Source of the DNA: an uncultured Bacteroidota bacterium | Lineage (GTDB): Bacteria; Bacteroidota; Bacteroidia; Chitinophagales; Chitinophagaceae | Direction: 5' to 3' | Length of the DNA stretch: 40,898 bases | Assembly: GCA_903831935.1 (NCBI GenBank) | Contig: CAIKZP010000055.1 | Span: 1-40,898, forward strand | Shown here: piece after piece, positions 1 to 40,898 of the stretch | Layout of the letters: each line of letters opens with the position of its first letter | Numbering within the stretch: the first letter of the stretch is position 1 | Translations under genes and position numbers: made by a program | Notes under the pieces: model-generated | Told to the model about the DNA's origin: nothing | The model's database searches: none | What the model saw: only the letters and a program-made list of their open reading frames with translations

Positions 1-1
1 G

Positions 2-154
2 GTAGAGGTTTTTGTTGCGATACTTGGATGCAGTCAGCTTACCTATGTAGAAGCAAGTTATAGTCAGCAAAAAGAAGATTTAATTGCAAGTTGCGAGCGT
101 TGCTTACATTTTATTGGTGGTGTACCGTCCGGTCCGCAAAAGCCACTCATTTGA
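2..154 (+). pseudogene. istA: IS21-family transposase IstA fragment
   Basis: The only open frame at the left edge reads VEVFVAILGCSQLTYVEA, then a SQQKEDLI stretch and a HFIGGVP stretch. This is the pattern of the DDE catalytic core of IS21-family IstA, whose usual continuation after GGVP (a VPDNL-type motif with the second catalytic Asp) is absent. The frame instead runs eight unrelated residues to a stop at 152-154, inside a terminator hairpin. The N-terminal part lies outside the window, so I cannot tell whether the 5' portion is intact. No istB ATPase gene follows. I read it as a 3'-truncated insertion-sequence remnant. The family call rests on motif recognition and is fairly secure; the cause of the truncation is unknown. 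Confidence 0.75.
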
Positions 155-165
155 GTGGCTTTTTT
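138..165 (+). terminator. Rho-independent terminator
   Basis: The arms AAAAGCCACTCA and TGAGTGGCTTTT flank a tiny AT loop and are followed by a run of T. It is a textbook intrinsic terminator for rightward transcription. The stop codon of the istA remnant falls inside it, so it was probably acquired with the sequence that replaced the istA 3' end rather than being the IS element's own terminator. Confidence 0.8.
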
Positions 166-254
166 GCTTTCTACAGTAGCATAAATACTTATTACTTCTT
201 TAATTATCAATGTTTAACTTATTATAACCACAGTCACCACAAAACCTTTCTGGT

Positions 255-266
255 GCAATCGATTGC
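255..266. promoter_or_regulatory. Operator-like palindrome 1 (LacI-type)
   Basis: GCAATCGATTGC is a perfect 12-bp palindrome with a central CG, the general form of LacI/GalR-family operators. A 10-bp version of the same sequence recurs at 319-328, with centres 63 bp apart. No LacI-family gene is present in this window, so the regulator is inferred. Confidence 0.5.
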
Positions 267-270
267 GTAG

Positions 271-280
271 ATTTCGAAAT
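271..280. promoter_or_regulatory. Palindrome ATTTCGAAAT
   Basis: This is a perfect 10-bp palindrome lying five bases after operator-like palindrome 1. It may be part of a compound operator, but it is short and AT-rich, so chance occurrence is possible. Confidence 0.25.
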
Positions 281-318
281 ACTTAAAATAATTTATTGTT
301 TAATTTTCGTCGCGTTTT

Positions 319-328
319 CAATCGATTG
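319..328. promoter_or_regulatory. Operator-like palindrome 2 (LacI-type)
   Basis: CAATCGATTG repeats the inner ten bases of the palindrome at 255-266. The 63-bp centre-to-centre distance equals six turns of B-DNA, so both sites would face the same side of the helix, which suits cooperative binding or looping. It sits close to both candidate -7 elements upstream of susC1. Confidence 0.5.
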
Positions 329-425
329 CTTCATTTGAATACATCTCAAATGCCATTCGGCAGACTGACGTAAAATATAAATTAATCACTGCTGGAGACG
401 ATTGTTCCAGCCCTAACCAATTTCT

Positions 426-3400
426 ATGTCAAGAATAATGAGAAAATCACCATTTTCCTGGTCTTTGCTAATTTGCCATTTTATCAACAAGGAATCGTTT
501 CGATTCTTTAAACTACAACCCATCTCTTATTCATTAAATAAATCAATTGCATTTGGCATAATGCTTTTTTTAATGATAACCACACAAACCATTGCACAAC
601 AAGGAACCAAAACAGTAACTGGAACCGTGCGTGACGAAAACGGACAACTAATGCAAGGCGTTTCCGTAAAAATCAAAGGCATTAGTAAAAACACCGTTAC
701 AGATGCAAATGGTCATTATACTTTATCTGCTAATGCAAATGCCACACTAGTTTTTGCTTTTGTGGGATTTGGATCAAAAGAAGAAGCACTAAATAACCGC
801 ACTACTATTGATATCTCACTAAAAGAAACCAATAAAAATTTGGGCGAAGTGGTGGTGATTGGATATGGCACAGTCAAAAGACGTGACTTAACTGGCGCTG
901 TTTCATCTGTAAGCGGAAAAGATATTGCTGCTACACCTGTTGCAAATATTGCGCAGGCCATGCAGGGAAAATTAACTGGCGTAAATATTACATCTCAGGA
1001 TGGTCGTCCTGGAGCTGGAATCAATATCCGTGTTCGTGGTGGTGGTTCTATCTCTCAAAGTAACCAAGCATTGGTTTTGATTGACGGTATCCCAGGTAAT
1101 TTAAATGATATTCCTGCAGATCAGGTTGAAAGCGTAGACGTATTAAAAGATGCGTCTTCATCTGCCATCTATGGTTCTAGAGGAGCGAACGGTGTTGTTT
1201 TGGTTACAACGAAATCGGCAAAAGCTGGTAAAACAAATGTCAACTATAATAATTATACCAAAATCAATACCCCTGTTGCTTATTTACAAGCATTAACTCC
1301 TTATAACTATTTGCAATATGTTTGGGCCAACGCTGCATCAAATGGAGCTGCTTATCAAACGCCCTTTGAACTATTGTATGGTTTAGGTGCCAATGCTGGA
1401 ACGAATTCTGGCGGAATTGATGCCTACAAAAACTTACCAATTGATGATATACAGAAACAAGCTTATAAGCAATCTGTTTCATCGAATCATGCAATTTCAA
1501 TTTCTAGCGGAACCGATAAAACAAAAGTATTATTCTCTGCAACTTATTCAGATGATCAGGGTATGAAGATTCAGTCTTTTCAGAAAAGAATTACTTCACA
1601 ACTTAAAATCAACCAAAAAATTTCAGACAAAATTACATTTGACATAGATATCCGTTATGCAAATACTGCTACGCTAGGTGATGAAGGTACTTCAAGTGGA
1701 GGTGGATCAATCCTTTCATCTGCTTATCAATTCAGACCAATTGCAACCAATCATATTTTAGGATCCCTTGCTGCTTTAACAGCGAGCAATAATATTTCAC
1801 AATACGGTAAGAACGTTTTATGGGATAATTACAATCCTGTTGCACGTATGGCTGATTATGATCCATTATCACTTTCTCAGAATTTTGTGGGAATGGCTTC
1901 TTTGAATTACAATATTATTAAGGGTTTGAATTTTCATAGTGATATCAGCGGAAATGGACTTTGGGGTCAGCGCAAATACTGGTCTGGTGCCGTTTATAGT
2001 GGATTCATGGATGATGTTACTGGCAACAAATTGTATGCTGGTAATGCCGACTATCGTAAAAATGATAGCTGGGGCATGCGTTGGGCTAACACTTTAAGTT
2101 ATGAATTCATTGTAAAAGAAAATCATAAGTTTAATTTATTAGCAGGTACCGAAGCATTCAATTCTGGTGGTACTGGCCTTTCTATTCAAGCGAACTACTT
2201 CCCTTCAAACTTTACGAAACAAACTGCATTTGCTCAAATTAATCAGTACGATAGGGCAAGAAATGTATTTGCATTTTCATCTAGTGTAAATACGCCTGAT
2301 CGTTTAAATTCTTATTTTGGAAGATTGAATTATAGCTATAACAATAAGTATTTCTTTACAGGTACTTTTAGAGCAGATGGATCTTCTAAATTCACTGAAA
2401 ATAACCGTTGGGGGTACTTCCCTGGTGCCGCTTTAGCTTGGAAAATTTCTCAGGAAAATTTCATGAAAAATGTGAATTGGGTTAGTGATTTAAAACTAAG
2501 AGCAGCATACGGTTCAGTAGGTAATAATAATATTCCATCTGGAATGAATGTACAATCATGGGGATCTGTAACTGACCAAAGATCTCAATACGATATTAAC
2601 CACGCTGCACTTGCTGCCTATCAGTTAAGTACACCGAGTATTTTATCTAACGCAAACCTTAAATGGGAAACCACTATTACGCGTGACCTTGGTTTAGATT
2701 TTTCTTTGTTGAATCATAAATTGACTGGTACAATTGATGCGTATTGGAACACTACCCAAGACTTGTTGTTACAAACAACCATTCCGGGCATCACAGGATT
2801 TACTTATACTTATGACAATATCGGACAAACAAGCAACAAGGGTATTGAGCTTTCTTTATTAGGCACCCTTGTTGACAAAAAAGATTTGAAAATTACTCTT
2901 GGAGGAAACATCACTTTCAATAAAAATAATGTAGACAAATTAGCAGATAATGTAACAGGACTCTATGGTTCAGGCTGGAATGGATCTGCCACCTACCCTG
3001 CTTATGACTACCAACTAATTGTTGGCAGACCTGTTGGTTTGGTAAGAGGGTTAACCAATATTGGTTTTTATACCCCGGATGATTTTAATTATAACAATGG
3101 TTTATATACTTTAAAAACAGGAGTAGCTGATTTGACTTCTTCTTCTGGTGGTGTAACTCATGGAATCACCACAGGTACCGATCGTCCTACCGGACAGATT
3201 GCTTACCCAGGTTTGCCTAAATACAAAGACTTAAATGGAGATGGTAAAGTTGATGACAAAGACCTTGACATCATTGGCAGTAACACACCTAAGTATACTG
3301 GAGGTTTTAATTTGAGCGTCAAGTATAAAAACCTCGATTTTGGTTTAAACTTCAACTACAGTGTTGGTAATGATGTTTTCAATGCAAATAAACTATTGTC

Positions 3401-3857
3401 TTTATTCGGACCAAAAGAAGCTGGGGTTTATCAAAACAAGTTAGATATCATGAGCAATGCTTATAAAATTTACAATGTAGTGAACGGTCAGTTGGTGCGC
3501 TTAAAAACGCCAGATGAGTTAAATGCAGCGAATACTAATGCTAGTTTACCATTGTCATATAGCGAAACAGGTGTGACTTCAACACTTGCTATTGAAAATG
3601 GATCTTTCCTGCGTTTAAATACATTAATTGTAGGATATACTCTTCCAAAAACTGTATTGGCAAAATTGCACATGAGCAACCTACGTATATATGGTAGCGT
3701 TTATAATTTATTAACCATTACTAAGTACAAAGGTTTAGACCCTGAAGTTGGAACAAATGATAACGCTAACGGATCTGTATATCCTACATCAGGATTTGAT
3801 TATGGTGCTTATCCTCGTGCCCGTTCATTTGTGTTCGGTGTAAACCTTAATTTTTAA
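426..3857 (+). CDS. SusC-like TonB-dependent outer-membrane transporter 1
   Basis: This 1143-residue protein is an outer-membrane beta-barrel that imports oligosaccharides using TonB energy, working with the SusD-like lipoprotein that follows. An unusually long stretch of about 37 residues precedes the signal-peptide core (about 38-58, ending TTQTIAQ). Next come a carboxypeptidase-D-regulatory-like domain (about 62-137), a TonB-box region EVVVIGYGTVKRRDLTGA (140-157), and a plug domain (about 158-265) with the SusC signatures IRVRGGGS and VLKDASSSAIYGSRGANGV. The rest is barrel, ending in the aromatic FVFGVNLNF. A second in-frame ATG at 438 could be the true start. Length is typical for SusC. 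The gene lies 19 bp upstream of susD1 and behind two LacI-type palindromes. The substrate cannot be told from sequence; the nearby sulfatase hints at a sulfated glycan. Confidence 0.95.
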   Translation: MSRIMRKSPFSWSLLICHFINKESFRFFKLQPISYSLNKSIAFGIMLFLMITTQTIAQQGTKTVTGTVRDENGQLMQGVSVKIKGISKNTVTDANGHYTLSANANATLVFAFVGFGSKEEALNNRTTIDISLKETNKNLGEVVVIGYGTVKRRDLTGAVSSVSGKDIAATPVANIAQAMQGKLTGVNITSQDGRPGAGINIRVRGGGSISQSNQALVLIDGIPGNLNDIPADQVESVDVLKDASSSAIYGSRGANGVVLVTTKSAKAGKTNVNYNNYTKINTPVAYLQALTPYNYLQYVWANAASNGAAYQTPFELLYGLGANAGTNSGGIDAYKNLPIDDIQKQAYKQSVSSNHAISISSGTDKTKVLFSATYSDDQGMKIQSFQKRITSQLKINQKISDKITFDIDIRYANTATLGDEGTSSGGGSILSSAYQFRPIATNHILGSLAALTASNNISQYGKNVLWDNYNPVARMADYDPLSLSQNFVGMASLNYNIIKGLNFHSDISGNGLWGQRKYWSGAVYSGFMDDVTGNKLYAGNADYRKNDSWGMRWANTLSYEFIVKENHKFNLLAGTEAFNSGGTGLSIQANYFPSNFTKQTAFAQINQYDRARNVFAFSSSVNTPDRLNSYFGRLNYSYNNKYFFTGTFRADGSSKFTENNRWGYFPGAALAWKISQENFMKNVNWVSDLKLRAAYGSVGNNNIPSGMNVQSWGSVTDQRSQYDINHAALAAYQLSTPSILSNANLKWETTITRDLGLDFSLLNHKLTGTIDAYWNTTQDLLLQTTIPGITGFTYTYDNIGQTSNKGIELSLLGTLVDKKDLKITLGGNITFNKNNVDKLADNVTGLYGSGWNGSATYPAYDYQLIVGRPVGLVRGLTNIGFYTPDDFNYNNGLYTLKTGVADLTSSSGGVTHGITTGTDRPTGQIAYPGLPKYKDLNGDGKVDDKDLDIIGSNTPKYTGGFNLSVKYKNLDFGLNFNYSVGNDVFNANKLLSLFGPKEAGVYQNKLDIMSNAYKIYNVVNGQLVRLKTPDELNAANTNASLPLSYSETGVTSTLAIENGSFLRLNTLIVGYTLPKTVLAKLHMSNLRIYGSVYNLLTITKYKGLDPEVGTNDNANGSVYPTSGFDYGAYPRARSFVFGVNLNF

Positions 3858-3876
3858 TCAACATAAAACGCAAATA

Positions 3877-5925
3877 ATGAAACCATATATAAAATATATC
3901 ACAGCCATTTCGTTTTGCTTTCTTTTTACACAATGTAAAAAGGACTTTTTAGAAGTAAGTTCTCCCTCAAGTGTAGATGACAACTTCGTAACAACTACTC
4001 CATCAGAAACATTTAAATCACTATCCTGGTGTTATGCAAACTACCGCCAAAGTTGTGTTATGGGTACATACCGCTGGAATGATCCAGTAGGATCCGATGC
4101 AGAATACTATCCTGAAGATGGTTCTACTAATAACATAAATGCTATTGGCCGCTCCGATTTATTAGGTGTTGATGCTGCTGCAGGTGGATTCAACGCGCTG
4201 TTTCAAACGCTTGCATTGGCAGGCAGACTTGCAGATATCATTGCAACCAAGGACGTATACAAAGCCGATGTAGCAGCTGGTAAAACAACCGACTGGACAC
4301 AGCTATACGGAGAAGCCGTAACCATGAGAGCTTTTTGCTATTTTGATTTAATTAAGCATTTTGGCGATATCCCTTATGGCTATGAAAATAAAGTAATTAC
4401 AGATTATGCATTAAATTCAAGATTTGATATTTATGATAGTTTAATCAGTGGTCTTCAGAAGGCTGAGCCTTACATGTATAAGTTAGGACAAAACGGTATC
4501 AATGCAGAAAGAATGTCTAAAACATTTTGCGATGCCTTAATAGGTCAACTTGCACTTTATTCAGGTGGCTATCAAACCATTCGTACCGATGTAGATGGTT
4601 TATATGGCAAAGTAACTTTTACCAAAAAAGGAAGCGAAGCCAATAAATGTGTTTACGCACGTCGTAGCGATTATTTGAACTATTATCAAATTGCTAAAAC
4701 CTATTTACAAAAAGCAGTAGATAATGCTGGAACATCAGTGCTAATTGCTGCAGATACTAGAACCTATGCCAACAATCCTTTTCAACGTCATTTCCAATAT
4801 TTCCAAGATCTGACCGTTAGTCCAGAGTCTTTGTTTGAAATAGGAAATATTCAGGGAGGAACCTTAACTACTACTAGCGAGTATCCATATGCATTTGGTC
4901 GTCCATCAGATGGCGGTAGTTCCAATGCTGCTCCTTGTAAAACTTTCGGTGCGCTTAGAATTGTTCCGGCTGTATATTATGGCAGCTTTGAAACATCCGA
5001 TCACAGAAGAGATGTAAGTGCCACTGTTACTGCAAGTAATGGCGATGGCAATGAAAAGATGATGACTTTTGTACCTGGAAGTAAAAGTGCTGGTGGAATT
5101 TCAACTAATAAATGGGATGAGAATCGAATGAATCCTCCATACGTTGCAGCTCAAAGAAATTCAGGTATCAACTGGCCAATATTAAGAATGGCTGATGTTA
5201 TTTTATTATTAGCCGAAGCAAAAGCAGAAATCGGAGAAGTAGATGCTGTTACATTGCTAAACCAAATTCGTCAAAGAGCATTTGGTAATACCCTACATAG
5301 CTTGGCTTTGTCTGGACAGGCATTAAAAGATGCCATTTTAGAAGAACGTAAATTGGAACTACTAGGCGAAGGACAGCGTCGTTGGGATCTAATACGTTCA
5401 GGTACTTATTCTGAGAAAGCTATTGCTGTTCAACAAGATCTATTAGCAACAGTAAACGATCTTAAAACATTGGGCTACCATCGTTATCCAAATGGCAATG
5501 ATTTTCCTGCTTATATATGGACCAAAAAAGTTACCCTAACAAATCCATTAACTTACGATTGTGCAAGTGCAGATACACTGGCCAATCCTGCAGCATTTCC
5601 TGCATGGAGAGGACAATACAATTTCAGTACACTAGCAGCAATAAGCAGCAAAGTAGTAGGCCTAACACACAATATTGCCATTCAGGGATTGTTTCGTTAT
5701 ATCAATCCAACTAGTGCAGAAGCAACTACTCTGCAAACTGCAGGATATACCAAAACTAACTGGGGTATTGATATGGCAAATGCACTGACTGTTTATCAAA
5801 GAAATATTCTTTCGGGCATTACCTCAGCTGGTGATCCTCCAAGAATTTACTGGCCAATTCCTTCAGAAACAATCAGTAAATCGAAAGGGAAAATTACAAA
5901 TGGTTATGGTTTAGCGCAACAATAG
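3877..5925 (+). CDS. SusD/RagB-like surface glycan-binding lipoprotein 1
   Basis: This 682-residue partner of the preceding SusC-like transporter acts as a surface lid that captures oligosaccharide at the cell exterior. The N-terminus MKPYIKYITAISFCFLFTQC ends in a lipobox with Cys20 as the predicted lipidated residue, followed by KKDFLEV, typical of SusD proteins. The mid-region YGEAVTMRAFCYFDLIKHFGD and the C-terminal part (WPILRMADVILLLAEAKAEIGE, then ILEERKLELLGEGQRRWDLIR) are hallmark SusD segments. The end carries the expected YWPIPSETISKS-type motif. It is somewhat longer than an average SusD, with an extra insert before the C-terminus. It forms an operon with susC1 and is closed by a strong hairpin at 5933-5985. 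Confidence 0.95.
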   Translation: MKPYIKYITAISFCFLFTQCKKDFLEVSSPSSVDDNFVTTTPSETFKSLSWCYANYRQSCVMGTYRWNDPVGSDAEYYPEDGSTNNINAIGRSDLLGVDAAAGGFNALFQTLALAGRLADIIATKDVYKADVAAGKTTDWTQLYGEAVTMRAFCYFDLIKHFGDIPYGYENKVITDYALNSRFDIYDSLISGLQKAEPYMYKLGQNGINAERMSKTFCDALIGQLALYSGGYQTIRTDVDGLYGKVTFTKKGSEANKCVYARRSDYLNYYQIAKTYLQKAVDNAGTSVLIAADTRTYANNPFQRHFQYFQDLTVSPESLFEIGNIQGGTLTTTSEYPYAFGRPSDGGSSNAAPCKTFGALRIVPAVYYGSFETSDHRRDVSATVTASNGDGNEKMMTFVPGSKSAGGISTNKWDENRMNPPYVAAQRNSGINWPILRMADVILLLAEAKAEIGEVDAVTLLNQIRQRAFGNTLHSLALSGQALKDAILEERKLELLGEGQRRWDLIRSGTYSEKAIAVQQDLLATVNDLKTLGYHRYPNGNDFPAYIWTKKVTLTNPLTYDCASADTLANPAAFPAWRGQYNFSTLAAISSKVVGLTHNIAIQGLFRYINPTSAEATTLQTAGYTKTNWGIDMANALTVYQRNILSGITSAGDPPRIYWPIPSETISKSKGKITNGYGLAQQ

Positions 5926-5932
5926 ATTTGCA

Positions 5933-5985
5933 ATTCCTACAAAAACAAAACCCACTTTTAGAGTGGGTTTTGTTTTTGTAGGAAT
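5933..5985. terminator. Bidirectional terminator, perfect 24-bp stem
   Basis: The 24-base arms at 5933-5956 and 5962-5985 are exactly complementary around a 5-base loop (TTTAG). Within the arms, CAAAACCCACT and AGTGGGTTTTG form the GC-containing core, flanked by A- and T-rich runs that supply a U-tract in either direction. It lies between the convergent susD1 and the minus-strand gene at 6007-6396 and probably ends both transcripts. Confidence 0.9.
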
Positions 5986-6006
5986 ACTTCAAAAGTTTTA
6001 ATTCAT

Positions 6007-6396
6007 TTATTTAAGGTCAATAGTATACAACCTTCTATAAATTTCTTCTCTAACCGTACCTGCTCCATTTTTCTTATCTGCCTCAACCCATGCTTTAAAC
6101 TTTGCATTTTCGTGAATGGCTTTGTAGGCTTCTTCTGATGCCCAATGGCCCATGGTACAGTATCTGTTAATAGTAGATTTATCGTCTTCCTTCACTTTCG
6201 AAAAACTATAGTAGTTATTAGAGTAACCTATTTCTTTAATCAAGGCATTTAATGATTTCATGTTCTCTAAGTAGTTTTTTTCTTCCTTAGCATCTTTTAA
6301 ATCAAAAAGGTGCACAGAGGTGATTTTTGTTTGAGCACTTGTGGTAAGCTGAAATCCAACAATTCCTAGAAAAAGGAATAAAATGATTTTTTTCAT
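6007..6396 (-). CDS. Small secreted protein of unknown function
   Basis: This 129-residue protein has a clear signal peptide (MKKIILFLFLGIVGFQLTTSAQ, cleavage after SAQ), so it is exported. The mature part is about 107 residues, rich in Lys, Glu and Tyr, with no cysteine pair beyond a single Cys. Its alternating short strands and helices (VHLFDLKDAKEEKNYLENMKSL, then YCTMGHWASEEAYKAIHENAKFKAWVEA) resemble the ferredoxin-like fold of dimeric alpha/beta-barrel (ABM/EthD-like) proteins. That is a visual impression, not a family match. It is monocistronic, with its own upstream region (6397-6621) shared divergently with the sulfatase gene, and ends at the hairpin it shares with susD1. I do not recognise a specific function. 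Confidence 0.8.
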   Translation of the reverse strand: MKKIILFLFLGIVGFQLTTSAQTKITSVHLFDLKDAKEEKNYLENMKSLNALIKEIGYSNNYYSFSKVKEDDKSTINRYCTMGHWASEEAYKAIHENAKFKAWVEADKKNGAGTVREEIYRRLYTIDLK

Positions 6397-6621
6397 GTAA
6401 TTAATTTACGGGTTATTTAATAAGATGAAAAGTATCAAATGATTAACTCAATTGTACCCGAAAGAATCGTTCATCTGTTCCCGTTTAGCGAATAGGAACA
6501 AATTTGAGCGAAAAGCTGAACAGAATTGAATGATTATTGATAAAATAAGCGAAATTCAATACTTTAACGAATGAGTATATAATTATCACATGCTACTTTT
6601 AATGAATACTAAAATCATATA

Positions 6622-8085
6622 ATGAAACAAATATTCTTACTATTTATAATATTACTTGGGGTCTGTAAAATAGATTCCATCGCTCAAAAACAACCCAATA
6701 TCATTTTATTCATTGTAGATGATATGGGATGGACTGATGCTACTAATCCACAATTTCATACACCCAATATTGCCTTGCTTGCCAAACAAGGTGTAAAATT
6801 CACAAATGCCTATGCAACTCCAGTTTGTACCCCAACCCGAACTAGTATTTTAACTGGTATGAATGCTGCGCATCATGGCGTAACCAACTGGACAAGTCCT
6901 AATAAAAATGATAATAGCGATGCAAATGACACCCAATTCAACCCAAGTAATTGGCAAATGAATGGACTCAGCCCTATAGCCTATACTAGTTATCCGCAAT
7001 TATTAAAGCAAGCAGGTTACTTTACTATTCATGTAGGAAAAGCCCATTGGGGTGCTGCAGGTACGCCGCAAGCAAACCCTTACAACCTTGGTTTTATGGT
7101 AAATATTGCTGGGCATGCTGCTGGCCATCCACAGAGTTATTATGGTAAAGATAATTATGGCAATTTATTGGGTAAAACCAGTTACCAAGCTGTACCCGAT
7201 TTAGAAGCCTATTTTGGAACGGATAGTTTTTTAACCGAAGCTTTAACCATTGAAGCTTTAAAATCATTAGACGCTCCTATTAAAAACAATCAGCCATTTT
7301 ATTTAAACATGGCGCATTATGCAGTACACACGCCTATTCAACCAGACGCTAGATTTTTTAAAAAATATTTGAAGGAAGGCTTAGATTCTGCGCAAGCTAA
7401 ATATGCCAGTTTGGTAGAAGGAGTAGATAAAAGTTTGGGCGATATTATGCAGTATCTCACAGAAAAAAAAGTGGCCAACAATACCATTATTATTTTTATG
7501 AGCGATAATGGAGGATTGAGTCTTTCGCCAGCAAGAGGTAAAATTGCCCATTTGCAAAACCTGCCACTTCGTGCTGGCAAGGGATCTGTTTATGAGGGCG
7601 GTATTCGAATACCAATGATTATTAAGTGGCCTGCTGTAAGCCAACCCAACACTGTTTCTAATCAACCTATTATTGCAGAAGATATTTATCCTAGCATTGT
7701 TGCAATGGCTAATTTATCAAAACAAAAAACCATTCAACAAATTGATGGAAAAAGTTTTGTGCCTTTTATTAAACAAACTAATTTATTAGACTCTTCTAGA
7801 TTTTTAGTTTGGCATTATCCTAATAAATGGATTGACCAAGATGGCCCTGGCATTAATTACAAATCGGCAATTAGAAAAGGCGCTTTAAAATTGGTGTACG
7901 ATTTAAGAACTGGCAATAAAGAATTGTACAATTTAAATAATGATATGGGCGAGCATTTTAATATTGCAATAAATAATACGGCTAAAACAAAAGAGCTTAC
8001 ACAATTATTAAAAAAATATTTAGCAGACAATCACGCCCCAATGCCTATTGATAAAAAATTGGGGTTGGCTGTTGAGATACAATAA
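6622..8085 (+). CDS. Secreted type I sulfatase
   Basis: This 487-residue arylsulfatase-superfamily enzyme would remove sulfate esters from a sugar or other substrate. A signal peptide (MKQIFLLFIILLGVCKIDSIAQ) places it in the periplasm or outside. The metal-binding start NIILFIVDDMGW (Asp33 and Asp34) and the sulfatase signature VCTPTRTSILTG are present. Cys69 is the residue expected to become formylglycine by the anaerobic-type (anSME) or FGE route; no maturase is encoded in the window. Further family motifs are HVGKAHWG, SLGDIMQYL and IIIFMSDNGG, and the C-terminal subdomain is present (GNKELYNLNNDMGEHFN). Length is normal. It stands alone between two other transcription units. Position after SusC/SusD pair 1 suggests, without proving, a sulfated glycan substrate; the exact sulfatase subfamily cannot be assigned by eye. 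Confidence 0.93.
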   Translation: MKQIFLLFIILLGVCKIDSIAQKQPNIILFIVDDMGWTDATNPQFHTPNIALLAKQGVKFTNAYATPVCTPTRTSILTGMNAAHHGVTNWTSPNKNDNSDANDTQFNPSNWQMNGLSPIAYTSYPQLLKQAGYFTIHVGKAHWGAAGTPQANPYNLGFMVNIAGHAAGHPQSYYGKDNYGNLLGKTSYQAVPDLEAYFGTDSFLTEALTIEALKSLDAPIKNNQPFYLNMAHYAVHTPIQPDARFFKKYLKEGLDSAQAKYASLVEGVDKSLGDIMQYLTEKKVANNTIIIFMSDNGGLSLSPARGKIAHLQNLPLRAGKGSVYEGGIRIPMIIKWPAVSQPNTVSNQPIIAEDIYPSIVAMANLSKQKTIQQIDGKSFVPFIKQTNLLDSSRFLVWHYPNKWIDQDGPGINYKSAIRKGALKLVYDLRTGNKELYNLNNDMGEHFNIAINNTAKTKELTQLLKKYLADNHAPMPIDKKLGLAVEIQ

Positions 8086-8134
8086 ATAGTTATATAAATG
8101 CGTAAAATAAATTGAAATAATTTGAGCAATTTAA

Positions 8135-8192
8135 AAGGCCATTTTAAAATAATATTTCTGAATTTCATCTGACATTATTTTAAAATGACCTT
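8135..8192. terminator. Bidirectional terminator between convergent genes
   Basis: The 19-base arms at 8135-8153 and 8174-8192 (starting AAGGCCATTTT and ending AAAATGACCTT) pair with one G-T-type mismatch around a 20-base loop. A T-rich run follows on the plus strand (TTAATTTTTT) and a T-rich run also follows on the minus strand. It separates the sulfatase gene from the convergent giant surface-protein gene and probably serves both. Confidence 0.75.
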
Positions 8193-8202
8193 AATTTTTT
8201 GT

Positions 8203-11200
8203 TTAGCCTCTAGCTTTTATTAACTGTATTACTTTGCGTTTATTTCCTTGGATAAATTCTGCAAAATAAATTCCACTTCCATAATTAAATCCAATTTGTA
8301 ATGTACTGTTCGATGCCTGGTTTGGTTTATTGTCTACTACTCTACCGCTTGCATCAACTACCCTTAAATTAACTGGCGTTAGATTTTTACTTTCTAATTT
8401 CAGTGTAAAGTAATTACTTGTAGGATTTGGCATGACTGTTACGTTCAGCGCATCATCGATATTGTTTGCAGTTGTATTTGCATTAATACTAATAATATCC
8501 GTTGGTGCAATTGCTACAATTGTTGCTGGTGCAGCACAAGCTATTTGCGAGCAAGATCCTAACTTATCTGTTGCGGTGGTGGTTGTTTTAATATAAGTTG
8601 GCACCTGAGCAACTGTTACAGTTTGGGTTACATTATTATGGCAGATATATACATTGCTATTAAGCGTTGGCGTTACTCTAATATCCGTTACACAAATATT
8701 AATAGTTGCAGTAGATGCACAACCATATTTGTTTATAGCAGTAACAGTGTAAGTATAATACCCTCCAACTATTGGTGTAAAAATTGGTGCTACAATATTT
8801 GTTGCACTTAATAAATTCAAGTTAGCCCCCGTCCAAATATAAGTGTAAGGTGCGCCAGTTGTTGGTGCTGTTACTTGTAACTTGGTAGTTTGAGAACCAT
8901 ATCCTAAATATAAATTAGTGGCAACCCCTCCTGTGTAAACCGTACTTGTTGGAACAGATGCAATTGTTACTGCTGGAATTAATCCTGTTACCGTAACCGT
9001 TGCTGTTGCACGAGCACTATTACCATTTACATCAGTTACAGTGAGTGTTACAATATTTGCGCCAATATTGCTACAATCAAAATTAGTTTTTGATAATGTT
9101 CTTGTAGCAATACCACAATTATCGGTACTTAAATTATCTACCTGACTAGCCGTTAGTGTAGCCGCACCGTTAATTAGTGTAATTGTTACTGCTTTTGTCT
9201 TTACTACTGGCAGCGTGTTGTCTTTTACAATTACGGTTTGATTTTGCGTAGTGGTGTTTCCATTTCCATCGGCATAATTCCAAACAATGGTATAAGTTCC
9301 TTGTGTGGCATAACTTAATGGATTAGTTGTAGTAGCAGTAATTGTTCCCTTACAATTATCCGTTGCTTTAGGAATAGTAGTGATTGCGGCAGAGCACTGA
9401 CCTGTAATGGTTGGCAATACTGCTACAGTTGGCACTGGAGCAATATTATCACTAATAATAACTGTTTGAGTTTGCGTGCTACTGTTTCCATTACCATCGG
9501 CATATGTCCATACAATTGTATAAGTTCCTTGCGTAGTATATGATAACGGATTGGTGGTAGTTGCAGTGATTGTTCCTTTACAATTATCTGTTGCCGTTGG
9601 CTTTGTTGTAATTGTTGCAGAACATTGACCAGTAATGGTTGGTAATACTGCTAAATTCGGCACTGGCGCTAAATTGTCTTTCACAATAACGCTTTGTGTT
9701 TGAGTAGCAATATTTTTTCCATCTGTGTAACTCCAGGTAATGGTATACGTTCCTTGTGTTGTATAAGTTAATGGATTTGCAGTTGTTGCGGTAATAGTTC
9801 CTTTACAATTGTCTGTGGCCGTAGGTTTGGTAACAATGGTTACAGAACACTGTGCTGTTATTGCTGGCAGTACTAATACATTTGGCACTGGTGCAATATT
9901 GTCGGTTACTACTACTGTTTGATTTTGATTAGTAACATTTCCATTTACATCTGTATATGTCCATACAATGGTAAAGGTTCCTTGCGTAATATAACTAAGT
10001 GCACTTTTGGTAGTAGCTGTAATTAGTCCACTACAGTTATCGGTTGCAGTAGGATAATTGGTAACTGTTACCGAACACTGACCTGTAAGTGATGGCAATA
10101 CAGCAATTGTAGGAACTGGGGCTTTAAGATCTTTAGTTACTACAATGGTTTGCCTTTGTGTGCTAATATTTCCATTACCATCATTGTAATTCCAAGTTAT
10201 AACAAATGTACCAACCGAATTAAACACCAATGAATTAGTAGTTGTACCGTTTATAGTTCCTGCACAATTATCTATGGCTTTTGGAATTGGAATAACAATT
10301 GAACATTGTTGACCTGTAATACTTGGCAAAGATCCTACAACAGGTGTTGGCGCTTCGGTATCGTTTACAGTTACTTGTTGTGTTGCGCTAGTTGCATTTC
10401 CATAAGTATCAGTAACTGTCCAAGTAACTATGGTATTTCCTACCGGAAATATGGCTGGCGCATCATTTACAATATTATCAATACTACAATTATCTGTTGC
10501 TATTGGATTGCCTAAATTGGTAATTGTTGCTCCACAAATTCCTTTATCGTTCGAAACTATTTTATTTGCTGGTGCTGTAATAGTTGGTGCAATTAAATCT
10601 TCTACAGATACTACTGCATAACCAGCAGCACTATTTCCACTTGCATCTGTAACAGTAAGGGTTACCAACACTAAACCTAAATCACTACAAGTAAAATCTG
10701 TTTTATCTAATTGATAACTTAGTTCAGAACAATTATCGTATGATCCATTATTGATTTGTTCGGCAGTAATTATTGCATGTCCAGTTTCGTCTAATGAAAC
10801 GGAAATATCATTGGTAATTACTTCAGGAGCTATATTGTCTTTTCCACTATATATTACATTGGCTGTTGTATTATTCCCTGCAGCATCGCTAACATCATAA
10901 GTATAAGTTAGTTCCCATCCTGTAATATTATTACCTGTTAATAAGGTGTTTACTAATGTTGCAGTTACTTGTGAACAATTATCGGTATACATATCAGCTA
11001 TCATAGAAGCGTCTGGCGCAAGAGGTGCCGACGACAAACACTGACCATTATTATCACCAGGCAAAGCGCCCACTAATACAGGAGCTGTGACGTCTTTAAT
11101 TATTACATTTTGTGTTTGCGTACTTGAATTGCCATTATTGTCTGTGAAAGTATACGTTATTAAATAAGTACCCTGCGTGTTTAAAGTATTTATATCAATA

Positions 11201-14200
11201 TCCGGAACCCCAATAATTAAACCCGAACAATTATCTGTTGCAGTTGGTGTATTAATATAACCAAATTCTGTAGCAGAACATTCTCCAATAATATCTGGCA
11301 ACGATTCACTATCTGGCACTGGTGGAATATGATCATTTACAACTACATGCTGTATTTGAGTTGTACTATTGCCATTGGCATCTGAAAATGTCCAAGTAAT
11401 ATTTATGTCGGTGCCTTGCGCAAACCCGCCACTAATATCAATATCTGGCGATCCATAAATTATTCCAGAACAATTATCAGTTGCTGTAGGAATACTTATT
11501 TCAGATAATGTGCAAGCTGAAATTAATTCAGGTAAACTTACCATATCTGGTATTGGTGCACTTTCGTCTTTTATAATTACTAATTGGTCTTGTGTTGTAA
11601 AATTTCCAATGCCATCATCATAAGTCCAGGTAATAGTGTAGGTTCCTTGAGCAGCATAACTTGTAGAGTTTGCTGTAGTGCCTTGTATTGTTTGTCCGTC
11701 TGCACCAATTGCAGTTGGAATGTCAATAATATTTACCGAACATTCTGAAGTTATGGTTGGCAATTCTGAAACAGTAGGTTGTGGTAATGCATTTGGATTG
11801 GTAATAATTAGGGTTTGTTGTTGTGAACTAATATTTCCATAACTATCATAATACTGCCAAGTAATGTTATAGGTTCCGGGTGTTGAATAATAGATAGACC
11901 AATCCCAATTAGTTGGTTGCCCAGTTACTTCTCCATCACAATTATCGAGTGCCATTGGCATATAATCGTAAGGATCAAGCGGCTCATTTACGTTGCTAGT
12001 TATTGTTGGCAACTCTGGCAATACAGGTATAGGAGCCGTAATATCTTTTCTAAATATTTTTTGATATTGCACAAATAAATTACCATGGCCGTCATCGTAA
12101 GTCCAATTCATAGTTCCAAAAACACCTAATTGATTTACTGCATAAAAAACTTGTTCACTTGGTGTTCCTATAATTGTTTCTCCTAATACACTAGTGGCTG
12201 TTGGATAATTAACAATTTCTACAGAACATTCACCGGTTAAAATTGGCAACTCATTTACATCTGGTTTTGGCGAGTTGGCATTTGGTGTGATGGTTAATAT
12301 TTGATCTTGTAATGTTTGAAGATTATAATTACGCGTATCGTGATGTATCCAATTTAATATATAAACGCCTGGTATATTAAAATCAAAGGCACTGTACAAC
12401 TCAGGAGTATTTTCACCATCGCAATGAGTTGTTGCTAAAGGATATTCTAAAATTGGTTGTGTACCTACTGGAAAACTTAAGTTAGGCAAATTTAATTCCA
12501 ATGGAACAGGTGGAACATCATTAAAAATAGACCAGTTTTGGGTTTGATAAATAACCATTCCATTAGCATCAGTAAACGACCAAGTAATGGTTCCACTATC
12601 TTCCCATATATCCTCAAAATAAGTATCTGAAACTCCATAAATTTTGTTACCACATGCATCTGTTGCAGTGGGTATGGCAATATTTAATAGTGAACATTTA
12701 TCGAATAAATCAGGTAATGCTTGCGCGTCAAGAACAGGTTCAGTATTTGGCAACGAAACAATAACGGTTTGTGTTTGATAAGAAACGTTACCCTGTGAAT
12801 CATCGTATTTCCAGTTAATGGCATATACTCCTGCTGATTGATATATTAATGGGTCATTAGTTGTACCAACAAAATTTTCATTATTACAATTGGTAGCTGT
12901 TGGAGCATTAGTAATTACTACAGAACATTCTCCTGTTACATCGGGCAATGTAGCAATAGTTGGTATTGGATTATTGTTTACAATTACTGTTTGATTTTGG
13001 GTTGCTATATGTCCATTTCCATCATCGTATTTCCAAGTAATCACATAGGTTCCTATTTGGTTGTAGACCAATGGATTTGTAGTTGTAGCATTTATTTTAG
13101 TAGTGCATTGCACAGTTGCTGTTGGAATATTATTAACTGTTACACTACAAGTATTTACTAGAGTTGGCAATTCATCTACATCTGGCACAGGCAAATCTGT
13201 AAGCGATACAATTACATTTTGTGTTTGATAACTTATATCTCCATTACCATCATCATAAACCCAATGAATGACATAATTACCCGAAACAGTAAATATTACA
13301 GGATCGTTGGTGGTAGCGTATGTTGTGCCATATGGCGTTGTTGCAGTAGGTGTATTAACAGCATTAGCGCAATGATACAATATATCTGGAAGCGGATTAA
13401 TATCCGGATTTGGACTATTAAAATAAGATGTAATAACATAAAAATAAGGCGAACTTAAACTCATTTTAGTACTTAAAGTATTTGTTACAACTACTTTATA
13501 ATTTGCAGAACCACGTGCAAATTGCGATGGATAAAAAGTTGAATCACCTACAATCGTTGCCACTAAATCATCTCCATAATACCATTTATAGGTATTGTTT
13601 TCAAGTATGCCTCCAGCAGTAATAGACAACCTTTTAGTATTGTTTACGTTTGTTACATGAAAAGGGATTTGATTTTGATTTTTAAACCACCAATAATTAT
13701 CATTTTGCGGCAAATTTGTTTTCTGTAAAACAAATTCTAAATCGGTATAATTAAAGAAATTATTAGAAAAATTATAAACAGTTAAATTGTTTAAAACATT
13801 TAAAGAAATATTTGTTAGTTGATGCAATTGGTTGCCGGCTATTTCTAATGCTTTTAAATTACTCAACCCCAAAAAATTACTTGGAATTACTCCTTTTAAA
13901 TGGCATAGATTAAAATTTATATTTTGAAGCTTTGTTAAATTACCTAAAAACAAAGGGATTTCTGTACCAATATTACAATTAGCTAGTTGTAGTATTTTAA
14001 GGTTTGAAATGTTTTGAAAAAAAACTGGTATTGGTCCAGCCAAATTATTGTTATTTAAATAAATCGTTTGGAGTTGTGTTAAATTAAGGAGATAAGATAA
14101 ATCACCTGTAAAATGGTTACTCCATAGTTCTAAGAATTGCAAGTTTACAAGTGTTGAAAGAAATGACAAATTACCTGTAAGGTCTCCATTTGTAAAATGC

Positions 14201-14640
14201 AAGGTTTTTAATGCGGTTAAATGTTGAAAGGAATTTGGAATGGTTCCACTAAGCCCTTCATTGTCGAAAAACAATTGTATTACTCTATGTGTTTGAATAT
14301 TTACCGACACACCATGCCAAGTACTTAGTGGCGCTGTTGTTAACCAATTAAAATTAGGGGCTTCAGTTGAATAATACCCTTGGGTCCAATTAGCGCCATT
14401 TGTGCTATAATAAAAATCAACCAAGGCCAATGAATCTTGTATAAATAATGGATCTGGTTCTTGCTGCTGAGGGCTAACTGCAGTGTTTTTTAACTCAATT
14501 AATAATTTTGATAATGAGTCTGTTTTAATTAGACTATTGGTATTAGCTATTGCAGCATTAGACAACCAAAACATTAAAAAAAACAAAGAAAATATAAAAC
14601 TGATTTTCTTTAAACAATTAGAGGAGTATAAAAAATACAT
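8203..14640 (-). CDS. Giant LRR / Ig-like-repeat surface protein with T9SS sorting domain
   Basis: This secreted protein has 2145 residues from the preferred ATG at 14640; an upstream ATG at 14697 would add 19 residues, but that start lies inside a hairpin. The order is: signal peptide (core FIFSLFFLMFWLSNAAIA); leucine-rich repeats at about 14270-13740 (GTIPNSFQHLTALKTLHF-type units); about 19 Ig-like repeats of 75-80 residues (PVPxxxxLPxITGQCS, PTATDNC, YTITWxYxDGNGN, TQTQTVIVKD), including HYR-like and cadherin-like variants; a PKD-like module near 8700-8960; and a type IX sorting domain starting VMPNPTSNYFTLKL and ending KVIQLIKARG. The repeats near 9230-10130 are almost identical, implying recent duplication. 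Paired cysteines in most repeats suggest disulfides. A role in adhesion or as a cell-surface stalk is likely by family, but no ligand or enzyme domain is visible. Confidence 0.92.
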   Translation of the reverse strand: MYFLYSSNCLKKISFIFSLFFLMFWLSNAAIANTNSLIKTDSLSKLLIELKNTAVSPQQQEPDPLFIQDSLALVDFYYSTNGANWTQGYYSTEAPNFNWLTTAPLSTWHGVSVNIQTHRVIQLFFDNEGLSGTIPNSFQHLTALKTLHFTNGDLTGNLSFLSTLVNLQFLELWSNHFTGDLSYLLNLTQLQTIYLNNNNLAGPIPVFFQNISNLKILQLANCNIGTEIPLFLGNLTKLQNINFNLCHLKGVIPSNFLGLSNLKALEIAGNQLHQLTNISLNVLNNLTVYNFSNNFFNYTDLEFVLQKTNLPQNDNYWWFKNQNQIPFHVTNVNNTKRLSITAGGILENNTYKWYYGDDLVATIVGDSTFYPSQFARGSANYKVVVTNTLSTKMSLSSPYFYVITSYFNSPNPDINPLPDILYHCANAVNTPTATTPYGTTYATTNDPVIFTVSGNYVIHWVYDDGNGDISYQTQNVIVSLTDLPVPDVDELPTLVNTCSVTVNNIPTATVQCTTKINATTTNPLVYNQIGTYVITWKYDDGNGHIATQNQTVIVNNNPIPTIATLPDVTGECSVVITNAPTATNCNNENFVGTTNDPLIYQSAGVYAINWKYDDSQGNVSYQTQTVIVSLPNTEPVLDAQALPDLFDKCSLLNIAIPTATDACGNKIYGVSDTYFEDIWEDSGTITWSFTDANGMVIYQTQNWSIFNDVPPVPLELNLPNLSFPVGTQPILEYPLATTHCDGENTPELYSAFDFNIPGVYILNWIHHDTRNYNLQTLQDQILTITPNANSPKPDVNELPILTGECSVEIVNYPTATSVLGETIIGTPSEQVFYAVNQLGVFGTMNWTYDDGHGNLFVQYQKIFRKDITAPIPVLPELPTITSNVNEPLDPYDYMPMALDNCDGEVTGQPTNWDWSIYYSTPGTYNITWQYYDSYGNISSQQQTLIITNPNALPQPTVSELPTITSECSVNIIDIPTAIGADGQTIQGTTANSTSYAAQGTYTITWTYDDGIGNFTTQDQLVIIKDESAPIPDMVSLPELISACTLSEISIPTATDNCSGIIYGSPDIDISGGFAQGTDINITWTFSDANGNSTTQIQHVVVNDHIPPVPDSESLPDIIGECSATEFGYINTPTATDNCSGLIIGVPDIDINTLNTQGTYLITYTFTDNNGNSSTQTQNVIIKDVTAPVLVGALPGDNNGQCLSSAPLAPDASMIADMYTDNCSQVTATLVNTLLTGNNITGWELTYTYDVSDAAGNNTTANVIYSGKDNIAPEVITNDISVSLDETGHAIITAEQINNGSYDNCSELSYQLDKTDFTCSDLGLVLVTLTVTDASGNSAAGYAVVSVEDLIAPTITAPANKIVSNDKGICGATITNLGNPIATDNCSIDNIVNDAPAIFPVGNTIVTWTVTDTYGNATSATQQVTVNDTEAPTPVVGSLPSITGQQCSIVIPIPKAIDNCAGTINGTTTNSLVFNSVGTFVITWNYNDGNGNISTQRQTIVVTKDLKAPVPTIAVLPSLTGQCSVTVTNYPTATDNCSGLITATTKSALSYITQGTFTIVWTYTDVNGNVTNQNQTVVVTDNIAPVPNVLVLPAITAQCSVTIVTKPTATDNCKGTITATTANPLTYTTQGTYTITWSYTDGKNIATQTQSVIVKDNLAPVPNLAVLPTITGQCSATITTKPTATDNCKGTITATTTNPLSYTTQGTYTIVWTYADGNGNSSTQTQTVIISDNIAPVPTVAVLPTITGQCSAAITTIPKATDNCKGTITATTTNPLSYATQGTYTIVWNYADGNGNTTTQNQTVIVKDNTLPVVKTKAVTITLINGAATLTASQVDNLSTDNCGIATRTLSKTNFDCSNIGANIVTLTVTDVNGNSARATATVTVTGLIPAVTIASVPTSTVYTGGVATNLYLGYGSQTTKLQVTAPTTGAPYTYIWTGANLNLLSATNIVAPIFTPIVGGYYTYTVTAINKYGCASTATINICVTDIRVTPTLNSNVYICHNNVTQTVTVAQVPTYIKTTTTATDKLGSCSQIACAAPATIVAIAPTDIISINANTTANNIDDALNVTVMPNPTSNYFTLKLESKNLTPVNLRVVDASGRVVDNKPNQASNSTLQIGFNYGSGIYFAEFIQGNKRKVIQLIKARG
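9205..10130 (-). repeat. Tandem ~228-bp repeats encoding Ig-like domains
   Basis: At least four consecutive units of 225-228 bp (75-76 codons) lie head to tail within the giant surface-protein gene. Equivalent points fall near 9435, 9663, 9888 and 10116. The encoded core PTATDNCKGTITATT is identical or nearly so in three units, and the nucleotide sequence is conserved as well. One unit lacks a codon (DGKNIA in place of DGNGNSS). More distant copies extend to about 13420. Confidence 0.9.
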
Positions 14641-14681
14641 TGTATAATAATAAGGGGATAAAAAATAGGAATACTGAAACA

Positions 14682-14714
14682 CATCAACACAAAGCATTAT
14701 ACTTTGTGTTGATG
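14682..14714 (-). terminator. Hairpin between the TolB-like and giant surface-protein genes
   Basis: The perfect 13-base arms CATCAACACAAAG (14682-14694) and CTTTGTGTTGATG (14702-14714) surround a 7-base loop. On the minus strand it lies 70 bp after the stop of the TolB-like gene and just before the preferred start of the giant gene. It is not followed by a good U-tract in that direction, so it may be a weak terminator, an attenuator or a 5' stabilising stem. The upstream ATG at 14697 is in its loop, which argues against that start. Confidence 0.5.
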
Positions 14715-14784
14715 CATTACAATTAAAAATCTGAAATAGTTTCGATTGGTAGTTAGCTAATAACCAACAAAAGAAAAATTAATG

Positions 14785-15849
14785 CTACTTAATTTGAACA
14801 CTCCATATATCGGAATAATCTCCTAATGCAATATTATATAATTGGGTTAGCGTTTGTGTTGTATTCAAAGCTGGAGGCAAGGTACCTAATCGCGACATTC
14901 CACCCATTGCACCCATTCCAAAATTAGGAGTGGCTTTTGTTGTAACTGTTTTTTTCAATACACCACCTGCATTAGAACAGAAGAAAATCATATTGTCGGC
15001 ATTAAATACCGGATAGTCATCAATGGTATTTCCTTGGGTGATTTGTGTTACCTCACTACCCGAAATATTGGCAGTAAAAATATGTCTGTTGTTGGCACGG
15101 GTAGAAGCAAAAGCAATTTTATCGCCTTTTAAATTAATAGTAGGAGAATAATTACTATTATCTCCAGAAGTTAACTGTGTGCTTTGACCAGATTTTAACT
15201 CGTAGTAAAACAACTGCGTGTGTTGACCAACTATATTTTCATATATAAAACCAGTTCCGTTAGGGTTCCAAAAAGGACTTGACCCTTTTGTTAATAGCGT
15301 AAAATTGTTTCCAGTAATATCCATCATACAAACTTGTGCGCCTCCGCCAATAGTTGTTTGAAATAAAATTTTCTTGCCATCAGTAGACATTTGTGGAGAT
15401 CCGTCGAAATCACCCATACCAGATGGCGATACATACGAAATACCTGAACTTCCATCAATATTACCTTTGCAAATTACCGGCTTAGATGGTTGTAAATATT
15501 GAAATATAAATCCTTTTGAATCTGGCATCCAATTAGGATCTGCAATGAATGCGCCTACTAATGGAATTCTACCTGGCTCTCCTATTTTAATATAAACAAT
15601 ACTCCATTTTTCTAAACCCACTTTATTATCGTCGCGTGTATAGAAAATCATTTTTTTCCCATCCGGACTAATTTTTGGTTTAAATTCCGGAATAGGATCA
15701 TTTGTTACCCTTACAAGTTCTCTTGCATTACCAGTAACACCTGGTGCATTATCGTAAGAAATTGTAGTTGTTGGAGTTTGGATTGGTTTAGCGGGAGCAC
15801 AAGCAATTATGTAAATAATTGTCGACAGCACAAATAGGTACTTTTTCAT
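14785..15849 (-). CDS. TolB-like beta-propeller lipoprotein
   Basis: The 354-residue protein begins MKKYLFVLSTIIYIIAC with Cys17 in a lipobox, so it should be membrane-anchored in the cell envelope. The mature chain is made of WD40-like PD40 blades as in TolB: repeats with SPDGKKMIFYT, DPNWMPDSKGFIF, SPQMSTDGKKILFQT, PFWNPNGTGFIYE, SPTINLKGDKIAFAST and YPVFNADNMIFFCS. These fit a six-bladed propeller. It is not TolB itself, since the N-terminal TolB domain is missing. A Gly/Met-rich patch (FGMGAMGGMSRLG) lies near the C-terminus. It precedes the giant surface-protein gene by 87 bp on the same strand and could be co-transcribed with it. The role is unknown; by analogy it would be a protein-binding or surface scaffold. 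Confidence 0.85.
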   Translation of the reverse strand: MKKYLFVLSTIIYIIACAPAKPIQTPTTTISYDNAPGVTGNARELVRVTNDPIPEFKPKISPDGKKMIFYTRDDNKVGLEKWSIVYIKIGEPGRIPLVGAFIADPNWMPDSKGFIFQYLQPSKPVICKGNIDGSSGISYVSPSGMGDFDGSPQMSTDGKKILFQTTIGGGAQVCMMDITGNNFTLLTKGSSPFWNPNGTGFIYENIVGQHTQLFYYELKSGQSTQLTSGDNSNYSPTINLKGDKIAFASTRANNRHIFTANISGSEVTQITQGNTIDDYPVFNADNMIFFCSNAGGVLKKTVTTKATPNFGMGAMGGMSRLGTLPPALNTTQTLTQLYNIALGDYSDIWSVQIK

Positions 15850-15989
15850 AAATTTTTTATGTTTTATTGATTAGGGGTCAAAGTTTTCTACCGAATGCAA
15901 TTTAGAATTAGAATGGAATTTAAAATATACCTATAAAGGAGTATTTATTAAACTTAAAATAGTTTGAAAATTAGAAAAATGTATTTTTA

Positions 15990-17867
15990 ATGATGCGCAG
16001 TAAATTAATGACTCTTTTTTTGTGCTTTGCATTTGCTATTAACCTATCTGCACAACTTAGAATAAAGTCGGATGGCTTAGAAATTAATTATGCAGTAGAT
16101 TCTATTTCATACGCATTTTCTGTTGACCCTTTATTAAGCACCCCTATTATTAAAAATTTTAACCAATCAAACAATAAGGGTTTCTGGCAACCATTATTAA
16201 ATAACAAGAAGAATTTAAACCATTTATCTACTAGTGTATGGTTTAAAATTCCGGTTAATTCAATTTTAAAATACCATTCATTTAAGTACTTACAAATTAA
16301 CAATCCGCATATTAATTATATACAATGTTGGATTGTTAATAAAGACAGTATTGTAAAAACGTTTAAACAAACTGGCGATAATACCAATTTTAATACTAGA
16401 CCAATTCCTAATAGTGCTTTTGTATTTGATATAAATGCTGCTGATTATAAGAATTGTTTTATTATAATAATGGCCGACAAAAGATATTCGAACTTAGAAA
16501 TGCCAATAAATTACTGTTCTGAAAATTACTATATTTCACAAACTCAAAGCATTAATATTGTTTTAGGGATAATTATTGGGTTAGGATTGTTTATTATATT
16601 TTTAAACATAAGCCTATACCTTGTTATAAAACAATCCTTATACATATGGTACACATTGTTTCAATCAATGTTATTAATTTATTTATGTACCGACCAAGGG
16701 CTTTTGTTTAAATACTTATACCCTTTTCACCCAGAACTAAATGACTTAATTAGACCAGCCGCTTTCATTTTAAGCATAGTTCCACTCATTCAATTTTTTA
16801 ATAGGATTGTTGAATTACCTAAACATTTTCCAAAACTTTATTTATTTAATCAATGGTTAACACTAGGGTTTTTAATAGTGTTTGTAGTTTCAATGGCATC
16901 ATCTATTGCTGGCTCATATAAAATACAAGGTTATTGGCTTTATGCAAGTAGAATACTATCGCCATTGCTAATGCTTACTTTAATGTTTGAATCAATTTAT
17001 TGTTACTATAAAAAATTACGATATGCTAATTTTTCAATGATATCATTTATTGGTACTAATATTTTTATTTCAATATACAGCCTACATCAAAACGATTTGG
17101 TTACAGATAATTTCTTTACGGCAAAATCTAACTACTGGGGATTCTTTTGGGAAACAATGGTAATGGCTATTGCTCTTGCTTGGAGATATAATTATTATAA
17201 GAATCAATCTGAACTATTGTATAAAAAAAACCAAGACCAACAAGAAAGGATTTTCAAGGAAATAGTAGATTACCAAGAAAAGGAAATGCAAAGGATTTCA
17301 TCATTATTACACGATTCCGTTGGCGCTAACCTTGGTTTATTAAGGCTTGAAACAGATAATATGTTGTTAACAGAAGATGGACGTAATCGTCTAGCGCAGA
17401 ATATTACCTCTTTAGGAAATGAAGTTAGAAAAATGAGTCATAGTTTTTCTCCTATTCTATTACAAGACAAAGGTTTGTTTAAAGCGGTTGAAGAATGGAT
17501 TACACAAATAAATTTAAATAGCAATATCAATATACAATTTGAATGGATAGGGCCTAAACTTCAAATTTTAGACCAATACGAAATAATTGTATATAGGATT
17601 ATACAAGAGATTGTTCAAAATATTTTAAAACATTCAAAATCAACAAATGCTTTTTTACAAATTATGACAGCACAAAATTTAATTGCTATCTATGCCGAAG
17701 ACGACGGAGTAGGAATGTCGAATAAAAATGAAATAACGGGTGTTGGATTAAAAAGCATTAAAAAAATGGTAGAAATTTTAGACGGAAGTTTCAAAATAGA
17801 AACTAGCGAAAATAATGGCTTTAATATTTCTATAGAATTTAACCAGCTTTTACATGAAAAAAATTAA
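15990..17867 (+). CDS. 7TMR-DISM sensor histidine kinase
   Basis: A 625-residue membrane histidine kinase that would phosphorylate the response regulator encoded immediately downstream. After a signal peptide (to about SAQ at 22) comes an extracytoplasmic beta domain of the 7TMR-DISMED2 kind (about 25-165), then a seven-helix 7TMR-DISM segment (about 185-400) beginning INIVLGIIIGLGLFIIF. A short coiled coil (KNQDQQERIFKEIVDYQEKEMQ) leads to a HisKA_3 domain with RISSLLHDSVGANLGLL, His441 being the phospho-acceptor. An ATPase domain follows with Asn544 (N box, EIVQNILKHS), DDGVGM (571-576) and GVGLKSIKKM. All key residues are present. A second ATG three bases downstream is an equally good start. 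The periplasmic module often binds carbohydrates or other small ligands, but the ligand here is unknown. It overlaps the regulator gene by 14 bp. Confidence 0.93.
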   Translation: MMRSKLMTLFLCFAFAINLSAQLRIKSDGLEINYAVDSISYAFSVDPLLSTPIIKNFNQSNNKGFWQPLLNNKKNLNHLSTSVWFKIPVNSILKYHSFKYLQINNPHINYIQCWIVNKDSIVKTFKQTGDNTNFNTRPIPNSAFVFDINAADYKNCFIIIMADKRYSNLEMPINYCSENYYISQTQSINIVLGIIIGLGLFIIFLNISLYLVIKQSLYIWYTLFQSMLLIYLCTDQGLLFKYLYPFHPELNDLIRPAAFILSIVPLIQFFNRIVELPKHFPKLYLFNQWLTLGFLIVFVVSMASSIAGSYKIQGYWLYASRILSPLLMLTLMFESIYCYYKKLRYANFSMISFIGTNIFISIYSLHQNDLVTDNFFTAKSNYWGFFWETMVMAIALAWRYNYYKNQSELLYKKNQDQQERIFKEIVDYQEKEMQRISSLLHDSVGANLGLLRLETDNMLLTEDGRNRLAQNITSLGNEVRKMSHSFSPILLQDKGLFKAVEEWITQINLNSNINIQFEWIGPKLQILDQYEIIVYRIIQEIVQNILKHSKSTNAFLQIMTAQNLIAIYAEDDGVGMSNKNEITGVGLKSIKKMVEILDGSFKIETSENNGFNISIEFNQLLHEKN

Positions 17868-18471
17868 AATAGGCATTATAGACGATCATGTTCTGTTTGC
17901 TGAAGGGATTAGCAATATTATTACCAATAATCCTTTATATGAATTGGCATTCATTACAAATAGTGTTGATGAATTACACCGCTTAATATCAAGCAATAAC
18001 ATTGATATATTATTATTAGACATAAATATCCCGCCACATAATGGCATTGAAATGATTAGTCAGTTAAAATCATTTTACCATAATTTAAAAATCATGGCAC
18101 TTACTATGTATCAGCCATCGGATATTGGTTTGAAAATTTTACAGTTTAAGGGAGATGCCTATGTTTTAAAAATTTCCGGGAAACATATTTTAGAAGAAGC
18201 CCTATTACAATTAACAAAAAATGAGCGCTATTTAGATCCAAACATTATTGTAAATATTCCTATTGAAGACAATTTTGCTAATAACTTAAAATTAACCAAA
18301 AGAGAAAAAGAAATTATTGCATTGATTGCAGATGGAAAAACGAGTAAGGAAATTGCGGCACAACTTTATTTAAGTGAACTCACTATTAAAACGCATAGAA
18401 AGAATATTAGCGAAAAGTTAGGATCAAAAGGTGTTGCAGACTTAATTTCAAAAACCAATCAAATAAGATAA
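17854..18471 (+). CDS. NarL/FixJ-family response regulator
   Basis: A 205-residue DNA-binding response regulator. The receiver domain (about 1-120) has the acidic pair Asp10-Asp11, phospho-acceptor Asp56 in DILLLDINIP, the switch Thr84 in MALTMY and Lys106 in VLKIS. A LuxR-type helix-turn-helix follows (about 141-205): LTKREKEIIALIADGKTSKE, then IAAQLYLSELTIKTHRKNI. Its start codon lies within the end of the kinase gene in another frame (14-bp overlap), so the two are translationally coupled and form a cognate pair. Targets are unknown; the convergent TonB-dependent receptor gene ends 6 bp away on the other strand and is a neighbour, not necessarily a target. Confidence 0.95.
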   Translation: MKKIKIGIIDDHVLFAEGISNIITNNPLYELAFITNSVDELHRLISSNNIDILLLDINIPPHNGIEMISQLKSFYHNLKIMALTMYQPSDIGLKILQFKGDAYVLKISGKHILEEALLQLTKNERYLDPNIIVNIPIEDNFANNLKLTKREKEIIALIADGKTSKEIAAQLYLSELTIKTHRKNISEKLGSKGVADLISKTNQIR

Positions 18472-18477
18472 TCATTA

Positions 18478-20829
18478 TTAAAAATCTACCTTATACCCTA
18501 TCACAGGAATCAAACCTAATAAATAACTATACTTTATTTTACCTAGTGCTACATCAAAAGATTGGTTATATGGATTTTTTCTATTTAATAAATTCTGTAC
18601 CCCAATAATGGCACTGCCTGTTCTGTTATTGTATTGAAACTTCCATTCCATTTGAAAATCTATTCTAAAAAAATTGGCTAATTTTTCGCCATAGATTCTT
18701 GAATTATCAAGCACTGTTGTTTTTTGGGCAATTGACTGTGCTACATTTATTGGTGTTACCCTAACGCCTCCAGACTCTATCATTTTTAAATCGATGGCAA
18801 TTGTTGAAGGCCGCTTTCTTTTTATATTCCATTCTTTGCCCATTAAAAATGTAAACGTACTATTGGAATTATAACGCGTATCACGCCATACCCTATCGGA
18901 TGGCATATAGCTGGAATTATACAAACTAAGTGTACTGAGTAAATAAAACTGGTCGTTCCACCAACGATCGAGGGTAAACTCTACTCCATAATTTTTTCCA
19001 TCGCCTTTATTGGCCAATGGAACAATGGCATAGTCGTCTTCTTGATTAATTAAACTATAACTACTTAGTGTTAATGCAGAAACTGGCACATTATACAACC
19101 GCTGATAATAACCTTCTGCTTTTAAATTCCAATTAGGTGCTAATTGAATAGAATATCCTAACACATAATGATTAGCCCTGCTAAAATCTAAACCCATATT
19201 GGGTTGTAGTGTATCAACCCCTACTTTAATTCTTGCAAAATAATTACCTAGCGGCTGAATCTGCGCATGTTTACCAAATCCAAAAGAAATAAACTGTGTT
19301 TTACCTGTCATGTATTTTATACCAAACCTTGGTTCTAATACAGATTTTTTGTTGAGTGCAAAATATTGCCCGTGTATGCCAAATTGAATACTCAACCTAT
19401 TTATTGGATCAACTTTAAATTGCAAAAAATAATTATTTAGTTCGGTGTTGCCAGTTGATTTTACTTTATTACTTAATACATTATTTACTGCTTCTCTTTG
19501 TTGCAAATCGAATCCTTTAAAACTAGAATACATACCAAGTTTTAGCAACAAGTATTTATTAAACTTATGTGTTGCTACCATTGATACAACCGTATTGTTT
19601 TCTTGAAACTGATTGATTCTTGTAAAAATGAGTGGCCCATTAAATTTATCAAGCTTAGAATTTTCGGCCTTTATATTACTAGCATTAACACTAACAATTG
19701 TTTTTAAAATTGTTTTGGGCGATAAAAAAACACTGTGGGTTAACCCTACTGCTCCAGTATTACTCAAATCTAATCTACCAGATCTTGCAGAGGTAGAACT
19801 TGTCCATAAAATAGAATCTGTTTCGGGCACTGTTTTTTGTTGGCTCAATCCACCAAACCCAAAAAGGGTAAAAATTCCAATATGTTTTGTTGGTAAATAA
19901 ATATTAAAAGATAGGTCTTGAAAAGTGGTGGGTGCTTCGCCAATATTAATACCAACTTTTTGCATCAAACTTAAAAAACCGTACCGATAATTAATTAAAT
20001 AAGAGGCCCCCGATCCTTTTTTAAAATAGCCTTCCGTTGCAAAGTCTATACCAATAACACTAGCAGAAAAAGTGTGTTCTCTTTTATTGGCATTTCCCTT
20101 TCGTAATTTAATATCAAATACCCCCGATAATACATTCCCATATTCTGCAGCAAATGCACCTGTCATAAAATCGGAATTGGCTAATAACTGGGCACTTAAT
20201 ATTGATACACCTCCCCCAGAAGTTCCTACCGATGCAAAATGATTGGGATTTGGAATATCTACCCCTTCCATGCGCCATAGCAGGCCATTTGGGGCATTTC
20301 CTCGAATAATTAAAGAATTACTATTCCCATTGCCTACAACGCCAGCAAAGCCTGTTGCAATTCGTGAGGGGTCGTTAATACTAGCAGCAAATCGCCTAGT
20401 TTCTTCTACGCTAAACATTCTTGAACTAACCAATGAAAATTGATTGAGAGGCTTTGCTTTATTAGGTTTGCTTTGTACAATCACTTCTTGGGTGGTTTGT
20501 ACCTCTTCATCCATTTCTACTGATACATCTAATTCTTTGCCTGATTCAACCAATAAATTATTTAGGGTAACCGTTTTATAGCCAACATAACTTATTCGCA
20601 GTGAATGTCTGCCAACAGGAATTCCCTCAATTTTAAAAAAACCTTTATCATCCGAAATACTGGTTGTTTTGGCTGCATTGAGTAATTCAATGGTGGCGCC
20701 ATTTAATGGTTTGCTAATAGCTCTTTCTACAATTGTTCCTTTAATAGTTTGTACTGGATTTTGCTGTGCGTTTAATAGGTTTATAAACACAATTAGCATA
20801 CAAGAAAACAAACAAAACAGTCGACGCAT
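18478..20829 (-). CDS. TonB-dependent receptor with carboxypeptidase-regulatory-like domain
   Basis: A 783-residue outer-membrane receptor. A signal peptide (ends LLNAQ, about residue 22) precedes a CarboxypepD_reg-like domain (about 28-105) with SDDKGFFKIEGIPVGRHSL, a TonB-dependent plug (about 115-240) with SLIIRGNAPNGLLWRMEGVD, and a barrel ending YLLGLIPVIGYKVDF with a terminal aromatic residue. It lacks the SusC-type VLKDASSxAIYGSRGANG signature and no SusD follows. It is therefore a general TBDR of the siderophore/peptide/unknown-ligand kind rather than a glycan SusC. Length is normal. Its 3' end is 6 bp from the convergent regulator gene with no terminator visible between. It lies downstream of the helicase gene but is separated from it by a terminator. 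Substrate is unknown. Confidence 0.93.
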   Translation of the reverse strand: MRRLFCLFSCMLIVFINLLNAQQNPVQTIKGTIVERAISKPLNGATIELLNAAKTTSISDDKGFFKIEGIPVGRHSLRISYVGYKTVTLNNLLVESGKELDVSVEMDEEVQTTQEVIVQSKPNKAKPLNQFSLVSSRMFSVEETRRFAASINDPSRIATGFAGVVGNGNSNSLIIRGNAPNGLLWRMEGVDIPNPNHFASVGTSGGGVSILSAQLLANSDFMTGAFAAEYGNVLSGVFDIKLRKGNANKREHTFSASVIGIDFATEGYFKKGSGASYLINYRYGFLSLMQKVGINIGEAPTTFQDLSFNIYLPTKHIGIFTLFGFGGLSQQKTVPETDSILWTSSTSARSGRLDLSNTGAVGLTHSVFLSPKTILKTIVSVNASNIKAENSKLDKFNGPLIFTRINQFQENNTVVSMVATHKFNKYLLLKLGMYSSFKGFDLQQREAVNNVLSNKVKSTGNTELNNYFLQFKVDPINRLSIQFGIHGQYFALNKKSVLEPRFGIKYMTGKTQFISFGFGKHAQIQPLGNYFARIKVGVDTLQPNMGLDFSRANHYVLGYSIQLAPNWNLKAEGYYQRLYNVPVSALTLSSYSLINQEDDYAIVPLANKGDGKNYGVEFTLDRWWNDQFYLLSTLSLYNSSYMPSDRVWRDTRYNSNSTFTFLMGKEWNIKRKRPSTIAIDLKMIESGGVRVTPINVAQSIAQKTTVLDNSRIYGEKLANFFRIDFQMEWKFQYNNRTGSAIIGVQNLLNRKNPYNQSFDVALGKIKYSYLLGLIPVIGYKVDF

Positions 20830-20852
20830 TGGGAATGTATTCTGGGTAAAAA

Positions 20853-20879
20853 ATAAGCCTATCGTAAAAATAGGCTTAT
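20853..20879 (-). terminator. Rho-independent terminator of the helicase gene
   Basis: The arms ATAAGCCTAT (20853-20862) and ATAGGCTTAT (20870-20879) are perfectly complementary around a 7-base loop. On the minus strand the stem is followed by a T run (TTATTTTTTACCC), so it should end transcripts arriving from the helicase gene, just upstream of the TonB-dependent receptor gene. Confidence 0.8.
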
Positions 20880-20883
20880 CTGA

Positions 20884-22215
20884 TTACTTTTTGGGCGCTC
20901 GCTTAATAGGTTTTCCATATTTTTTCATCATGGTATCCTTTCTTTTCACTTTTACATTAACCCTCGAGTTCTTGGCCGATTTTGCGTGAAATGCTGGACC
21001 AGCCTCGTGTTTTTTAGGCAGTTTGGGTTCTATATTTTTCATATACACCTTTGGCATTTCGTCGTCGGTTAACACCTCAGAAATTACTAGGTTTTCTGGC
21101 AATGGCAAAATAGGAATTTGATAGTGCATTAAGGTTTCAATGGCTAATTGCTGTGGCTTACTGCTAGGAGTAATAAAAGTAATAGCAATACCTTTTTTAT
21201 CGGCCCTTCCTGTTCGTCCTATACGGTGGATATAATTTTCTGGCACTTCGGGCGTGTCGAAATTAATTACATGGGTTACTTCTGCAATATCTATTCCTCT
21301 GGCCACAATATCTGTAGCTATTATAAATCGATAATTCCCTTCTTTAAATTGTTTTACTGTATTAAATCGATGATTCTGTTCTTTATTAGAGTGAATCACA
21401 CCAGCGGTTCCAGGAAATTTTGCGTCTAATTGTTCAAAGAGTTCGTCTGCTAATTTTTTGGTTACGGCAAACACCAATACTTTGGTCATTGATGTATCTT
21501 CGGTTAACAATAATTCCAATAAATTCACTTTCGTATAAAAATTTGGAACCTCGTAAGCAGTTTGAATAATATTTTCTAGTGGCGTTCCTGTTGGTGCTGC
21601 TTCTACTTTTACAGGGTCGTTAAAATAAGTTTCCATTAGCGCTTCTACCTCATCTGTTATAGTAGCTGAAAACAATAAATTCTGGCGTTTAGCAGGCAAT
21701 AAGTCTACAATGTTTTTTAATTGGGTTCTAAAGCCAAGATTTAGCATTTCGTCCATTTCATCTACCACTACTTTTTTTATAAACTTGGTTTTAAATGCAC
21801 CATGCATCACTAAATCAAATAATCTGCCGGGTGTAGCTACAATTACATCAGCACCAGTTGTTTCTAAAGCAGTTCTTTGGGTATTGATATTTACGCCGCC
21901 ATAAACCCCTACCACCTCAACACTCATATAAGTCGTAAGCGCCTTTACAGCATCAACCACCTGTACCACCAATTCTCTAGTAGGCACAATCACCAATATT
22001 TGAGGGTCTTTGTCTTTATTGAATTTCCACTGACGTAAACAAGGCAATAAATAAGCAAATGTTTTACCAGTTCCTGTTTGAGCAATGCCACAAACGTCTT
22101 TTCCAGACATGGCTATAGAGAAAACACGGTGTTGAATAGTGGTTGGATGCGTATAGCCCATTTCGTCTAAAGCCTTCAACAATGGGGTATTTAAATTTAA
22201 ATCCTGAAACGTCAT
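20884..22215 (-). CDS. DEAD-box ATP-dependent RNA helicase
   Basis: A 443-residue cytoplasmic RNA helicase of the RhlE/CsdA-like group that would unwind RNA duplexes in ribosome assembly or cold adaptation. Q motif Gln28 (PTTIQHRVF), motif I AQTGTGKT with Lys51, motif Ia PTRELVVQVV, motif Ib ATPGRL, motif III SAT (183-185), motif V ATDIVARGID and motif VI HRIGRTGR are all present. Motif II reads VVDEMDEML, so DEMD (152-155) replaces the usual DEAD. The catalytic Asp and Glu are kept, so activity is plausible. A basic tail (VKVKRKDTMMKKYGKPIKRA) could bind RNA. It ends in a terminator at 20853-20879. It starts 39 bp after the fused monooxygenase gene on the same strand, so the two may share a transcript. 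Confidence 0.95.
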   Translation of the reverse strand: MTFQDLNLNTPLLKALDEMGYTHPTTIQHRVFSIAMSGKDVCGIAQTGTGKTFAYLLPCLRQWKFNKDKDPQILVIVPTRELVVQVVDAVKALTTYMSVEVVGVYGGVNINTQRTALETTGADVIVATPGRLFDLVMHGAFKTKFIKKVVVDEMDEMLNLGFRTQLKNIVDLLPAKRQNLLFSATITDEVEALMETYFNDPVKVEAAPTGTPLENIIQTAYEVPNFYTKVNLLELLLTEDTSMTKVLVFAVTKKLADELFEQLDAKFPGTAGVIHSNKEQNHRFNTVKQFKEGNYRFIIATDIVARGIDIAEVTHVINFDTPEVPENYIHRIGRTGRADKKGIAITFITPSSKPQQLAIETLMHYQIPILPLPENLVISEVLTDDEMPKVYMKNIEPKLPKKHEAGPAFHAKSAKNSRVNVKVKRKDTMMKKYGKPIKRAPKK

Positions 22216-22254
22216 AATTATAAAATGAGCTGCGAAGGTAGTTTTTAATTGCCG

Positions 22255-24189
22255 CTACTCACTTAATTTCCAAATTGTGCCTTTTTGTTGGCTATTATAT
22301 TTAATTAATACCTTTTTCTCAAATAAGTCTAATAACAAGGCTTCTGAAGCATCCATTTCTAAATCACTTAAAAATGAAAATTCTTTGGTTGTTAAGGTTG
22401 GATAGATTTTAAATAAATTTTCGTAGTCTTTTTTAATAGGTTTTTTCTTGGCTTTTGGTATTAATTGCAATAAAGCTTCTTCAAATTTTTTGTAGTCTTG
22501 AAATCCTTTTAATACAACTGAATGATCGTATTTATCCGCAAAAATAAAAGTTGGCAAACTCGTAATATCTAAACTTTTGGCTAATTCTAAATCGGCTTCA
22601 AAAAGCAATTGCGCCTTCCCTTCCAAGTCGCGCATTAATCTTGCAGCATCTAAACCTGCTTCGAATGCTGCTTTATGCAACAATACATTTTCAATTATAT
22701 TTTTACTATCTACAAATAGCATTTCATTGATTCTTCGCAAAAAAATGATTGCCTTGTCTATATCTTGCATTTGTGCTGCTTTAAAAGCAATTGATGGCGG
22801 ATAAGACGAAGGCAAAGGGTCTTCTAACCATACCGAAGAATTAATTGGCATATCATACTCTAATGCAACCTCATCCCAATATTTAGCAGCAGTTTCAGGA
22901 CTTGTGATAGGACCACTTTTGAAATTATTCCAAGAAGGCAAAAGCCCTCCCATACAATATTCAATTTCTAAATAGTCGCCATATTCTAATTTCAACTTGC
23001 GCAATTGTGGTTGAATTAACCAACAGGTAGAACAGATAGGATCTGTAAAATACAACAAGTGTACTTTTTTATATTTTGGCGCTAATTTGTTTTTTGATTC
23101 CTTGTGCGTAATTAGTGGAATTTCAATTTCATCTATCTGCGCTTTATTAGGATGTAGAAATGTTTGTTTAATTTTTCGGCCAAGTAATGTATGTTCTTCT
23201 ACAAATGGGGCTCTTTCTAAATAAAAATTAGTAAAGATTTTTTGTATATCATTTCCTGTAATAATTTTTTCAAATAATACTTTTGCATCAATTAATGCAT
23301 TGGTAGTTCCTGCACTTGTAAACGGCACAGCCAAGTGAGCAGCATCGCCTATTAGCACTACATTTTGCTTATGGAATGATGGCAATAAATCGAAGTCGGT
23401 TGTGTTCCAGATATAACTTGTAGCATAATCGTTTGCTTGAATAATTTCTTGAACTATTTCCGGAAAATCTTTCAATAATTCTAAACACAAAGCGCGCATA
23501 GAATTGGGTGTATCATTAACAAGTTCCATTAGTTTTACATCGTATTGCATAAACCAAACTAACTCTTCATTAGAAGTAGGAATGAAACCAAAAGAAAGCC
23601 CTTTTTCTTGACTTAAAAACTTAGTAAACTGGTGCGAATGGTTTTGCGCTACTGAAGGCAAACGAACAACACCAATAATTTCTTTCACTTCAATTGGCGT
23701 GAAATTTGTTTTTCCAAATAATGTGGTTCTAACTTTTGAATTAGATCCATCTGCACCTACAAATACATCGCCAAACTCAATATCACCATTGTTAAATACT
23801 GCAGCAATCACTTGTTCTTCTTCATATAAAAAATGAGAGAACACCCTACCTGATTTTATTTTGTTTGCAGGTAAAAGAGAATACAAATAATTAATTAAAT
23901 CCGGACGCTTAATACATTGCCAGGGATCTAATTTTAAATATTTCAGTGCAGTATCGTTAGGATCTTTTAAAATAAATGTGTCAATGAATTTGCCCGGCAA
24001 CTCTTTTACCGTTGAATAAGAGGAAAACATATCTAATACAGAAACCCCGTCGGAATGCATTAAAAAAGCATTGCCAATATTGGGCACTTTGGTTTCTTTT
24101 TCGTTAACACTTACCGAGTAGCCTTTTTTATGCAATAATATAGCCAATGCCATACCCCCAATGCCACCACCAATGATTACTATTTTCAT
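22255..24189 (-). CDS. FAD-dependent monooxygenase fused to DsbA-like thioredoxin-fold protein
   Basis: One 644-residue chain carries two activities. Residues 1 to about 340 are a group A flavoprotein monooxygenase (PHBH/UbiH type): dinucleotide-binding IVIIGGGIGGMALAILLHKK (G7-G12), VGADGSNSKVR (144-154) that contacts FAD and NAD(P)H, and LIGDAAHLAVPF (279-290) near the flavin ribityl chain. Residues from about 370 to about 600 match the DsbA/FrnE-like thioredoxin fold (DsbA_5, YjbH-like): LLYFTDPICSTCWLIQPQLR with Cys386 and Cys389, then YCMGGLLPSW, and the cis-Pro-type region ITSLPTFIF. The last 60 residues may be a small winged-helix-like tail. No frame break occurs. Its ATG overlaps the stop of the upstream aminotransferase gene (ATGA), so the two are translationally coupled. 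Substrate is unknown; this is a possible oxidation/redox partnership. Confidence 0.9.
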   Translation of the reverse strand: MKIVIIGGGIGGMALAILLHKKGYSVSVNEKETKVPNIGNAFLMHSDGVSVLDMFSSYSTVKELPGKFIDTFILKDPNDTALKYLKLDPWQCIKRPDLINYLYSLLPANKIKSGRVFSHFLYEEEQVIAAVFNNGDIEFGDVFVGADGSNSKVRTTLFGKTNFTPIEVKEIIGVVRLPSVAQNHSHQFTKFLSQEKGLSFGFIPTSNEELVWFMQYDVKLMELVNDTPNSMRALCLELLKDFPEIVQEIIQANDYATSYIWNTTDFDLLPSFHKQNVVLIGDAAHLAVPFTSAGTTNALIDAKVLFEKIITGNDIQKIFTNFYLERAPFVEEHTLLGRKIKQTFLHPNKAQIDEIEIPLITHKESKNKLAPKYKKVHLLYFTDPICSTCWLIQPQLRKLKLEYGDYLEIEYCMGGLLPSWNNFKSGPITSPETAAKYWDEVALEYDMPINSSVWLEDPLPSSYPPSIAFKAAQMQDIDKAIIFLRRINEMLFVDSKNIIENVLLHKAAFEAGLDAARLMRDLEGKAQLLFEADLELAKSLDITSLPTFIFADKYDHSVVLKGFQDYKKFEEALLQLIPKAKKKPIKKDYENLFKIYPTLTTKEFSFLSDLEMDASEALLLDLFEKKVLIKYNSQQKGTIWKLSE

Positions 24190-25361
24190 ACAATGGATTT
24201 TAGGGTTGTTTCCATTCTAGAAAAAGCTTCTAGCAATAATTGTTCTGAAGTTGCAAAACTAATTCGAATATATCCATCAGCACCAGTACCAAACCATTGG
24301 GGCAAACCTGGCACAACCGATACCTTTGCCTCTTTCAATAAAATTTCGCTGATTTGGTTACTTGATAATTTTGTTCCTGTAATATTTGCAAACGCTACAT
24401 AACAACCTTGTGGCGCATAACAAGATATGCCTGGCATTTCATTCAATCGGCCCACACAAATATTGCGCATGCGTTGCAAATGTTGCACAAATGATTCTAA
24501 CCAATAATTACATTTTGTTAATGCTGCTGTTGCTGCTACTTGCGCCAACACATTAGATCCATGAACTGTTGATAAATGATTCGACGCTTGCATTAATAAA
24601 TTATAATGCAATTCGTTCGATGCCATTAATGCGCCAATTCTTAAACCAGCCAATCCATATGATTTACTAAACCCTGTAACCACAATGGTTTGCTGCCTTA
24701 TTTCGTTTGAGATAGATGCAATACTTGTATAAACATTTGGCGTGAAAATAATATCACTCCAAATTTCATCCGATAAAATAATTAGTTGGTGTTTGACTGC
24801 TAGTTCGCCAATGATTTGTAGTTCGGCTGCTTTAAAAACTTTCCCTGTTGGATTTAATGGATTGCACAAACAAATCATTTTTGTTTTTGCATTTATTAAA
24901 CGCTCTAATGCAGCATAGTCTAGTTCCTCTTCAGGATTAATAGGTACCGCAAAAGGAATAGCTATACCGCCATTAGATTCAATGGCATATCTAAATAAAA
25001 AATCTACCGGATTAAATATAATGGCTTCATCTGCAGACTGTAAAAATGCTTTGCAAATAATATCAATCCCTGCAGCGGCGCTATCAACTGGAAAAATATA
25101 TTTGGCCTCCGCTTTAATATTGCGTTTTAATTCAAAAAAATCAGCCATTGCTTCTTTAAAAAAAGCATAGCCATCTGGTGGTGCATAAGAAAAATACCTA
25201 TCTAACGAAAATTGACTGATGGCTTCTGCAATTTCAGGTGCAGACTTAAAATCAGGATCTGCCGCAGTTAATGGAATGACACCTTCTGCCACCGACGCCC
25301 ATCGTAAATTGAAGGCGCGTTTCTTTAATATATCAAAATCAATTTGACGGTGGCTAAACAT
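24186..25361 (-). CDS. MalY/PatB-type PLP-dependent aminotransferase or C-S lyase
   Basis: A 391-residue fold type I PLP enzyme. PLP binding is shown by NPLNPTG (Asn170), SDEIWSD (Asp198), and FSKSYGLAGLRIGA, in which Lys233 is the predicted Schiff-base lysine. A C-terminal YIRISFA carries the Arg expected to bind the substrate carboxylate. The N-terminal pattern RWASVAEGVIPLTAADPDF and PPDGYAFFKEAMADFF is nearest to MalY/PatB cystathionine beta-lyases, but ordinary class I/II aminotransferases are similar, so the reaction stays open. Length is normal. Its stop overlaps the start of the FAD/DsbA fusion gene by 4 bp, implying a coupled step, for example oxidation of an amino-acid-derived product. 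A 192-bp intergenic region upstream should hold its promoter. Confidence 0.88.
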   Translation of the reverse strand: MFSHRQIDFDILKKRAFNLRWASVAEGVIPLTAADPDFKSAPEIAEAISQFSLDRYFSYAPPDGYAFFKEAMADFFELKRNIKAEAKYIFPVDSAAAGIDIICKAFLQSADEAIIFNPVDFLFRYAIESNGGIAIPFAVPINPEEELDYAALERLINAKTKMICLCNPLNPTGKVFKAAELQIIGELAVKHQLIILSDEIWSDIIFTPNVYTSIASISNEIRQQTIVVTGFSKSYGLAGLRIGALMASNELHYNLLMQASNHLSTVHGSNVLAQVAATAALTKCNYWLESFVQHLQRMRNICVGRLNEMPGISCYAPQGCYVAFANITGTKLSSNQISEILLKEAKVSVVPGLPQWFGTGADGYIRISFATSEQLLLEAFSRMETTLKSIV

Positions 25362-25553
25362 ATTTTGTAGGGGAATTACTACACGAATGTACTATATTAT
25401 AGAAATCCAACTACAAAATATCATCAAATTATAACCGAATGACAATTAGAATTGATTGTATTACAACAACTTAATATACTAAATCAACACAAGTATGTAT
25501 TCTTATTCAAGTTTTAACCTCTTTAATGAGTAAATTATTAGTTAAGTAACTAA

Positions 25554-26438
25554 TTAAGACTTGTAATTCGTTAAAAACACCCCGCCCATAATTAGAATTG
25601 CAGCTGCAATTTTGGGTAAACTGAGGTTTTCGTTTAATAAAAGCATTGAAGCAATCGCTCCAAAAAAGGGTTGTGTATATGAAAAAGAACCTGTTACACT
25701 TGCCCCAAGTACCCTTATACTATAGTTCATCAATTGGTAAGCAAAAAAGGTTGCACCTAATATTACATACCCTAAACAGATCCAACTTAACAAATCGAAT
25801 TTAATCCATTGTACACTTGCTAAATCATGCCAACCAATTGGCAAAACAATAATTAATCCAAATAGAAATAACCATTGTAAAATATGATTGGCTTTGTATT
25901 TAAGCGCAAGTGGTTTTAAAGAAACAACATATGTTGCATAACTGATGGCACCCATTATTATAAAAACATCTCCTAAAGACTGTCGGCCTCCTGCTACCAT
26001 TGACAAATCTCTTGAAAAAATCAATAACACGCCACCTGAAATTCCTAAAAAAAAACCCACTATTTTAAATGGATTTAATCTTTCTTTTAAAAACCATGTA
26101 GCCAAAAAAGTAATAACAATAGGTGTTGTTAAAATGAGTAAAGATGCATGTATAGGACTAGTTAATGACATGCCGCGTATAGAAAAACTTTGGTTTAATG
26201 CTATTCCAGCAAGGGCGCATAGAACTAAACGTAGAAAATCTTTTTTTTCAAACCCCATTTTTACAGGATTAAAAGCATACATGCTCCAAAAAAGTAAAGC
26301 ACTAACTATAATTCTAACCATTGTTAATGCCATTGGAGGCAAAAATACTGGAGTGATATGCTTTACTGCAATTACACTAGTTCCAAAGAAAAAATTACCT
26401 AGTAATACTGCAGCGATTGCCTTGTTTTTTTGATTCAT
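25554..26438 (-). CDS. EamA/DMT-family membrane transporter
   Basis: A 294-residue, very hydrophobic protein with about ten transmembrane helices arranged as two EamA repeats (about 5-140 and 150-290), as in drug/metabolite transporters such as RhaT and YdcZ-type exporters. The N-terminal repeat begins AIAAVLLGNFFFGTSVIAVK and the second includes GDVFIIMGAISYATYVVSLK, with the conserved PIHASLLILTTPIVI region in between. It lies 115 bp upstream of the aminotransferase stretch in the same direction and behind a hairpin that follows the oxidoreductase gene, so it is probably its own unit. Substrate is not predictable; export of an amino acid or metabolite is common in this family. Confidence 0.9.
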   Translation of the reverse strand: MNQKNKAIAAVLLGNFFFGTSVIAVKHITPVFLPPMALTMVRIIVSALLFWSMYAFNPVKMGFEKKDFLRLVLCALAGIALNQSFSIRGMSLTSPIHASLLILTTPIVITFLATWFLKERLNPFKIVGFFLGISGGVLLIFSRDLSMVAGGRQSLGDVFIIMGAISYATYVVSLKPLALKYKANHILQWLFLFGLIIVLPIGWHDLASVQWIKFDLLSWICLGYVILGATFFAYQLMNYSIRVLGASVTGSFSYTQPFFGAIASMLLLNENLSLPKIAAAILIMGGVFLTNYKS

Positions 26439-26459
26439 TAGTTCTCTTAAACCATAACA

Positions 26460-26493
26460 ACAAAGGGAAGCGTCTTTTGCAGCTTCCCTTTGT
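26460..26493 (-). terminator. Terminator downstream of the uronate gene block
   Basis: The perfect 12-base arms ACAAAGGGAAGC (26460-26471) and GCTTCCCTTTGT (26482-26493) enclose a 10-base loop. On the minus strand it follows the Gfo/Idh/MocA gene by 18 bp and precedes the EamA gene, and is followed by a T-rich but interrupted tract. It marks the likely left boundary of the uronate operon. Confidence 0.7.
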
Positions 26494-26511
26494 ATGTATA
26501 ATAATTATTAA

Positions 26512-27870
26512 TTAGTATTTAAATGCTTTCCCGTTGGCCATAATTTCTTGAGTGGCTTCGTCGAAAGTAACTTTAGCACCTGTATGAACAGCCGCATTAG
26601 TCATTATTGTTGCAATAGAATGGTTATAACCTGCTTCTACTGGTGCATTAGGTGTTTTTCTACTACGAATACAATCCATCCAGTTTTTAATATGCGCAGT
26701 TGTAAGTGCATCTCCCCCTGTATTTGCACCAGATTCAACTTTAACTTCTAAATCAGTTAAACTTAGTTCTGGCAATAAATTTGGTTGCATTTTCATTGCA
26801 GCAGCAGGACCAGCTTTCATGCCGCCTTTTGGTGAAACTTTATTGGTAATTAAATTCAATTCACCACCGTTAGAATAATATATTTCACTAGGACTATCGT
26901 CTCCATTATGCATACGAGAACTAAATACCACTTGAAAACCAGTTGTTAAATCATTGGCAGGACCATAATCAAAAACTGCAGTGATAGTATCCCAGTTTTT
27001 ACGACCATCTTTCCATTGATAAATGCCCCCATTAGCTGTAACACTACGTGGATGTTTTAAACCAGAGAACCAATGCACGGTATCAATTTGATGACTCATC
27101 CATTGACCTGGCAAACCTGAAGAATATGGCCAGAACAAACGGTATTCTAAGAATTTTCTAGGATCAAATGAATCTTTTGGTCTGTTTAATAAAAATCTAT
27201 TCCAGTCTAAATCTTCTTCTTTACACTGCGCTACTAAATCGGGTCTTCTCCAACGACCTGGTTGGTTTACATTCCAATTTAATTCAACCATAGTGATAGG
27301 ACCAAATTTTCCTGATTGTATAAAGTCTGCAGCTGCAGTATAATTAGGTCCGCTTCTGCGTTGAGAACCGATCTGTACAATTTGTTTTGACGCTTTAATA
27401 ATTTTTAAAGCATTACGATTGTCTTCCATGGTTTCTGCAAATGGTTTTTCGCAGTATACATCGCAACCTGCTTTTACTGCTTGTGCTGCATGAATAGCAT
27501 GTTGAAAATCTGGTGTACTTACAAAAACAGCATCTACCGATTTTGAATCAAACAACTCATCATTATTACGATAAGCCGTAATATCATGACCCATTTTTCC
27601 TTTTAAGAAAGCAGCACCTTCTTCTCTTCTTTTTTTCCAAATATCAGAAACGGCTACAATATCAAAATTCATTTCTTTGTAGTACTTCATAAATGGAGGA
27701 ATATGAGAACTACGGTGTCTGTCTGAAAAACCAACTACACCAACCCTTACGCGGTCGTTAGCACCTAAAATATTGGCATAACTTTTTGCGCTAAATCCTA
27801 CAGAAGCAATATAAGTTCCTGCTGCAGCTTTTGCTGATTGTTTGATAAAATTTCTTCTTGTGTTTGACAT
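26512..27870 (-). CDS. Gfo/Idh/MocA-family oxidoreductase with Tat signal
   Basis: From the ATG at 27870 this is 452 residues; a TTG nine bases further upstream is in frame but less likely. The N-terminus MSNTRRNFIKQSAKAAAGTY carries a twin-arginine signal with a following hydrophobic AS/VGFSAKSYA segment, so it is probably exported folded. The NAD(P)-binding fold (VRVGVVGFSDRHRSSHIPPF), the catalytic-region CEKPFAE (Lys of the EKP motif) and PWPYSSGLPGQWMSHQIDTVHWF are family hallmarks. The usual glycine motif is altered to GVVGFSDR. It lies 61 bp after uxaC in the same direction and ends the block before a terminator. In PULs such proteins oxidise or reduce sugars or act as redox-neutral glycoside-modifying enzymes; the substrate here is unknown. 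Confidence 0.92.
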   Translation of the reverse strand: MSNTRRNFIKQSAKAAAGTYIASVGFSAKSYANILGANDRVRVGVVGFSDRHRSSHIPPFMKYYKEMNFDIVAVSDIWKKRREEGAAFLKGKMGHDITAYRNNDELFDSKSVDAVFVSTPDFQHAIHAAQAVKAGCDVYCEKPFAETMEDNRNALKIIKASKQIVQIGSQRRSGPNYTAAADFIQSGKFGPITMVELNWNVNQPGRWRRPDLVAQCKEEDLDWNRFLLNRPKDSFDPRKFLEYRLFWPYSSGLPGQWMSHQIDTVHWFSGLKHPRSVTANGGIYQWKDGRKNWDTITAVFDYGPANDLTTGFQVVFSSRMHNGDDSPSEIYYSNGGELNLITNKVSPKGGMKAGPAAAMKMQPNLLPELSLTDLEVKVESGANTGGDALTTAHIKNWMDCIRSRKTPNAPVEAGYNHSIATIMTNAAVHTGAKVTFDEATQEIMANGKAFKY

Positions 27871-27930
27871 TTTTTTCAATCGTTAAATGTGAGAAATAAA
27901 ATAAATGGCTTTAAAAAATGAACCCAAATT

Positions 27931-29334
27931 TTATAAATTAAAATAGGATTTTGCATTGTAATAAGAAATATTTTTTAAAATATCTCCCATCCATTTTTCA
28001 TCATTTGGCAATAGTCCTTTTTCCATTTCATCGCCAATTAAATTACAGAGAATTCTTCTGAAATATTCATGCCTAGGAAAAGATAAAAAACTACGGCTAT
28101 CCGTAATCATGCCTATAAATGTACTAATTAAACCAATATTAGATAGTGCATTTAATTGTTTTTCCATTCCATCTTTTTGGTCTAAAAACCACCAGCCCGA
28201 TCCAAACTGCATTTTACCTTTAATACTACCATCATTAAAATTTCCTAACATACTCGCAAACACTTCATTCTCAGAAGGGTTGATATTATAAATGACTGTT
28301 TTGGCTAATTGATTCGATTGGTCTAAGCGATCAAAAAATAAAGACATTGCCAATGCTTGTGGAAAATCTCCAATGGAATCAAATCCTGCATTAGCCCCTA
28401 ATTTTTGATTTAATCGGGTATTATTATCTCTAATAGGACCCAAATGAAATTGTTGCACCCAGTCTCTTTGGTGGTACATGCGGCTTAATGCAAGTAACAC
28501 AAATCCCATAAATGATACTGGATCGGAAAATGGTTGGGTTTTATTTTGTAAGAAATTTTTAAACTCTATTTCTAATGCCAAACTAAAATTTAAACTAGCT
28601 GGCATTTGCATAAAGCCATGGTCTGAAACCCTGCAGCCATTTGCATGAAAATAGTCTACCCTATTTTCAATGGCTGAAAGCAAAGAAGCAATATCTGTTA
28701 CTTTAATACCACTAGCAGTTTCTAATGCCAAGAGGTAATGAAAAAAATCTGCTGTTTTATCTATGAATAAAATTTTATCGGGCCTAAATGAAGGCAATAC
28801 TTTAATGTCATAAGATTCATTGGCTAATTGTTGGTGATGTTCTAAACTATCCCAAGGCTCATCGGTAGTGCCTACATATTCTACCTTAAATTTAGAGAGC
28901 AACCCACGTGTGGTGAATGCTTCTGTTTTTAATAACTCATTAGCAGATTGATAGATACCAGCAGCAGTATGTTCATTTAAATATTCAGTTAAATTAAAAA
29001 CAGTTTTAAGCTCCATATGCGTCCAATGAAACAATGGATTTCGAACGGTTTGTGGCACAACTTTAGCCCATGCATGGAATTTTTCTTCGTCTGTTGCAGT
29101 GCCTGTAATAAAATGTTCTGAAACACCTAAACTACGTTGGGCACGCCATTTATAATGATCGCCTTTTAACCAGATTTCTGTAAGGTTTGCAAATTGCTTA
29201 TTACTAGCAATTTCATCTGGAGGAAGATGACAGTGATAATCAATAATAGGAAGCGTTTTAACATAATCGTGGTATAAACGCTTTGCAGTATTACTCTGCA
29301 ACAAAAAATCATCTGTCAAAAAAAAATGGCTCAT
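27931..29334 (-). CDS. uxaC: Glucuronate isomerase (uronate isomerase)
   Basis: A 467-residue amidohydrolase-fold enzyme that converts D-glucuronate to D-fructuronate (and D-galacturonate to D-tagaturonate). Length agrees with E. coli UxaC (about 470). The metal-binding motif is PIIDYHCHLPP (His34 and His36). Further family stretches are LTEIWLKGDHYKWRAQRSLG, HWTHMELKTVF, KVEYVGTTDEPWDSLEHHQQ and LTDSRSFLSFPRHEYFRRIL (seen as MITDSRSFLSFPRHEYFRRI). It starts 15 bp after the SDR oxidoreductase gene and forms an operon with it. Together with uxuA at the right edge it gives a complete glucuronate-to-KDG pathway. It acts in the cytoplasm. The assignment is secure. Confidence 0.97.
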   Translation of the reverse strand: MSHFFLTDDFLLQSNTAKRLYHDYVKTLPIIDYHCHLPPDEIASNKQFANLTEIWLKGDHYKWRAQRSLGVSEHFITGTATDEEKFHAWAKVVPQTVRNPLFHWTHMELKTVFNLTEYLNEHTAAGIYQSANELLKTEAFTTRGLLSKFKVEYVGTTDEPWDSLEHHQQLANESYDIKVLPSFRPDKILFIDKTADFFHYLLALETASGIKVTDIASLLSAIENRVDYFHANGCRVSDHGFMQMPASLNFSLALEIEFKNFLQNKTQPFSDPVSFMGFVLLALSRMYHQRDWVQQFHLGPIRDNNTRLNQKLGANAGFDSIGDFPQALAMSLFFDRLDQSNQLAKTVIYNINPSENEVFASMLGNFNDGSIKGKMQFGSGWWFLDQKDGMEKQLNALSNIGLISTFIGMITDSRSFLSFPRHEYFRRILCNLIGDEMEKGLLPNDEKWMGDILKNISYYNAKSYFNL

Positions 29335-29349
29335 GCTTTATTTTTTAAA

Positions 29350-30171
29350 TTATACCCCACTAAAAACAGTGAATCCACCATCAACACCTAATTGCATACC
29401 GGTTACAAACTTTGATGCATCACTTAATAAATAAACCAAGGCTCCAACTAATTCTTCTGGTTTGCCAAAACGTTTAAAGGGTGTGTTTTTTATAACGGAG
29501 TTTCCTCTATCGGTATAACTGCCATCTGGCTGCGTTAATAAGGTTCTATTTTGTTCGGTTAAAAAGAAACCAGGCATGATGGCATTTACACGAATAGCAT
29601 CGCCAAAACGATTAGCTACTTCTACCCCAAACCATTGCGTATAAATATCAACAGCTGCTTTACCCATACTATATCCTAGCACTTTGGTTACTACTTGCTT
29701 TGAACTTACAGATGAAATATTTACAATACTGCCAGATCCTTTTTGGGCCATTACTGAACCAAAAATTTGTGTAGGAATAATAGTGCCCCATAAATTTAAT
29801 ACCATGGCTCTTTTCATTCCATCAATATTCATATTAAAAATATCGGCATCTGGTTGTACTACTGCTTCTGGAATATTTCCGCCAGCAGCATTTACTAAGC
29901 CATCTATTTTGCCATATTTTTCTAAAATAATTTCTTTGGCTTTTAATAAGTCTGCTTCTTCTAATACATCTACTGCAATAAAAATAGCATCTCCGCCACT
30001 TGCATTTATTTCGTCGGCTCTTTCATTACCTACTGTACTATTTCTTCCTAAAATAACCACGGCGCCACCTGCATTAGCAATGCCTTTAACAAAGGCACCA
30101 CCTAAAATTCCAGTGCCCCCTGTTACGACTATCACCTTATTTTTTAAGGAGAATATATTTGTTGTATCCAT
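29350..30171 (-). CDS. uxuB: SDR-family D-mannonate oxidoreductase (fructuronate reductase)
   Basis: A 273-residue classical short-chain dehydrogenase. The dinucleotide motif TGGTGILGGAF (17-27), NAAGGN (94-99) and the catalytic Ser154, Tyr167 and Lys171 (ISSVS and YSMGK) are all present. The C-terminal FVTGMQLGVDGGFTVFSGV completes the fold. E. coli UxuB belongs to a different, larger family, but SDR proteins encoded beside uxaC/uxuA in Bacteroidota are widely taken to reduce D-fructuronate to D-mannonate. The function here rests on that genomic context, since the fold alone would fit many substrates. The gene lies 15 bp before uxaC. Its 102-bp leader carries a motif shared with the susC2 promoter region, so co-regulation with the PUL is likely. 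Confidence 0.8.
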   Translation of the reverse strand: MDTTNIFSLKNKVIVVTGGTGILGGAFVKGIANAGGAVVILGRNSTVGNERADEINASGGDAIFIAVDVLEEADLLKAKEIILEKYGKIDGLVNAAGGNIPEAVVQPDADIFNMNIDGMKRAMVLNLWGTIIPTQIFGSVMAQKGSGSIVNISSVSSKQVVTKVLGYSMGKAAVDIYTQWFGVEVANRFGDAIRVNAIMPGFFLTEQNRTLLTQPDGSYTDRGNSVIKNTPFKRFGKPEELVGALVYLLSDASKFVTGMQLGVDGGFTVFSGV

Positions 30172-30224
30172 ATGAACGTTTATATAAGTGAATTTGAATT
30201 TTTTTTCGAATCAACGCTCATTAT

Positions 30225-30245
30225 TGTGTATAATAATTTACGAAA
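30225..30245 (-). promoter_or_regulatory. Motif shared with the susC2 leader, upstream of uxuB
   Basis: The minus strand reads TTTCGTAAATTATTATACACA. The first 11 bases recur at 33297-33307 upstream of susC2, followed again by TACACA with a one-base shift. In the susC2 leader the same TTTCGTAAAT is one arm of an inverted repeat. It is probably a promoter element or regulator half-site common to both divergent arms of the locus. Confidence 0.4.
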
Positions 30246-30273
30246 TCGATATTTGATTGATGTGTAGCAATTA

Positions 30274-30879
30274 TTATTCGGGAACCATCTCTACTCTTTT
30301 AATACTGCTAATTGGCACCAATAATTCTTTGCGTTTAACCATAAACACTAATGAACTATCTCTCTGTTTTAAGATAACACCTTTTACAATTATTTCATCA
30401 TTTAAACCGTACACTAACAATTGGGTTTTGTGTTCTATAAAATAAGTATACGCAGATCCTGTATGGCTCTCTACCACTGCCTCACGGGCTACAACACCTT
30501 TACCGTTTTTGGTGGTAATAACAATCACCCCAAATGCGCCTTGTGCGCCATAAGCCCCTGTAGATGCAGCATCTTTTAATACCGAAATACCCGCTACATC
30601 TTGTGGATTAATATTTGTAATGTCTCCACCATAAATACTTCCATCAATAACAAATAGTGGTGGTCTTTGATTCTTTAAACTAGTGGTGCCACGTATAGTA
30701 ATAGATCCCCCCGATTTATCGTTACTCAATTGAACTTCTAAACCCGGCACATCGCGCAACATTTCAAAAATAGTTTTGTAAGTGCCTTGTGTTAGGGTAT
30801 TTGCTTTTGCTTGTGCAAATACTTGACCTGAAAAACAAGTAAATGCTAATAATAAAACAAGGACTTGTAAACTTTTCAT
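30274..30879 (-). CDS. Orphan TonB plug-domain protein (no barrel)
   Basis: A 201-residue exported protein with a signal peptide (MKSLQVLVLLLAFTCFSGQ, cleavage near VFAQ). Residues about 35-130 look like the plug of a SusC-type transporter: SITIRGTTSLKNQRPPLFVI, INPQDVAGISVLKDAASTGA, then GAFGVIVITTKNGKG. The beta-barrel that always follows in a transporter is missing. Instead come about 70 residues (YFIEHKTQLLVYGLNDEIIV and RDSSLVFMVKRKELLVPISS) with the look of a small beta-barrel. It is too short to transport by itself. It starts 4 bp after the exported oxidoreductase gene and so is surely co-transcribed. A truncated susC remnant is possible, but the frame is open, has its own signal peptide and no barrel debris follows, so it looks like a maintained small gene. 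Confidence 0.85.
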   Translation of the reverse strand: MKSLQVLVLLLAFTCFSGQVFAQAKANTLTQGTYKTIFEMLRDVPGLEVQLSNDKSGGSITIRGTTSLKNQRPPLFVIDGSIYGGDITNINPQDVAGISVLKDAASTGAYGAQGAFGVIVITTKNGKGVVAREAVVESHTGSAYTYFIEHKTQLLVYGLNDEIIVKGVILKQRDSSLVFMVKRKELLVPISSIKRVEMVPE

Positions 30880-30883
30880 TTGT

Positions 30884-32233
30884 TTATTTTTTTGCAGCCA
30901 TTTTCTGTGCCTGCGTAGTGGTATAATACTTAGCCAACATATTCGGCACTTCCCAAGATGGCATATTGTGATTCAATAAATAATCTAAATACTTTTCTGT
31001 AACACGTGCAAAATGCGACTCATGCCCTTCTTTAAAAGATTCTGGAACAATCACTTCGTATCCTTTATCGTTCTTTTTTAAACTAACACCTTTATATTGT
31101 TCGCTAATAGTTGCAATAATTTGTTGCGCTGTTTTATCAAAATCAACAGATGCTACTAATGGCTCAATATATAAAGTTGGTTTGTATTGTTGTTCTGCAC
31201 CTTGGCGAATAATTAAATTGGCTTTGGTTCCACGCATAATAGAATAATGCGTATCTCCTGTGCCTGCTGGTGCTTTGTAATTCCAAATAACAGACACTTT
31301 TGCATGAACACCTTTAATAGTATAGTTAAACTCACCATTACTCAATACACTAATTTCATTATTTGCATTGGTGGTTGGTTTTAAATAACTAGGAATTTCA
31401 TTCAATTTAGTTAGTTCCGAAAACTGGTCTTTGGTAATAGTAGTGTTCCAACTTTTTGCATTATTAATAGTAATGTCTTTTTGATAATTGATAGTGGTGT
31501 TTGGAAAGCACTCCCATTGTACTAAATCAACCAAATGTGTTGTTACATCTACAATGCCTTCGCCTTCTTGCTTGGTATCTAAAAACCAGGCTGGACGCGT
31601 TAACACAGAACCAGAAACGTATTTATAAAAATGGTGTACACTTTCTTTTGTTACTGCAGGTTCGGCAACAGTTCCTTTTTGCAAGGTACCAAACAAGGCT
31701 GTTTGCATAGACAAAGCTCTTTGTAAAATGGTGGTGATTTCATAACGCTCAGTCATAATATCGTACAAGAGTAATTTGTTTTTTTGGGCAGTTGTAAATG
31801 CTTGTTTTAGTTTTACAAATCCAGATTCATCAATTACCATTGGCTTGTCTGAAAAAACATTGTAGCCAGACTGTATTGATTGTAAAATATAATCTGTTTT
31901 TAATTGATTGTTACCCGCAAGCACCACTACATTACCTTTTTTTTCTTGCAACATTTTAGTTAAATAATCATCTCCCTCATATACTTTTTCAATCCATTTT
32001 GTTGGCGCAACCGCAGCAGCATTATAGCCTTTTATTTTATCTAAATGTGCATTTAAATCTGATCCTTTTTTGGCATACACATATACCGTTGGATCTACTT
32101 GTGGATACATTGATTTTTGAACCAATGCCGCATGAAAGTGCCCAGGATCAAGGGTTATAATCTTTACTGGCTGCTGACTAAAGCTTTTTAAACAAATAAA
32201 CATAGCAACTAAAAAAAACTGACTGAAGCGCAT
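30884..32233 (-). CDS. Exported Gfo/Idh/MocA-like oxidoreductase
   Basis: A 449-residue protein with a Sec signal peptide (MRFSQFFLVAMFICLKSFSQ). The N-terminal Rossmann-like region begins PVKIITLDPGHFHAALVQKS, in which the usual GxGxxG is replaced by DPGHFHA. A later VVVLAGNNQLKTDYILQSIQ and VFSDKPMVID correspond to the family's substrate/cofactor-site segment, with DKP in place of EKP. The C-terminal half (PTLYIEPLVASVDFDKTAQQ) matches the putative oxidoreductase C-terminal domain seen in PUL-associated members. An exported dehydrogenase would need a tightly bound cofactor, or may have another function. It lies 4 bp upstream of the orphan-plug gene and 119 bp after the ThuA-domain gene. The substrate is unknown. 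Confidence 0.88.
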   Translation of the reverse strand: MRFSQFFLVAMFICLKSFSQQPVKIITLDPGHFHAALVQKSMYPQVDPTVYVYAKKGSDLNAHLDKIKGYNAAAVAPTKWIEKVYEGDDYLTKMLQEKKGNVVVLAGNNQLKTDYILQSIQSGYNVFSDKPMVIDESGFVKLKQAFTTAQKNKLLLYDIMTERYEITTILQRALSMQTALFGTLQKGTVAEPAVTKESVHHFYKYVSGSVLTRPAWFLDTKQEGEGIVDVTTHLVDLVQWECFPNTTINYQKDITINNAKSWNTTITKDQFSELTKLNEIPSYLKPTTNANNEISVLSNGEFNYTIKGVHAKVSVIWNYKAPAGTGDTHYSIMRGTKANLIIRQGAEQQYKPTLYIEPLVASVDFDKTAQQIIATISEQYKGVSLKKNDKGYEVIVPESFKEGHESHFARVTEKYLDYLLNHNMPSWEVPNMLAKYYTTTQAQKMAAKK

Positions 32234-32352
32234 AAATGAATTGTTATTTTTAAATAATTGATTGATTTTTTAAAACTAATTTTTAGCTATTTTATTAGCG
32301 ATAAACCTTAGTGGTTTAATTGATTTGAAAAACGATTTTTAAATTAAATGTT

Positions 32353-33219
32353 TTACAAAGCATCATCCCTAGTAATGGCATGTGCTTTTGAATAATCTAA
32401 TCCTTTAAATTGATTGGCTATAAAACGTATTCCTTGTAATAAATGGTTTTTATAAACAGGATCTTGATAGCTTTCTTTGCTATGCCCTAATGCAGTTACC
32501 CAAATATTTCCACCATCAAATTGCTGGTACCAAACTGCTGGAAAATAGTTGGCATAAGATCCTGCATTTTTTTGAATCAAATCTGTTTGGCTAGGATTTA
32601 AACTACTTAGTTGGTGTGCCATTAATACTTTAATTCCTGGATACAATTCTTTGCCAAAATAGCATTCGTCTTCTCTCTCCCAAATTGCAGGAACCCCTTG
32701 CATAGATGGATGTGTATTGTCTAATTTTTTAATACTAAATTTTTGAAAAGTTGCATGCCATGAAAAAGTTTCTCCTAACATCATTTTAAACCATGTCCAA
32801 TTACGTTCTGTACCAGTTACAGAATGTACCCCTACAAAGCCGCCTCCTGCTTCTATATAACGTCTAAATTGAACGCGCTGATTGTCTGTATCAAACACAT
32901 CATTATTAGTGCTAGTAAATATTAAAAATTGGTAGTTTTTTAAATTCGTTTCGGTAAATACACTTGGATCATCTGAAACATCTACTGAAAAATGGTTTTC
33001 AACCCCCATTTCTTTAATACTTGCTACTGCCGATGCAATATTATCGTGCACATAACCTTTGCCATTTTTTGTGTATACAAGGACTTTGCTATTTTTTAGC
33101 TTGTCTTTTTCAAATACACCCGATTTTTTAAATTTATTAGGCGTATTTGCTAATAATTGAAATGAAAAATTCAAAAGAATCAATAAAACATAGATTGTTT
33201 TAATAACGGTTCTGTACAT
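32353..33219 (-). CDS. ThuA-domain (trehalose-utilization-type) protein
   Basis: A 288-residue exported protein of the ThuA superfamily, which has a class I glutamine-amidotransferase-like fold. After a signal peptide (IKTIYVLLILLNFSFQLLAN) the ThuA pattern is clear: SKVLVYTKNGKGYVHDNIASA, then YQFLIFTSTNNDVFDTDNQR, then YIEAGGGFVGVHSVTGTERNW, and GNIWVTALGHSKESYQDP towards the end. ThuA is found next to the Gfo/Idh/MocA dehydrogenase ThuB in rhizobial trehalose use through 3-keto sugars, and here too an exported Gfo/Idh/MocA gene follows 119 bp downstream. The biochemical role of ThuA proteins is not settled, though keto-sugar handling is a reasonable inference. It is divergent from susC2 across a 224-bp regulatory region. 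Confidence 0.9.
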   Translation of the reverse strand: MYRTVIKTIYVLLILLNFSFQLLANTPNKFKKSGVFEKDKLKNSKVLVYTKNGKGYVHDNIASAVASIKEMGVENHFSVDVSDDPSVFTETNLKNYQFLIFTSTNNDVFDTDNQRVQFRRYIEAGGGFVGVHSVTGTERNWTWFKMMLGETFSWHATFQKFSIKKLDNTHPSMQGVPAIWEREDECYFGKELYPGIKVLMAHQLSSLNPSQTDLIQKNAGSYANYFPAVWYQQFDGGNIWVTALGHSKESYQDPVYKNHLLQGIRFIANQFKGLDYSKAHAITRDDAL

Positions 33220-33443
33220 ATGGCAAGATTTTCAGTTTGAAAGTGGTCAATTTAGGGGAATTTATCTTGCGTAGTTCCTATTATTTACGAAAACAATTTC
33301 GTAAATTTTTTACACATTTTGCTAAATAACAGCCACTTATTCAATTATCTGCATTATTTTACTAAAAATTTAGTGCCATTCTTGTCGCATTTAAACGATT
33401 GATAGGCAAGAACGTATGGTACTATTTAAAAAACAATTGCCAT
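33220..33443. promoter_or_regulatory. Divergent promoter region of the uronate PUL
   Basis: This 224-bp non-coding stretch separates the leftward ThuA/oxidoreductase genes from the rightward susC2 gene. It contains a perfect inverted repeat (33283-33306) and an AAACGATTGA sequence at 33393-33402, the last nine bases of which recur upstream of the Tat-type oxidoreductase gene (27876-27884, minus strand). No strong match to TAnnTTTG stands out. Both arms of the locus are probably controlled here. Confidence 0.55.
33283..33306. promoter_or_regulatory. Inverted repeat ATTTACGAAA-N4-TTTCGTAAAT
   Basis: The two perfect 10-base arms (33283-33292 and 33297-33306) are separated by ACAA. It is an operator-sized dyad placed between the divergent ThuA and susC2 genes. 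One arm plus following bases recurs before uxuB. With only one GC pair per arm end and no U-tract it is not a terminator, so a regulator-binding site is the better reading. Confidence 0.5.
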
Positions 33444-36400
33444 ATGAGAAAAAAAACCAACGAACGCCATGTTCCTAAGGGATTCATGCGCTATTCGGTT
33501 TGTTTAATGCTTTGCCTATGCAGTATTGCACCGGCTCTACAAGCAAACAGTACCGAAAACAAATTAGTAGGCTTAAAAAATCTTCCGCCTGCTACTATTA
33601 CAGGAAAAGTTACCGATGCTAAATCGGCACCTTTAGAAGGTGTAACTGTTTTAATTAAAGGAACCAAGCGTGGTGTTACTACCAATGCGCAAGGAACTTT
33701 TACCATTAACAATGTTCCAGAAAATTCTATTTTGGTTTTTAGCTCTACTGGTTACACTAGTAAAGAAGTTTCAACAAAAGGAAACACCAATTTAACTGTT
33801 ACACTTGCCGAACAAGTTTCTGGCTTGAATGATATAGTAGTGGTTGGATATGGTACCAGAACTAAAAAAGATTTAACTGGTGCTGTTTCTCAAGTAAAAG
33901 CTACACAACTTGAAAACGAAAATCCAAAATCAGTTCAAGACATGTTAAGGGGTAATGCTCCTGGCTTGGATGTTGGTTTTGATGCAAGTACAAAAGGATC
34001 TAATGCTAGTTTACAAATTAGAGGTAAGGGAACCCTTACTGCTAGTTCTAGTCCATTGATTGTATTAGACGGAGTAATTTATCCTGGAGGCCTTGAAGAT
34101 ATTAACCCTAACGATATTGCCACTATAGATATCTTAAAAGACGCAAGTTCTGCTGCCGTATTTGGTGCAAGATCTGCTAATGGCGTTATTTTGATCTCTA
34201 CTAAAAAAGGTAAAGGCGGTAAACCCGTAATTACTTTTAATAGCAATATTGGATACAATAAAGTAGAAAACAAACCACATTTACTAGATGCTACAGAGTT
34301 CCTCGATTGGCGCCAAGATGTTAAATGGGCGATGGCCGGATTTGACTCTACTTCTAAACCAGGTGTTCAATATAAATTTTTAAATCCTAATAAACTTCCT
34401 TCTAGCATTTCAACAACACAATGGCTTGCGCTAGATGGCTCTGCTGGAGATTTAAATGCTGCTTGGTTAAACCGCTTGGGTTTAAAACCAGTAGAAATTG
34501 CCAATTATACTGCCAACACATTAATTGATTGGGAAAAAATCATCTACAACCAACAAGCAATGCAACACGATCATACCGTAAGCATTTCTCAACGTAAAGA
34601 AGATTATAACTATTATTTTTCTTTGGGATATTTAGAAAACCAAGGATTAACTGTTGGTGATAAATACAAAACTTTAAGAGCTCGCTTAAATTTAGAATCT
34701 GTTATTGCTAAATATTTAACCGTAGGTGCAAACTTTCAATTTTCAGAAAGAGATGAAAGTTCTGTACCTGTTGCTTTAGCTGATATGATACACACAACCC
34801 CTTATGGTTCTTATTATGCTACAGATGTAAACAATGTGCCTACCCTTCCACTCACACTTAGGAATAGCCCTAATGACGATCCGGGAAACAACACACATCC
34901 GTTTATGACCCAAGCTTATACCGATAGAATGTATAAGTACGATAATATCTTTTCTACTATTTATGTAAAAGGCACATTGCCTCTAGGATTTTCTTACCAA
35001 GTAAACTTCTCGCCTCGTTTTGATGTGTTGCGTGAATTCAACCACCAATCAGCTTTAAACCCAACTATTGCTGGTAAAAAAGGTGTGGTGGATAGAAGAA
35101 ACCAAACTGTTTATTCTTGGCAGTTAGATAACGTATTGCGTTGGAATAAAAAGTTTGGCAAACATTCAATTGAAGCAACCTTCTTAGTGAATGCAGAGAA
35201 ATTCCAATCTTGGAATACCAATATTCACGCAGAAAGTTTTGCACCTAACGATAACTTGAGTTTCAATGCCCTTCAGTCTGCAACACAAACACCTATTGTA
35301 TCTAGTGACGACCAATATTCAACAGCTGATGCCTTGATGGGTCGTATCAACTACAACTATAACCAACGTTATTTTTTAACGCTAACAGAAAGACGTGATG
35401 GTTATTCTGCTTTTGGTCAACAAAACCCAAGAGCTAATTTCCCTTCTGCTGCTATTGCATGGGCTTTGAGTGAAGAGAAATTCATGAAAGGCACTGAAAA
35501 ATGGCTAGACTATGCAAAAGCTAGGGTTTCTTATGGAGAAAATGGTAATAGAGAAATTGGTAGATATGCCGCATTGTCGAACTTATCTTCTGGTACTTAT
35601 ACCTATGTTACTTCTGGTGGTGCTGCTTACAACGTAGCACAAGTTTCTTCGAGCAATTTATCTAACCCTGGTTTGAAATGGGAAAGAAATAGTTCTATCA
35701 ACGCAGGTATCGACTACTCTATTTTTAAAGGAATTGTTACCGGTTCAATTGATTACTATTCTAGGGTTACCAAAGATTTGTTGGTTAACAGAACATTACC
35801 TACAGTTACTGGTTTCACTAGTATTCTTGCCAACTTAGGTGAAGTTCAAAACAATGGTTTAGAATTTAGTTTCAATACCAACAATATCAAAAACAAAAAT
35901 TTAGAGTGGAGATCAACTATTTCATTTTGGTTGAACCGCAATAAAATTAACCATCTTTACGGACCAACACCTGATTTTGATGCTGCTGGAAAACAAATTG
36001 GTGTATCTGAAAAAGATGACGTTGCAAATGGATGGTTTATTGGAAAGCCAATACAAACAATCTATAACTATAATGTAGTAGGTGTTTGGCAAACTGCAGA
36101 TGCTGCTTTGGCTAAAACATTTGGTTATAAACCAGGTGATTTTAGATTACAAGATACCAATGGAGATGGTACTTATACTATTGCCGATAAACAATTTATT
36201 GGTAATACTACTCCAGACTTTTCTTGGAATTTACGTAACGAATTTAAGATCTATAAAAACTTCGACTTCTCATTTACATTGTATGCTAAAATGGGTCAGT
36301 TAACCAATTTCGACGAAGCTAAAAACGTAGATAATTTCTATGATCGCTCTCAGTTTTATCAACGTCCTTATTGGACTCCATCAAACCCAATTAATGACTA

Positions 36401-36674
36401 TGCTGCAATGATGTCTAATGCAGGTGGTGGTGTTTCTTGGAACGTATATAGAAGTTCTACTTTTATAAGACTTAGCAATATTAGTTTGGGATATACTATT
36501 CCAACTGAATTAGCTAAAAAATGGAAAATTGATGGTTTAAAAACCTATATTAATGTTGTAAACGCTGCAGTATTTTCTAACTGGAAATATTTTGATCCAG
36601 AAAATAAAGGATCTAATGTTGGCGGCGGCCCAACTCCTTACACCATTAATTTTGGTATAAACCTTACCTTATAA
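33444..36674 (+). CDS. SusC-like TonB-dependent outer-membrane transporter 2
   Basis: From the ATG at 33444 it has 1076 residues; an in-frame TTG at 33399 would add 15 but is a poor start. A signal peptide (RYSVCLMLCLCSIAPALQAN) leads into a CarboxypepD_reg-like domain (ATITGKVTDAKSAPLEGVTV), the TonB-box region DIVVVGYGTRTKKDLTGAVS, and a plug with LQIRGKGTLTASSSPLIVLD and ILKDASSAAVFGARSANGVI. The barrel ends TPYTINFGINLTL. With the SusD-like protein 23 bp downstream it would import the oligosaccharide used by this locus. The presence of GH88, uxaC, uxuA and uxuB genes suggests that it carries uronic acid. Sequence features are those of a complete SusC and no defects are seen. Confidence 0.95.
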   Translation: MRKKTNERHVPKGFMRYSVCLMLCLCSIAPALQANSTENKLVGLKNLPPATITGKVTDAKSAPLEGVTVLIKGTKRGVTTNAQGTFTINNVPENSILVFSSTGYTSKEVSTKGNTNLTVTLAEQVSGLNDIVVVGYGTRTKKDLTGAVSQVKATQLENENPKSVQDMLRGNAPGLDVGFDASTKGSNASLQIRGKGTLTASSSPLIVLDGVIYPGGLEDINPNDIATIDILKDASSAAVFGARSANGVILISTKKGKGGKPVITFNSNIGYNKVENKPHLLDATEFLDWRQDVKWAMAGFDSTSKPGVQYKFLNPNKLPSSISTTQWLALDGSAGDLNAAWLNRLGLKPVEIANYTANTLIDWEKIIYNQQAMQHDHTVSISQRKEDYNYYFSLGYLENQGLTVGDKYKTLRARLNLESVIAKYLTVGANFQFSERDESSVPVALADMIHTTPYGSYYATDVNNVPTLPLTLRNSPNDDPGNNTHPFMTQAYTDRMYKYDNIFSTIYVKGTLPLGFSYQVNFSPRFDVLREFNHQSALNPTIAGKKGVVDRRNQTVYSWQLDNVLRWNKKFGKHSIEATFLVNAEKFQSWNTNIHAESFAPNDNLSFNALQSATQTPIVSSDDQYSTADALMGRINYNYNQRYFLTLTERRDGYSAFGQQNPRANFPSAAIAWALSEEKFMKGTEKWLDYAKARVSYGENGNREIGRYAALSNLSSGTYTYVTSGGAAYNVAQVSSSNLSNPGLKWERNSSINAGIDYSIFKGIVTGSIDYYSRVTKDLLVNRTLPTVTGFTSILANLGEVQNNGLEFSFNTNNIKNKNLEWRSTISFWLNRNKINHLYGPTPDFDAAGKQIGVSEKDDVANGWFIGKPIQTIYNYNVVGVWQTADAALAKTFGYKPGDFRLQDTNGDGTYTIADKQFIGNTTPDFSWNLRNEFKIYKNFDFSFTLYAKMGQLTNFDEAKNVDNFYDRSQFYQRPYWTPSNPINDYAAMMSNAGGGVSWNVYRSSTFIRLSNISLGYTIPTELAKKWKIDGLKTYINVVNAAVFSNWKYFDPENKGSNVGGGPTPYTINFGINLTL

Positions 36675-36697
36675 GATAACCACAAAAACTGATTGAT

Positions 36698-38545
36698 ATG
36701 AACAAAAATATTAAATACACTAGCCTACTTGCCATCATACTACTGTGTGTGATGAGTTTAGAGAGCTGTAAACAAGACTGGTTAACGCCGAAGCCCTTGT
36801 CGATTTATTCACCTGAAAATACCTATGTAGATATTGCAGGTTTTAAAGCCGGCCTTGCAGGTTGTGCCCTTAACTTAAGAGCAGAATTTTATGGTGATGG
36901 TTCGCCTATTATTACTGAATTAATTTTCTCTGAAATTTCTGTAGAAGGAACCGATGACAAGACGGGTCCTGCGCAAAACATGGATTTGCAAATTAAACCA
37001 GATGCTAATTTAAACAGTGCAGATTTTAATAGAATTGGTTGGTATTGGATACAAGAATACAAAGGTATTCGTATGGCTAACACCATTATTTCTAGATTAC
37101 CAACGGCTACTGCAATTTCTGATGCCGATAAAAACATTTTGATGGGTCAGGCCTATTTTTATCGTGCATTTGACTACTATCGTTTAACCAATCAATTTGG
37201 TGACGTTCCTTGTCCTACTAAAGAAATCACTACGGCTAAAGTTGATTTTACCACCGTAAAACGTGCTGTAATTTTAACTAGAATGAAACAAGATTTAGAA
37301 ACTGCTGTTAAATATGTTCCTTGGGTTACCGATAAAGGTGATGTAAACAGAGGTGCTTGTTACCATTTGTTAACCAAAATTAATTTGGCCCTTGGTTTAT
37401 TTGACGATGCTATTGCTTCTTCATCTGCTGTAATTAATGCTGGTACATTTAAATTAATGACTGCACGTTTTGGTGTTAATGCATCTGATGCAACAAAAAA
37501 CATTACTTGGGATTTACACCGTCCTGAAAATAAAGCCGCTGCTGCTAATACAGAAGGTTTGTTCTTGGTAACTGATCGTTTAGGCACACCAAGTGCATGG
37601 ACAGACGGAACACCAGGTATGCGTATTATGCGTCAAACTGCACCAGGTGTTTCAATTGGTACGACCATTTTAACCCCTATGGGTAAAACAGGTATGGTGG
37701 CAACTGCTCAACCAGTAAATGATATGATGAACATTTATGGTAGAGGTATTGGACGTTGTAGAAATACATCTTACCACTATTGGGAAATTTGGGATGATAC
37801 AAAAGATTTCCGTCACGACTCAACTTCTGGCAACTGGATGTATCCTCAAAAAATGGTCTACAACAACCCAGCTTTAAAAGGTGTTGATACTGCTTTTGGT
37901 ATGAGACTTAGATTGTATGGACCAACAGGAACACTACTATGCGAAGATACTTTGCGTCGTTGGTATCCTTGGCCGCATTACAAAGTTTATGTTCCTGATA
38001 CAGAGAATGTACCTATGCAAGGTGGTCACTCCGATTGGTATGTATTCCGTTTAGCTGAAACATATTTATTACGTGCTGAAGCCTATGTTTGGAAAGGCGA
38101 TCAAGCTAGTGCTATGGCTGATTTAAACGCAGTTAGAACTAGGGCTGGTTGTTCTCCTTATACAAATGCTGGTGCAATTACCATTGCTTCTATCTTAGAC
38201 GAAAGAGCACGTGAATTGTATTGGGAAGAGCCTCGTAAAACTGAGTTAACTAGAATTGCTTACATCTTTGCTTCTACAGGTAAAGCATATAATGGCAAAA
38301 CTTATACTTTAGCAAATTTCTCTACTTCTAATTTTATGATTGATCGTATTTTAGAGAAGAATATTTTCTATAAAACCAATTTTGTTACTGTTCACGCAGA
38401 CCAATTTAGAATAAGTCAATACCACGTTTTATGGCCTATTCCTCAGGATGCTATTTTGGCAAACCCTGATGGACATATTAACCAAAACATTGGTTATTCT
38501 GGATCGGCAACCAATGTACCTGCTTCGGATAAAATTGTTGAATAA
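36698..38545 (+). CDS. SusD/RagB-like surface glycan-binding lipoprotein 2
   Basis: A 615-residue lipoprotein with lipobox LLCVMSLESC (Cys24 lipidated), followed by KQDWLTPKPL. SusD features are GQAYFYRAFDYYRLTNQFGD (about 150-170), YVFRLAETYLLRAEAYVWKG with the helix that packs on SusC, DLNAVRTRAGC, ILDERARELYWEEPRKTELT, and the closing YHVLWPIPQDAILANPDGHI. It starts 23 bp after susC2 and the pair is ended by the hairpin at 38572-38610. It would bind the glycan on the cell surface and hand it to SusC2; a uronic-acid-containing substrate is inferred from the neighbours, not from this protein. Confidence 0.95.
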   Translation: MNKNIKYTSLLAIILLCVMSLESCKQDWLTPKPLSIYSPENTYVDIAGFKAGLAGCALNLRAEFYGDGSPIITELIFSEISVEGTDDKTGPAQNMDLQIKPDANLNSADFNRIGWYWIQEYKGIRMANTIISRLPTATAISDADKNILMGQAYFYRAFDYYRLTNQFGDVPCPTKEITTAKVDFTTVKRAVILTRMKQDLETAVKYVPWVTDKGDVNRGACYHLLTKINLALGLFDDAIASSSAVINAGTFKLMTARFGVNASDATKNITWDLHRPENKAAAANTEGLFLVTDRLGTPSAWTDGTPGMRIMRQTAPGVSIGTTILTPMGKTGMVATAQPVNDMMNIYGRGIGRCRNTSYHYWEIWDDTKDFRHDSTSGNWMYPQKMVYNNPALKGVDTAFGMRLRLYGPTGTLLCEDTLRRWYPWPHYKVYVPDTENVPMQGGHSDWYVFRLAETYLLRAEAYVWKGDQASAMADLNAVRTRAGCSPYTNAGAITIASILDERARELYWEEPRKTELTRIAYIFASTGKAYNGKTYTLANFSTSNFMIDRILEKNIFYKTNFVTVHADQFRISQYHVLWPIPQDAILANPDGHINQNIGYSGSATNVPASDKIVE

Positions 38546-38571
38546 ACAATTGAATTACTAATAGTTATTTT

Positions 38572-38610
38572 AAGCGGCTGTATCAAAATTTTGGTACAGC
38601 CGCTTTTTTT
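38572..38610 (+). terminator. Rho-independent terminator after SusC/SusD pair 2
   Basis: The stem AAGCGGCTGTA (38572-38582) pairs with TACAGCCGCTT (38595-38605); the loop can pair further through AAAA/TTTT. A run of seven T follows the GC-rich stem. It should end most susCD2 transcripts, giving high susCD2 relative to the downstream GH88/uxuA genes or forcing these to use their own promoter at about 38611-38663. Confidence 0.9.
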
Positions 38611-38663
38611 AGCAGCATTATTATAGAAGATATTTAGTAAATTTATCGCTCGAAAAATATAAT

Positions 38664-39857
38664 ATGAATAATAGAATCAAACTACCACTTTTTTTTACTG
38701 TTTTGATGTTTTCATTATTTGGTATCGCTCAACCAAAACCCAAAGCAGACCTTTTAAAAATTGTTGACAATGCATTAATTGGTGCTAGCAACCAATACAA
38801 GTTTTTAATGACCCAAGTGCCTGCTGGCGTTTTACCAAAAACTTATTTAGCTACCAAAAAATTAGAAACGTCTAGTTCTACTTGGTGGACAAGTGGATTT
38901 TATCCTGGCTCCTTATTGTATTTAAATGAAAATGCAAATGATGCTGCTATTTTAAAAGAAGCTTTAAGCCGTCAAAGTTTATTAACCAAAGAACAATTCA
39001 ACAAAGGCACACACGATTTAGGCTTTATGATGTTTTGCAGTTTTGGCAACTCAAACAGATTAGCCCCTTCAAAAGAATACAATGAAATTTTAATGAATAG
39101 TGCCAAATCATTAGCAAGCAGATTTAATCCTATTACAGGTTGTATTAAATCTTGGGATCATGGCTCTTGGAAATTTCCAGTTATTATTGACAATATGATG
39201 AACCTTGAATTATTATTTTGGGCTACCAAAAATTCAGGTGATTCTTCTTATTATAAAATTGCCGTAACGCATGCAAATACTACCCTTAAAAACCATTATC
39301 GCGAAGACCATAGTTCGTTCCATGTTGTTGACTACGATCCTACAAATGGTAATGTTTTAATCAGACAAACACACCAAGGATATTCCGATCCTTCTGCTTG
39401 GGCACGTGGTCAAGCATGGGGTTTGTATGGTTATACAGTGATGTATCGCGCTACAAAAGATAAAAAATATTTAAAGCAAGCAAATGACATTGCGCAATTC
39501 ATGATTAACCATCCTAGTGTTCCTGCCGATAAAATATTTTATTGGGATTTTAACACGCCTGACATTCCTGCAACCTACCGAGATGCTTCTGCAGCAGCTA
39601 TTACAGCATCTGCCTTATTAGAATTATGCAAGTATACCGACGCAAAAACTAGTGCTGTTTATTTTGCTTTTTCTGAACAAGTTATTCGTGCATTAGCGTC
39701 TAAAACTTATACTGCTCCAATTGGTACAAATGGTGGTTTTATTTTAAAACATAGTGTTGGAAATTTACCAAGCAATTCAGAAGTAGACACACCACTTACC
39801 TATGCAGACTATTATTATATTGAAGCGATGATGCGCTATAAAGCCATGGCTAAATAA
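38664..39857 (+). CDS. GH88 unsaturated glucuronyl hydrolase
   Basis: A 397-residue exported enzyme (signal peptide NRIKLPLFFTVLMFSLFGIA, ending near AQ) of glycoside hydrolase family 88. GH88 enzymes hydrate the 4,5-double bond of the terminal unsaturated uronic acid on lyase products, releasing it as 5-keto-4-deoxyuronate. Family motifs are STWWTSGFYPGSLLYL, KGTHDLGFMMFCSFGN with Asp118, FPVIIDNMMNLELLFWA with Asp176 (the two expected catalytic acids), PSAWARGQAWGLYGYTVMYR and DTPLTYADYYYIEAMMRY. Length is typical. Presence of this enzyme means the substrate has been cut by a polysaccharide lyase, which is not in the window. It has its own likely promoter after the terminator and continues into uxuA after 38 bp. 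Unsaturated galacturonyl substrates (GH105-like) cannot be excluded, but GH88 fits best. Confidence 0.92.
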   Translation: MNNRIKLPLFFTVLMFSLFGIAQPKPKADLLKIVDNALIGASNQYKFLMTQVPAGVLPKTYLATKKLETSSSTWWTSGFYPGSLLYLNENANDAAILKEALSRQSLLTKEQFNKGTHDLGFMMFCSFGNSNRLAPSKEYNEILMNSAKSLASRFNPITGCIKSWDHGSWKFPVIIDNMMNLELLFWATKNSGDSSYYKIAVTHANTTLKNHYREDHSSFHVVDYDPTNGNVLIRQTHQGYSDPSAWARGQAWGLYGYTVMYRATKDKKYLKQANDIAQFMINHPSVPADKIFYWDFNTPDIPATYRDASAAAITASALLELCKYTDAKTSAVYFAFSEQVIRALASKTYTAPIGTNGGFILKHSVGNLPSNSEVDTPLTYADYYYIEAMMRYKAMAK

Positions 39858-39895
39858 ATAATTTTCAATTTAAATTTCAATAAGAAATCTACTGC

Positions 39896-40898
39896 ATGAA
39901 ATATAAAATGGAGCAAACATGGCGCTGGTTCGGGCCAAATGATCCGGTTAGTTTACAAGACGTAAAACAAACTGGCGCTACTGGTATTGTAAGTGCTTTG
40001 CACCATGTTCCTCACGGAGATATTTGGATGCTGGATGAAATTATTGAAAGAAAAAAACTGATTGAAAGCAAGGGACTTACATGGAGTGTTGTTGAAAGTA
40101 TTACTGTTCACGAATCAATCAAAACTAGAACTGGTAATTATAAAGACTATATAGAAAAATATAAAACTTCTATTAGAAATGTAGCTGCAGCGGGCATTCC
40201 AATCATTACTTATAATTTCATGCCCGTAAATGACTGGACTAGAACTTCTCTTGACCATGTTATGGAAGACGGTTCACTAGCCCTATATTTTAATTGGATA
40301 GACTTAGCCGTTTTTGATATTTATGTTTTGAAAAGGCCTAATGCTGGCGCGTCTTATAGTAATGACATTCAACTGGCTGCTGAACTTCGTTTTAAAAATT
40401 ATTCTGCTAAGCAATTAGACAATTTAGCAGGCGTAATTATGTATGGCATTCCTGGTGAAAAGAAATCCACTACTGCAGACATGTTGGAGAAACTTAATAC
40501 TTACCAAGATATTGATAGAGCTGCACTGCAAGATAATTTGTGTTATTTTTTATCGGAAATAAGCCCTGTTGCCGAGGAGTGCGGCATTAAGCTAGCTATT
40601 CATCCAGACGATCCACCGTTTCCTATTTTAGGACTACCTAGAATTGTAAGTAATATCGATGATTTTACTCATATTTTAACCAAAGTAAACAACCCTGCAA
40701 ATGGTGTTTGTTTTTGCACAGGATCATTAAGTGCTTCTCCTACCAATGATTTGCCAGCCATGGTAAAAGCTATTGGTAATAGAATTCATTTTATTCATTT
40801 GCGCAATGTAACCAAAGACAGTCAGGGCAATTTCTATGAGGCTAACCATTTAGAAGGCGATGCAGACATGTACGCTGTTGTGAAAGAATTATTACAAA
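39896..40898 (+). CDS. uxuA: Mannonate dehydratase, cut by the window edge
   Basis: An open frame from ATG 39896 (or 39908, which gives the family-typical start MEQTWRWFGPNDPVSLQDV) runs to the right edge without a stop, about 334 codons; E. coli UxuA has 394. It converts D-mannonate to 2-keto-3-deoxygluconate. Near-identical family stretches include GATGIVSALHHVPHGDIW, WSVVESITVHESIKTRTGNY, ITYNFMPVNDWTRT, LAIHPDDPPFPILGLPRIVS, NGVCFCTGSLSASPTNDL and HFIHLRNVTKD, which contain the metal-ligand His and Cys residues. It follows GH88 by 38 bp and completes the UxaC-UxuB-UxuA route together with genes on the minus strand. The remaining 60 or so residues and any KDG kinase or aldolase genes lie outside. 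Confidence 0.97.
   Translation, partial: MKYKMEQTWRWFGPNDPVSLQDVKQTGATGIVSALHHVPHGDIWMLDEIIERKKLIESKGLTWSVVESITVHESIKTRTGNYKDYIEKYKTSIRNVAAAGIPIITYNFMPVNDWTRTSLDHVMEDGSLALYFNWIDLAVFDIYVLKRPNAGASYSNDIQLAAELRFKNYSAKQLDNLAGVIMYGIPGEKKSTTADMLEKLNTYQDIDRAALQDNLCYFLSEISPVAEECGIKLAIHPDDPPFPILGLPRIVSNIDDFTHILTKVNNPANGVCFCTGSLSASPTNDLPAMVKAIGNRIHFIHLRNVTKDSQGNFYEANHLEGDADMYAVVKELLQ

Follow-up and report, generated by a model that had tools for sequence, protein, structure and literature searches.

The window analysed here is a stretch of 40,898 nucleotides (positions 1 to 40,898 of contig CAIKZP010000055.1, assembly GCA_903831935.1) from an uncultured Bacteroidota bacterium of the family Chitinophagaceae. 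It carries a locus for glycan import, periplasmic oxidation and uronate breakdown, within which lies a short gene for a protein composed of a signal peptide, a SusC-type plug domain and a C-terminal module with a predicted Sm-like fold (the plug-Sm protein). The features are as follows.

25554..26438, minus strand: EamA-type transporter (named by eye; conserved in the locus)
26512..27879, minus strand: GfoA, Gfo/Idh/MocA oxidoreductase (Pfam; Tat-like signal by eye)
27931..29334, minus strand: UxaC, glucuronate isomerase (profile matches)
29350..30171, minus strand: SDR, D-mannonate oxidoreductase subfamily (NF006132, above cut-off)
30274..30879, minus strand: plug-Sm protein, 201 aa (open reading frame, Pfam, SusC model and 20-copy alignment)
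30277..30465, minus strand: predicted C-terminal Sm/Hfq-like small barrel, residues 139-201 of the plug-Sm protein (predicted structure)
30499..30771, minus strand: plug domain core, SusC-type, residues 37-127 of the plug-Sm protein (Pfam, SusC model, conservation and predicted structure)
30814..30879, minus strand: signal peptide, residues 1-22 of the plug-Sm protein (by eye)
30884..32233, minus strand: GfoB, Gfo/Idh/MocA oxidoreductase with a PF16490 C-terminal domain (Pfam; signal peptide by eye)
32353..33219, minus strand: ThuA-domain protein (PF06283; Pfam; signal peptide by eye)
33399..36674, plus strand: SusC2, a complete SusC including plug and TonB-box-like motif (Pfam, SusC model and motif)
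36698..38545, plus strand: SusD2 (named by eye and position)
38664..39857, plus strand: GH88-like hydrolase (PF07470, 20.3 bits, under the gathering score of 26.6)

Elsewhere on the minus strand, the window encodes a 644-aa protein (22255-24189) that by eye combines a FAD-dependent monooxygenase-like part with a DsbA-like thioredoxin part (CSTC motif); a 783-aa protein (18478-20829) that looks by eye like a TonB receptor and has, according to Pfam, CarboxypepD_reg domains at its N-terminus and no Plug; and a 2164-aa repeat protein (8203-14697) whose C-terminal tail resembles, by eye, a type IX sorting signal.

Plug (PF07715) is the sole Pfam domain of the plug-Sm protein (residues 25-118, E = 6.3e-12, 46.4 bits against a cut-off of 23.9), and the same kind of search found no M56 protease domain in it. 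The SusC model TIGR04056 matches residues 25-127, equivalent to model positions 102-207 of 981 only, with a score of 96.8 bits that lies under the family cut-off of 368.25; the single PHROGs match is to a family of unknown function (phrog_5687, residues 27-128, E = 3.7e-5). At the predicted A-Q cleavage site, Q23 is found in 95% of 20 copies, and about 14 residues lie between this site and the plug core. The C-terminal module spans residues about 131-201, with a linker at about 128-138 and the folded part at 139-201. These results, together with the alignment, bear out the first-pass annotation's description of an exported, plug-only SusC-like protein of 201 residues with a C-terminal module and no barrel, and the gap of 4 bases from the preceding, signal-peptide-bearing Gfo/Idh/MocA gene is likewise confirmed; the next gene downstream on the minus strand, SDR, is 102 bases away. 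Homologues do not regain a barrel in a corrected frame, since the open reading frame stops after the common small module, with no beta-barrel following the plug, in 20 of 20 intact copies; a frame error concealing a barrel is thereby ruled out. A split transporter is also ruled out, because SusC2 retains its own plug.

The 20 intact copies come from 19 genomes (the window's included), share a common length and layout, and align over their full length; the other 19 are 41-65% identical to the window's protein. The gene was found in 15 of 101 genomes of the same genus, and in 5 of 294 genomes drawn from the family and 7 of 396 drawn from the order (the two draws overlap), all in the same two genera. 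Public contigs, searched with one genome per species, yielded seven matching loci (L049-L055, E = 1e-32 or better), all from metagenome assemblies of Chitinophagaceae or Bacteroidota and some of them, by length, the same contigs as genomes of the 101-genome search; the next match was a SusC-type plug at E = 1e-18. Two further copies were left out of all alignments: that of L055, which is cut by the contig end, and that of G036 (L142, 864-1199), which is interrupted by in-frame stops, decay and assembly error being indistinguishable here. One genome (G083; L141, 16756-18033) carries the plug-Sm gene as a tandem pair separated by 45 bases. The short plug reading frames (<350 aa) in 73 external loci all run to the locus end, and none was counted; among 31 plug matches at E < 1e-4 in the window's own genome, the query is the only open frame of <300 aa.

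The plug-Sm protein is kept intact by purifying selection, in both halves, in a group of Chitinophagaceae. Nonsynonymous change is less frequent than synonymous change (pN < pS) in all 190 pairs of the 20 copies, and dN/dS is far from the value near 1 expected of an unconstrained gene: its median is 0.14 (0.06-0.35) over the 60 pairs with finite dS, dS being saturated in the other 130, and the closest pair gives about 0.08. Taken separately, the plug has a median of 0.12 and the C-terminal part one of 0.21, with 66 finite-dS pairs in either case. It is therefore hardly credible that the gene is a functionless relic of a broken SusC gene; the one copy with in-frame stops would fit such a history, but the constraint on the 20 intact copies contradicts it, and the conserved C-terminal domain is not found at that place in SusC proteins.

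An AlphaFold2 model of the full protein, made with a 20-row alignment, has a mean pLDDT of 80 and a pTM of 0.49; the plug half is of medium confidence, and block means for residues 151-200 are 91-95. The C-terminal half is predicted to consist of a helix (143-149) followed by five strands, and the module folded alone reached a mean pLDDT of 90 and a pTM of 0.75. One alignment of the C-terminal part (A2) took in 16 of the 20 sequences. The best 50 of 969 Foldseek matches to the full model are all TonB-dependent transporters or Hfq chains; in a structure search with the same model, Hfq chains cover residues about 138-201 with Z up to 11.0. With the module alone, the best 50 Foldseek matches comprise 49 Hfq chains and one designed small barrel (E of 0.001 or below in only 2 cases), and the best 50 VIA-align matches all have Z of 9.4 or more and titles that name Hfq, among them Caulobacter Hfq (6gwk_A, Z 10.7, rmsd 1.9, 61 residues).

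In sequence, the module has no similarity to E. coli Hfq, and none of the 20 members matches the Hfq profile PF17209 in a Pfam search taken to E = 10. Pfam Hfq scored over its cut-off in none of the 101 genus genomes (the window's own included) and in 5 of 14 control genomes. Pfam matched the module to the RimP C-terminal SH3 domain in 3 of 20 members and to Sm_like in 1 (best E 0.04-0.06), and to nothing in the window's own; a PDB profile search with the module returned 5 matches, the best at E = 0.95. The Lys-His pair of the Hfq RNA site presumably falls on non-conserved module positions, on the assumption that the aligned ranges can be read without a shift. Its kinship with Hfq may extend to the fold alone, and the best name for the module is a small barrel that is exported and predicted to fold like Sm proteins.

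A profile of the module, searched against 395 genomes, recovered the full protein in 3 and gave 5 weak matches (E 0.003-0.009, about chance level). Two of these, in G170 and G417, are small signal-peptide-bearing proteins whose profile match is real; the remaining three, judged from lists of open reading frames, are unconvincing. The G417 protein as query found matches in 4 of 247 genomes, G417 and G170 included. An hhalign comparison of the module with the small exported proteins of these two genomes gave a probability of 90% and 33% identity over 46 columns; its score of 38 compares with a maximum of 19 for 100 column-shuffled versions and at most 17 for 21 other proteins of the window. Two related proteins of this kind (L205 and L240), each a signal-peptide-bearing small barrel with a glycine-rich hydrophobic stretch, lie close together in one genome.

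The plug half matches SusC proteins in structure (6z9a_B, Z 9.8, rmsd 2.9 over 101 residues). We defined 34 SusC-typical positions as those conserved at >=70% in 63 SusC plugs, 43 from other genomes and 20 from the window's own. The plug-Sm family keeps 25 of them, including R63 (invariant in the family), D79, G111, G117 and K124. The other nine differ: three involve short deletions or their alignment, one is V for I, and the remaining five are SusC-typical residues that the family has lost (E96, A108, R113, N116 and K127), with SusC2 itself also departing from the pattern at 96. These nine changes, R113, N116 and K127 among them, argue against the usual seating of such a plug in a barrel.

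It had been proposed that the free plug might bind TonB. A TonB-box-like motif, found in 19 of 19 SusC2 relatives, is present in 0 of 20 plug-Sm copies, so that binding by the usual route appears unlikely and TonB binding via such a box is not borne out, as far as this crude motif can tell; the search is specific rather than sensitive, with 12 of the set's 29 other proteins scoring positive. An exported plug fold with neither TonB box nor barrel is itself incapable of transport.

The same annotation had also raised the prospect that the protein gates or caps SusC2. In such a role the plug domain would enter or cover the periplasmic mouth of the importer. The retained SusC-typical positions and the invariant R63 are in keeping with this, and so are the scores against the plug-family profile, where SusC2 relatives reach 83-104 bits and other SusC proteins of the genome up to 84; SusC proteins of other genomes, however, reach 94. 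A precedent is the Plug of the type IX secretion system (T9SS), a separate protein that closes the very large outer-membrane barrel SprA (PMC7463736). Yet SusC2 already bears its own plug, R113 and N116 are lost from the candidate cap, and SusC2 occurs in 10 of 23 genomes without any plug-Sm protein. We regard a free cap as improbable. Nor is an origin of the plug family from SusC2 claimed. A tree with own-genome paralogues only placed the family and SusC2 together against 26 others, but a wider tree with 43 further SusC plugs does not resolve the family's position (support 15/0); in the plug tree the plug-Sm family is its own group on a long stem. Both trees exclude three rows of the window's genome (L018, L026 and L030), and for the wider tree six more long-branch rows were dropped, with 10 of 19 SusC2 rows and 43 of 96 external rows retained.

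Across relatives, the commonest gene order is ThuA, GfoB, plug, SDR, UxaC, GfoA and EamA, with SusC2, SusD2 and the GH88-like gene divergent; some loci have a 3-keto-disaccharide hydrolase between UxaC and GfoA (PF06439, tested in two). In 18 of 20 copies the plug gene starts at -20 to +10 bases relative to the stop of the gene before it, and in the other two at 45-46 bases. That gene is GfoB in 15 of 20; ThuA takes this place in 3, and a different Gfo gene and the first of two plug copies do so in 1 each. GfoB is missing from the loci of G004, G006, G048 and G070, where other genes follow the plug (another Gfo-type oxidoreductase in the two tested); both genomes of the second genus have a UxuA mannonate dehydratase next after the plug, and the locus of G035 has neither GfoB nor plug. 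The first-pass annotation had tied production of the protein to the adjoining Gfo gene. That holds insofar as GfoB usually stands directly upstream; it does not hold as an exclusive link, given the copies that follow ThuA and the three plug genomes with no GfoB match. The plug gene starts close behind whatever gene precedes it, not behind GfoB alone.

Among the 15 plug-bearing genomes of the genus (of 101), ThuA is present in 14, SusC2 in 13 and any GfoB match in 12, one of the last (G070) being a 51% relative in another locus. ThuA and SusC2 are both absent from G083 (53% complete), where the contig ends after GfoB, and SusC2 is absent from G036, where it ends at ThuA; each of these contigs stops short of the place expected for SusC2. 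Outside the 101 genomes, SusC2 neighbours the plug gene in G187 and G239; G348 has none there and a 57% identical SusC2 on another contig. Fisher tests give p of 1e-8 to 3e-11, values uncorrected for kinship and for the shared gene cluster, and co-occurrence within one gene cluster partly reflects shared inheritance. ThuA and SusC2 are the steadiest companions of the plug gene by a small margin, on a handful of genomes. Neither needs it: the 10 of 23 genomes with SusC2 and no plug protein include at least three on short contigs, ThuA lacks it in 7 of 21, and both are present without it in G010, G016, G035, G040 and G066 (in G010, a 58% GfoB, a 55% ThuA and a 64% SusC2 lie in three separate loci). 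The plug protein is an optional part of the locus.

These patterns bear on whether the protein serves only as a scaffold for the periplasmic oxidoreductases and ThuA, making no contact with the importer. In 16 of 20 copies the plug gene comes directly after a Gfo gene, in 3 after ThuA; this position, like the frequency with which ThuA and GfoB accompany it, would suit such a role. GfoB is nevertheless dispensable: G004, G006 and G048 have plug, SusC2 and ThuA and no GfoB match, while of the four genomes with a GfoB match and no plug (G010, G063, G085 and G092), the last three also show no orthologue of ThuA or SusC2 (leaving aside a 31% SusC in G092; G085 is 86% complete and its contig ends just past GfoB). 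The evidence against GfoB leaves ThuA as a candidate partner, and we consider a scaffold of enzymes alone unlikely.

Our leading reading, which is tentative and could well prove wrong, is that the two domains of the plug-Sm protein make it an adaptor, exported and most likely periplasmic, for a single SusC2/SusD2 locus of glycan uptake and periplasmic sugar oxidation. The plug half would act as a binding surface, which might either mimic a portion of SusC2's plug on the periplasmic side of the importer or hold one of the locus's periplasmic enzymes, ThuA or a Gfo oxidoreductase; the Sm-like barrel might assemble several copies or dock onto a partner; and the two halves together would gather the periplasmic steps of the locus close to the importer. 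An adaptor fits best with a protein that keeps most of the plug core, has lost several SusC-typical residues and carries a predicted fold that often makes rings, though Sm-type folds are not always ring-forming. Counting against this reading are the genomes in which SusC2 and ThuA occur without the plug protein, the nine changed plug positions, and the finding that GfoB accompanies the plug nearly as often as SusC2 does (12 versus 13 of 15), a difference so small that the choice of partner gene rests on few genomes. The more specific proposal, that the Sm-like domain forms an Hfq-like periplasmic ring displaying several SusC-type plugs, which dock on SusC2 importers or periplasmic enzymes, seems to us improbable.

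A different kind of partner is conceivable in two membrane proteases of the M56 (BlaR1-like) type that this genome also encodes, each with two barrel-less plug stretches (Pfam): a free plug might bind these repeats and so report uptake. The M56-plug genes are on other contigs, though, and plug-to-plug binding would be pure conjecture, which makes this signalling role very unlikely.

With the plug-Sm protein one can ask directly if a plug fold functions in glycan uptake when no barrel surrounds it. Plug domains that lack a barrel are readily dismissed as fragments; this one is short, constrained, signal-bearing, tied to one importer locus and joined to a second domain whose predicted fold is clear. 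Rings of the Sm-like part, if they form, would put the Sm fold to work beyond the cytoplasm, in scaffolding nutrient uptake. Judged from titles, searches of one open-access library yielded no description of free plug proteins or of the Sm fold in use as rings outside the cytoplasm, and such a plug protein is not mentioned in the available portions of PMC12611786, PMC11697453 and PMC11501099.

Among known systems, the SusC/RagA TonB-dependent transporters (TIGR04056) share with the plug-Sm protein the plug fold and most of the conserved plug positions; the plug-Sm protein differs in having no N-terminal extension, TonB-box-like motif or barrel. With Hfq and Sm-like proteins it has in common the helix-plus-five-strands fold of residues 139-201, as predicted by the model; unlike Hfq, it bears a signal peptide, which argues against a cytoplasmic role like that of Hfq, and its sequence is dissimilar to that of the E. 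coli protein. The exported small-barrel proteins of Bacteroidota (L205, L206 and L240) resemble its module at the identity given above; by eye, their barrel comes right after the signal peptide and is followed by the glycine-rich hydrophobic stretch, with no plug. The T9SS Plug (SprA partner, 6H3J) is likewise a separate protein, one that closes an outer-membrane barrel; it belongs to a different system and is missing from the 12 phmmer hits (E up to 1) and from the best 50 of 969 Foldseek matches. Barrel-less plugs as such are not new, since the M56 proteases of the same genome have plug repeats. Both of these genes (L026 on C48 and L030 on C149) are cut at the locus end, and L030 also encodes an N-acetylmuramoyl-L-alanine amidase domain. 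The M56-plug proteins are membrane proteins that combine a protease domain with two plug stretches; the plug-Sm protein has one plug and, by Pfam, no protease domain.
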